Assembly (NCBI GenBank): GCA_009842245.1
Contig: VYFT01000003.1
Location: forward strand, 1-48,080
Direction: 5' to 3'
Source of the DNA: Gammaproteobacteria bacterium
GTDB lineage: Bacteria > Pseudomonadota > Gammaproteobacteria > Pseudomonadales > Azotimanducaceae
DNA: 48,080 bases
The translations under genes and the position numbers were made by a program. The notes under the pieces were generated by a model. It saw only the letters and a list, made by a program, of their open reading frames with translations. It was not told the origin of the DNA and did not search any database. Position 1 is the first letter of the stretch, and each line of letters begins with the position of its first letter. Positions 1-48,080 of the stretch are shown one piece after another.

Positions 1-3000
1 GGCGCGAACAGACCGAGAGTCGGCGCAGATTCGAGTCACAAAAACGATTCGTCTAGTTATTTAAGAAACGTCCTACACGGCGATTCGATAGTCTCTGTGA
101 GTAGTAAGGTTCGAGTTGGGCGAATGCAAAGCAATGAGTCCACGACTTCTCGGAGCACCAATGAGTCCGACGATCTAGATTGGTTGAACGCGAGTGCTGC
201 GATTGACGCAATACTAGAACAAGCTGAGAGTGCAAATCGAAACTGGACGTTCGGGTGGATTCGATTGAAGCATCCGCACGATTCCGCAGAAATAGAAAAA
301 GACCTGCGTCGTTTTGGCGCGCACACATTGGGGCAAAGTGGCGACTTGGTACGTTTGACGGTACCTAAGAGTCGCAAGAGCTTGGATGCTATTACGCAAC
401 TCTCTTGGGTAAGCGGATTTGGAGCGTTGTCTCCAAATCACAAGTTAAGCAGTGATCTCGAGAAGATGCATGAAGACAACACTCAATCAGCACTCATACC
501 GGTTTTTGTGGTTGTCATTACTTCAGAGATGGAGGACTTATTTCGAACCGAACTCGAGAAGATAGGATTAGAGGTGGGTCACTTCGACGCGTCTATACGG
601 ACGTTTGCCGCAGCGTTTCGACGAGGTCAGCTGTCCGATCTCTTAGCGTTAGACTTCGTGCAGGCGGTTGAACCTATTGCTGAGGCGAGAGTTTCGCACG
701 ACTCCGCCATACCTGCTGTAGGCGGTGACGCTCTTCGTTCCGTGGCCAGCACCTTTGGCTCTTACACGGGATTCACTGGGAGCACAGTCCCAATTGGAGT
801 TATGGATACGGGATTGAACGCAAACCACATCGCACTTTCGTCCAATAGGAAGAGTATCTGTGGAAGTAACTTCATGGAGGGTGAAGACCACGACCTTTGG
901 AATGACGGTTTTGGGCACGGAACTCATGTAACCGGAACGATGGCTGGAAACGGCTACTTTCAACCGAAGTACGCAGGGGTAGCACCCGGCGTCGAGCATA
1001 TTCGCTTTGCAAAAGTATTGAATAGTCAAGGTCTTGGGAGCACTTCGATCATCATCCAAGGGATGGATTTTTTGGCAAAAGCTACGTCGTGTCCAGAAGA
1101 AGGTTGGTCCGATGATCAATTGAAACCGTTGGTCGTGAATATGAGCCTTTCGAGTCGTAGTCTAGAGTACGACGGCAGATCGACTGGGCCACGAAAAGTA
1201 GACTCAATCGTCTGGACCCACCGACAGGTGTACGTTGTGTCAAACGCAAATGCCGCTATTTACGGATACTCGAATTATGCGTCGGGAAAGAACTCGTTAG
1301 GAGTAGGTGCAGTTCATGACAATGGCGATCTGGCTGATTTCAGCAGTCATGGTCCCACTGTTGATGGACGTTTGCTACCGTTAGTGGTCGGACCAGGAGT
1401 CGGTGTTATGTCTGCCGAAGGCAACGGGTCTTACGATGGATATCGTTCGTCAAACGGAACAAGCATGTCCGCGCCTTGTGTTGCAGGAGTTGCGACGCTA
1501 CTAATGGATGCGTCTCCCGAGCACCGCGAAGAACCGGCATTGGTGCGAGCCCGATTGATGGCAAGTGCCGTGCGACCAACAGCGTGGCTCAATTCGGAGG
1601 TGTTGTTTCCGGAGAACAACACCAACGGACCAGGGACCATACAAGCTAAGTATGGCATGGGATTGGTTTCGGCGCGAACCAGTATCGTCAATCTCGATGT
1701 CTCGGAAGGATGGACTAGTTCTGGTGCGACACTGACGTTGGAGAATGGCGAGTATGCCTACGAAGACATTGAGGTCCCGATAGGGACGTCGAGACTTGAC
1801 GTCGTAATGACTTGGGATGAGCCCCCCGCGGACACAATTTCCAGCACCGTATTAAACGATCTGGATCTTTGGCTGGACCATGGAGCGGACTGTGGATCAT
1901 CGCCTTGCGGTGAGCATTCATCACAGTCGAAGATTGACAACGTTGAGTGGGTGATTATTCAAAATCCTGAGCCTGGTACGTACCGAGTCCAAGTATCCGG
2001 AGAACGAATTTTCACGGAAGCTCCGCGCGCAGCGGTCGCTTGGACAATCATTCGAGGCCCGGATACGCCTCAGCTCACGTTGGAAACGGATCAGACCATA
2101 TACGAGGTAGAGAGTGGCCAAGATCACAACCATCACGTGGGAGTAACGGTGTCGACGGATGGCTATGTTGCTGCAGGTTCGGTATTGCATGTCGATTGTC
2201 GAACTGCCGACGATGAACCTTGTGAATCGTTTGGATTTTCGGCAGCGGACACAATGGACTTCTTCCGAAACTTTAGAGGGTCCGTACAAAGAGAGGACGG
2301 CATCGGCGTCGATAGTTCCCACGTTCGCGATATTTTCTTAGGTGAAATCGGTCATGGAGAAGAGCAACGAGTATTTCTTCATCTTGCCTCCAAATCGGAA
2401 GGACCTTTGACCATATACCTCACTGTCACCTCGTGGAACGGGACAAGTGCAAGTACTTCAGTTCTATTTCGTGAGTTAGATTCAGACGACGAGCCAGATA
2501 GTGAGACACAAACACCGAGCAACGACGCATATGACTCACCCACAGTGCTGGAAAGTGAGGGAGGTGTATTGGAAATTGACACTCTCTTGGCAACATCAGA
2601 ATCGGGTGAACCGATCCGGAAATCGACTGGTCAACGACCCACACAGTCTCTTTGGTTTCAATGGACTGCCGAACAATCAGGGCTAGCTTCCTTCGTAGTT
2701 AGCCCTCGAATCAGATTACCTAGTTGGTACTTGCTTAGGTTCAAACCTGTGGTAGATGTATTTCTCGCAACGGGACACTGTTGTGGGATTGCGAGTGCCC
2801 AGCAAGTCGGTTCTGCCGATTGGTCCGTGCAATTTTTTGCAGAGCAAGGGAAGGAGTATCGAATTCGCGTGGGTGGATCACATGCATCCATGCCACTAAC
2901 CTTGAATTGGCTCTTTGGGGAACGGCCACCCAATGACAATTTTGCGGATGCGACAACGCTGACTGGTGCATCCGGTACCGTATCGGGAAACAACCTAGGA

Positions 3001-5829
3001 GCCACAATCGAACCAGGGGAAGTCTATGGAACGCTTGCGTCGACTATTTGGTATCGGTGGACAGCTCCAGAGGACGGTGATTGGGAATTTCAGATCGAGG
3101 ATGCTCAACTCGTGCACGTCTTGGTGTTCTCAGGCGACACTATTGACGATTTGAGATTAGTTTCGGGCATCGCGCCACCGGGCGACCCGGTCTCCGTTGC
3201 TACCACGCAAGATGAAGTCTATTACATCATGATAGCCTCTCCGGACTCGCTTTCGGGTGGTTGGAAGTTTGACGACCTCACCTGGGAACAACAAACAAGG
3301 GCGCGCGCTGGATGGGACTGGTTCGACAGCGGACCGGCATTAGCCTCTACCGAGAGTGGAAATGTGTCTTTATCCCATGCACTCTCGTTAGGAGTAGAGC
3401 CGAACGAACCAGAATCCACGGGTATTCAAACGGGATGGCGAAAGTGGACCTCGCCGGGAGACGGACTCTACACTTGGTATTGGGACAGTCCCGAACTTCA
3501 ACTCAGTGCCTTTTCCGGAACCAGCGTAGGAGGTTTGAGTTTGACCGATGCGGGCACGAATAATGTTGTCGCGCGCGGACCCGAATTCGTTTTTAATGCG
3601 ACTGAGGGAGAAGAATATGCGATTTCTGTAGGACGACTCAAGGACAACAATCAAGCATACAACTTATCAACATCTTCATCGACTCGTACGTTGCTGCGTT
3701 GGGGTAAGACTCCCTCGAACAATTGGATCAGTGGGGCTGTTTCATTGAATGGCAGCGAGGGGAGTGTGGCTGGTTCTAACCAATTTGCTACAACAGGTTC
3801 GTCTGTTCGTTCACACTTGGGTTACTCGTCCCTATGGTACTCCTATGAAGCAGCTGAAACAGGATGGTTTAAATTTTGGATTGAGGGCGCGAGTTCTACA
3901 TCCATTTTGTCGGCTTTTCATTCGTCGGAGTCTAGTCTTAATCCTGAATTGATCATGAGTTCTCGATCAACTAGGTTGCCCGATGAGGGTATAGAAGTAG
4001 TCTTATACATTGAACAAGGTTCAAGTATGCTCTTACGAGTGGGAACGACACGCGCGCACTCGAGTTCATCATTCGAGCTACATTGGTCGCCTACAGACCC
4101 ACCGAATTGGCTGGTATATCGAGGTCGAGTCGCTGCGGGACATCGGGATGCTTCGGGGCAAGTCATTTCATTGTCTGGGTTAGCCGACATGGCGCTTAGT
4201 TCAGACGGCACGTTCCTGTTTGTCTCCACAAACTCGGGCGTGAGCGTGTTCGAGCGCGAACTCACGACTGGAAACCTTACTTTGACGCAAGAAATCACTG
4301 ATCCTGACGGTGGGAGTTTCCTAGCTTGGGATCCATATCGAGATCGTTTATATGCGCACAACCAGGACACATGGTGGACTTTTAGCACTAGTTCAGAAGA
4401 CTCCTCCGAGTTCGTCCTTGATAGGACGGACCATGGTATTGGAGTCGGTTCCAATTACAAGAGTGATGGAAGTCCAGTACTGTTCATGGGTAGCAATGGA
4501 GATCACCTTCACCGCTCAACAAATTTCTCACAGACGATTTATTCTTTTAACTCGGACAGTACTTTAAATTCCACGGGCAACAATTCCGTGTCAGGTCGTG
4601 CTGTATTTCCGTCGTTCGATGACAATTATTGGTGGCGATGGCAATCGAACGAGCTTCAACTACTTGGACGCGAAGTTGGAACGGGTGAATTTCCAGCGAT
4701 CTCTAAGCCTTGGATAAGTTCTCAATCATCGAGTTTTACCGGGACTTTTTCAAGCGATGACGAGTACTTCTTCACTGCATCAAGGGAAGCTCGATCGCAA
4801 GCAAATTTCACGGTCTATACCATCGACTATTTGACAGGTGCTATTGAACCAAACTTAACAGAGAGATTCTTCGGTCTTGGGCTCGTCTCGTGTGCTGGAG
4901 CGATTCCAAGAACAGGGTCTTATGTCATTGATGTGCTTTGCTCGTACGGTGGGTATGTAGTCGAGTACTCCCCTGAAGATGGTGACTTGACGTTGAGTGA
5001 CCATGTTGCTAACGTCAATTCTCGAACAAGGACTAGAGATCGTTTTGGCAGGCTTATACCACGATACACGCTTTCAAGCACTAGCCTTGGCGCGACTCCT
5101 GTCGAAGCAAGTCCCGATGGTCGACACGTTTATCTCGCGACTCGAGATCAGGGTCTTCTCATTTTTGAACGATTTGGAAACGAAGTAACTGACTTAACCG
5201 ATCCTGAGGTACTTCCAATTCTTCGGCTTGATCTATTGCAGGCGTCCAAGAATCAAATTCAGTTCAATGACGATACGGCTGAAGACGGTTGCCTTACCGC
5301 TTCGGACTGGGTCGTCGACAATGTGAGTTATTCGGTCATCGACTCGAAGTGGCAACGGCGAAGCTTAGACTCGTCATGGTCAGATATAGACGGCACGGAA
5401 GAAACGGGACAACTCTGTTCTTACTCGCCTTCTGACTCCAACGAGTATCGTATGGTTGCAACGTTCACACGAGATGGTGAAACAATCGAATTCGCGAGCA
5501 ACTTCTTCGGCGAAATCGTTTATGAACGACTCGAGAGTCTGACGGTGGAATCGGACGAAGTCACCCTAGACACTCTCTCCATTTCCGAATGCACGGAAGT
5601 GTTAGATTTAGATATAAACGACGTGAATTACACGGTGAAAGAGTCTAAATGGCAGGACAGAGACGATTCAGAGAGCGATTGGTCTGACATCGCCTCCACT
5701 GTAACAGCGGGGGAACTCTGTCCTTACGATCCCGATGATTCTCGCGAGTATCGATTGGTAGGTAGGTTTGTTATAGACGACGCAGAAGACTACTATTCCA
5801 GCAACGTGTTGCAGGAAGAATCTGAGTAG
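1..5829 (+). CDS. Giant subtilisin-like (S8) serine protease, copy A, 5' end outside window
   Basis: The frame is open from base 1 and aligns with the N-terminal linker of the two paralogues at 24550 and 30674, so the true start lies about 200 bp upstream; 1942 residues are visible. Subtilase triad in visible numbering: Asp269 (MDTG), His306 (GHGTHV), Ser488 (GTSMSAP). Order: two-part propeptide-like region, S8 domain, KP-43-like beta-barrel (VLNDLDLW, then PEPGTYRVQV), CARDB-like domain, four PPC-like repeats (NDNFADA, SIWYRWTAP type), a beta-propeller, and two C-terminal repeats with paired Cys (LCSYSP, LCPYDP). The paralogues have an N-terminal membrane anchor, so the catalytic part should face the periplasm or outside. 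The domains are clear; the substrate is unknown. A ligase gene follows 61 bp downstream. Confidence 0.93.
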   Translation, partial: GANRPRVGADSSHKNDSSSYLRNVLHGDSIVSVSSKVRVGRMQSNESTTSRSTNESDDLDWLNASAAIDAILEQAESANRNWTFGWIRLKHPHDSAEIEKDLRRFGAHTLGQSGDLVRLTVPKSRKSLDAITQLSWVSGFGALSPNHKLSSDLEKMHEDNTQSALIPVFVVVITSEMEDLFRTELEKIGLEVGHFDASIRTFAAAFRRGQLSDLLALDFVQAVEPIAEARVSHDSAIPAVGGDALRSVASTFGSYTGFTGSTVPIGVMDTGLNANHIALSSNRKSICGSNFMEGEDHDLWNDGFGHGTHVTGTMAGNGYFQPKYAGVAPGVEHIRFAKVLNSQGLGSTSIIIQGMDFLAKATSCPEEGWSDDQLKPLVVNMSLSSRSLEYDGRSTGPRKVDSIVWTHRQVYVVSNANAAIYGYSNYASGKNSLGVGAVHDNGDLADFSSHGPTVDGRLLPLVVGPGVGVMSAEGNGSYDGYRSSNGTSMSAPCVAGVATLLMDASPEHREEPALVRARLMASAVRPTAWLNSEVLFPENNTNGPGTIQAKYGMGLVSARTSIVNLDVSEGWTSSGATLTLENGEYAYEDIEVPIGTSRLDVVMTWDEPPADTISSTVLNDLDLWLDHGADCGSSPCGEHSSQSKIDNVEWVIIQNPEPGTYRVQVSGERIFTEAPRAAVAWTIIRGPDTPQLTLETDQTIYEVESGQDHNHHVGVTVSTDGYVAAGSVLHVDCRTADDEPCESFGFSAADTMDFFRNFRGSVQREDGIGVDSSHVRDIFLGEIGHGEEQRVFLHLASKSEGPLTIYLTVTSWNGTSASTSVLFRELDSDDEPDSETQTPSNDAYDSPTVLESEGGVLEIDTLLATSESGEPIRKSTGQRPTQSLWFQWTAEQSGLASFVVSPRIRLPSWYLLRFKPVVDVFLATGHCCGIASAQQVGSADWSVQFFAEQGKEYRIRVGGSHASMPLTLNWLFGERPPNDNFADATTLTGASGTVSGNNLGATIEPGEVYGTLASTIWYRWTAPEDGDWEFQIEDAQLVHVLVFSGDTIDDLRLVSGIAPPGDPVSVATTQDEVYYIMIASPDSLSGGWKFDDLTWEQQTRARAGWDWFDSGPALASTESGNVSLSHALSLGVEPNEPESTGIQTGWRKWTSPGDGLYTWYWDSPELQLSAFSGTSVGGLSLTDAGTNNVVARGPEFVFNATEGEEYAISVGRLKDNNQAYNLSTSSSTRTLLRWGKTPSNNWISGAVSLNGSEGSVAGSNQFATTGSSVRSHLGYSSLWYSYEAAETGWFKFWIEGASSTSILSAFHSSESSLNPELIMSSRSTRLPDEGIEVVLYIEQGSSMLLRVGTTRAHSSSSFELHWSPTDPPNWLVYRGRVAAGHRDASGQVISLSGLADMALSSDGTFLFVSTNSGVSVFERELTTGNLTLTQEITDPDGGSFLAWDPYRDRLYAHNQDTWWTFSTSSEDSSEFVLDRTDHGIGVGSNYKSDGSPVLFMGSNGDHLHRSTNFSQTIYSFNSDSTLNSTGNNSVSGRAVFPSFDDNYWWRWQSNELQLLGREVGTGEFPAISKPWISSQSSSFTGTFSSDDEYFFTASREARSQANFTVYTIDYLTGAIEPNLTERFFGLGLVSCAGAIPRTGSYVIDVLCSYGGYVVEYSPEDGDLTLSDHVANVNSRTRTRDRFGRLIPRYTLSSTSLGATPVEASPDGRHVYLATRDQGLLIFERFGNEVTDLTDPEVLPILRLDLLQASKNQIQFNDDTAEDGCLTASDWVVDNVSYSVIDSKWQRRSLDSSWSDIDGTEETGQLCSYSPSDSNEYRMVATFTRDGETIEFASNFFGEIVYERLESLTVESDEVTLDTLSISECTEVLDLDINDVNYTVKESKWQDRDDSESDWSDIASTVTAGELCPYDPDDSREYRLVGRFVIDDAEDYYSSNVLQEESE

Positions 5830-5842
5830 CCGAACACATGAT

Positions 5843-5859
5843 AGAGTGAGCCACACTCT
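5843..5859 (+). terminator. Weak hairpin after copy A
   Basis: AGAGTG and CACTCT form a 6-bp perfect stem with a 5-nt loop, 14 nt past the stop codon, followed by TTTG. There is no long T tract, so this is at best a weak or partial terminator before the ligase gene. Confidence 0.2.
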
Positions 5860-5890
5860 TTGAACTTATTAAAGAAGGTGAAGTCGATCC

Positions 5891-7036
5891 ATGGTACATG
5901 ACGTTGATTTAAACATTACTCTTGGTGTCGAAGAAGAAGCTTTTCTTATTGATCCAGAGACAAGAGATTTAGTTTCGGACCCGGACCCGCAACTGTTCGA
6001 CGAATGTGAGAAAAATTCGGCACCACACAAAGTTGTACGCGAACTGCTGAGGTCTCAAATCGAAACCAACACTCGGGTATGCGATTCGGTTAGCGAAGTA
6101 CGCAAAGCTTTAATTGAGACACGCGGTTTAATCTATAAAACTGCCAAGAAATTTGATTACGACATCGCAGCAATATCAACCCATCCATTCGCAGCCTGGC
6201 AGGATCAGAGTCCGACACCCAAAGAACGCTACGAATCTTCTGCTATGCTGTATCAAGAACTGGTAAGGAGATTGGTGATCGGTGGCATGCACGTTCATGC
6301 TGGATTTGGAGACCCCGATATGAGAATTCGGGTCATGAATGCGGTGCGACACTACTTGCCGTTGTTATTGGGACTATCTACGTCCTCACCTTTTCGAGAC
6401 GGATTAGAAACTGGGTACAAGAGTTCTCGCTTGAACTTCTTGGCAGGAATACCTCGCACGGGAATACCTAAAGCATTGTCAAGTTTTGAGGAGTTCAAGT
6501 CGCTTGAACGCGAGTTTCAAAAATGGGGGTTTATCGGTGATGCGGGTGAGATGTGGTGGGATATCAGACCTTCAAACGCTTACCCTACGATTGAACTCAG
6601 GGTGTGCGACGTCTGTACACGAATTGATGATGCGGTGGCCATCGTCGCACTCTATGCAAGTTTGATTCGTAAGTATTTGAGAACAGAGTCTGCGGGATCC
6701 TTAGCGTCCGATGAGATTCTGACGGAAATCATTTTTGAGAACCGATTTCAGGCTCAACGATACGGTATCTTTGCGTTCTTAGCTGACCCAAATGACGGTA
6801 CTCGAACCGATATTGCGGATATTCTGGATCGACTGATTTCTGAACTTCACGAAGACGCAGAAGCTTTAGATTGTGTCAGTGAGATCGAACATGCTCGAGA
6901 AATCGTGAAGACTGGAACGAGTGCGGATCGTCAGCTCGATCTATATAGACTGGCTTTGCTCAATCAGAAGTCCACCGACGAGGCACTACGCGAGGTTGTT
7001 GATGCTACGATACAAGAGACAATGGAGAACGTTTGA
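5891..7036 (+). CDS. YbdK-type carboxylate-amine ligase (glutamate-cysteine ligase 2 family)
   Basis: The 381-residue cytosolic protein has the hallmarks of the GCS2/YbdK family: GVEEEAFLID at 12-21, GGMHVHAG at 131-138, a SSPFRDG stretch and an ELRVCDVCT segment that shape the ATP- and glutamate-binding pocket. The family joins a carboxylate (classically glutamate) to an amine with ATP and shows weak glutamate-cysteine ligase activity in E. coli YbdK; the physiological substrate is usually unknown. Length matches the family. The ATG is preceded by AGAAGGTGA. It follows giant protease copy A by 61 bp and may share its transcript. No glutathione synthetase gene lies nearby, so a role in glutathione synthesis is not supported by context. 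Confidence 0.9.
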   Translation: MVHDVDLNITLGVEEEAFLIDPETRDLVSDPDPQLFDECEKNSAPHKVVRELLRSQIETNTRVCDSVSEVRKALIETRGLIYKTAKKFDYDIAAISTHPFAAWQDQSPTPKERYESSAMLYQELVRRLVIGGMHVHAGFGDPDMRIRVMNAVRHYLPLLLGLSTSSPFRDGLETGYKSSRLNFLAGIPRTGIPKALSSFEEFKSLEREFQKWGFIGDAGEMWWDIRPSNAYPTIELRVCDVCTRIDDAVAIVALYASLIRKYLRTESAGSLASDEILTEIIFENRFQAQRYGIFAFLADPNDGTRTDIADILDRLISELHEDAEALDCVSEIEHAREIVKTGTSADRQLDLYRLALLNQKSTDEALREVVDATIQETMENV

Positions 7037-7120
7037 CATGAGCACAGTGCAATGTATCTCATATGTCCACTAGCCACCAAACTCAGGCAACGGCGCTAGT
7101 TCCCGAAATTCTCATAGACT

Positions 7121-7143
7121 GATCAACTAATTGTTAGTTGATC
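7121..7143. repeat. Perfect 10-bp inverted repeat (hairpin or operator)
   Basis: GATCAACTAA, a 3-nt loop, then TTAGTTGATC. It lies 84 bp after the ligase stop and 35 bp before the next start codon. It has no T tract, so it could be an operator or a weak transcript end; the sequence does not decide. Confidence 0.6.
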
Positions 7144-7178
7144 TATAACATGTGGGCACTGTTGTTTAGGAGTGAACT

Positions 7179-7361
7179 ATGTCGCCCGATGATCAAAGTC
7201 TAATAGTTTTATTCGTCCTTGTTGTGTTAATTTCCGCGATTTTTTACTTTATACCCACTATGGTCGCGGTGAAGAGAAAGTGTAGAAACAGAACGGGGAT
7301 AATCGTTGTCAATATCTTCTTAGGGTGGACATTCGCTGTTTGGGTAGTCGCATTAGTCTGA
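7179..7361 (+). CDS. Small two-helix membrane protein, superinfection-immunity-like
   Basis: The 60-residue protein has two hydrophobic segments (about 8-30 and 43-60) separated by a basic loop KRKCRNR. The pattern FYFIPTMVAVKRK followed by NIFLGWTFAVWVVALV fits the superinfection immunity protein family, named after phage T4 Imm but widespread in bacterial chromosomes as small inner-membrane proteins of unknown role. AGGAG lies 6 nt before the ATG. It stands alone between the ligase gene and a degraded duplicate. Whether it has any antiphage function here is unknown. Confidence 0.75.
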   Translation: MSPDDQSLIVLFVLVVLISAIFYFIPTMVAVKRKCRNRTGIIVVNIFLGWTFAVWVVALV

Positions 7362-7400
7362 GCGATGATTGATCCAATCGAAGATGGAGACGACCACCTC

Positions 7401-7555
7401 TAAGGCAACCCTAAAGAAGGATTGGTCCCGACTATTTTTTTAGAATCGGATCCAGACTTCCACATGATATATTGGTATCGGACCATGAACTGCCGATAGT
7501 GCGTTATCAGTTAAACCTTCTCAGTGTGTCATGGTTCAGAATTGCGTAGAATGAC
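7401..7555 (-). pseudogene. Frameshifted remnant of the 13031-13423 gene
   Basis: This stretch aligns base by base with the intact minus-strand gene further on. AACCCTAAAGAA begins at 7407 here and at 13253 there. Shared blocks include TGGTCCCGA, GAATCG.ATCC and ATATC/GTATCGGACC. One extra base in a run of seven T here breaks the frame, and an insertion follows near 7520. The homology covers only the N-terminal half of the gene. Together the two copies bracket the 7633-13023 operon in the same orientation. Confidence 0.75.
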
Positions 7556-7632
7556 TTTGTGAACACTGCGAACGATGAGCGTTTGCGTGACCGAGCACAA
7601 TCGTTGAAAACAGAACAAACGAGAAAGCCTTC

Positions 7633-7998
7633 ATGAATACTAAAAAATCTTCAAAGAAAATCTTTACATTGGTAGCGGCGATTGTTGTCGCAATCTCTGC
7701 GCATCTGGTCGTTGCTTCTGGATCAGTTGGTGGCGGCGGCGGACCTAGCAAGTTTGGACACGTGTACACTCAAGGCAAAGCAATATTCTTCAAGAAAATT
7801 GCTTGCGGCGAAGGATGCCCCATGACGCGCAAGGAAGTCACAGCCGATAAAGCTAAGGAGATTGTATCGGCGATTCGATCCCGAAACGAACTATCGAAAA
7901 CCGAATCCGAAATGGACAAAGTAGTGTCCTCGCTTGAGGAGTCGGAGATAGAAAAAGTAGAACACTACTTGGCCCGTCGTTTCAAAATAAAAGACTAA
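7633..7998 (+). CDS. Small secreted protein resembling a cytochrome c fragment
   Basis: 121 residues with a signal peptide at 1-29 (basic KKSSKK, hydrophobic core, cut near VVASG). A glycine run follows at 33-37. The segment YTQGKAIFFKKIACGEGCP at 45-63 looks like the start of a c-type cytochrome domain (YxxGKxxFxxxxC), but the heme motif CxxCH is absent: the cysteines are Cys58 and Cys62 (CX3C) and Pro63 follows. The C-terminal half is charged and helical. It is the first gene of a plus-strand operon, 52 bp before the barrel gene. A periplasmic location is likely. Heme binding is doubtful; a disulfide or another ligand is possible. Confidence 0.65.
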   Translation: MNTKKSSKKIFTLVAAIVVAISAHLVVASGSVGGGGGPSKFGHVYTQGKAIFFKKIACGEGCPMTRKEVTADKAKEIVSAIRSRNELSKTESEMDKVVSSLEESEIEKVEHYLARRFKIKD

Positions 7999-8050
7999 AA
8001 ATTTTTTCAAACACACAAATTCCATTCGCACTTTCTTATAGGTCATCGAG

Positions 8051-8902
8051 GTGAATTACATGACACGTTCCCGATTGCAACTGTGCACGCTGACTGGTGC
8101 ACTTCTTTTCTGTTCTTCCTTGGTCGCCGAAGGATCTCCTTGGTTACCAGTACCACAAACAATTTCACTGTCTGTTTCGCGCGTTGTACAAGAAGCGGAT
8201 CAGTTTTATAGGGGAGATACCCATGCCAACCTACCCTTCGGTGAATTCAATCAAACAACACTGTGGTTCAGTGGCAAATATGGCCTAAACGATAAGACCG
8301 CTATAGATGTGCAGTTTGGAACATCTGAAGTGGAAGCTGGACCACTTGGATCTTCTGACGGTACGCAGGACGCGACTGTGGGTATTACTCGTTCGTTGTT
8401 AGATGAACTGGAAACCGGCACATTCAGCGTGTCCGTGCGGGTTGCGGGCACACTCGCGGGAGATTACGACACCGGCCAGCCCCATTCGTTAGGAGATGGA
8501 GCGAACTCTTTTGCGGGGTCTGTAAACGTAGGAAAATATCTTACTCCTAATTTTGGGGTCGCTGGGGAATTTGGCTTTCGATTCTCAACCAATGACGTAC
8601 CGTCGGAGTGGTTTTTGAGCGCGGGAGGCAACTATTTTGTAAATCCATATATCAGTGCTTACGCGCAGTATCAATTGAAACAGTCAAACGGTGATCTCGA
8701 CATCGGAGGCTCAGGATTTACACCTGCGGGATTTCCGGAGGTACAAGAGAACTATTCTCGATTTCGGACTGGGGTCAACCTACAGTATCAGAACTTTAGT
8801 TGGGACGTCAATATTCATAGGACGCTGAGTGGCCGAAACACGGCAGACTTTGACATCGTAAGCATGACCTTCACCTTGTTCGTCGACTTATTCCGTCCTT
8901 GA
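8051..8902 (+). CDS. Outer-membrane beta-barrel protein
   Basis: 283 residues with a signal peptide at about 1-26 (CTLTGALLFCSSLVAEG). The rest is alternating hydrophobic and polar beta strands rich in Gly, Asn, Tyr and Phe, ending in FTLFVDLFRP, as in outer-membrane barrels. GAGGTG lies upstream of the ATG. It sits 45 bp before a glycosyltransferase in the same operon, so a transport or surface role linked to that pathway is plausible. No specific porin or transporter family is recognised. Confidence 0.75.
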   Translation: MNYMTRSRLQLCTLTGALLFCSSLVAEGSPWLPVPQTISLSVSRVVQEADQFYRGDTHANLPFGEFNQTTLWFSGKYGLNDKTAIDVQFGTSEVEAGPLGSSDGTQDATVGITRSLLDELETGTFSVSVRVAGTLAGDYDTGQPHSLGDGANSFAGSVNVGKYLTPNFGVAGEFGFRFSTNDVPSEWFLSAGGNYFVNPYISAYAQYQLKQSNGDLDIGGSGFTPAGFPEVQENYSRFRTGVNLQYQNFSWDVNIHRTLSGRNTADFDIVSMTFTLFVDLFRP

Positions 8903-8947
8903 TTTCTCCAACCTAAAGCCCAAACAACAGGTATTGCTCAGGAGACA

Positions 8948-9691
8948 ATGTTTAACGGCGTCAGAGTCGGAGTTGTTATCCCAGCACTGAATGAGGAGGA
9001 GTCAATTGGACTGGTAGTTCGCGATATCTATTCTCAACGTAACGAAGACGGAACCCAAATTGTTGACGATTTAGTGGTGTGCGATAACGGATCTACTGAT
9101 TCAACAGCGCGGGTTGCTACCGCGGCTGGTGCGGTACTTGTATCAGATCGAAAAAAGGGCTATGGTCGTGCGTGCCTTACTGCAATTGATACCATACGAA
9201 AAAAGTCGCCCGGAGTTGTCGTCTTTATGGACGGTGATCACGCATTTGACGCAAGTGATATTCCCACGATGCTGAGTTCAATCGATCAAGGAGCAGATCT
9301 TGTTATAGGTTCGCGGACTCTAGGTAATTGTGAACCCCGAGCACTATCAGTTGCGCAACGAATTGGGAACAAGGTGGCAACAGCCTTAATTGGTCTATTG
9401 TGGGGAGCACCGATCACGGACTTGGGACCATACAGAGCTATCAGATCAACCGCTCTTGATCGGTTGTGCATGCAAGATGAAGCTTTTGGATGGACAGTGG
9501 AAATGCAGGTTAAAGCAATAAAAATGAACATGCGCATCGTAGAAATTCCAGTGAATACAAGAGTACGTCTCGGATACTCAAAGATTAGCGGTACGATTAA
9601 GGGTGTAATCTTGGCGGGCACAACAATCCTTTTCAAGATTATTCAGTTGCGAATTTTCGATCCTGCTACATCAACTATCCGCTACCGGTAA
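8948..9691 (+). CDS. GT2 glycosyltransferase, dolichol-phosphate mannosyltransferase-like
   Basis: 247 residues with a GT-A fold: VVIPALNEEE at 9-18, DNGSTD at 46-51, the metal-binding DGDHAFD at 95-101, GSR at 121-123, DLGPYRAI at 158-165 and a basic RxGYSKISGT segment at 207-216. It resembles polyprenyl-phosphate sugar synthases, which move a sugar from a nucleotide donor to a lipid carrier at the inner membrane. No C-terminal transmembrane pair is present. AGGAG precedes the start. It is in an operon with DUF547, ArsS-like and GT-C genes; it could make the lipid-linked donor used by the GT-C protein at 11692. Confidence 0.88.
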   Translation: MFNGVRVGVVIPALNEEESIGLVVRDIYSQRNEDGTQIVDDLVVCDNGSTDSTARVATAAGAVLVSDRKKGYGRACLTAIDTIRKKSPGVVVFMDGDHAFDASDIPTMLSSIDQGADLVIGSRTLGNCEPRALSVAQRIGNKVATALIGLLWGAPITDLGPYRAIRSTALDRLCMQDEAFGWTVEMQVKAIKMNMRIVEIPVNTRVRLGYSKISGTIKGVILAGTTILFKIIQLRIFDPATSTIRYR

Positions 9692-9729
9692 ACGACCGGG
9701 TAAGCGCGTGTCGGCGTAGGAACTAAACA

Positions 9730-10554
9730 TTGATTCAATCTCGCATACTCCAATTATCCTTTGGACTTGGATTGACTCTCTTGAGTACGCTTACTCTAGC
9801 TGCTCCAAAATCCGAATTGATTCCGTTCTGGGATAACAGTGACGAGTCTAATACAACAGAGATTGATCACTCTGAGTGGCAGCAGTTACTGGACGATTAC
9901 CTTGAAGAACATCCGTCTGGAATCAATCGTTTCGACTACGGCGCACTCAAAGAGGAGGAAGAAGACTTCAAGCTTCTCGTCGACTACCTCTTACGACTGT
10001 CCGAGTTAGATCCACGATCATTTGCCAAAGCGGAGCAATTATCTTATTGGATAAATTTTTATAACGCATTGACGGTCTATATCGTGACGACGCGATATCC
10101 TGTCAAATCCATCAAGGAAATTAAAAGTGGCGCATTTGACTTTGGTCCTTGGAATTTAAAGCTCGCAACCATTCAGGATCAACCAATAACTCTCAACAAT
10201 ATTGAACACGGAATTCTACGACCGATTTGGAAGGATAGTCGAATTCATTATGCCCTAAATTGCGCGAGTCTAGGTTGCCCAAATTTGGCAACTACGGCTT
10301 ATCGGTCTGACAACATCGAAGAACTATTAGAGGCCGGCGCGCGAGAGTACATTAATCACGCGCGGGGCGTATCGATTGAGAAAAATCGGTTGGTAGTTTC
10401 TAGTATCTATGACTGGTACCGAGACGAGTTTGAGGGAAGCAATGAAGGAGTATTGGCTCATTTGCGTAAATATGCGAATCCCGACTTGGCAGAACAGCTC
10501 AAGAATTTCACGAAGTTCAAACACGAGTACGACTGGAAATTAAATGCACCTTAA
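9730..10554 (+). CDS. DUF547 secreted protein
   Basis: 274 residues from a TTG start with TAGGA about 8 nt upstream. A signal peptide spans about 1-25 (LTLLSTLTLAA). The DUF547 signatures are YWINFYNALT at 106-115, the NNIEHGILRP region at 156-165 and NCASLGCPNL at 177-186, whose Cys pair is conserved in the family. The protein should be periplasmic. DUF547 has no settled activity; the conserved Cys and His residues suggest thiol or hydrolase chemistry. DUF547 genes recur beside ArsS-type radical SAM genes, as here (75 bp gap). Confidence 0.87.
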   Translation: MIQSRILQLSFGLGLTLLSTLTLAAPKSELIPFWDNSDESNTTEIDHSEWQQLLDDYLEEHPSGINRFDYGALKEEEEDFKLLVDYLLRLSELDPRSFAKAEQLSYWINFYNALTVYIVTTRYPVKSIKEIKSGAFDFGPWNLKLATIQDQPITLNNIEHGILRPIWKDSRIHYALNCASLGCPNLATTAYRSDNIEELLEAGAREYINHARGVSIEKNRLVVSSIYDWYRDEFEGSNEGVLAHLRKYANPDLAEQLKNFTKFKHEYDWKLNAP

Positions 10555-10629
10555 GTACGTGAAACACACGGTTAAGCAGCAGTTTCCAATTCAACGTGAC
10601 CGATCATTAGGGTTGATCCAGTTGCATAA

Positions 10630-11661
10630 ATGAAACAGATGTTTGATTCAAACTCCACCCTCATTGCATCGGACTTTCCATCCATATTCCGAGAGTCCGT
10701 TTCTACGCTACAAGTAAACCTAGGTTACAAGTGCAATCAAAGCTGCGTTCACTGTCATGTGGCTGCAAGTCCATACCGTACCGAAATGATGACGGCCAGC
10801 ACAGTCGAAGAGATTTTGGATGCTCTTGACCAACTACCGGTGACGACTCTTGATCTTACGGGTGGCGCTCCCGAATTGAACCCCAACTTTCGGAACATAG
10901 TAGTTCGAGCTCGCAGCAAAGGACTAAAAGTCATCGATCGATGCAACCTCTCCATATTGTTCGAACCCAATCAAGAGAACTTAGGGGCTTTCTTGGCAAC
11001 AGAAGGCGTAGTCATTATCGCATCGTTACCTTGCTACTTGGAAGAAAACGTCGACCAACAAAGGGGCAAAGGCGTCCATTCCCTGAGTATCAGAGCACTA
11101 CAACTGCTGAATGATCTGGGATATGCGACTACCCCGCACCTTGAACTCAATCTAGTCTTTAACCCAATCGGAGCGGTCTTGCCGCCCTCGCAAGAAGAAC
11201 TCGAGGCAGTCTACAAAAAGGAGCTTAAAACTCGATACAACATTGAGTTCAACAGTCTATTCACCCTGACAAATATGCCGATCAATCGGTTTGGCTCAAT
11301 CTTAAGTGCCCATGGAAAACTGGATGAGTACATGACGTTGCTCAAGTCCAATTATCGTGAAGAAAATCTCTGTTCTGTTATGTGTCGAAATACACTAAGC
11401 GTTGATTGGCAGGGCTATCTCTACGACTGCGACTTTAATCTAATGCTGGGAATGGGAACAACATCGCAGGGCACACATTTGCATATTCGTGACCTGCAAG
11501 ACGGGGTTTCATTGACGAATAAACGTATAAGCACCGCAGATCATTGCTTCGGTTGCACCGCGGGACAAGGTAGTAGTTGTGAGGGTGCGCTAGCTGAGCA
11601 CTCCATGCACGGAAATGGCATCTCGCGACAGCAGCAAGACCGTTCGTTACCGACTCATTAA
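10630..11661 (+). CDS. arsS: ArsS-like radical SAM protein (arsenosugar biosynthesis family)
   Basis: 343 residues. The radical SAM cluster ligands are Cys35, Cys39 and Cys42 (CNQSCVHCH), followed by LTGGAPELN at 76-84. The C-terminal DUF3641-type half carries CRNTLSVDWQGYLYDCDFN, then CFGCTAGQGSSC with Cys306, Cys309 and Cys317. In ArsS homologues this region may contain selenocysteine; here the codons are Cys. ArsS is known to form a 5'-deoxyadenosyl-arsenical on the way to arsenosugars. No arsM methyltransferase gene lies in the window, so an arsenic substrate is assumed from family only. There is no clear ribosome-binding site; the second Met (residue 4) is an alternative start. Part of the 7633-13023 operon. 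Confidence 0.85.
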   Translation: MKQMFDSNSTLIASDFPSIFRESVSTLQVNLGYKCNQSCVHCHVAASPYRTEMMTASTVEEILDALDQLPVTTLDLTGGAPELNPNFRNIVVRARSKGLKVIDRCNLSILFEPNQENLGAFLATEGVVIIASLPCYLEENVDQQRGKGVHSLSIRALQLLNDLGYATTPHLELNLVFNPIGAVLPPSQEELEAVYKKELKTRYNIEFNSLFTLTNMPINRFGSILSAHGKLDEYMTLLKSNYREENLCSVMCRNTLSVDWQGYLYDCDFNLMLGMGTTSQGTHLHIRDLQDGVSLTNKRISTADHCFGCTAGQGSSCEGALAEHSMHGNGISRQQQDRSLPTH

Positions 11662-11691
11662 AAACTCCAAATTTCACTAAAGAACTCTCAG

Positions 11692-13023
11692 TTGGGAAGA
11701 CCCGTAGAGCTTGACTCGGGTCGTAACCAGTCTTCCTCGGCCGATAGGCATCTAATTGCGGTAGGAATCTTTAGCTTTCTAGGTTATCTATTTCTTGCGT
11801 TCTATTCTCGAGGAACCTTTGGAGAACCGAATCTAGTCGGTTTTTTTACCTGCATTGCGTTGGTTGGATTGCCAGCGGTCGGTCTATTCACCTTTGCAAC
11901 TCGGCAAGGTAGAGAGTTCTCCATAACCAGCATACTGTTCTGGGCGACTCTACTTCGGTTGTGTGGATTGTTAGGAGTCCCACTATTCGAAGACGACTAT
12001 TTTCGATACCTCTGGGACGGATACCGATTCGCTATGGACGGTACGCCATACGGGACCACGCCTTTCGATTTTTTCGATGATCCTTCCGTTCCCCAGTCTT
12101 TTCAACTAATACTCAACGGAATCAACTATCCCGATCTGCCAACTATATACGGCCCAACCACTGAATTAGCTTTTCTCATTGCCTATTGGCTCTCTCCTGG
12201 CAAATTGGTAGGCTTACAACTAATCCTGATTTTCATGGATGTTGCACTCATCTGGCTCATGAGGACGGAGTGCTCAAGCCGTTTCCTCTTTCTCTATGCA
12301 TTTTGTCCATTAGTCATCAAGGAAATTGCGTTCACTGCCCACCCTGAAGCGATTGGGATATTGTGTCTCGTTGGAGCCGTCATAGGTCGTAAACGCAATG
12401 CCGAGGTACCGCTGGGGATCTTGCTTGGACTAGCGATCGGAGCAAGAGTGTTTGCGTGGATTCTTGTACCTTTTCTGTTACTGCGTACGGGATGGAAAGT
12501 ATGGGTATCTTTAGCAGTTACGTTAGGCTTGCTCTATATTCCCTTCGTTTTGCAAGGTGCAACCGAATTTGAGACTCTAAGCGCGTTCGCGCGCCATTGG
12601 GAATTCAATTCACTTCTCTATGGAATGCTAAGTCAATTTGCTGGATCTGATCTGTCTAGGCTGGTCCTGGGTGTATTGCTTGTCTGCGGTATCACACTAT
12701 ATTTCCTGAAGTACTACCGAAAGACTACATTCGAAATTCCTCGTGGAGATTTGCTTCTGGGTTGTTTGCTACTAGTTTCACCAGTTATCAACCCTTGGTA
12801 TGTTGTATGGCTATTGCCTTTTGCGATGGTCTATCCATCGTTTTGGGCGTGGACCAGCACATACGCTGTGTTCTTGTCCTACGTCACTGCACTAATTATG
12901 GGGCTGATAGACCAAGATCCGTTCAGTCAGCCGCTGTGGGCTCGAATATTGCAGTTTGCGCTCGTGTTAGCGGCAATTTGTGTGGACCTGTACAGAGGGA
13001 AGCCATGGTTGAAAACTGAATAG
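11692..13023 (+). CDS. GT-C polytopic membrane glycosyltransferase (mannosyltransferase-like)
   Basis: 443 residues with about ten hydrophobic helices. The first periplasmic loop has FEDDYFRYLWDG near 97-108, the acidic pair typical of GT-C enzymes that use polyprenyl-phosphate sugars, and IYGPTTELAF near 150-159 is also family-like. A KxRVFAW-type segment (IGARVFAWILVP) lies mid-protein. The TTG start is 30 bp after the ArsS stop; no ATG or GTG occurs before the first helix, so the start is uncertain by a few residues. It probably acts in the inner membrane on a donor made by the GT2 enzyme of the same operon. It ends 7 bp from a convergent gene. Confidence 0.82.
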   Translation: MGRPVELDSGRNQSSSADRHLIAVGIFSFLGYLFLAFYSRGTFGEPNLVGFFTCIALVGLPAVGLFTFATRQGREFSITSILFWATLLRLCGLLGVPLFEDDYFRYLWDGYRFAMDGTPYGTTPFDFFDDPSVPQSFQLILNGINYPDLPTIYGPTTELAFLIAYWLSPGKLVGLQLILIFMDVALIWLMRTECSSRFLFLYAFCPLVIKEIAFTAHPEAIGILCLVGAVIGRKRNAEVPLGILLGLAIGARVFAWILVPFLLLRTGWKVWVSLAVTLGLLYIPFVLQGATEFETLSAFARHWEFNSLLYGMLSQFAGSDLSRLVLGVLLVCGITLYFLKYYRKTTFEIPRGDLLLGCLLLVSPVINPWYVVWLLPFAMVYPSFWAWTSTYAVFLSYVTALIMGLIDQDPFSQPLWARILQFALVLAAICVDLYRGKPWLKTE

Positions 13024-13030
13024 TCCATAC

Positions 13031-13423
13031 TCATTTCAGTGGTCGCTCTTGTAGGCGTTGAATCAGTTTTTGGATTGCAATTTGGATTTCATCTTCCGAA
13101 ATTTTTGCTAGATACTTTCTTTGGATACCTCGTCGTAAATCTGATAACGTACTTCTGACAAACGGAGATCCTTCAAGAAGTTTCCGATACGGCAGAATCA
13201 CAGACATCGAAAAATACGAAGAACGGTCTTCAGGTTTGACCTTTTCTAACGTAACCCTAAAGAAAGAGTGGTCCCGATTGTTTGTAAGAATCGAATCCAC
13301 GTCCTCTACATCATATACGGATATCGGACCGGCAACTATCAACCGCTCGTCATCATTTAAGCCATGACGCTCAATTTGCGTCTCAATCAGATCACAAATC
13401 TGCCTTTTGAGTCGTTTCTGCAT
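13031..13423 (-). CDS. Small protein of unknown function (duplicated, intact copy)
   Basis: 130 residues, ATG at 13423 with AAGGAG 9 nt upstream; a longer open frame upstream overlaps the PhoD-like gene and is less likely. There is no signal peptide or membrane segment. The N-terminus is basic (QKRLKRQ), the middle has an acidic strand region (VYDVEDVDSIL), and the C-terminus is helical with KLIQRLQERP. It is not a family I recognise. It starts 19 bp after the PhoD-like gene and is probably co-transcribed. A broken copy lies at 7401-7555. Confidence 0.7.
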   Translation of the reverse strand: MQKRLKRQICDLIETQIERHGLNDDERLIVAGPISVYDVEDVDSILTNNRDHSFFRVTLEKVKPEDRSSYFSMSVILPYRKLLEGSPFVRSTLSDLRRGIQRKYLAKISEDEIQIAIQKLIQRLQERPLK

Positions 13424-13442
13424 TTGTATGGTCTCCTTCCCC

Positions 13443-14585
13443 CTAGTTTTTGATATTGAACTCTTTTGAAATGGAAATTTGTTGAACCGAATTTCCTCTG
13501 CGATTAATAAATTCTGCTTTGATGGTATCCGCTGACCAATCAATGGTCAGAAGTCCAAAGTTGTTGACCCTAACGTTTTTCTTCAACGCGCGGTAACGAT
13601 TGATTTCTTTCCGACCGTGTCCCGCTCCAGAGGTCATTGGACTGGACGTAATTTCATACAAGTCATACTTCAGGTCCGCGTATTCAGATCTCGGTAGTTT
13701 CGAAGCTTCAGCAAGGTGTCGATCTCCACTCAAAATAATCGTGTAGGCACTTGCACTTGATATCAACTGAAGTAGTCGATCACGCTCCTTTGGCATCCCG
13801 TCCCATCTTTCAGAATCGTGATCAACAGGCAGGACTTGGATGCTTGAAACTAGGATATGTAGATCGGCCTGTTGTTGAAACCGATCTTCCAACCAAGTCC
13901 ATTGTGCATCTCCTAGCATTGTTTCACCACTTTCCGTGGTCGAGAGGATCGCTCCATAACTGGGTTCACCGGCGCGTAAGTCTCGCTTCCATGGTGTTCG
14001 AAAAAATCGGGTGTCAAGGAGAATAACTTGTAAGGTTTTGTCCCCAACCGTGTAGAAAACGCTCTGATATATGCCTGGTCTGTGTTCAGCGTCCACCGGT
14101 GTACCATACCAGAAATTTAAAAACTGCGTTTGTGTTAATTTCTTCAGTGAGAAAGTAGAGTCGCTGTCGTTGGGACCGTAGTCGTGATCGTCCCATGTCG
14201 CGAGTATTTCTGTGCTTGATTCTCGTAGACGCTGCAAACCCGGTGTCTTGCCTAATCGATCATAGTAAATGTTCAACGTGTCTAAAGTGGTGTCTTGGTT
14301 CAAGTCTGAATGCTTGTAGTAGAGGTTATCTCCCATAAAGACCATGACGTCCGGTTTCTTCGAGTTCAGGGCTTTCCAAATAGGATGGTTCCGTTTTCTT
14401 TCGTCGATGCAGGATCCGAAGGCAATTTGGGTGATGTTCGTCGACGGCAGTGATTTGACGTTATTGGAGACTGTGGCATGCGGTATGCCAAGATTGACAA
14501 AACCGATGACAAGCACGAGTAAGAGACACCGCATTACACTTCGATTAGGGTCTCGTTCGCTAGACATGGAAGCAAACAATGCCAT
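13443..14585 (-). CDS. PhoD-like metallophosphoesterase (alkaline phosphatase D family)
   Basis: 380 residues. An N-terminal hydrophobic segment from Met18 (MRCLLLVLVIGFVNLG) is a signal peptide or anchor; Met18 or Met7 may be the true start, since no strong ribosome-binding site marks Met1. The catalytic motifs are present: FGSC at 56-59, MGDNLYY at 84-90, WDDHDYG at 131-137 and GDRH with His290. PhoD enzymes hydrolyse phosphomono- or diesters with Fe/Ca at a Cys- and Asp-containing metal site; the exact substrate is unknown. It acts outside the cytoplasm. Its neighbours are a thioredoxin lipoprotein upstream and a small unknown gene 19 bp downstream. Confidence 0.88.
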   Translation of the reverse strand: MALFASMSSERDPNRSVMRCLLLVLVIGFVNLGIPHATVSNNVKSLPSTNITQIAFGSCIDERKRNHPIWKALNSKKPDVMVFMGDNLYYKHSDLNQDTTLDTLNIYYDRLGKTPGLQRLRESSTEILATWDDHDYGPNDSDSTFSLKKLTQTQFLNFWYGTPVDAEHRPGIYQSVFYTVGDKTLQVILLDTRFFRTPWKRDLRAGEPSYGAILSTTESGETMLGDAQWTWLEDRFQQQADLHILVSSIQVLPVDHDSERWDGMPKERDRLLQLISSASAYTIILSGDRHLAEASKLPRSEYADLKYDLYEITSSPMTSGAGHGRKEINRYRALKKNVRVNNFGLLTIDWSADTIKAEFINRRGNSVQQISISKEFNIKN

Positions 14586-14694
14586 GTTTACTTTAGGATC
14601 AACGAGTTGTGGACGCTATGAGCAAGCGATTTGTTCTAACTGCGACGGAGCGAAGCGAACTTGTGAAGAGCTTACAGTACCTAGCTTGCTTGCT

Positions 14695-16521
14695 CTAGTT
14701 CGACTCAACAGATTGAGCAGATTCACCGTATTGTTGAACTAGAACTTCTTTCAATACTTCCGGCGCTAGATCTTTTTGAATGATGCATCCCTCAGTATCG
14801 ACTAGATACGCTTTTGGGATAAATCGCACACCGTATGAGACTGGAGTCTCCTCTTCGAAGCCTCCAATGTCTGCCAGGTCTAACCACGGAAGATCGTGTT
14901 CGCGGGATGCCTCTTCCCATTCTTCAAACGTATCGTCGATTGAGACGAGCAAAATCTCGAATCCTTTCTCTTTGTAGGAGGTATACAGTTTTTTCAGCTC
15001 GGGAAAGGTTGCAATACAGGGTCCACACCAAGAAGCCCAGAAGTCAATGTAGACAAGGTCTCGTGACTTGAGAACGTCGTGCAGTGCGATCTCGTCGTTC
15101 TGTAAGTCAGGAAGAGTGAAGAGGGGAGCTTTTTGACCTGGTACTAGTCTTTTGTCAATCTCAGTGATTCTCTCAATCCGAATGTAGGTGTTAAACAAAT
15201 CTCGCCGTGGTTTTAGACGTCGCGTAAAAATGTCTTCGTCAAACTGAGACTCAAGTTCATCATAGACGGTAAATGCTTGTTCGCGATCGCCGAAGTGATA
15301 CTCGAAAGCCCCCAGTTCTACGGCAAGTAGTCGAACCCAAGGATCTTCGGTATTCAGCGCGATTTCTTCTAACGTATCAATGCGAATCTGCCAAGCTTCA
15401 TCTTCCACCACGCGAAATTCTGGAGTTTCGAAGGATTCAGCGGCACTCGGTCTCACGTGAGTCAGATCGACATGCTCGCATCCTTCCGCAGTAGACACAG
15501 CGACAGCGGTATCAGAGATCGTGGAGTCTTCCGACTCTGCGGGACTGTCATCGTCCTCTGAAGATTCTTGGTCACCGACATCTTCTACCGGGTCTTGCGT
15601 CTCTGCTTGTCGCGCTTGCCGTTCAGCACGGAACTCTTTTCGCAACGATTCCGATCTGTCCATTTTGGACTGATACTCCTCGTTCTGTAGCCATGACTCG
15701 ACAAGCATCGTATGCAGTTCGGAATCGGAGGAAGTCATCAAGTCAGTAGATGATCTCAGCGATGTCACTTCAACTGTAGATTTGGGTTCAACCACGGCTA
15801 CGCTACCAAAGTGCGTAAATTGATCGCCTACGATCTCGATGTATATATCAACGACTGTAGGTTCGTCAACATCAGCTTCAATGTGAAATCTACCGTCGCG
15901 TATCAGAACTTCTCCATATTCCTTGCTGTCCCATTCTCCGTCCTCATCCCATATTTCGGTTGTGAAATCTACGATCGCAAGTTGATCTGAAGCGACTATA
16001 TCTTGGAGATTACCAGCGATCACGAATTTATTCTCTGGGTCAGTGGCCTTATTGGAGTCTCCGTAGAGCACTACGCGATCAAGATCAGGCTCTGATGAAT
16101 CAATCAACGCGAAGGAGACGGTGGAACCAGGTCCTATCATAGCAGTAGTCGTCAGTACGTTTTCTGAGTCAAGTTCTACGGTTATTTCTACTTCGGTGAA
16201 CGTGTCGAGACTTCCTTGAAGTATTACTTGTTCTTCTTCGAATTTACCTGACGCTAACTCAATTGTGCCAGTCTCTCCAACCTCGGTTGTTACGTAATTG
16301 TTGATCGAGACTGACGCCGTCGATAGGTCTATCTCAGATTTATCATCGAGTACAGTACCTGGAGGGAGGTTTGTTGTATCTACTCTTCCTTGCTCCATGG
16401 AGTCCGGTTGCATCTTGATCAAATACCCGGTTACTGTCCAAGATTTCGGAGTTTGAATACTACAAGAGATCAGAGCTGTTGCTATGGATAACAACAATAC
16501 ACAGTGCAGAATGACTCTCAT
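14695..16521 (-). CDS. Lipoprotein with C-terminal TlpA-like thioredoxin domain
   Basis: 608 residues from the ATG at 16521 (a TTG-initiated extension to 16593 would bury the signal). The signal sequence ends in the lipobox LISC with Cys20; Ser at +2 suggests outer-membrane sorting. Residues about 30-270 are two beta-rich segments reminiscent of DUF4369, then an acidic low-complexity linker (EDVGDQESSEDDD), a helical region, and a thioredoxin fold from about 465 with WCGPC (Cys499, Cys502) and the cis-Pro region RFIPKAYLVD. The fold implies periplasmic thiol-disulfide exchange. The large N-terminal part is unusual for a proteobacterial TlpA protein and more like Bacteroidota forms. First gene of a minus-strand operon with the PhoD-like gene. 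Confidence 0.85.
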   Translation of the reverse strand: MRVILHCVLLLSIATALISCSIQTPKSWTVTGYLIKMQPDSMEQGRVDTTNLPPGTVLDDKSEIDLSTASVSINNYVTTEVGETGTIELASGKFEEEQVILQGSLDTFTEVEITVELDSENVLTTTAMIGPGSTVSFALIDSSEPDLDRVVLYGDSNKATDPENKFVIAGNLQDIVASDQLAIVDFTTEIWDEDGEWDSKEYGEVLIRDGRFHIEADVDEPTVVDIYIEIVGDQFTHFGSVAVVEPKSTVEVTSLRSSTDLMTSSDSELHTMLVESWLQNEEYQSKMDRSESLRKEFRAERQARQAETQDPVEDVGDQESSEDDDSPAESEDSTISDTAVAVSTAEGCEHVDLTHVRPSAAESFETPEFRVVEDEAWQIRIDTLEEIALNTEDPWVRLLAVELGAFEYHFGDREQAFTVYDELESQFDEDIFTRRLKPRRDLFNTYIRIERITEIDKRLVPGQKAPLFTLPDLQNDEIALHDVLKSRDLVYIDFWASWCGPCIATFPELKKLYTSYKEKGFEILLVSIDDTFEEWEEASREHDLPWLDLADIGGFEEETPVSYGVRFIPKAYLVDTEGCIIQKDLAPEVLKEVLVQQYGESAQSVESN

Positions 16522-16944
16522 GTATAAGTGTTCCCCGGATGTATTGACTCGATCACAGCGCAGAAAATCCACGATGATTTGATTATGAGGCAAGCATTTT
16601 AAGGTACGAATACACTACTATCTCGAGTGTTGATAGCAGTTCGTCGCATGTAAGCCCAGTATGAACCGTTCCCCAAACAGAGGCAACTTCAGTGAAACGA
16701 GAAATGAAAATCAGTAACTCAGCTCAGCACGGTTAATGTGAGCATGGTTTTAGCACCATAAGAGACTGGTTCGATTTCTCACTCTTCGAAATGTATACCC
16801 TGCTAATCTGAACCTGTTGATTGAATCATTACTTCGTCTGGTAGCCTCCACATCGATCCAGTGACAGAGTCTACGGCTATGTAGCCCAAGACTATGATTC
16901 TAAAAGGATCAGGTTGTATCGGATCATAGGGTCCTGGAGTTGTT
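16522..16944. other. Gene-free stretch upstream of the thioredoxin lipoprotein
   Basis: About 420 bp with no convincing reading frame on either strand. It must hold the minus-strand promoter for the lipoprotein operon, but I do not see a clear -35/-10 pair. Confidence 0.5.
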
Positions 16945-16966
16945 TCAGTTTGATGGACACCAACAA
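16945..16966. repeat. IS end motif, copy 1
   Basis: A 22-bp sequence starting TCAGTTTGATGG and ending CACCAACAA is identical at 46494-46515. Here it lies 26 bp before the transposase start, the usual place for an IS left end. Confidence 0.65.
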
Positions 16967-17380
16967 ATATAGAGTGTTGAGGAGTCCATATTATGGCAAG
17001 AAAACACTACTCTTTGGAGTATCGCGAACAGATTGTCGCGTTAGTGAAATCGGGGTGTTCGATCACGTCGGTGGCGAAGGAATTTGGTTTAGCTCAATGA
17101 ACGAACCGGAATTAGTTGCAAGAAGCTAAAGAAACCGATTTTACCGTGCCGGCGTTGCAGCCGGAGGTTCAATCTTTGCTCCTGTTCACGACACAAGTTA
17201 TTCAGCGTTCCGATCATAGATCACAATACACGTCTAATAGTTTAATCGCTTGTACGGCGACTTGTGGTGGAGCTTGGATCTACGGCAAATCCAAAGTTGA
17301 ACAGTCCAACAAAAAGAGGCCACATCACACTATCAGGTCGATAGTTAGCTGCAGGCTCCATGAGCGAGTGATCACAAGAT
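16945..17380 (+). mobile_element. Decayed IS3-type insertion sequence with internal deletion
   Basis: A transposase OrfA-like start at 16993 reads MARKHYSLEYREQIVALVKS, then CSITSVAKEFGLA, before a stop at 17098; the frame resumes as LQEAKE. Directly after, OrfB-like C-terminal sequence appears (RSDHRSQYTSN at about 17202-17234, corresponding to the SDRGSQYTS block of the DDE domain), then frameshifted RLYGDL-like residues. The middle of the element, most of the catalytic core, is gone. The left end probably begins at 16945 with TCAGTTTGATGGACAC. It is not functional. Confidence 0.7.
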
Positions 17381-17389
17381 TGATGCTGT

Positions 17390-17980
17390 TTAGAAAGTCC
17401 GACCCAATTGAAGCGAAAAGCTGAATACGTCCAATTCACTATCTAACAACGTTCCGATTTCAGCGCCAAGGACCCATGTGTTATTCATTTGAAACAAGAG
17501 CCCGCTAGAAATCCCCCTTACGTCTTCGTCGTCAACATTAGTGATAGTTCCATGTAACTTGAAGGGGTCTAAGCGTAACCACGAGCCAACATCTAGACCC
17601 CAACCATCGACGCTTTCGCCGTCGGATTCTGTATTGTTGTATGACGCGCCGACAAACGGAGTCCAGTCACCATAATTTCTTCCTATTTTTCCGGAGAACA
17701 TTGTGTGATTAAAGTCTGTATCCGCGGATACACATTGTGGCCCTACGCAAGCTTCACTGTCCCCTGATAGGTGAGAGAATTCTGCTCCTAAGTAAAGCCC
17801 CGAGTCGACAAAATTCAGAAATTGCAGACCGATTCCATTCGCTGTTGATTTAAAAAAGAATCCAAAGTAATCGACTTCGGCTTCTTCCGTTTGCCGCTCA
17901 AAAGACCCAAGAATCACGCGTTCATCTGCAATGACGCAGAAGGACAACAGTACTAAAGATACCACTAGAAATTTTTTCAT
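17390..17980 (-). CDS. Outer-membrane beta-barrel protein
   Basis: 196 residues, ATG preceded by AAGGAG. A signal peptide spans 1-18 (KKFLVVSLVLLSFCVIA, cut before DERV). The mature protein is a run of amphipathic strands ending SFSLQLGRTF with a C-terminal Phe, the classic barrel terminus. One loop has CVGPQC with two cysteines that could form a disulfide. It has the size of an 8-strand barrel. It is a single gene beside a decayed IS; function unknown. Confidence 0.75.
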   Translation of the reverse strand: MKKFLVVSLVLLSFCVIADERVILGSFERQTEEAEVDYFGFFFKSTANGIGLQFLNFVDSGLYLGAEFSHLSGDSEACVGPQCVSADTDFNHTMFSGKIGRNYGDWTPFVGASYNNTESDGESVDGWGLDVGSWLRLDPFKLHGTITNVDDEDVRGISSGLLFQMNNTWVLGAEIGTLLDSELDVFSFSLQLGRTF

Positions 17981-18497
17981 GGTTTAATCTCCTTGATGTG
18001 TGAGTACTCTACCCCCAGGAACGAAGGTGCTTAAAAGATTTTCAGCTTACTGAATTGTAGCCAGTTTAAGTTGCCTAAATTTGATGGCCTCTGTGCCAAT
18101 ACCGCAACCATCGATCCGGTTTTGTTCGGTTTGAAGTATTGACTTGAACTTTCCAATGACGTCAGATTTATCGAGAGATTTGGTTTGGCGAATGTTGGAA
18201 CGAGTCGAGCTTCCGAAGTGAAGGATAGCACTTCCCTTTTGTTTTAATTTTTCTCAGATGATTTCTTTATGGAAGCAGGTCTTTTATTTCGTCCACGCAA
18301 ATATCGTTTGAGTTAACCGCAAATCAAACCCCTCGTATTCGAGATCGCGACATCTTTTCGATCACCAGCAGTGTTTGTTTTTGGTTGAGACCGTGATCAA
18401 ATATCTAAATCGTACGGAACATCAGGGTCTGAGCGCTCGTGATAGAACAGTAGTCAAGATAATATATAGAAGAGATTTGACAGTCACTGACTCTAAG
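17981..18497. other. Gene-free stretch
   Basis: About 500 bp upstream of the beta-barrel gene. Short frames here show no recognisable protein. The first 50 bp hold the barrel's ribosome-binding site and presumably its promoter. Confidence 0.45.
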
Positions 18498-18584
18498 AAA
18501 AGAGGAACTCTGAGGCGATTCAGTGAAGAGTTCACACGTGAAACGGTCGCGAAATCGTATCAGTTCGATCCTGTTCAGTATTGA
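18498..18584 (+). pseudogene. Possible transposase OrfA fragment
   Basis: The translated fragment RRFSEEFTRETVAKSYQFD resembles the N-terminus of IS3/IS911-type OrfA proteins (RRxSEEFKREAV...). It is only about 28 residues long, differs from the OrfA remnant at 16993 and has no start of its own, so it would be a separate remnant. Weak evidence. Confidence 0.25.
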
Positions 18585-18633
18585 GAAGGGATGATTCATT
18601 CTCCTTTAACACAACATCGATGGAGTGATATCT

Positions 18634-19206
18634 ATGAATCCACACTTAAAAACTTTGCACTGGACCGTAATTGGAACGATCCTTGTGATCTTTTCCAGTG
18701 GTTGCGCTACCCTATTCAGCAAATCAGACTATCCTGTAGCTGTCGACAGTTCTCCCTCTAACATGTCATTCGCAATATACGACAGCGATGGAGAAAGTGT
18801 GCATGAAGGAACTACCCCAACAACAGTCGTTCTCAGGGCAGCAAAAGGATTTGTGAGTGGAGAGACCTACACGTTCAAGACATTCAAAGACGGTGAAGAA
18901 GTAGGATCAACAACCGTAAAGGCCACTATAAGTGGATGGTTTTGGGGCAATCTATGGCCTTTCGCTCTTATTCCTCTCAGTGATGGATATTTTTTCGATC
19001 CAACAATAGCTTCCCAAGGATCGCGTGTGATGGTATTTCTCGCTATCGATGCGGTCACGGGCGATATGTGGGCTCTACCAAAAAATGTTATGATCGAGTC
19101 AAACTATCAATCGACCAGTTCAGACGAATTAGAACTAGAAATCAAAGATCTCTCTGACGTTTCAGAGGACGAAAAGGAAGACTTGGTGTTACTACCAATG
19201 GAGTAG
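18634..19206 (+). CDS. Putative lipoprotein
   Basis: 190 residues from the ATG at 18634 with GGAG 9 nt upstream; a GTG three codons earlier is less well placed. The signal sequence ends FSSGC, a lipobox, with Ala at +2. The following VDSSPSNMSFAIYD...GTTPTTVVL matches PEGA-like repeats of surface lipoproteins. A hydrophobic patch GWFWGNLWPFALIPLSDGYFFDP could contact the membrane. The C-terminus is acidic. It is a single-gene unit closed by a strong hairpin. Function unknown. Confidence 0.75.
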   Translation: MNPHLKTLHWTVIGTILVIFSSGCATLFSKSDYPVAVDSSPSNMSFAIYDSDGESVHEGTTPTTVVLRAAKGFVSGETYTFKTFKDGEEVGSTTVKATISGWFWGNLWPFALIPLSDGYFFDPTIASQGSRVMVFLAIDAVTGDMWALPKNVMIESNYQSTSSDELELEIKDLSDVSEDEKEDLVLLPME

Positions 19207-19212
19207 TCTCGA

Positions 19213-19250
19213 TTCGCGAGCGTAGCCCGCTCGCGGAACCAAATTTTCTC
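19213..19250 (+). terminator. Rho-independent terminator after the lipoprotein gene
   Basis: CGCGAGCG, a 5-nt loop and CGCTCGCG form an 8-bp GC-rich stem extended by a G-T and a T-A pair, followed within 6 nt by TTTTCTCTT. It starts 7 bp after the lipoprotein stop codon. Confidence 0.75.
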
Positions 19251-19339
19251 TTGGCAGAATTAGAAGCTACGGAAACACCCGTTGTCGAAGAAATACTCCA
19301 ACAGCGGGAAGTATGGAGATAGAAGATCTCGAAGACGAG

Positions 19340-19378
19340 AACACAGAATTCTTTAAGAGTGTGTCGTATTCTTGTGTT
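19340..19378. repeat. Imperfect inverted repeat upstream of the 19439 gene
   Basis: AACACAGAAT and ATTCTTGTGTT are inverted copies with one extra T, separated by 18 nt. They lie 60-100 bp before the start of the ABC-2/M1-like gene and could be a regulator site. Confidence 0.35.
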
Positions 19379-19438
19379 ATTTCATCTCTGTATTTGTTTC
19401 ATTAAAGCAATATTCAATCTTTTAGCCGGATCGGGTAC

Positions 19439-22400
19439 ATGTACGCAAAGACGTTGCTAGCGTTAGCTGTCACCGAGTTAAGACTCTCCCTCAAATCCCA
19501 CCGAATAAAGTTCGTTCTTCTCTTTACTTTCTTACTGAGTGTCTTCTTTTACGTTCTCGTTGAACTACAGTATGTTCTGAGAGCTGCCGAATCCGCGAGT
19601 GTGGGAATGATGGCTCCTACTTATTTGTCCGCAACACTCGGGCACTACTTTTTAGCACTCTTCTGTTTCGTGATTGTTTTGCTTTCTTGCGATATTTGGG
19701 AAGTCGATCGCCGGATTAGGATCAATGAGGTATTGGGAGTCGTTCCAGCTTCGAACGTGCTCGTCGTAATAGGGCGGTTGTTGGGTCTAGTTTTACTACT
19801 TGCAATGACGATCGCAGTTTTTATCGTAGCGATCGCTCTTTACGGTTGGATTGCAGAGACTGCAGGCTTAGGTTATGGTAATCTGATTGAATTACACAGC
19901 GTTGCGTCGTTCCTAATTTGGGATCTAGTGCCCAATCTGACATTCTTCGGTGCGCTGACGATTCTTCTTGCTACCGTCATACGATCCAGAGTAACCGTCA
20001 TTCTAATCTCCTTAGTGGGCATCATTGTCTTCTTCTGGTTCTTCTTTCGCTTGCCTCTTAATGTAGCTGAGTTATTGGTAACTACTACTGGTGGTACATT
20101 GTTTCCATCGGAAATTGCACCCCGTTTTGTGTCGACTGAAATTCTTATCAATCGATTCTCGTTGTTGCTACTAACTACAGGATTTGTAGTGTTAGCGGGT
20201 TGTGGTTGGCGACGTCCTCTAGTACAGCGTCAGCGTTTAGTGTTACTCGGCATAAGTTCCTGCGTTTTGAGCAGTTTGACAATCTGTGGATCACTGTTTT
20301 ACCAGCAACAACGACAGCATGAAATAGACAGCTGGGTCCGCGCACACGATGCTTTGGATCTGAGTACGTTTCCTGACATTACTAGCATCAGTGGCAGTGT
20401 CGACATAGTCCCCGGTCGCAAACTTGAGCTGGACCTCTCCGTCGAATTGATCCCACCGAAGAACAACGAGCGCGACTACATGGTGTTGTCGTTGAATCCA
20501 GGATATCGAATTTCGAATCTTTGGGTACAAGACAATGAAATCAACAAACATTCCTTCGAGCAAGGGATCCTACAAATCCCGATCGATACCGTGGATGAGG
20601 ATATAGTGTCCGTCAGAATTAGAGCCCGAGGTAGACCGGATGCGCGCTTTGCTTACTTGGATGCTGGCGTCAAGACCAAAGACATTGCTGGGGAAAAGGC
20701 AAGAAATTTGTTTGCTATGGGTACTGAAAGTTTCATCTTTCATCCTAATTTCGTGGTCCTCACCACTGGGATCAAGTGGTATCCCACTTCCGGCGCTGCG
20801 ACGGGTGAAGATGATTGGGGAGTACGACCTCGAGATCTGTACAACATTGATCTCACCGTCTCGGTGCCTAAAGACTGGTTAATTGCGGGACCAGGACATC
20901 GTGAGTCAATCTCGACGGATGCGCGAAGGAAGTCACACTTTCGTATTGCACCGAAGAATCCCGTTCCCGAAATCACGTTAGCAAGCTCGAAATTCGAACG
21001 TGCGAGTGCTGTGATACAAGATGTTGAGTTTGAAGTCCTATACGCCCAACAACACCAGCGCAGATTTCGAGATATGAGTGAAATCGAAGACTCCCTCAAG
21101 ATGCGTGTTGCGAGTTTACTCTTTCATAACAGAGAGCTGGGGCTTGTCTATCCTTATGAGCAATTTTCTCTGGTGGAAGTCCCTACGTACCTGCGCGTGT
21201 ATGGTGGCGGTTGGAACATGGACACGAATTTGGGACCTCCGGGCATGGTTTTGATGAGGGAATCTTCACTCCCAACTACCAATGTTTCAATCGGCCACGA
21301 ATTGGCGTTTCAAACCTTGATTGATAGTTTATTGGAAAACACACCAGAAGACGCACTTTCTGAAGATATATTGCTATCGTCTAGTTTTTATCGCTCAGAT
21401 TTGTCTTCATACTTCAGGGGTAACGTTTTTGGCGAAGACCCAACGATTGGGTTTGCTCGCAACTTCGTTGCGTATCAAGCCTCACATACGGGGCCAGAAG
21501 CGATAGCTTTGAGTCACGTGATTGAAGAGATCGTACAACGATTGGTGTTTGACCGAAGCATATTCGAGCCTGACAGAATCGATTTAGGTGCAGGGCGATC
21601 TTTTATTTTTAATGTAGGCTTGGAAAATGCGAAAAGAAGCGTTTATGATATGTTCGATTTCAGTAATACCAAACCTGAACAAAGCCGCGAAGAGTTAGCT
21701 TTATTACACTACGGATCTGATACTGAAGTGTGGAATGATCTTGAACGGTATGCGTTGGGCGAACTTAAATTCGAGCAAGCTCCGCAGAGGTCGTCTCGAG
21801 TAATTCGTCTGAAGTCCGCGGCGATGTCGAAGCTTGTGGTTGAGATATTGGGTAAAGATTCAACTGTTCGTCTATTGGGGCACCTAGCGAACCAATACAG
21901 AGGAACAGCGTACCGTTACGAAGATTTGATCAACGCGGCTAGAGAAGTTGATTTAGACCTAGAAGAGTTAATCGGAAACTGGCTATACGCAAAAGGTCTA
22001 CCTGGCTTCATTCTGGCGGAGCCCACTATAAAACGATTACCAGACGATGCTGCGCTGAACAAAGTATTTCAAGCGAGTCTAGTCGTCCACAACGCCGAAC
22101 CGACTGATGGATTTGCAAGAGTATCGTGGCTTCACAAACAACCGCGAGGCGGCGAACGCGACAGGACTAGAGTTTATTCAAAAGCATTTTTAGTGCGTGG
22201 TAACGAATCAGTGCGATTGTCGATGGTTACTCACTGGTCTCGACCTATTGACGTCGTATATCTTGAGCCATATCTTTCACTCAATCACGAAGCGGTTCGG
22301 ATTGACATTCCAGCGCACTTCGACGTGGGTACGATCGTTAACGAGGATGCTGCTCCTTATGTTGTCGATATTGATTGGTCGCCTCCGAGCACTAGTGAAA

Positions 22401-23011
22401 TAGTTATCGACGATTTGGATGCCGGATTCGAACTAGTCTATGAGAATCCCCCTCAGACGACTATGCGAGCAGTCTCATTCGCTCGCGATTTACTAGGGAT
22501 ATCCACGGTTGACCTATGGGATCATGGACTGCCGATATATGTACCGGCACGCGGCGTGCAACCAACAAAACAGAGATGGGTACGACTATCTGATCCCAGA
22601 GCATTTGGTAAATATCGACGCACCTACGCCTTTGTATACGCAGGCAAAGCGAATAGGCCGTCTTATGCCAAGTTCAAAGCGACACTACCTACAACTGGAC
22701 AATGGCAGTTGGAGTATCACATGCCCGTCGAAGCACTAGGTCAAAATAGTCGGGAAAACGCAATTCAGCGTAGTCAAGAAAAACCAACGGATTGGTACGA
22801 GAGATTCACTCCTGGAATAACAATGATCGAAGTTCTTATAGGCGAGAAAAGGGAAGTGATCGAATTTAATGCTCCAGCAGCAGAGTATGGCTGGAACACC
22901 ATCGGTGAATTCGAAGTAGCTTCAGAGCACGCGGAAGTCTGGATCTCGGGAGCGTCAAACCGACAGACGGTTTACGCAGATGCTATTCGGTGGATCCCAC
23001 AGACACAATAA
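19439..23011 (+). CDS. ABC-2 permease fused to an inactive M1-aminopeptidase-like domain
   Basis: 1190 residues. The N-terminal 290 residues hold about seven hydrophobic helices in ABC-2 permease style. A long extracytoplasmic region follows that resembles M1 aminopeptidases, but the zinc motif HExxH reads HELAF (His620 to Phe624), the GxMEN site is GGWNMDTN near 589-596, and no clear downstream NEGFA helix is seen, so it should not be a peptidase. The last ~150 residues resemble a golvesin-type beta domain (FVYAGKANRPSYAKFKATLP...ADAIRW). Such fusions usually pair with an ABC ATPase; none is adjacent. Role unknown, possibly envelope export or sensing. Confidence 0.72.
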   Translation: MYAKTLLALAVTELRLSLKSHRIKFVLLFTFLLSVFFYVLVELQYVLRAAESASVGMMAPTYLSATLGHYFLALFCFVIVLLSCDIWEVDRRIRINEVLGVVPASNVLVVIGRLLGLVLLLAMTIAVFIVAIALYGWIAETAGLGYGNLIELHSVASFLIWDLVPNLTFFGALTILLATVIRSRVTVILISLVGIIVFFWFFFRLPLNVAELLVTTTGGTLFPSEIAPRFVSTEILINRFSLLLLTTGFVVLAGCGWRRPLVQRQRLVLLGISSCVLSSLTICGSLFYQQQRQHEIDSWVRAHDALDLSTFPDITSISGSVDIVPGRKLELDLSVELIPPKNNERDYMVLSLNPGYRISNLWVQDNEINKHSFEQGILQIPIDTVDEDIVSVRIRARGRPDARFAYLDAGVKTKDIAGEKARNLFAMGTESFIFHPNFVVLTTGIKWYPTSGAATGEDDWGVRPRDLYNIDLTVSVPKDWLIAGPGHRESISTDARRKSHFRIAPKNPVPEITLASSKFERASAVIQDVEFEVLYAQQHQRRFRDMSEIEDSLKMRVASLLFHNRELGLVYPYEQFSLVEVPTYLRVYGGGWNMDTNLGPPGMVLMRESSLPTTNVSIGHELAFQTLIDSLLENTPEDALSEDILLSSSFYRSDLSSYFRGNVFGEDPTIGFARNFVAYQASHTGPEAIALSHVIEEIVQRLVFDRSIFEPDRIDLGAGRSFIFNVGLENAKRSVYDMFDFSNTKPEQSREELALLHYGSDTEVWNDLERYALGELKFEQAPQRSSRVIRLKSAAMSKLVVEILGKDSTVRLLGHLANQYRGTAYRYEDLINAAREVDLDLEELIGNWLYAKGLPGFILAEPTIKRLPDDAALNKVFQASLVVHNAEPTDGFARVSWLHKQPRGGERDRTRVYSKAFLVRGNESVRLSMVTHWSRPIDVVYLEPYLSLNHEAVRIDIPAHFDVGTIVNEDAAPYVVDIDWSPPSTSEIVIDDLDAGFELVYENPPQTTMRAVSFARDLLGISTVDLWDHGLPIYVPARGVQPTKQRWVRLSDPRAFGKYRRTYAFVYAGKANRPSYAKFKATLPTTGQWQLEYHMPVEALGQNSRENAIQRSQEKPTDWYERFTPGITMIEVLIGEKREVIEFNAPAAEYGWNTIGEFEVASEHAEVWISGASNRQTVYADAIRWIPQTQ

Positions 23012-23050
23012 ATGTATCAGCTAAACTTCTTCGTTACCAGTTTTAGTGCG

Positions 23051-23884
23051 TTAGAAGTTATAGCGTAAACCGAACGAAGCAGAACTTACAGGTTCGATTT
23101 TCTTAAGAAAGTAGCTAGAAAATCCAACTCTTGCTGACAGTTTGTCAGTAATCTCACGTCTAATCCCTAGCGTTGCTACCGGACTAGTTTCTTCAATCGT
23201 CCATCGCAAATGTGCGGAACGATCAGTCTTGATGCTGTTCTCGAACAAGGAGTTGGTTAATCCTGCTTTCGTCTCGAGTACGAAGTCTCGAGGAAGAGAA
23301 AATTCTCTAGAAATTACAGCTGATAGGAAACGACTCTCAACTGAAGCGTAAAGAGAAGTCTCACCATCACGGTTAGTACTCAAAAAACTTTCACGCGGAC
23401 CAAATTGCAAGTTTAGTTCTAAAGACCACGAAGGCGTGATTCGATAACCTAATGCAAACTTTGGCGATAGCAATGAAATCTCCTCTGTATAGGATTTGGT
23501 TTCACGCGGTACATTGTGAACGATCAGTCCGGCATTCTCGCTGAAGATAGACTCGTCAAAAGATATCCACAAACGATCTCGCAAACCCATCTTTGCGGAC
23601 GAATCAGTAGCTAAACCGCTTCCTCGAAGGTTCAAACTTCCGGAAGACACGAAATCACTCGAACCTAGCGTCCAGGACGTCTTCCGATTTACGGGTACAT
23701 TTATTTCGGTTAATCTATCAAGACCCACACGAGCAGAAGTACTGTTGACATCTAACTCTTTCAGCGTGATGTCGTTCACGGTTGATTCAGCATCTCGGCT
23801 AGTTGAAGAGTTCTCTTCGGTCTGCGCAAACGCAATATGAAAAGAACTGAAGACCAATATCGTCGCACAAAATTTGCGATACAC
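23051..23884 (-). CDS. Outer-membrane beta-barrel protein
   Basis: 277 residues from a GTG at 23884 with AAAGGAGA 8 nt upstream; this start gives a clean signal peptide (FCATILVFSSFHIAFA, cut before QTEEN), whereas the open frame extends upstream without one. A polar linker of about 50 residues precedes alternating beta strands, ending ASFGLRYNF with a C-terminal Phe. It converges on the ABC-2/M1-like gene with a 39-bp gap. No specific family is recognised. Confidence 0.75.
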   Translation of the reverse strand: MYRKFCATILVFSSFHIAFAQTEENSSTSRDAESTVNDITLKELDVNSTSARVGLDRLTEINVPVNRKTSWTLGSSDFVSSGSLNLRGSGLATDSSAKMGLRDRLWISFDESIFSENAGLIVHNVPRETKSYTEEISLLSPKFALGYRITPSWSLELNLQFGPRESFLSTNRDGETSLYASVESRFLSAVISREFSLPRDFVLETKAGLTNSLFENSIKTDRSAHLRWTIEETSPVATLGIRREITDKLSARVGFSSYFLKKIEPVSSASFGLRYNF

Positions 23885-24359
23885 TTTTATTTCTCCTTTC
23901 AAGAATGTAAACAGAACACGTAGATTCGACACTTCGTGGCGGGCAAAGTTCAACACGCTCACGTGAAGAGTGGAAAGTGTATAAAGTGATTTTGAGTTAG
24001 TTTCCAAAAAACACATAGCGGTCAATTGAGTCACATCAGCGGACTGTTTCAAAACTAAATACGGAGTGCCTCACAGATGGAGAGAGATTACGCATCGCAT
24101 AAATAGTTGACCTTGGAAAACTCAGTGCTAGATCTTCCTCTTAGGTCATGCAACATACCGAGTGGTGCAACTGAAGCAATTCCATCAACTTTGAAGGAGA
24201 GCGACAAGAGTTCATTGCAACGAGGTATGTCAACTTACTCAACGTCCAGCTCAAAATTATTGACTAACCGCCAATTTACCCATATACGAACGTGAACCGG
24301 GCATCTGAACTGTTAGCGTCGCGGTAGTGAGTAGTCATTGTCTCGAGCCAAATCCAAGC
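23885..24359. other. Gene-free stretch
   Basis: About 475 bp between the divergent barrel gene and the small frame at 24360. No protein-like reading frame stands out. It should contain the promoter of the 23884 gene. Confidence 0.45.
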
Positions 24360-24488
24360 CTACCATTTCGTCCCCCCTTCAATTTCTTCGCTGGGAATTT
24401 CGTACGTGGCAGTATCAACATCTGAGACTTGTTTTAAACCAATTCTCTTACTGAATTGAAGTTCCGTTTTTACCGTCACCAAAGACAT
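24360..24488 (-). CDS. Possible small protein or gene fragment
   Basis: 42 codons from ATG: it begins MSLVTVKTELQFSKRIG and ends IEGGTKW. The composition looks protein-like, with strand-like and charged stretches, but there is no clear ribosome-binding site and no family I recognise. It could be the start of a truncated gene. Confidence 0.25.
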   Translation of the reverse strand: MSLVTVKTELQFSKRIGLKQVSDVDTATYEIPSEEIEGGTKW

Positions 24489-24549
24489 GGCACTTAGTTG
24501 CTAAATCGTAAATCTACAATACTGTCTCGAAGGGTTTACTCTGCAAATT

Positions 24550-27500
24550 GTGAAGCGGCTTAGAAAGGAGCGTAATTTACTCGTCGGAGTTAGCTCGCTC
24601 ATTTTCCTCCTGGTTGCGGTGGTTATCACCCTAATATGGGTAACGAAGTGGGATCAAGAACCCATTTCTAGTGAGCTAGACACTGAGGTTAATGTAAGCG
24701 CGATTGAGCAAATCATTAACTATGAGAGTACGCGGACGAAAAAACACTCCGCAGTGGGGGCGAGCAAACCCAAAGTCGCCATAGATTCGCCTCACCAAGG
24801 TGATATTTCTCGCAATGTAAATGTCAACTCATACGATGATTCGATCGTTTCTGTTGTCAAGAATGTTCGAAAGGGACGAATGGAAGCCGATGGAACGGAG
24901 AATTCCAAGAGTACCGGCGAGATTAACAATCACGAGTGGTTGAACACTAGTTCTTCGATTGATACTTTGCTGCAACAAGCTGGAGAATCAAATCGAAACT
25001 GGACATTCGGGTGGATCCAACTGAAATATCCTCTCCAATCTAAGCAAATCGAGGAAGAATTGCGTCGGTTTGGTGCAAGTGTACTGGGACAAACCGGTAA
25101 TTTGATCCGTGCGAAGGTACCCAAGAATCGCAAAAGGCTCGAAGCGATAGCACAACTTTCGTGGATAACGGGACTTGGAGCATTGCCTTCGACTTACAAA
25201 TTAGGAAGCGAACTAGAGGAGATTGTTCGAGACAGCGCCCATTGGGCACAGATACCTGTTTTTGTAGTCGTGGCGACTCCAAATATGGAGGACCTGTTTC
25301 GAAGCGAGCTTAAGAAGATAGGTTTAGTCGTAGGGCATTTTGACGCGTCTATTCGGACCTTTTCCGCGGTCTTACAGAGCAACCAACTAACCGAACTCGT
25401 GAAATTAGACTTCGTTCAAGCGGTTGAACCTATTGCTGAAGTAATGGCCTTGAATGACTCCGTTATACCTGCAATAGGCGGGGATGCTCTCCGCGATTTA
25501 GGAAATGATTTAGGTGTCTATACAGGCATCAATGGCAGATCCACTCCCATAGGATTTATGGACACTGGACTAAATACAAACCATGTAGCACTTTCCTCGT
25601 GGCGAAAAAGCATTTGCGGTAGGAATTTTGTTGAGGGGGAAGACCAAGATCTTTGGCTCGATAAAGGTGGGCACGGAAGTCATGTGTTTGGGACGATAGC
25701 GGGAAACGGCTACTTCCAACCAAAATACGCGGGAGTAGCACCTGGCGTCGAGCATATTCGAGTCGCAAAAGTTTTGAGTACGCGTGGCGAGGGAAATGAA
25801 TTGCGGACGCTTCAAGGAATGGATTTTCTAGCAGAATCTACTTCGTGCCCAGCAGAGGGTTGGACCGCTGATAGTGTGAAACCGTTGATCGTGAATATGA
25901 GCCTTGCGAGCGATAGTCTCGTTTTCGATGGTCGAACAACAGGTCCGCGCAAACTGGACTCAGTCGTGTGGACACACCGCCAACTGTATGTTGTAGCGAA
26001 CTCGAACCGAAATCTTTACGGGTACTCGAACTACGGATCGGCGAAGAACTCGTTAGCTGTGGGAGCCGCATATGACAACGGTGATATCACCTTTTTCAGC
26101 AGTCGCGGCCCCACGGTCGATGGTCGTTTGCAACCTTCGTTGGTAGGACCGGGTTCCATAGTCTTTTCTACACGAGGCGACGGGTCCTACGACGGATACA
26201 GTCTTGCGTCAGGAACAAGCGTGTCCTCACCGGTTGTTGCTGGAGTCGCTGCCTTACTCATGGACGCTTCTCCCGAGCATCGCGAAGAACCGGCGTTAGT
26301 ACGGGCGCGGTTGATGGCTAGCGCGGTGCGACCCGATGCGTGGTTCGATTCGGAAATAGTATTTCCAACAAACAACACCAATGGACCGGGGACCGAGCAA
26401 ACCAAGTACGGTATGGGTTTGATTTCCGCGCGGACGAGTGTCTCCAACCACGATGTTCCAGAAGGCTGGACAAGCTCTGGCGCGACGCTTACATTGGAGA
26501 ATGGGGAATACGCTTTCCAAGACATCGTCGTTCCAGTCGGGACCACGCGACTTGATGTCGTTATGACTTGGGATGAGCCACCGACGGACTCAATAGCCAG
26601 CACGGTATTGAACGATCTGAATCTTTGGATTGACTATCGTGCAGACTGTCAATCCGAGCCTTGTGGTGAATACTCGTCGCAGTCGAAGATCGACACTGTT
26701 GAATGGGTGATTATTCAAGATCCCGAACCGGGTACGTACCGTATCAAGGTGTCGGGAGATCGTATTTTCACCGAACCACCTCGCGCGGGTGTAGCTTGGA
26801 CGATGATACGAGGACCTGCGACACCCCAACTCACTGTGGCAGTAGACCAAACTACATTCGAGGTAGAGAACGGCGAAGATCACAACCACAGCGTGGAAGT
26901 CACCGTATCAACCAATGGTTATGTTGCTGCAGGTACTGAGCTGTATGTGGATTGTCGGACTGCCGAGAACAAACCTTGCGAATCCTTCGGTTTTGTTTCG
27001 CATGTAGTGTCAGTATTTACCCGTCGATTTTCAGGTTTTGTGCAGAGAGAAGATGGCTTTGGCACGTACTACCACAACGATCAATCCATGTATCTGGGTG
27101 AAGTCGGTCATGGCGAAGCACAGCGAGTGCGCTTACAGCTAGCTTCTGAATCGAGCGGACCATTGACGATTTACTTGACCGCGACAGCTTGGAATGCCAC
27201 TTCTGATTCTGTAGCTGTCGTTTTCCGCGAATCAAGGTCGGATACCGAACCATACATCGAGACCCAGCCAAAGCTCAATGACACGTATGAGACACCCACG
27301 GTGCTTGACAGTCAGGGAGGAGTTCTTGAAATTGATACGCTTTTGGCGACGTCAGAGCCTGGTGAGCCACAGCTAGGTTTGACGGGTCAGCGACCAACAC
27401 GATCTCTTTGGTTTCAATGGACTGCGGAGCGATCAGGGCTAGTGTCGTTTGTAGTCGCGCCTCGAGATGAATTACCCAGTTGGTATCTGGAATCTTATCT

Positions 27501-30500
27501 ACCCATATTAGACGTCTATATCGCAACTGGATACTGTTGTGGAATCGCGAGCGCTCAGTACGTTACGATCTCCCGCTGGTCTGTTCAATTTTTTGCAGAG
27601 CAAGGGAAGGAGTATCGAATTCGCGTAAGCGGTACTCACGCTTCTATGCCGATGTCTTTGAACTGGATCTTTGGCGAACGACCCCCCAATGATTACTTTG
27701 CAGATGCCATCACACTCACTGGTGCATCCGGAAGCGTCCCGGGGTACAACTTGGGAGCGACGATCGAACCAGGCGAAGTATATGGCACACTTGCTTCAAC
27801 TATTTGGTATCGATGGACCGCACCAGCAGACGGCGATTGGGAGTTTCAGATCGAAGATGCACAAGTCGTGCATTTATTGGTGTTTGTCGGTGACACTATC
27901 GATGATTTACGACTAGTTTCTGGCATCTCGGCACCGGGGGAGCCCGTTTCCGTAGCTACCGTCCAAGACGAAACTTATCACATCATGGTTGCATCGCCGA
28001 ATGCTTTTTCGGGTGGATGGACGTTCGACGATCTATCTTGGGAACTGCAAACTAAAGCCCGCAGTGGTTGGGACTGGTTTGACCTTGGATTGCAACTAGT
28101 CTCTACGGAAAGTGGGAGCGTGTCTTTAGCGCACGAGGGCTCGTTAGGTGTGGAGCCCGACGAACCTGAAACCACAGGTATTCAAACGGGATGGCTGAAA
28201 TGGATTGCTCCTGAAGACGGACGTTATACCTGGTATTGGGACAATCCAGAATTTCAACTCAGATCGTTTTCGGGTAACTCGGTTGGAGAATTAAATGTGA
28301 CCGAGTTGGGCGCAAATCTTGTCGTCGTGTCCGGGGGTAGGGAATTTGTTCTTGATGCGGTAGCGACAGACGAATATGTGATTTCTGTGGGAAGAGCCAA
28401 GGACAACAATCAGGCATATACATATTCAGAGTCTTCGACTAGTACGGAGCTACGCTGGGGAAAGACACCCACGAACAATTGGATCAGTGGGGCAATTTCA
28501 TTGAGCGGTAGCGAAGGCAATGTGACTGGTCTCAACCAGTTTGCGACGACAGGTTCTTCTTTTCGTACTCACCTGGGATATTCATCGCTATGGTATTCCT
28601 ACGAAGCAGAAGAAACAGGATGGTTCAAATTTTGGATTGAGGGTGCTAGTTCGACTGCGATACTGTCAGCCTTTCATCCGTTAGAGTCTGATCTGAACCC
28701 TGAACTAATTATGGCCTCGCGAACTACAAGGATACCGGGTGAAGGTGTCGAGGTAACTGTGTACATCGAGCGTGGCTCAACTGTACTTCTGCGTGTTGGA
28801 AGTACGCGCCCTCACTCAAGTTCAGAGTTTGAGTTGCACTGGTCTTCTACGGATCCGCCGAATTGGCTGATATATCGGGGTCGAATCGCGGAGGGACGAA
28901 GGGATGCCACGGGGCAAGTGATTTCTTCGTTGTCTGGTTTAGCGGATATGGCATTCGATTCAGACGGCGCATTTCTGTTTGTTTCCACCGACGATGGAGT
29001 CAGCGTGTTCCAGCGCGAACCCACGACTGGAAACCTGAGCTTGAAGCAGGAAATCAATGAAACAGAACCGCGTAGTTTCCTATTCTGGGATCCATATCGC
29101 GAGTGCTTATATGTGCACACCCGGGACACGTGGTGGACCATCAAATCCAGTTCAGACGACTCCTCAGAATTTGTCCTCGATCGAACGGAGTACGGTATCG
29201 GACACATAACAGACAACAAGGATCTAGGCAGTCCCGTACTCTTCATGGGTAACAACGGAGACTATTTGTACAGATCAATGCGACATGAGCAATCGATTTA
29301 CTCGTTTAACTCAGACAGTACATTCAAGTTCGTTGGCGACAACTCCGTCGTGAGTGCTGCAGTTTATCCGTCAATCAATGGTAATTATTGGTGGCGATGG
29401 CACGTTCGAGACGTGCAACTGCTTGAGCGTAAAGTTGGAAGTGGATCGTTCCAACAAATTTCGAAAGAATTTGACGCAAGTGGTTGGCGTGAGGTCACCG
29501 GTACGTTTTTTGACAAAGATGAGTACTTTTTTGCGACATCAATTGACGCACGGCCTCGAGCGAATTTTTCGATTTATTCCATTGATCGAGGAACTAGCAC
29601 TCTGATGCTGTCCACGTCAGGTCAAATTGACAATCTTAGTCTTACAGATTGCGCGGCTGCAATCCCAAGAAAAGGCTCCTATGCCGTAGATGTACTGTGT
29701 TGGTACGGTGCTTACGTAGTTGAGTACTTACCGGAATCAGGAGAAGTCGCATTGAGCGACTATCTACTTAATTTTCTGTCGAGCAGGATAGTTCCGGATC
29801 GCTTTGGTCGGCGTATTCCTTCGTATTGGCTTTCACGTGCTAGTTCAGGTTCAAGTTCTGTAGAAGCAAGTCCTGACGGCTTGCACATTTACGTCGCTAC
29901 TAATCAGCATGGAATTCTCATTTTTGAGCGTTTAGGAAATGAAACGACGGACTTGACCGATCCAGAAACGCTTCCAGTTCGGCGACTTGATCTGCTACAA
30001 GCATCCAAGAATCAAATTCAGTTCAACAACGATATAGCTGAAAACGGTTGCATCACTGCCTCGGATTGGGTGGTTGACAATGTAAGTTATTCAGTCCTTG
30101 ATTCAAAATGGCAGCATCGCTCCATCGACTCGTCATGGTCGGATATCGAAGGTACTGAAGAGATTGGACAGTTGTGCTCATACTCACCCACGGATACCAA
30201 TGATTATCGAATGGTTGCAACGTTTACACGCGATGATGAAACAATTGAATTCGCTAGTAATTTCTTTGGCGACATAGTCTATGAGCGCCTCAGTAGTTTG
30301 ACAGTTGAATCAGGTGAAATCCACCTAGATACCCTTTCCATATCCGAATGTACCGAGATTTCAGACTTAGTTGTGAACGGCGTTAATTACTCGGTGAAAG
30401 AATCAAACTGGCAGGTTCGAGACGACTCAGAAGTCGATTGGTCCGACATCGCCTCAACAGTCACCGCCGGGGAACTTTGCCCATATGACCCCAACGACAG

Positions 30501-30594
30501 TCGCGAGTATAGATTGGTAGGTCGATTCGTTATCGACGATGAAGAAGACTACTACTCCAGCAACGTATTACAAGAAGAATCCGATGAGAATTGA
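24550..30594 (+). CDS. Giant subtilisin-like (S8) serine protease, copy B
   Basis: 2014 residues from a GTG start without a clear ribosome-binding site. A basic N-terminus (KRLRKER) and one hydrophobic helix at about 10-31 act as signal or anchor. A linker of about 110 residues varies between paralogues. Then come a two-part propeptide-like region (about 147-295), the S8 domain with Asp338 (MDTG), His375 (GHGSHV; Ser replaces the usual Thr) and Ser557 (GTSVSSP), a KP-43-like barrel (about 640-755), a CARDB-like domain, four PPC-like repeats (about 910-1437), a beta-propeller (to about 1810), and two Cys-paired repeats. It lies 79 bp before copy C. Probably an envelope-bound or surface protease; substrate unknown. 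Confidence 0.93.
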   Translation: MKRLRKERNLLVGVSSLIFLLVAVVITLIWVTKWDQEPISSELDTEVNVSAIEQIINYESTRTKKHSAVGASKPKVAIDSPHQGDISRNVNVNSYDDSIVSVVKNVRKGRMEADGTENSKSTGEINNHEWLNTSSSIDTLLQQAGESNRNWTFGWIQLKYPLQSKQIEEELRRFGASVLGQTGNLIRAKVPKNRKRLEAIAQLSWITGLGALPSTYKLGSELEEIVRDSAHWAQIPVFVVVATPNMEDLFRSELKKIGLVVGHFDASIRTFSAVLQSNQLTELVKLDFVQAVEPIAEVMALNDSVIPAIGGDALRDLGNDLGVYTGINGRSTPIGFMDTGLNTNHVALSSWRKSICGRNFVEGEDQDLWLDKGGHGSHVFGTIAGNGYFQPKYAGVAPGVEHIRVAKVLSTRGEGNELRTLQGMDFLAESTSCPAEGWTADSVKPLIVNMSLASDSLVFDGRTTGPRKLDSVVWTHRQLYVVANSNRNLYGYSNYGSAKNSLAVGAAYDNGDITFFSSRGPTVDGRLQPSLVGPGSIVFSTRGDGSYDGYSLASGTSVSSPVVAGVAALLMDASPEHREEPALVRARLMASAVRPDAWFDSEIVFPTNNTNGPGTEQTKYGMGLISARTSVSNHDVPEGWTSSGATLTLENGEYAFQDIVVPVGTTRLDVVMTWDEPPTDSIASTVLNDLNLWIDYRADCQSEPCGEYSSQSKIDTVEWVIIQDPEPGTYRIKVSGDRIFTEPPRAGVAWTMIRGPATPQLTVAVDQTTFEVENGEDHNHSVEVTVSTNGYVAAGTELYVDCRTAENKPCESFGFVSHVVSVFTRRFSGFVQREDGFGTYYHNDQSMYLGEVGHGEAQRVRLQLASESSGPLTIYLTATAWNATSDSVAVVFRESRSDTEPYIETQPKLNDTYETPTVLDSQGGVLEIDTLLATSEPGEPQLGLTGQRPTRSLWFQWTAERSGLVSFVVAPRDELPSWYLESYLPILDVYIATGYCCGIASAQYVTISRWSVQFFAEQGKEYRIRVSGTHASMPMSLNWIFGERPPNDYFADAITLTGASGSVPGYNLGATIEPGEVYGTLASTIWYRWTAPADGDWEFQIEDAQVVHLLVFVGDTIDDLRLVSGISAPGEPVSVATVQDETYHIMVASPNAFSGGWTFDDLSWELQTKARSGWDWFDLGLQLVSTESGSVSLAHEGSLGVEPDEPETTGIQTGWLKWIAPEDGRYTWYWDNPEFQLRSFSGNSVGELNVTELGANLVVVSGGREFVLDAVATDEYVISVGRAKDNNQAYTYSESSTSTELRWGKTPTNNWISGAISLSGSEGNVTGLNQFATTGSSFRTHLGYSSLWYSYEAEETGWFKFWIEGASSTAILSAFHPLESDLNPELIMASRTTRIPGEGVEVTVYIERGSTVLLRVGSTRPHSSSEFELHWSSTDPPNWLIYRGRIAEGRRDATGQVISSLSGLADMAFDSDGAFLFVSTDDGVSVFQREPTTGNLSLKQEINETEPRSFLFWDPYRECLYVHTRDTWWTIKSSSDDSSEFVLDRTEYGIGHITDNKDLGSPVLFMGNNGDYLYRSMRHEQSIYSFNSDSTFKFVGDNSVVSAAVYPSINGNYWWRWHVRDVQLLERKVGSGSFQQISKEFDASGWREVTGTFFDKDEYFFATSIDARPRANFSIYSIDRGTSTLMLSTSGQIDNLSLTDCAAAIPRKGSYAVDVLCWYGAYVVEYLPESGEVALSDYLLNFLSSRIVPDRFGRRIPSYWLSRASSGSSSVEASPDGLHIYVATNQHGILIFERLGNETTDLTDPETLPVRRLDLLQASKNQIQFNNDIAENGCITASDWVVDNVSYSVLDSKWQHRSIDSSWSDIEGTEEIGQLCSYSPTDTNDYRMVATFTRDDETIEFASNFFGDIVYERLSSLTVESGEIHLDTLSISECTEISDLVVNGVNYSVKESNWQVRDDSEVDWSDIASTVTAGELCPYDPNDSREYRLVGRFVIDDEEDYYSSNVLQEESDEN

Positions 30595-30673
30595 TGTTGG
30601 TAGCTTCTGTTTGCCCAAAAGGTATGAGAGTTATCGGTCCCCATACGACTTCAAGAAACGTCCCTAAAAAGCT

Positions 30674-33600
30674 ATGTCAAAAAAAATTCAATCACTATTC
30701 CTAGTTGCGCTCGCAATCGCCATTCTCATACTTTTCAGTACTTGGCATTTGAAGAGATCGGTTAGCGAAGAAAGTACGGTTAACAGCGATCAATTTGATC
30801 GAGCACATAAAAGTGCGATCAAGCAAATCATTGACTATGAGGGCGACCGGACAAAAGAACGATTAGCAGGGGGTCCGAATCAGCCCATAGTCGACAGCGA
30901 TTCGACAGATCACCCAGACAAGTCTCCAAGTTCTAGTCCCAATGCATACGGTGCCTCGCTTGTGTCAGTAAGCAAAAGCATTCGAAAAGGAAGATTAAAC
31001 GAAGATGAGTCGGTGGGTTCACCCAGCGTCGGTGCGTTCGATAACCAAGCATGGTTGAACGACAGTTCCTCGATCGATGCGATGCTTCAACAAGCAGAGA
31101 ACGCAAACAGAAACTGGACATTTGGTTGGATTAGATCGAAACATTCGATCCAAACTGCGGATATAAAAAGAGACTTGAGTCGGTTCGATGCAAGTCTTCT
31201 GGGAGTCTCTGGAACCTTGATTCGCGTCAAAGTACCGCACAATCGAAAAGACTTAGAGGCGATCAATCTGCTATCGTGGGTTGACGGTTTTGCTGCACTA
31301 CCAAAAGAGCTTAAGTTGCTCGGTGACGTAGAAAACGTTGTAAAGGAAACCGGATCTAGGTCTCCAATTGCTATTTTTGTCGTAGTACCTACCGCGGAGA
31401 TGGAGCACTTCTTTCGTAGCGAGTTCAAGAGGATCGGAATAGTTGTTGGGCACTTTGACGCGCCGATTCGGACCTTTTCTGCAGTCATTCAGGGAAACCA
31501 GCTGACCGATCTCGTCGAGCTGGACTTCGTTCAAGCAGTTGAACCAATTGGTACAGTGTCGGCTACCCACGACTCTTCCGTACCAGCTGTGGGTGGTGAT
31601 GCGCTTCGCTCAGTGGGTAACGCGGCCGATTCCTTCACTGGATTCACAGGAGTTTCGGTTCCAATCGGGGTTATCGACACTGGACTCAACGCAAATCACA
31701 TTGCCCTCTCATCCTTCAGGAAAAGTATTTGTGGCGCTAACTTTGTCGAGGATGAGGATCACGATCTTTGGGTAGACAAATATGGGCACGGAACACATGT
31801 GACAGGAACGATAGCGGGAAACGGTTATTTTCAACCAAAGTATGCGGGAATCGCACCACGCGTAGAGCATATTCGCTTCGCAAAAGTATTGAACACCCGC
31901 GGTTATGGGTCAACATTGGACGTAATTCAAGGGATGGATTTTCTAGCAAAATCTACTTCGTGTCCAGAAGAAGGATGGACTGAAGATCAAGTGAAGCCTT
32001 TGATCGTGAATATGAGCCTTGCTCTGAACAGCCGTTTTTGGACGGGAATTTCAACCGGCGCGCGAAAATTGGACTCAATAGTTTGGACACACCGACAGTT
32101 GTATGTCGTATCCAACTCGAACCGCAGTATTTACAGTTACTCAAACTACGCGTCCGCAAAGAATTCGCTATCGGTTGGAGCTGTTCATGACAATGGCGAT
32201 ATTGCAGAAACCAGTAGTCATGGACCAACGTACGATGGTCGTTTACAACCTTTGTTAGTAGGACCGGGTGTCGACGTTATGTCTACAGCAGGCGACGGTT
32301 CATACGAAGGTTATCGTGAGTTGAGTGGAACGAGCATGTCCTCACCTTCTGTTGCTGGAGTAGCTGCTTTACTCATGGATGCCTCGCCTGAACACCGCGA
32401 AGAACCAGCATTGGTGCGTGCACGACTGATGGCCAGTGCAATTCGACCGGATGCGTGGCTCGAATCAGAACTCGCTTTTCCACAAAACAACACTAACGGA
32501 CCAGGAACCATGCAAGCCATGTACGGCATGGGTTTGGTTTCTGCGCGTACAAGTATTGTCAACCACGATGTTCCGGAGGGATGGACAAGTTCTGGTGCGA
32601 CGCTCACACTAGAGAATGATGAATATGGTTACCAAGACATCGTTGTCCCAGTTGGGACAGAGAGACTTGACATCGTAATGACTTGGGATGAACCACCAGC
32701 GGAAACGATAGCCAGCACGGTATTGAACGATCTGGATCTTTGGATTGACTTTGGAGCCGACTGTACGTCTGAACCTTGTGGGGAATATTCGTCGCAATCG
32801 AAGATCGACAACGTTGAATGGGTAATTATTCAAGATCCAGAACCGGGTACGTACCGAATCAAGGTATCAGGGGAACGTATTTACACCACCCCGCCTCGCG
32901 CGGGAGTTGCGTGGACGATGATTCGAGGTCCTACGACCCCACAGCTCTCACTGGAAGTGGACCAAACTATATACGAAGTAGCGAGCGGTGAAGAGCACAA
33001 CCATACTGTTGAAGTCACGATATCGAACGATGGTTATGTTGCTGCCGGTACGATGTTGCATGTGGATTGTCGGACTGCCGACGACAGTCCGTGCGAATCG
33101 TTGGGCGTGGAGGCTTCTGACTTTTCCAGCTTCTTACGAACTTTTAGAGGATCCGCACAAAGAGAGGATGGGATAACAACCTATCATCCCTTCGTACAGA
33201 GTATGGACTTAGGCGAAGTCGGTCATGGCGAAGAACAGCAAGTAATCCTAAAACTCGCATCCCGTTTGGAAGGACCCTTGAGAGTTTACTTCACTGTTAC
33301 CGCGTGGAACGGGAAGAGCACTAGTACTTCGGTAATTTTTCGCGAATTTGATTCTGATGACGAGCCAACCAGTGAGGCGCAACAATCACTTAACGACGCT
33401 TATGACACACCTACGCTGTTGGAGAATGGGGGAGGAGTCCTTGAAATCGACACGCTGTTGGCAGCGTCGGAGTCTGGTGAACCTATTTTTAGTGAGTCGG
33501 ATCGGCGACCCACACAATCGCTTTGGTTTCAATGGACTGCCGAGCGATCCGGTCTGGCATCGTTTGTAGTTAATCCCCGGCTTAAGCTACCCTCTTGGTA

Positions 33601-36600
33601 TTTGAATCGGTTTACTCCCGGGGTTGACATCTTTCTCCAAACAGGACACTGTTGTGGAATCGCGAGTGCCCAACTTGTTGCTTCTTCTATCTGGTCCGTG
33701 CAATTTTTTGCCGAGCAAGGGAAAGAGTATCGAATTCGAGTGAGCGGTTCTCACGCTTCGATGCCGCTGACCTTGAATTGGTTTGTTGGAGAACGGCCTC
33801 CCAATGATTACTTCGTTGACGCCATAACGCTGACAGGTGAATCCGGTACCGTATCGGGACACAACGTAGGTGCCACGATCGAACCGGGGGAGGTGTATGG
33901 CAAACTTGCTTCATCCGTTTGGTATCTATGGACCGCACCTGAAGACGGCGATTGGGAATTTCAGATAGCGGATGCGGAAGTCGTGCATGTATTAGTCTTT
34001 ACGGGTGATACGATTGATGATTTAAGGCTAGTCTCTGGTATCGCCGATCAGGGTGATCCCGTCTCCGTAGCTGCTCTTCAAGATGAAAACTATCACATTA
34101 TGGTGGCATCTCCAGACGCGTTTTCTGGGGGCGACAAGTTCGACGAACTAACTTGGGAACGGCGAACAACAACTCGTAGTGGTTGGGACTGGTTCGACAT
34201 TGGCTCACGACTACCAACTACCGAGACTGGCAGTGCATCGCTGCGACTAGGACTCACGCTGGGGGTTGAACCCAACGAACCGAAAGCGTCGGGTATTCAA
34301 ACAGGATGGCTGAAATGGACCTCACCTAGGGACGGCCGGTTTACCTGGTATTGGGACACTCTTGGCCTCCAACTCAACGCATTTTCGGGCCAAGCGGTAG
34401 GAGAACTGAGTGTGGCGGAAGCGGATGAGAATAACGTTGTTGCGAACGGATCGGAGTTCGTTTTCGATGCAGTTGAGGGAGAAGAGTACGCAATATCCGT
34501 AGGACGCGCGAACGCCAACAATCAAGCTTACACCTTCACGAGAGTCCCTACAAGTACTTTGCTACGTTGGGGAGAAACTCCCACAAACAATTGGATCAGC
34601 GGCGCGATTTCACTGAGTGGTAGCACCGGGAATGTATCCGGTTCCAACCAATTTGCGACGACAGGCTCTTCTTTTCGTCGACACTTAGGTTATTCGTCTC
34701 TTTGGTACTCATATGAAGCCGATGAAACAGGTTGGTACAAATTTTGGGTTGAAGGTGCTAATTCGACATCCGTTTTATCAGCGTTTCATCCGTCGGAGTC
34801 GAATCTGAATCCTGAACTAATAATGGCCTCACGAACTACAAGGATACCGGGCGAAGGCGTGGAGGTTGTTATTTACATTGAACGAGGTTCAAGCGTACTG
34901 TTGCGAGTGGGAAGTACACGCGCCCACACGAGTTCAAATTTTGAGCTACATTGGTCCACTACCGACTCGCCAAATTGGCTCATCTACCGAGGACGAGTTG
35001 CCGATGGACAACGGGATTTCTCTGGACTAGTAATTTCGTTGTTGGGATTAGCTGATCTGGCGTTTAATTCCGATGGAACGCTTCTTTTTGCCTCCACAGC
35101 GGCGGGTATTAGTGTGTTCGAGCGCGAGCCCATGACAGGAACCCTGAGCTTGCAACAGGAGATCAATGAACCCAACGCTAGTAGTTTCCTACTCTGGGAC
35201 TCATACCGCGACCGCCTCTATGCGCACAGCGAAGACTCTTGGTGGACCTTTAGCGCTAGTTCGCAAGACTCATCGGAGTTTATTCTTGACCAAACCGACC
35301 ATGGGATTGGCCCCCTTCTTGGAAGCAAGAGCAAAGGAAGTCCTGTGTTGTTCATGGGTAATAGTGGAGACTATCTATATCGCACAATAAATAACTCTCA
35401 GTCTGTCTATTCATTTAACTCGGACGGTACGTTAAACGTCGTGGGGGATATTTCTGTATTTAGCCAAGATGTATTTCCGTCGACCAATGGCAACCATTGG
35501 TGGCAATGGTGGCAATGGGAAATGCAACTACTTGGACGCCAAGTTGGCAGCGGTTTATTTCAACGGGTCTCAAAACCTTGGATAAATACTCATCGAAGCT
35601 TTTTCACTGGTGCTTTCTCCGGCGATGATGATTACTTTTTCACCGCATCTCGGGAAGCGCGCGTACAAGCAGACTTAACGTTTTATACGATTGATTATGT
35701 AACCGGTGTTGTTGAACCAAGTTTTTCAGATCAAATTGATAACCTAGGCATCTCAATATGTATCGCAGCAATCCCAAGAACGGGGTCCCAAGCCGTAGAT
35801 GTGCTCTGTCGGTATGGTGGTTACGTCGTGGAATATTCCCCTGAAGCCGGTGAAATTAGTTTGAGCGACCATATTGCTAACGTAAATTATCGAACCCTGA
35901 TTCCAGATCGTTTTGGTAGGCGTATACCACCGTACCAATTTGCTGTTACTAGAAGAGGAGGAACGAGTCCTGTCGAAGCAAGTCCCGATGGTCGACACGT
36001 CTACGTCGCTACTAGCGACCATGGAATTCTCATATTTGAGCGTTTTGGAAACGAAGTAACAGACTTGGCTGAAATTGAGGCGCAACGGTTTCGCCGACTT
36101 GATCTATTACAAGCATCCAAGAATCAAATTCAGTTCAATGACGATATTGCTGTAGACGGTTGCCTCACTGCATCAGACTGGGTGGTCGACAATGTGAGAT
36201 ATTCCGTCGTTGATTCAAAGTGGCAGCGACGCACCGTCGACTCGTCTTGGTCGGATATTGAAGGAACAGAAGAGACTGGTCAATTGTGTTCGTATTCGTC
36301 TACAGACTCAAGAGAATATCGTATGGTTGCAACGTTTATGCGCGACGGTGAGTCGATTGAATTCGCGAGTAATTTCTTTGGTGAAATCGTCTATGAACGC
36401 CTAACAGAATTGACGGTAGAATCGGGCGAAATTTCACTGGACACACTCGCCATATCCGAATGTACGGAGATAATAAATTTAGAAGTGGACGACGTGAAAT
36501 TCACGGTGAAAGAGTCTAAATGGCAGGAGAGAGAAGATTCGAGTTCAGATTGGTCGGACATCGAATCAACAATCACCGCCGGGGAACTATGCCCCTATGA

Positions 36601-36700
36601 ACCGGAAGACGATGGGGAGTATCGTTTGGTGGGTCGGTTTGTTATCGACGATGAACCAGACTACCACTCCAGCAACGTATTACAAGAAGAATCTGAGTAG
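30674..36700 (+). CDS. Giant subtilisin-like (S8) serine protease, copy C
   Basis: 2008 residues, ATG start. An N-terminal helix at about 9-23 (LFLVALAIAILILF) is a signal or anchor. The triad is Asp335 (IDTG), His372 (GHGTHV) and Ser554 (GTSMSSP). Domain order is as in copies A and B: propeptide region 145-290, S8 about 310-605, KP-43-like barrel 639-749, CARDB-like about 755-890, PPC-like repeats beginning near 907, 1044, 1170 and 1304, beta-propeller about 1434-1800, and two ~100-residue C-terminal repeats from 1809 and 1906, each with two Cys and a SKWQxR...WSDI core. It follows copy B directly and may share its transcript. The S8 fold is certain; the biological target is not. Confidence 0.93.
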   Translation: MSKKIQSLFLVALAIAILILFSTWHLKRSVSEESTVNSDQFDRAHKSAIKQIIDYEGDRTKERLAGGPNQPIVDSDSTDHPDKSPSSSPNAYGASLVSVSKSIRKGRLNEDESVGSPSVGAFDNQAWLNDSSSIDAMLQQAENANRNWTFGWIRSKHSIQTADIKRDLSRFDASLLGVSGTLIRVKVPHNRKDLEAINLLSWVDGFAALPKELKLLGDVENVVKETGSRSPIAIFVVVPTAEMEHFFRSEFKRIGIVVGHFDAPIRTFSAVIQGNQLTDLVELDFVQAVEPIGTVSATHDSSVPAVGGDALRSVGNAADSFTGFTGVSVPIGVIDTGLNANHIALSSFRKSICGANFVEDEDHDLWVDKYGHGTHVTGTIAGNGYFQPKYAGIAPRVEHIRFAKVLNTRGYGSTLDVIQGMDFLAKSTSCPEEGWTEDQVKPLIVNMSLALNSRFWTGISTGARKLDSIVWTHRQLYVVSNSNRSIYSYSNYASAKNSLSVGAVHDNGDIAETSSHGPTYDGRLQPLLVGPGVDVMSTAGDGSYEGYRELSGTSMSSPSVAGVAALLMDASPEHREEPALVRARLMASAIRPDAWLESELAFPQNNTNGPGTMQAMYGMGLVSARTSIVNHDVPEGWTSSGATLTLENDEYGYQDIVVPVGTERLDIVMTWDEPPAETIASTVLNDLDLWIDFGADCTSEPCGEYSSQSKIDNVEWVIIQDPEPGTYRIKVSGERIYTTPPRAGVAWTMIRGPTTPQLSLEVDQTIYEVASGEEHNHTVEVTISNDGYVAAGTMLHVDCRTADDSPCESLGVEASDFSSFLRTFRGSAQREDGITTYHPFVQSMDLGEVGHGEEQQVILKLASRLEGPLRVYFTVTAWNGKSTSTSVIFREFDSDDEPTSEAQQSLNDAYDTPTLLENGGGVLEIDTLLAASESGEPIFSESDRRPTQSLWFQWTAERSGLASFVVNPRLKLPSWYLNRFTPGVDIFLQTGHCCGIASAQLVASSIWSVQFFAEQGKEYRIRVSGSHASMPLTLNWFVGERPPNDYFVDAITLTGESGTVSGHNVGATIEPGEVYGKLASSVWYLWTAPEDGDWEFQIADAEVVHVLVFTGDTIDDLRLVSGIADQGDPVSVAALQDENYHIMVASPDAFSGGDKFDELTWERRTTTRSGWDWFDIGSRLPTTETGSASLRLGLTLGVEPNEPKASGIQTGWLKWTSPRDGRFTWYWDTLGLQLNAFSGQAVGELSVAEADENNVVANGSEFVFDAVEGEEYAISVGRANANNQAYTFTRVPTSTLLRWGETPTNNWISGAISLSGSTGNVSGSNQFATTGSSFRRHLGYSSLWYSYEADETGWYKFWVEGANSTSVLSAFHPSESNLNPELIMASRTTRIPGEGVEVVIYIERGSSVLLRVGSTRAHTSSNFELHWSTTDSPNWLIYRGRVADGQRDFSGLVISLLGLADLAFNSDGTLLFASTAAGISVFEREPMTGTLSLQQEINEPNASSFLLWDSYRDRLYAHSEDSWWTFSASSQDSSEFILDQTDHGIGPLLGSKSKGSPVLFMGNSGDYLYRTINNSQSVYSFNSDGTLNVVGDISVFSQDVFPSTNGNHWWQWWQWEMQLLGRQVGSGLFQRVSKPWINTHRSFFTGAFSGDDDYFFTASREARVQADLTFYTIDYVTGVVEPSFSDQIDNLGISICIAAIPRTGSQAVDVLCRYGGYVVEYSPEAGEISLSDHIANVNYRTLIPDRFGRRIPPYQFAVTRRGGTSPVEASPDGRHVYVATSDHGILIFERFGNEVTDLAEIEAQRFRRLDLLQASKNQIQFNDDIAVDGCLTASDWVVDNVRYSVVDSKWQRRTVDSSWSDIEGTEETGQLCSYSSTDSREYRMVATFMRDGESIEFASNFFGEIVYERLTELTVESGEISLDTLAISECTEIINLEVDDVKFTVKESKWQEREDSSSDWSDIESTITAGELCPYEPEDDGEYRLVGRFVIDDEPDYHSSNVLQEESE

Positions 36701-37161
36701 CAAACCTTCGCCAGAATACACCACGCCTATTCCAAGTTTGTGTAGAACGTGAGTTTGTCCGATTGAGGCTTGGGACGAATTTTCCGCTGGTCGGATTGCA
36801 CCTGTGGTTTGTTGGCTCATCCGTAAAGGGTAAGATACAGCTAACTTTGAAGTTCGTCTGGAAAGTACAGAGATAGCATTTAATGGCGAGTCAAACTCTT
36901 ATGCTGAAACGAGTTCTCTAGAGTCCTTTTCGATTACACTCTTCGTCGAATGATTGATCTGTATTTCGACCCAAAATTGACCGTCCATCAAGCAGAAACA
37001 GCTTCAGTCGCTCGTGGAAATTGTGATTCGAGAGCGGTCGATCCCGACACTCAACCCAGCATTGGGACCTTCTACAGTTTCGATTCCACAACCGTAAGTG
37101 CTGGCTATCGGGTTCGCCTTAAAAAATTAGTTTCGAGGATACTGACTCGCTAAACAGCATT
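36701..37161. other. Gene-free stretch between convergent genes
   Basis: About 460 bp between giant protease copy C and the convergent barrel gene. A 67-codon plus-strand frame near 36950 has no recognisable protein features. No clear terminator hairpin is seen. Confidence 0.45.
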
Positions 37162-37884
37162 TCAGAAATTCCACTGAAACCCAATTTCAAAACTGGTCTC
37201 TCGTTCTTCCGCTGTTTCAAAAAATTGGTACGCAAACGTGATCGAAGAATCGGTCGATCCTAGCAATAGTTTCAAAGGGACGCGCACACCAACCGCACCA
37301 TAAACTTCTTGATTCTCTTCATCTTGATTGAGTGTTCCAAAGGGAAATTCTTCCTCTGGAAGAGGCTGCCCTAAAAACAAAATGTTGGAATCGTAGGAAC
37401 TTTGAGTAAACGCAATTCCAAGCTTACCGAACACAGACAAATATTGATTCACGTTTAGGTCGTATACCGCACCTACTCCAAGCACCGTGTGCTGTAGGGT
37501 CGTGGTCCAAGAAAGCGATAAAGATTCTTCTATACCGAAGTCGTCGAAAGGAACACTTAAATCAAGGGAGAGGTTCAGTTCCGGTGAGCGGACATAGAAC
37601 GCTTCGAAGCCCAAATTTTCATTGAAGTTGTAGCCCCCGCCTATTGAAAGCTGGCTGCGAGAACCATCAATTTCATATTGCCGGGTAATGAACTCTTCAG
37701 CTTCGATTGGCAGTCCCCCTTCATCTGTCTCAATTTCAATCTCGGGTTCCTCAAGGTCGTTCCAGTATGTAACTCCGGCCTGTAGATAGAAACCAGCCTC
37801 TTTGGCGACTACTCCAGATGTAAGCATCAAAATCAGAGTGCTAAACAAGACCGCGAAGGGAAATGAGCGGTGTGAGTTCTTCAA
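37162..37884 (-). CDS. Outer-membrane beta-barrel protein (OmpW/OmpA-barrel size)
   Basis: 240 residues from a TTG at 37884 with GGAG 8 nt upstream; earlier in-frame starts would place about 20 residues before the signal. The signal peptide (FAVLFSTLILMLTSGVVA) is cut near AKEAG. The mature part begins GFYLQAGVTYW and alternates amphipathic strands (GGGYNFNENLGFEAFYV, VYDLNVNQYLSVFGKLG), ending FEIGFQWNF with a C-terminal Phe. The pattern matches 8-strand barrels that respond to stress or bind small hydrophobic compounds, but the exact family is unclear. Confidence 0.77.
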   Translation of the reverse strand: MKNSHRSFPFAVLFSTLILMLTSGVVAKEAGFYLQAGVTYWNDLEEPEIEIETDEGGLPIEAEEFITRQYEIDGSRSQLSIGGGYNFNENLGFEAFYVRSPELNLSLDLSVPFDDFGIEESLSLSWTTTLQHTVLGVGAVYDLNVNQYLSVFGKLGIAFTQSSYDSNILFLGQPLPEEEFPFGTLNQDEENQEVYGAVGVRVPLKLLLGSTDSSITFAYQFFETAEERETSFEIGFQWNF

Positions 37885-38271
37885 TATTTTTTCTCCGTAG
37901 ATATGAAAGTTGAAAGTTCGATTTAGTTCTATGACTTCAAGGAAGGGCATAAGTTCGGCGCGATTCTAGATACGAGGTCCCATACGTCGAAATCTATCGT
38001 CAGTTAATTTCTAGTCAATTGTCGAGTCCTCTGAACGGAATCTTCTAGTAGGCAAGCATTCAGTAAAAAATCTTGCAAAAACGAGTCACAGAACGTTGCA
38101 ACTCGTTGACCAAAATGTGACTATAAATGTGTCCACCAAACCGTGCTCAGACCCCAGTAAGTTTGTTTTACCGTTGAGCGGGCAAGCCAGATATGCGAGT
38201 CTCTGTATAGTTAAGTGAATAATTTCCTGTGTGTCAAAACTAGTGGCTCGAACCTAGGATTCACGCCCAAT
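37885..38271. other. Gene-free stretch upstream of the beta-barrel gene
   Basis: About 390 bp without a protein-like frame. It presumably carries the barrel gene promoter on the minus strand. A minus-strand TTGACA at 38237-38232 has only a poor -10 match. Confidence 0.4.
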
Positions 38272-38303
38272 GGTAAATATTTCGCTTTAAATAGATATTT
38301 GCC
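38272..38303. repeat. Inverted repeat 1 downstream of the ATPase gene
   Basis: GGTAAATAT and ATATTTGCC pair over 9 bp with one G-T wobble, loop 14 nt. It lies about 90-120 bp beyond the stop of the actin/Hsp70-like gene. The GGTAAAT core recurs in the next hairpin. Confidence 0.5.
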
Positions 38304-38304
38304 T

Positions 38305-38338
38305 TGCTACGGTAAATAGCTGACAATCTACCGTAGCA
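38305..38338. repeat. Inverted repeat 2: perfect 10-bp stem
   Basis: TGCTACGGTA, a 14-nt loop, then TACCGTAGCA. It lies 52 bp past the minus-strand ATPase stop codon. It may end the helicase-ATPase transcript or be a protein-binding palindrome; no T run follows on either strand. Confidence 0.6.
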
Positions 38339-38390
38339 GACATGGACTTAGATTTACCACTTCTTGCCGTTAAGAATGATGACAGGCTCA

Positions 38391-39980
38391 TCACATAACT
38401 TCACTTCCTGGGTATTTGCCTTTCCAATTCTCATTTTTCTGAATTTTCTCATCCTTAGTTTGACTCACGCTGTGAATTTCACCAATTTCAGCGAAATTAA
38501 AACTCAGTCCCCAAGCAACCCCCATCCGTCCATAATCTAAATCAAAGCCGGCTGTGTCCATCGATTTCGGAAGTTCGTCGGAAGGAACTAATCGCGTACC
38601 GTCGTTTGGAAGAGACTGTTTCATCCAAGGGTCGAGATCATCTACGATTGACCGGTGGAGACGGTGGTTCGCCCCTCCGCCAACGAGGTAAATAGGCAAT
38701 CTCTCTCCCGCTTTCCATCGGTCAGAATGTGGGTCTCTAAACCGCCGAGTGGAATTAATTAGCCATCTCAATGTGTGTCTACATTGTTCGACAAACGCAT
38801 CTTTCGATGTACCTTCTCTTTGATACCAGTAGTACGACTCCACTCCGAGTGGCTGTATGTTAGCAGTCATGAAGGAATATATAGGATCTTTTCCTAGTTG
38901 TGGGTTAGAGTGTAGCGTGAACGTAGTAACGTCGAGTGTCATTGCGCCAACGTCGATCATCATGTAGAGTCCGTCGGCTCTACGTTCTGATTTGGCGAAT
39001 GAGGTCATTTCTGCAGCCGCTTCAGGCACCACGGCTACACCTCGTTCTTCGGCAATGTCAATGAATGTTCCTGCGTGAATTATTTCAGGTTCACTCAGTA
39101 CCAATTCTGTGCTGTCAGCCGCTATTGGTAAACCAACGTCGGCTAATAAAAGAGCCGCGGAGACGACACGACGATACGATTCAGCAACCTTGGGTTTGTC
39201 AAAACTGTCGGTCGGCATCCCAACGTTTATTCTCCATACGGGTTCACGAGTTCGAAAGGCCTGCGCTTGATTCGTTGTCAGCCATCCCCTGACGTAACTG
39301 ATGACATAAGCCAGATACGCTGTTGCGATTTGTTCATGGTTTACTTGTTCTACTAGAGAGGTGCGAAATCGGTTGGAATTGACACTGCCCACCACCAGGT
39401 CTTGCTTGAGTGTGTCGAGAACGGTAGCATTGGCTATCGGCCACATGAATATTGATCCATCGTCTTTTAACCAGAGAATGGTGCGCCATAGGTGTGGGTT
39501 ACCAGGAACACGGCAAGGAATTGGAGCCGGGATCGCAAACGTTGGTTGCCCAGACTCATAAGGGAAGCGGGCGACCACTTTTGTTGAACTGGTTCCAAAA
39601 TCTATACCTAAATTTATGTAGAGTTTTTCAGCATCATCTTTGGTTGTGTTGTTCTCGTTAAGTTCAAGCATTTTTTCAAGCTCAGTACAGTCGAAGTCGA
39701 AGTTCGGACGCGGTGCCGGTTCACGACTGCGCATTCCGGTAGGAAAATCCCAACTTTCGAATTCCGCAATTGGTGGAAGTTCAGTTTTTGGAGGGAGTGG
39801 ACTGTCGACAGCTCGCCGAACGAGCTTCGTTGAATTCTTAGATCGTTGCCTGTGCAACGCGGCCTCAATTTTCGATTGGCTTTCTTTTCCGATTTTTTGA
39901 AGTGCTTTTCTCTTACCCCGTGACAATTTTGAACCGAGAGTGGTAGACTCATTTCTTGTATTCTTGTAGTGATTCGACAT
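38391..39980 (-). CDS. Actin/Hsp70-fold ATPase paired with a SNF2 helicase
   Basis: 529 residues. The first ~120 are basic then proline- and acid-rich, probably a flexible tail. The nucleotide-binding fold then shows phosphate-1 GIDFGTSSTK (125-134), a VVPEAAAEM connecting motif (317-325), phosphate-2 MIDVGAMTLDVT (341-352) and the adenosine motif YLVGGGANHRLH (431-442). These place it in the Hsp70/actin superfamily; no substrate-binding domain of DnaK type is present. AGGAA lies ahead of the ATG. It is 25 bp downstream of the helicase gene, so the two are co-transcribed. Its job is presumably to regulate or assemble with the helicase (inference). Confidence 0.85.
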   Translation of the reverse strand: MSNHYKNTRNESTTLGSKLSRGKRKALQKIGKESQSKIEAALHRQRSKNSTKLVRRAVDSPLPPKTELPPIAEFESWDFPTGMRSREPAPRPNFDFDCTELEKMLELNENNTTKDDAEKLYINLGIDFGTSSTKVVARFPYESGQPTFAIPAPIPCRVPGNPHLWRTILWLKDDGSIFMWPIANATVLDTLKQDLVVGSVNSNRFRTSLVEQVNHEQIATAYLAYVISYVRGWLTTNQAQAFRTREPVWRINVGMPTDSFDKPKVAESYRRVVSAALLLADVGLPIAADSTELVLSEPEIIHAGTFIDIAEERGVAVVPEAAAEMTSFAKSERRADGLYMMIDVGAMTLDVTTFTLHSNPQLGKDPIYSFMTANIQPLGVESYYWYQREGTSKDAFVEQCRHTLRWLINSTRRFRDPHSDRWKAGERLPIYLVGGGANHRLHRSIVDDLDPWMKQSLPNDGTRLVPSDELPKSMDTAGFDLDYGRMGVAWGLSFNFAEIGEIHSVSQTKDEKIQKNENWKGKYPGSEVM

Positions 39981-40005
39981 TCAGATCGTTTCCTGGTCTA
40001 TTAAA

Positions 40006-43000
40006 TTAACAGCGGACCTCGACTAATAAGAGGCTTATGTCAGCAACCTCCGGAATTGGCGATCGTTGTTGTTCAATTTCGTGTCTTCTCGCTTGGAGGA
40101 TTTTTTCTAATTTAGAGATTTGTGCGGTTCGAGCTAACACCAAGTTGCGTAAGTTGCTGGCTCTTTGGAGGTCATTAGCACTTTCGGCTGATGCTGCGTT
40201 TTGTATTAGGTCAGCCTTGATACGGTAAAGAGTTTCAAACTTTCTTTCAAAGTGTTTTTCAAGAGCACGCAGTCGTATATTCAGCCGGTCTTCTACTTCA
40301 GCTGTTGTCTGTAAGAAAAACGTTTCAAATTGTTTGTCTGCCTCCGGCAATACAACGTCACCTAGTAATGTGGCGGCTTGTTTGAACAAACGATGGCTAG
40401 AAGGGTTAACCATAGGAGGTTTGTTATCGGATACTTCGTTTGCAATAGCTTCCGCGTAGTTCGAAGAAATTAGCTCTCCTGTCTCAACATTTGCTCCAAT
40501 GTAACCTATTCGTGTGTTAGTGTGTGCGTCTGATGTGTTGTTGTTGCTACTCCACCGATTAATTGCCACGACGTACACGCCTTGATCTAACTTTCCTGTC
40601 GAATCCAATCCATCGATTACCGCCGCTATTGCTTGAGCTTCTCGGTTGGAGATGTCTTTTTGATCGATATCTACGCAAAATCTTACTAATGGATGCAACT
40701 GAGATATCTGTTCGACTCGACCCGATTTTTGTACTACCGACTCGGTGAAAACAAATCTCTGACGCGCATCGTCGGCTAATATACGTGTGCTTCCGTTGAG
40801 GTTGTGTTTTGATAAGTAGTAGGAGAGTGCACTAAAACCATCGTTCGAAAAAGAAATCTTAAACTTGTCCGAGCTAGGGGGACTGCTCTCGATTATTGTT
40901 CCGGGGAAACTTTGCTCCAAACGATCCTTCACATATACGAGAACATCTTGACGATTTAACCACCTACGGTTGTTTCTGCTCTCGTAAATACGCTCGAGGA
41001 TATAGTCCCCATGTTGAACTAAAGATCCTGCTTCAGACTCAAGTCGATCGGTTTGTTCCCGTTGAGTTTCCAACGCTTGTGCCGTTTCGTCGATTAATGC
41101 TTCCTTTTGTCGATCGGTTAATCTCGGGTCGAGAAGCTTTGTTGTCATTTCGCGAATTTGTCTACCGAGAATAGCCTCCATTTCTCCTAGAACTTTTTCG
41201 CTAGTGGTCAGGCGGTCATACAGTCGGTGAAAAATGCGACTATCTATTGTGTTGTCAAACACCAGGTTCAATACTTGAATCTTTTCACTCTTTTGTCCTA
41301 GACGATCAATACGACCTATTCTTTGTTCAAGCCGCATCGGATTCCACGGAATGTCATAGTTAACGATTGTGGAACAGAACTGCAGATCGACTCCCTCACT
41401 TCCAATTTCTGAGGATAGTAGTATTGGTGTGAGTTGGTGCTGTTCAAAACGCTCTAACACTGTCGATCTCGGTTCGGAAATACTGCCGTGAAGAAGTTCA
41501 GTTCTAATCGCATTGTCGGTTAAACGAGACTGAAGATATTTAAGCGTCGGTTTAAAGCTCGAGAAGATGATGACTTTCTTGTGCGGTTCCTTGCACCAGA
41601 GCTGATTGAGTTCATCTAATAGACTTTGAAATTTCGTGTCATTCTCTTGCAAAAGCTTAGTCAGACCTAGTTCTCTCGTCCGTTTTGCAATTTTCGTAAC
41701 AAGTGGTCGAGCGTTTGAAGTTTCCTCGTCAAGATCAGTGTCTGTCTCCTCTATTCCTTCTAGGGTACTGTTCGGTAATATGGTTGCCCAATACGCAGAT
41801 GCCGCCGCTAAACTAGATGTCAATAGACGTTGCGGCATCGACAGTAGAAATAGTTCGTTCGCGTTTTTCGACTCGGCGTATTCGTTAACGACTGCGGATA
41901 TTTCTTCATAGAAACGCTGTTCGTACTCGTTCATCGTGAATGTGGGAGTCGACGGATCACGAAAAACGCGTTTCAATTTAACATCACGTCTTCTTGTTCT
42001 GTTAACGTAGTTCGCAAGTTGATTGACATGTTCGAGACGCACAGCTAACTCTGATCGTAGAGTAGTATCCAAGGGTTGAGAGTTCAATCTTGACAATATT
42101 TGCCCCAAGGTTTTGCTTTCGCATAGCAGTTCATGTTGTTGGGCTTGGACAAGGTGCTCTTCGATATCCTGTTTGGTACCCTTTTTAAGAAGAAGATCGC
42201 GAGCTTTAACGAGTGGTGCATTAACGTCAATGAGTTCATTAAGTGTATTTGCATATTCAAACGTATCGGGGTCAACCATCTTCAAAATAGAATGGAGATC
42301 TCGGTTCTGAAGATGGATTGGGGTCGCGGAAAGAAAAAGTCTATGACTCGATACTCCGCTGGTTAAGTTCCCTATAGCGTTTAGCATTGTGGAAGGGTTT
42401 CGCATGTGATGAGCTTCGTCAAAGACTAAGAGATCAACCAATGGTTCCCCATCGCTTTCGTCGGAAAGAAATCGTGCGAGTTCGACCCTAACTCCCTGTT
42501 TATCTCTCTCTGTTTCCTCGAGTTTGTCCCACCCTCGTGGTGGGCGAAGTCCTTGCATGCTACAAACCAGTGCAAAGCCTGCTCCAGTCTCCTTCGAGCG
42601 ACGCAAAGTTTTTAGCAATGTACTTGCGTTCGCCAACTGCACATCTACACCAAATTTACTTCCTAGTTCGAGTTGCCACTTTTCGCACAGAGTCTTTGGA
42701 CAAGCTACTAGTAGGCGATTGCAATCGTGTCTAGCTCGAAGTTCAGTCCAAATTAGCCCCGCTTCGATTGTCTTTCCGAGACCTACTTCATCTGCGATTA
42801 GCAGGGAATCGGTCGGTGATTCCATTAGTTTGATAACTGGCTTAAACTGGTGAGGGTAGAAGTCTGTCTCGGTTGCTTCCATGCTATAAACAACCTCGCT
42901 GAGTCGACCACTTACTCGGAGTCGTGTTAACGTACGTCGGAGCCAGTCAGGACTGACAAATTTACCGTTCACAAAACGATCATAACAACTCTCGCCGTTC

Positions 43001-43167
43001 TCTGGAACATGCTCAAGTGCTGAATACGGTAACCAGGACATCTGACCATCAGAAAATCGCACGGTAACCATCCGTTGTCCTGCGATGTTCTTCTCTGCGT
43101 CTTGTAGAACTCCAGCACGTACGGGATCGCGCTTCAAACGAACAAGGTCACCCGGTTCTAGTTGCAT
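40006..43167 (-). CDS. RapA/SNF2-type superfamily 2 helicase
   Basis: 1053 residues. The N-terminal ~50 residues form a small beta domain (GDLVRLKRDPVRAGVL...VTVRFSDGQMSWLP) like the Tudor/KOW-like start of RapA relatives. Helicase lobe 1 has Walker A DEVGLGKTIEAGLIW from 126 and the DEAH box at 250-253; lobe 2 has LHGSISEPRSTVLERF, EIGSEGVDLQ and motif VI QRIGRIDRLGQ near 613-623. The last ~350 residues end in a long coiled coil (ALEKHFERKFETLYRIK onwards). SNF2 proteins translocate on double-stranded DNA and remodel bound protein. The ATG has no strong ribosome-binding site. It is operonic with the actin/Hsp70-like ATPase and lacks a nuclease or methylase domain. Confidence 0.9.
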   Translation of the reverse strand: MQLEPGDLVRLKRDPVRAGVLQDAEKNIAGQRMVTVRFSDGQMSWLPYSALEHVPENGESCYDRFVNGKFVSPDWLRRTLTRLRVSGRLSEVVYSMEATETDFYPHQFKPVIKLMESPTDSLLIADEVGLGKTIEAGLIWTELRARHDCNRLLVACPKTLCEKWQLELGSKFGVDVQLANASTLLKTLRRSKETGAGFALVCSMQGLRPPRGWDKLEETERDKQGVRVELARFLSDESDGEPLVDLLVFDEAHHMRNPSTMLNAIGNLTSGVSSHRLFLSATPIHLQNRDLHSILKMVDPDTFEYANTLNELIDVNAPLVKARDLLLKKGTKQDIEEHLVQAQQHELLCESKTLGQILSRLNSQPLDTTLRSELAVRLEHVNQLANYVNRTRRRDVKLKRVFRDPSTPTFTMNEYEQRFYEEISAVVNEYAESKNANELFLLSMPQRLLTSSLAAASAYWATILPNSTLEGIEETDTDLDEETSNARPLVTKIAKRTRELGLTKLLQENDTKFQSLLDELNQLWCKEPHKKVIIFSSFKPTLKYLQSRLTDNAIRTELLHGSISEPRSTVLERFEQHQLTPILLSSEIGSEGVDLQFCSTIVNYDIPWNPMRLEQRIGRIDRLGQKSEKIQVLNLVFDNTIDSRIFHRLYDRLTTSEKVLGEMEAILGRQIREMTTKLLDPRLTDRQKEALIDETAQALETQREQTDRLESEAGSLVQHGDYILERIYESRNNRRWLNRQDVLVYVKDRLEQSFPGTIIESSPPSSDKFKISFSNDGFSALSYYLSKHNLNGSTRILADDARQRFVFTESVVQKSGRVEQISQLHPLVRFCVDIDQKDISNREAQAIAAVIDGLDSTGKLDQGVYVVAINRWSSNNNTSDAHTNTRIGYIGANVETGELISSNYAEAIANEVSDNKPPMVNPSSHRLFKQAATLLGDVVLPEADKQFETFFLQTTAEVEDRLNIRLRALEKHFERKFETLYRIKADLIQNAASAESANDLQRASNLRNLVLARTAQISKLEKILQARRHEIEQQRSPIPEVADISLLLVEVRC

Positions 43168-43479
43168 CTAGTTACTGATTGCTGACGAGAAAATACACTT
43201 TCTCAGAATTACAGTCACCACTGTTTGATGAGTACACGAGACTAGAGAGTGTTGGGGAGTGAATTTCACAGGAAGATCGCAGTTCTAGTTCTTAAATGTC
43301 GAGAACAGATTGCACGATTCAATTTCAGCATGAACTTTTCTCCATGCTGAGGCTCTCCGTTTAGAAGCAGTTCCGCAACAAGATGATCCAGTACCAGTGC
43401 AGCCATGAAACATCCCTAGACTCCCGATACAAAAAGTATTTTTCGATACAGGCGCGCGGGACACTGCGCACTCTTTGGC
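43168..43479. other. Gene-free stretch with a small hairpin
   Basis: About 310 bp between the Cas2-like gene and the helicase, all transcription being on the minus strand. It contains a perfect 8-bp inverted repeat, TCAGCATG (43325-43332) and CATGCTGA (43343-43350). This may end the Cas2-like transcript or sit in a shared leader; no T run is attached. Confidence 0.45.
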
Positions 43480-43740
43480 TCAATTGAGTTTTGTCCAACT
43501 ACACTTGGAGCGGTACTCAGATATTTGAGCAACGTAATAGGTATCGCCATTTTTGAGATCTAGGAATGAGTTCATTTGAGACTGAAGTTGCATGGGTGAA
43601 AGTTCAGAATCCAAGCGGAGGATTGTTGGACAAACATTGTGTCTCCACGCGTTTCCTAGACTGGAAATCTGATTTTCTACGCTAACGTATCCCAACCAGT
43701 TGTGGTTTTTAAGAGTGTAGTGAAGAATGTACCGGTTCAT
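43480..43740 (-). CDS. Orphan Cas2/SinR-like small protein
   Basis: 86 residues from the ATG at 43740 with GAAGGA 7 nt upstream; an in-frame TTG five codons earlier overlaps that ribosome-binding site. The pattern is that of the SinR/Cas2-like ferredoxin fold: strand NRYILHYTL, helix, a SLGNAWRHNVCPTILRL block (usually LG.WWH...TW.I), a helix led by LSPMQLQSQM, then strand DTYYVAQIS. Cas2 proper is a CRISPR adaptation subunit or nuclease; SinR-like relatives occur without CRISPR and have unknown roles. There is no Cas1 and no repeat array here. It sits upstream of the SNF2-ATPase operon, on the same strand, 312 bp away. Confidence 0.6.
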   Translation of the reverse strand: MNRYILHYTLKNHNWLGYVSVENQISSLGNAWRHNVCPTILRLDSELSPMQLQSQMNSFLDLKNGDTYYVAQISEYRSKCSWTKLN

Positions 43741-43780
43741 TAAACTGTCCTTCAAGTCGTTTTGTTCTCAGATTCAATTT

Positions 43781-43831
43781 ACCTAATCCAAGTTAATCAT
43801 TCCTTTAACAAGTTGTTTGGTTGGATTAGGT
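43781..43831. promoter_or_regulatory. Perfect 11-bp inverted repeat upstream of the Cas2-like gene
   Basis: ACCTAATCCAA (43781-43791) and TTGGATTAGGT (43821-43831) are perfect inverted copies with a 29-nt spacer, which itself holds GTTAA and TTAAC. The near arm is 40 bp before the Cas2-like start codon. It fits a paired operator site or a cruciform in the leader. Confidence 0.55.
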
Positions 43832-44250
43832 CAAGAAATAACTACAGTGATTTCACGCTCATCTTTTCATTTTGTAGTACATCTAGGAGGGTTATTTTAG
43901 ACTGCGCTGATTCATTTCAGCGCTGATTGAAATCTTCATAGATTAGAGCACTACTTCAGTCTGATAATGAGTTTTCATTCGCCGAATTTATTCCCAAAGT
44001 AAAGGTGTCTGAGAGCTTTTTGGAACAAGATCCGCAGTACGCGCTAAACCTCCGACACGCGAACTACGTGCTCTAAGTCGTCATCGGACACCTCCAGTAG
44101 GTCATCGAACGGTTGGAGAATTGTTTGTTCATCGACCCCAGTAATGTGTTCGAGCTGGTAGCCACTGATGTAACGAAAAATCTGGTTGCCGTTTGTGAGT
44201 GATCGGAAGACTTAGAGCGGTTGAAAAGAGTGTTTTCGTAGATTCGTACT
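43832..44250. other. Gene-poor stretch with a hairpin and an open fragment
   Basis: It contains a perfect 7-bp hairpin (GCGCTGA at 43914-43920, TCAGCGC at 43927-43933). On the minus strand, 44044-44211 is open for 55 codons without a start and translates to a protein-like sequence including YISGYQLEHITGVDEQT; it may be a gene remnant. No family recognised. Confidence 0.35.
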
Positions 44251-44613
44251 ATGGAACTTCGCACTAGGACGCCACCCGTACAGACAGGGCTCTACGGTTC
44301 GCGAATGCATGATCCTGCGATGCTCGAAGACCCCAGGTACAACTTCATTTGCGACGTTAATGGGTTCGAGCGCGTTTATTACTCGCGCCTTGGCGCGGTA
44401 ATTGTCAACTTGGGCATGCCGTTGAAAGAAACTCTCACGGTCGATGAGCAGTTGACGCTTCTGAGTGAGGAAAACCGCAAGAAGGTGATCAATCGGTATG
44501 GTACGGGAAACATCATTTTGGATGCGATCGAAAGACAATATGGTAAGCCCACTCCAACAGAATTGCGCAAGTATTGGCGCACGGATCAGAAGCCGGCTGA
44601 GGAACTAGTTTAG
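44251..44613 (+). CDS. Unknown protein, atypical composition
   Basis: 120 residues from ATG without a clear ribosome-binding site. Codon third positions are richer in G and C than in neighbouring genes (many cgc, acg, ttg, gag), hinting at foreign origin. There is no signal peptide or membrane segment. The C-terminal half is helical and charged (SEENRKKVINRYGTG, ELRKYWRTDQK). I recognise no family. A minus-strand frame of 108 codons overlaps it, but this frame has the more natural residue order. The lack of upstream signals may mean a truncated gene. Confidence 0.45.
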   Translation: MELRTRTPPVQTGLYGSRMHDPAMLEDPRYNFICDVNGFERVYYSRLGAVIVNLGMPLKETLTVDEQLTLLSEENRKKVINRYGTGNIILDAIERQYGKPTPTELRKYWRTDQKPAEELV

Positions 44614-44872
44614 CCAGTACCTCGTCAACTCCTTTGAAGTCTATCAGAGCAAACTCAGAATTGGCTGGAAGTAGAAATTGACGTTCGAGTTCAAATCTCA
44701 CATTTCGCTTGAGATGTTCACCTGTCGCATCCCATAGTGCTCGGTCTAATCTTTGCGCATTGTGCCGAGCCTCAGTTAAAAGATTCGTACAGTGGTAGAC
44801 ATTAGTAACGAATTCATAGTTACTCTGTCTCAGGCATCTTCGACACAGGCGGGCAGTTAAGACGCGAGTGAA
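44513..44872 (-). pseudogene. Minus-strand coding remnant without a start
   Basis: This frame is open for 119 codons and reads like protein: LCRRCLRQSNYEFVTNVYH (a CxxC pair), EARHNAQRLDRALW, then RFELERQFLLPANSEFALID. It has no ATG; the only GTG in a usable place is at 44701, deep in the frame. Its 3' end runs antisense into the 44251 gene, so one of the two has probably lost its original end by deletion. Family not recognised. Confidence 0.35.
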
Positions 44873-44943
44873 TTAGAGCGTATCGGTTCGGCAATCCAGT
44901 TTCCACTACCAAATGGAGCTACCCGTGAGTATCGTTATGTAGG

Positions 44944-44970
44944 TTTTGTGATGATATAGACATCACAAAA
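44944..44970. terminator. Perfect 10-bp hairpin with T tract
   Basis: TTTTGTGATG, a 7-nt loop, CATCACAAAA, followed on the plus strand by TTTTTCG. Two G-T pairs and an A-T pair extend the stem. The form is that of a terminator or an operator; no intact gene ends just before it, supporting the view that this patch is debris of former genes. Confidence 0.5.
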
Positions 44971-45022
44971 TTTTTCGCGATTTGAATTGAATGAAGCTCT
45001 GCCGGTGTCGTATGAAGTCGCT

Positions 45023-45230
45023 TCAGTTTGATAGACCGCTTGTTTGAGATTTGCTGTAGAAATTGGTTTACCAGGTACCACCGTACATGAGCTTCTGGGG
45101 ACTGATTAATCCAGTGCTGAGCGCATTCAGTGAGGATTGTAAAACCCTTAGGGGTAGGAAAGACTCCCGTTTGACTTCTGTACGAGTGCTAGACCATGGT
45201 CGCAGTCGATGTCCGATCAAATTGATTTTC
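45023..45230. mobile_element. Possible degraded IS-derived mini-element
   Basis: The left end TCAGTTTGATAGAC (45023) matches the IS end motif of 16945 and 46494 with one change. The right end near 45208-45230 (GATGTCCGATCAAATTGA) is a rough inverted version of it. No transposase frame lies in the roughly 210 bp between. Degenerate, so only tentative. Confidence 0.25.
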
Positions 45231-45272
45231 AAGAGAGTCGCCTAGTCTTTACTGCTCTTCAACTTGGCGGGG

Positions 45273-46217
45273 TTAATTCTTGGCTCGAGTTTCTTTAAAG
45301 CCCTCGATCACAACATCTTCGATATTAGACCCAAATTTGGTGCCGTCTATTACCTTGGGTAGTTTACGACGTGTTGCACGGTGAAGAGGATGCGGAAAAT
45401 ATGCAATACCCGACAACCCTTGTTCGACACTAGGCAAAATTTTCTTGATACCGCTCCATCCCGATAGCCAGATTCTTGGAGAGTCGGTTTGATGGGGGTG
45501 TTGAATTACGATAGAAGGTTCAAATCGCTCAGCTTCGCTTCGCATATTCTTAATACGGATTCGCCGATTCATTCCTAATCTCTTGTTTTCAGGAATCCTA
45601 GGGTTAAACATATTTAGGTCATGACATCCCAAAACGAGGATCCGTAATCCATCAACTGTAACACAATGCGTACTCAAATCGACGACATGAACAAGGGAGT
45701 GTTGTTGCTCGTCTGTTGGGTAAGATTTTCCCGTCCACGCTACTATTGAAGCTCTCCTGCCAGTGAGTTTGAGAACGGCTACAAGTTCGATGTGAGGGCG
45801 TTTTATTGCCTTTTTTCCAATCTTGTCGTCCCTTATGTGCTTGAGATCTATACCGATGGTTAAGTATCTCGTTCGTTTTGCGAGAACCCTGATTGCTTCT
45901 TCGGAGAGGACACGACGAATGCATTTTTCTCCATATCCCTTCAACACTTCGAAGCTGCTATTATCGGATATCCATCCCGTATTTATCGCGTCTAGATCGA
46001 TTGGGAACTGGTGAAGTATGAATCCTCCTGGCAAAACCGTGAAATCGACTCTTTGTACTCCACTCGGCCAATCTTTATGAAGAGCTCTCACGATCAACGT
46101 ACGGGCTGCAGAAATGTTATCACCTCGTGTGTCTCGACGTTGTAATCGACCATTGACACACAACCTGACGATGCTAGCAGTTTCTGGTTTAACTCTAGAG
46201 TTTATTGGGGTTTCCAT
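45273..46217 (-). CDS. Protein of unknown function
   Basis: 314 residues from the ATG at 46217, chosen because GGAG lies 9 nt upstream; the open frame continues 18 codons further. There is no signal peptide or membrane segment, so cytosolic. Features: a basic N-terminal third (ARTLIVRALHKDW), a central beta-rich stretch with LVHVVDLSTHCVTVDGLRILVLGCHDLNMFNPR, then IVIQHPHQTDSPRIWLSGW. The spaced His/Asp/Asn residues (VDLS, GCHDLN, QHPHQ) recall a metal- or nucleotide-binding enzyme core, for example a calcineurin-like phosphoesterase, but the order does not match a family I can name. It is a single gene flanked by IS-end fragments. Confidence 0.65.
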   Translation of the reverse strand: METPINSRVKPETASIVRLCVNGRLQRRDTRGDNISAARTLIVRALHKDWPSGVQRVDFTVLPGGFILHQFPIDLDAINTGWISDNSSFEVLKGYGEKCIRRVLSEEAIRVLAKRTRYLTIGIDLKHIRDDKIGKKAIKRPHIELVAVLKLTGRRASIVAWTGKSYPTDEQQHSLVHVVDLSTHCVTVDGLRILVLGCHDLNMFNPRIPENKRLGMNRRIRIKNMRSEAERFEPSIVIQHPHQTDSPRIWLSGWSGIKKILPSVEQGLSGIAYFPHPLHRATRRKLPKVIDGTKFGSNIEDVVIEGFKETRAKN

Positions 46218-46658
46218 TCTATTGGTCTCCAACCGATTTCCATTACAACTTCCATGGTAGCGTCTGAGCACGTCTTTGGGAAAACTGCATAGTCACTCTT
46301 TGATCAACAAACTGCACCGTTTGCCCTCTCATGGAGAGCCCCGACACGATTCGTACTCGATTTCTATTCGTAGGCTTCCAACAAACCAAGGCTAATCCAT
46401 ACTAAAGCACTGTTTCGATCTGTCGCTGTTTAGGTTCCTTTGTTAAGAAAGTTTTCATGTTCTAAATTGAAAATTAAACCCTGTGAAGTTGCCTCAGTTT
46501 GATGGACACCAACAATAAGAAACTTAATTCCATTTGCAGGTACCGATTTACCATATTAGATCCGGTTATTTTTCAAAATTTAGCAACGCTTCAGGGATCA
46601 AACATGCATCCAACCACCGATTATTAGAAACACAGCACTACGACATGGCGATGCAACC
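46218..46658. other. Gene-free stretch with IS end motif
   Basis: About 440 bp between two minus-strand genes. Apart from the IS end motif at 46494-46515 I see no coding frame or clear hairpin. It must include the promoter for the 46217 gene. Confidence 0.45.
46494..46515. repeat. IS end motif, copy 2
   Basis: Identical over 22 bp to 16945-16966 (starts TCAGTTTGATGG, ends CACCAACAA). No transposase sequence follows, so it is a solo end left by a deletion or a former insertion. Confidence 0.6.
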
Positions 46659-47852
46659 TCAGGTACTCTGGGGGGATAAATCGTTCTCTAAATACAACGT
46701 CTGTGTAGGGAACGCAAAATCAGCACCATGTTTGTGGACGATATCTGAAATCAAGAGGAGTATTTCCTCTTTGATCTCATGAAATTCGGTCCATTCGGTG
46801 GTTTTCGTGAATGTGTACACGAAGAAATTCACGGAAAATTCTGTGTAAGTGTCTAAATTGACCATCAGTGTGCGCGTTACGTCGATCGCCGGGTGATTTC
46901 GCAACATCTCTCGCACTTCGTCCATTAACTCTTTCACTCTTGGCATGTCCTCGTAGCGTAGACGAAACGTTTCGTAGATTCGACGGTTTTCCATACGTTG
47001 TGGGTTTTCAACCGTGAGACTTGCAAAGTTAGCGTTCGGTACATACAGTGGTCTTCGATCAAAAGTGCGTATTCGAGTGGTTCGCCAACCTACATCTTCG
47101 ACGGTCCCCTCAATTTCTCGATCTGGCGAACGGATCCAATCTCCTACGACAAATGGTTTGTCAACGAGTAGCATTAGCGTTCCGAAAAAGTTTGCCAACA
47201 CATCTTTCGCGGCAAACCCCACGGCGATACCACCAATCCCACCAAAAGCCAAAACCCCTTCAATAGGTAGACCATAGACTTGAAGAATCAACAGTCCTGT
47301 CGTGATTATTACCGACGCACGTAGAACTCTTCCCACTGCGCTTGCGGTCGCGGGATCCCAACGCGACTCGGTCCCGTCCCGACGCGGTAATGCTACAACC
47401 TCTTGAAATTCCTTGATGAATCGATTAGTGAACCACGCCACCAATACAACGAGCGCAACGCTACGCAGGGTGCCAACACGCTCAAAGATGGAATCAGCAC
47501 CTTCGTGCGCGAGAAGATCGCGTATGGTTTCGTTGATTATTAGATCAGTCTCTGCTAGCGCGGCGAGTGTTTGTTTTGTGAGTACGTCATCGTAGATTCG
47601 GTTACCGGCGAAGCTCAAACCGACGACCCAAATACCCCAATCGAGCGGTTTACTTGCCGCGCGGCTCAGGGCATCCTTCCACCGGCTCCTCGTCTCGGTC
47701 TTTTTCTGGACGAACTTGTTCAACAGTCCCGTCGCTATCAGGCGCACACACGCAGTAGCAAGAACTATCAAGAAAACATGAGACCCGAGCCAGACCCACC
47801 TCATCCAAGGAGCATTGTTGATTACGAAAAAGAATTCATTGATTGTTTCCAT
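46659..47852 (-). CDS. MscS-family mechanosensitive ion channel
   Basis: 397 residues, ATG with GAGGT 7 nt upstream. Hydrophobic helices at about 18-42, 70-85, 127-143 and 177-193 precede the pore helix region 197-230 (GVLAFGGIGGIAVGFAAKDVLANFFGTLML), whose Gly/Ala packing is typical of MscS. The beta domain follows with DKPFVVGDWI, GTVEDVGWRTTRIRTFDRRPLYVPNANF, then a C-terminal alpha/beta cap. The sequence is closer to YbdG/YnaI-type channels than to minimal MscS. It sits in the inner membrane and releases solutes on osmotic downshock. It appears to be transcribed alone. Confidence 0.93.
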   Translation of the reverse strand: METINEFFFVINNAPWMRWVWLGSHVFLIVLATACVRLIATGLLNKFVQKKTETRSRWKDALSRAASKPLDWGIWVVGLSFAGNRIYDDVLTKQTLAALAETDLIINETIRDLLAHEGADSIFERVGTLRSVALVVLVAWFTNRFIKEFQEVVALPRRDGTESRWDPATASAVGRVLRASVIITTGLLILQVYGLPIEGVLAFGGIGGIAVGFAAKDVLANFFGTLMLLVDKPFVVGDWIRSPDREIEGTVEDVGWRTTRIRTFDRRPLYVPNANFASLTVENPQRMENRRIYETFRLRYEDMPRVKELMDEVREMLRNHPAIDVTRTLMVNLDTYTEFSVNFFVYTFTKTTEWTEFHEIKEEILLLISDIVHKHGADFAFPTQTLYLENDLSPQST

Positions 47853-48080
47853 TTAGATTACCTCGTATAGTCGATGCAATAGTTTGTTCATATGTTAGTA
47901 CACTCACAACTAGCTCGCCGAAGTTTGCGTATGTAAATAGACGGTGCGGGTTTAGGACGTTGTCGAAGTCGTGGGGTCGTGGATTGCGAGAGAGGTGAAT
48001 CGATATCTTGGATGTGTGAAATCAGGGGTTACTGTTCTGTCGGAAAGGAGCGTTTTCCGCGCGCACGAGCTGCCTAAATT
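47853..48080. other. Upstream region of the channel gene
   Basis: Contains the ribosome-binding site and presumably the promoter of the channel gene. A short plus-strand frame reaches the window edge (from about 47995) but has no support as a gene. Confidence 0.4.

Follow-up and report, generated by a model that had tools for sequence, protein, structure and literature searches.

The window, a 48,080-nucleotide stretch of a gammaproteobacterial (Azotimanducaceae) contig, carries two adjacent reverse-strand genes encoding a Snf2 helicase and a predicted actin/Hsp70-fold ATPase (Table 1). The open reading frame list agrees exactly with the two-gene operon and spacing described in an earlier note, and the motifs quoted there are all present, for both the ATPase (GIDFGTSSTK, VGAMTLDVT and VGGG) and the helicase (DEVGLGKT, DEAH and QRIGRIDRLGQ).

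Table 1 Features of the helicase–ATPase locus (window coordinates).
Feature	Position	Strand	Residues or size	Remarks
Helicase gene	40006..43167	(-)	1053 aa	First gene of the operon; ORF, PADLOC, Pfam, Foldseek
Helicase N-terminal strands	43009..43146	(-)	8-53	AlphaFold block means 61-83
Helicase Walker A, DEVGLGKT	42769..42792	(-)	126-133	Intact in 15/15 pairs
Helicase motif II, DEAH	42409..42420	(-)	250-253	Intact in 15/15 pairs
Helicase motif VI, QRIGRIDR	41302..41325	(-)	615-622	Intact in 15/15 pairs
Helicase C-terminal long helices/coiled coil	40063..40347	(-)	941-1035	AlphaFold block pLDDT 53-79, lower at very end
Helicase/ATPase intergenic gap	39981..40005	(-)	25 bp	
ATPase gene	38391..39980	(-)	529 aa	Downstream of helicase; ORF, family profile
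ATPase N-terminal extension	39621..39980	(-)	1-120	Net charge +5
ATPase phosphate-1 motif, GIDFGTSSTK	39579..39608	(-)	125-134	In 15/15 pairs
ATPase phosphate-2 motif, DVGAMTLD	38931..38954	(-)	343-350	In 15/15 pairs; aligns with DnaK DLGGGTFD
ATPase adenosine motif, GGG	38673..38681	(-)	434-436	In 15/15 pairs

The window helicase matches the Pfam families SNF2-rel_dom (6.6e-18) and Helicase_C (3.2e-21) and aligns end to end (residues 1–1051, 753 bits) with the PADLOC model for the DISARM protein DrmD (PDLC02623). It is therefore more familiar than was thought when the pair was left without a named system. This model cross-reacts, matching at E ≤ 0.001 in 14/14 control genomes and, within the window's genome, at three additional sites, so only a high score counts; the NCBIfam counterpart (DISARM_DrmD, NF038317) returns 424.8 bits, below its cut-off of 610. 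RapA is the best PDB sequence match and tops a Foldseek search with the AlphaFold model (mean pLDDT 66.8) over 1,099 columns, at a TM of 0.36–0.38 that denotes poor whole-length superposition. A motor–ARP structure title is also found among the Foldseek matches. With RapA and the BREX helicase BrxHII, described as RapA-like (PMC12839542), the window protein has in common a Snf2 core, N-terminal strands, C-terminal α+β parts and long helices. It differs in score, reaching 155.1 bits against NCBIfam RapA (equivalog cut-off 576) and 209 and 150 bits against the BrxHI and BrxHII models. Judged from the model, the N-terminal strands probably fold into a small barrel, placed as in RapA and BrxHII, and the C-terminal coiled coil is a candidate docking part. 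The window helicase is DrmD-like, structurally nearest to RapA and without DISARM partners among the scanned neighbours.

Taken alone, the window ATPase has no Pfam or NCBIfam match and nothing better than E 0.45 in the PDB. A 15-row family profile retrieves ParM chains (3.8e-7), DnaK (0.0014) and MreB (0.013), each covering parts of the fold only, and aligns over residues 315–451 with a profile of DnaK-sized ORFs (hhalign probability 97). All three nucleotide-binding motifs are shared with ParM, DnaK and MreB, as are catalytic columns that are invariant across the 15 rows and whose roles we presume from those of the DnaK residues. The pair ATPase departs from these proteins in its variable N-terminal extension (0 to 292 residues across the 15 members) and in having no Hsp70 substrate-binding domain: only 34–53 residues lie past the last core motif in 15/15. 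The window protein is built of the ~120-residue extension, the nucleotide-binding domain and a 37-residue tail. AlphaFold, working from few sequences, gave a pLDDT of 35.6, and the PADLOC model PDC-M61B covers residues 212–365 only (24 bits; 17 bits for the Aminobacter homologue) rather than the full length. On its motifs and profile matches, we assign the partner to the actin/Hsp70 superfamily, as a nucleotide-binding domain without a substrate-binding domain.

A joint search with both proteins across genomes, the first check named in the earlier note, finds that Pseudomonadota and Cyanobacteria keep the two genes together as one unit; the pair is neither mostly unpaired nor set in a core-housekeeping context, and it matches no characterised system exactly. 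The genes are adjacent and on the same strand in all 15 assembled pairs, with the helicase first in 14; gaps range from −26 to +14 bp in the 13 helicase-first relatives (values affected by start-codon choice), and five pairs overlap by exactly 4 bp. Divergence of the two genes matches (Mantel r 0.95, p 1e-4), also with one of each near-duplicate removed (r 0.91, 13 pairs). The near-duplicates (L010/L063 and L045/L046) are kept in our counts, which leave out a second Sphingobium plasmid (L009, sharing its ATPase protein accession with L008), an 83-residue Rippkaea fragment and genome G013, where a stop interrupts the ATPase and no helicase adjoins. Among 72,556 plasmid records, six contain the helicase at E ≤ 1e-50, with the ATPase adjoining in 6/6. 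The ATPase accompanies 5/5 full-scoring helicases in a sample of 397 genomes of the phylum (the window's genome among them) and 0/3 low-scoring ones; pairing is 2/2 both in the class of G605 and in that of the window's genome, with G605 and the window's genome included in the respective counts. These counts are not blind, because the search profiles were derived from paired loci. Both genes are under purifying selection (dN/dS 0.13–0.19 in two near pairs and one G013 comparison). Helicase and ATPase are thus a conserved unit.

These data bear on whether the locus is a degenerate DISARM, a DrmD remnant left after loss of DrmA, DrmB, DrmC and the methylase, with the ATPase as passenger. The end-to-end PADLOC match fits such an origin, but the NCBIfam score does not, nor do the purifying selection, the identical pairing in distant bacteria and the grouping of 14/15 pair helicases in one supported clade. 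The DrmB-type domain MZB/DUF1998 (PF09369), found in 8/14 controls, has no match in the window's genome (94% complete), and PADLOC detects no DrmA, DrmC PLD nuclease or methylase in the nine main neighbouring ORFs (19439 to 47852). We regard this explanation as very improbable and largely refuted. The same nine-ORF scan contains no PglZ, BrxC or Zac. The statements that the locus has no methylase or nuclease, and that it is not of DISARM or BREX type as seen here, both stand on these scans.

The ATPase is patchily distributed, occurring in 4/58 relatives (three besides the window's genome, one of them broken); a genome-contig search returned one locus, the broken G013 copy. A class-wide search with the ATPase query A1 matched 236/369 genomes at E ≤ 0.001, and we rejected the matches listed beyond the window's genome and G241 as ATPase relatives: they are mostly ~60-residue stretches in ~650-residue frames, taken as DnaK cross-matches, and a DnaK-sized ORF (~650 aa) is present in 25/26 of loci L016–L041. 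Two genomes (G113 and G297) have weak ATPase matches with no pair helicase adjoining. Query A1 found no relative in the viral collections, nor was there an ATPase relative in 50,697 phage records. A helicase scan of the viral collections gave, among the 80 best of its 311 confirmed relatives, a diverged pair at one locus, L070, whose ATPase as query recovered only its own contig; the phage records yielded three helicase matches at E ≤ 1e-20, all partial and none in an annotated record.

Two explanations lie outside defence. The pair could consist of a RapA-like transcription factor and its own chaperone, active in RNA polymerase recycling or stress response; RapA is the nearest match in structure and PDB sequence and the partner falls in the Hsp70/actin superfamily, yet the RapA equivalog cut-off is far off, the ATPase has no substrate-binding domain and the pair is patchy and partly plasmid-borne, which makes such a role quite unlikely. 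Alternatively, a ParM-like actin and a helicase could drive plasmid or mobile-element segregation or replication. Within the PDB, the ATPase family comes closest to ParM chains, and three of the six plasmid records with the pair show ParA or ParB genes in the stretch shown, but those three plasmids thereby have their own ParA or ParAB. Genome assemblies account for nine of the 15 pairs, one of them on a single 2.16-Mb contig (G241), and several cluster partners are nucleases; we see little chance that maintenance is the function.

The segment holding the pair is variable within the genus and bears a multi-copy repeat, which agrees with part of the description of the locus as lying next to decayed mobile DNA; no transposase was identified, and the 24-nt repeat is unproven as an insertion sequence. 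At G004 (L218) this repeat adjoins an ORF related to window 19439–23011. In G013 a spacer of 17 bp separates an MscS gene from the end of a subtilase-like gene, an arrangement resembling the window site minus 36703–46626. We rejected this as an empty site, the junction being ambiguous because the subtilase-like gene is nearer to the window paralogue at 97–5829 (81%) than to 30674–36700 (74%). In G007 MscS and β-barrel genes enclose ~10 kb of other DNA, and the pair is absent.

Defence or nuclease families occur at 8/15 pair loci, with L046, L010, L011, L070 and L156 outside the PADLOC scan; at L045 two scanned neighbours gave no defence match, and one of the neighbours at L156 encodes a PurL-like housekeeping enzyme. 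Homologous AAA_5/McrC genes adjoin the pair at L007, L061 and L062, loci whose helicases fall on three separate branches (McrC background, 17/199 genomes of the phylum), and Azaca-like PLD genes lie at L008 and L064 (Zac is equated with Azaca in PMC12278908). Loci of relatives also contain Hachiman and AbiE, type I-D CRISPR, PDC-S06, or a DpdF/GajB-like family with PDC-S68. Effector-type nucleases (McrC, PLD or RecB/Cas4-type) sit in the clusters of several relatives. Homologues of Azaca (ZacABC), Mokosh and McrBC that share clusters with the pair are its neighbours rather than the pair itself, and are absent among the scanned window neighbours, where the only recognised defence family is of subtilase type (weak IetS matches). 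The defence-type pattern proposed in the earlier note is therefore partly supported: it fits the family, which is conserved, patchy, partly plasmid-borne and often near defence genes, but not the surroundings of the window copy.

Adjoining McrC genes on three branches, together with the two Azaca-like loci, would also suit a pair with an accessory role, loading or controlling McrBC or Azaca-like nucleases and having little activity of its own. Against this, the pair is kept in the window with no recognised nuclease among the scanned neighbours, and McrC (PF10117) was not found in the window's genome; we consider a purely regulatory role unlikely. PMC11090510 links Hsp70-like ATPases to McrBC-type restriction in CoCoNuT CnuD and Hsp70-fused McrB, and describes CnuD as a nucleotide-binding/substrate-binding unit that also has HEAT-like repeats and whose Walker A-like motif is degenerate. 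Compared with CnuD as described there, the pair ATPase is a nucleotide-binding domain only, with intact motifs and a fixed Snf2 helicase partner; the missing McrC also sets the window's genome apart from CoCoNuT. Among the full-text matches listed, with subscription literature mostly outside their scope, we recognised no published description of the helicase–ATPase pair.

A sister clade of helicases (372–388 bits against the PADLOC DrmD model) offers a parallel. Like the pair, it places a related Snf2 helicase directly 5′ of a dedicated chaperone-fold ATPase, but the partner is a ~1,050-residue protein of the sacsin/TmtA-like, GHKL/Hsp90 type (we take TmtA to be Tiamat) in place of the actin/Hsp70 fold.

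Because the two genes are inherited together in distantly related bacteria and often lie close to anti-virus genes, they probably make up a small defence module that has yet to be named. A more specific reading, to which we give roughly even weight, has the actin-fold ATPase gating the Snf2 motor within an anti-invader module. The two genes would then form a single module whose target is invading phage and/or plasmid DNA. The helicase, a putative double-stranded-DNA translocase of the DrmD/RapA kind, would bind foreign or replicating DNA and travel on it, so that bound proteins or RNA polymerase are displaced or the DNA is handed to a nuclease. The ATPase, predicted to be an active enzyme reduced to its nucleotide-binding domain, would serve not in protein folding but most likely by binding the helicase, its ATP/ADP switch keeping the motor off or licensing it. 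Several relatives may draw the effector nuclease from the same gene cluster; the window pair stands alone, and so would block the invader by the motor itself or borrow a nuclease encoded elsewhere.

Eukaryotic chromatin remodellers such as SWI/SNF and INO80 contain actin/Arp. A tentative idea, which we think doubtful, is that the pair represents the bacterial equivalent of these Snf2–actin/Arp modules, with a DNA-translocating motor lastingly joined to an actin-fold nucleotide switch of its own and used against invading DNA. If it is true, the sister clade would imply that chaperone-fold gating of defence Snf2 motors is general and arose with two unrelated folds. Our data also suggest that some of the helicases a 'DrmD' model picks up can be part of a distinct system still without a name. 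To our knowledge, Snf2-type helicases take part in several anti-phage systems, with little understood about their activation; a module of just two proteins, one of them a dedicated ATPase, makes this switching directly testable in a laboratory host. Should the partner be the switch, it would link bacterial immunity to the actin-containing chromatin remodellers of eukaryotes.

The helicase and ATPase open reading frames (ORFs) have the two-gene layout and spacing that an earlier note had proposed. The motifs it called intact hold across the family: Walker A, DEAH and motif VI of the helicase are unbroken in 15/15 helicase–ATPase loci (window included), and all three nucleotide-binding motifs of the ATPase are present in the same 15. 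The genes share a strand in every pair, with the helicase first in 14 (gaps of −26 to +25 bp, start codons as taken); a Leptolyngbya pair is ATPase-first with a 98 bp gap. Distances among the helicases track those among the ATPases (r = 0.95, p = 1e-4, 15 pairs; 0.91 for 13 pairs, near-duplicates removed), and dN/dS is 0.13–0.19 for both genes in two near pairs.

Joint searches, as the earlier note had suggested, bore out the pairing. Using tblastn, the helicase was found at E ≤ 1e-50 in 6/72,556 plasmid records (including two near-identical Sphingobium copies), adjoining the ATPase in 6/6. The window ATPase as query recovers five of these, and the sixth, from Leptolyngbya, was recovered with two homologous ATPases; a further Rippkaea record holds an 83-residue ATPase fragment. 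As paired loci supplied the profile, the genome draws test new genomes and not the family blind; the phylum sample contains the helicase at E ≤ 1e-70 in 8/397 genomes, with the ATPase present for 5/5 helicases of at least 954 bits (own genome, G605, G705, G650 and G615) and absent for 3/3 of at most 455 bits (G477, G481 and G535). Own genome and G605 each enter more than one of the genome draws. G605's class has helicase matches in 4/338 genomes, the high scorers (G605, G863) both paired and the low scorers (G850, G947) both without ATPase. Our own class has five in 321: both high scorers (own genome, G241) are paired, two low scorers (G139, G099) lack the ATPase, and the helicase of the third (G372) runs off the contig end, its downstream neighbour lying outside the sequence. 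Scanning 219 loci with the ATPase profile, ORFs of at least 290 bits (reached by construction by the 15 family rows) adjoin a helicase, except in G013 and on stretches ending short of the helicase; all other ORFs among the matches listed score at most 38 bits. A weak actin/Hsp70-like ORF on a viral-collection contig (L115) sits directly upstream of another Snf2 helicase, and is possibly a further pairing.

Among 58 relatives the ATPase occurs in four, counting own genome and a broken G013 copy. The latter has an in-frame stop and lies at a contig end; no helicase is seen in the adjoining DNA up to that end, and this DNA matches window 45013–45149 at the very contig end. The pair appears to be decaying in G013, an assembly error there being possible. 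Against the G013 copy, dN/dS for the ATPase piece is 0.19. The pair region is variable within the genus, and paralogues of the subtilase-like gene at its flank prevent the demonstration of an exact empty site. In G011 (contig C22, L217), window 43479–46481 is present at 82% identity; the search of relatives found no ATPase in this genome. The four window copies of a 24-nt repeat carry 0–3 mismatches, with none expected from shuffling; some relatives within the genus carry several copies of related sequence, partly at contig ends. Two scanned of the three very large window genes have subtilase-type matches, and one G013 stretch matches all three.

Features of the window and of compared loci (L, locus; neighbours are those of the helicase–ATPase pair)
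Feature	Position or locus	Strand	Description
Helicase	40006-43167	minus	ORF; first gene of pair
ATPase	38391-39980	minus	ORF; second gene, 25 bp from helicase
Upstream ORF	45273-46271		332 aa; no Pfam or PADLOC match
24-nt repeat TGAAGTYGYYTCAGTTTGATRGAC	16935-16958, 36983-37006, 45013-45036, 46484-46507		window
Very large related genes	97-5829, 24550-30594, 30674-36700		window; 1910-2014 aa
G013 ATPase	L047:17358-18821		broken copy
CxxC sub-branch ATPases	L062:7003-8397, L064:6502-7938
Actin/Hsp70-like ORF	L115:6436-7779		447 aa; 28 bits
Neighbours	L007		McrC, AAA_5, Mokosh-like, Hachiman, AbiE
Neighbour	L008		PLD protein, ZacB match 6.9e-13
Neighbours	L042		PDC-S06 842 bits; weak LmuB/JetC matches 19-31 bits
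Neighbours	L048		type I-D cas genes ~7 kb off
Neighbours	L061		Cas4/DUF2779 nuclease, AAA_5, McrC
Neighbours	L062		Mokosh-like, AAA_5, McrC
Neighbours	L063		DpdF/GajB-like, PDC-S68
Neighbours	L064		Mokosh-like SF1 helicase, PLD/ZacB-like, PDC-M27C/ZacC-like helicase
Sister-clade loci	L065, L066, L157, L158, L159, L161, L072, L069, L067, L068		sacsin-type partner

The helicase matches SNF2-rel_dom and Helicase_C (Pfam), and residues 1–1051 align to the PADLOC DrmD model PDLC02623 (753 bits). At E ≤ 0.001 this model matches 14/14 named control genomes, such that only a high score is informative; own genome has three further matching places (62–66 bits). The NCBIfam DISARM DrmD score (424.8 bits) falls below the cut-off of 610 and no MZB/DUF1998 domain was found in own genome (94% complete), so DISARM membership was rejected here, in line with the earlier note. 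RapA identity was likewise rejected (NCBIfam, 155.1 bits, cut-off 576). The AlphaFold model (mean pLDDT 66.8; core mostly 75–90, residues 836–929 below 50) runs from N-terminal strands through the Snf2 core and alpha+beta parts to long C-terminal helices. Foldseek ranks RapA first (1,099 columns, E = 3.8e-27, 18% identity), ahead of eukaryotic remodellers; the whole-chain TM-score is just 0.36–0.38, and the RapA domain arrangement is thus not reproduced.

The ATPase has no Pfam match and only a weak one to PDC-M61B (PADLOC, 24 bits). Its 15-row family profile finds ParM first in the PDB (3.8e-7), then DnaK, BiP and MreB. With hhalign, residues 315–451, comprising the phosphate-2 and adenosine regions, align at probability 97 to a DnaK-sized profile (25 ORFs from L016–L041, chosen on size alone). 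Invariant in 15/15 are G125, D127, G129, T130, K134, K192, E320, D343, G345, T348 and G434–436. Just 34–53 residues remain after the core, leaving the ATPase without an Hsp70 substrate-binding domain; judged from these sequence features, it is probably not a chaperone but an active protein of the nucleotide-binding switch or actin-like type. CoCoNuT membership was rejected: no McrC-type family was found in own genome, and CnuD (PMC11090510), unlike our ATPase, has an NBD/SBD unit with degenerate motifs. Two members (L062 and L064) have paired CxxC motifs at the C-terminal end. These two motifs are of a type found in the DnaJ zinc-binding region.

The defence setting that the earlier note had proposed to look for is seen in relatives, with recognised defence or nuclease families at 8/15 loci (a plain tally, not an enrichment figure); in the window, the nine main ORFs scanned gave only subtilase-type and weak IetS matches. 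PADLOC scanning covered the loci other than L046, L010, L011, L070 and L156; two scanned neighbours in L045 gave no defence family. By annotation, L011 has toxin-antitoxin genes and XerD. At L156, one of the neighbours resembles PurL. L007, L061 and L062 carry AAA_5 and McrC genes that are mutually homologous, yet the helicases of these loci occupy three different branches of the helicase tree, a pattern that either repeated joining or repeated loss could give. McrC occurs in just 17/199 phylum genomes, making chance adjacency in three loci very unlikely.

In the helicase tree, made with a quick method, 14 Hsp70-partnered helicases group together with support (SH-aLRT 99); the helicase of L070, a diverged pair, falls outside this group, placed without resolution. 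The lower-scoring helicases are a separate clade (10 rows), whose downstream neighbours encode ~1050-aa proteins that belong to a single family. A sacsin domain is present in 5/5 scanned partners (Pfam) and a TmtA match in 2/2 (PADLOC). The partner profile, built from six rows, matches the remaining four (fragmentary in L067, weaker in L068), and helicase and sacsin/GHKL (TmtA-like) genes overlap by 4 bp in 5/6 profile loci. Thus, motors of one kind are coupled to two alternative chaperone-fold ATPases.

We suggest that the Snf2 motor would act on invading DNA, gated by the actin-fold ATPase, and that neighbouring modules may supply nucleases in several relatives. Loose analogues are Hachiman, with a nuclease under the control of a damage-sensing helicase (PMC12278908), and the autoinhibited DrmAB of DISARM (PMC9142583). 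None of the full-text literature matches listed, from a search outside which most subscription papers fall, describes the helicase–ATPase pair. We rate the pair as putatively akin to Snf2-based defence operons, with a partner that is unusual and consistent.
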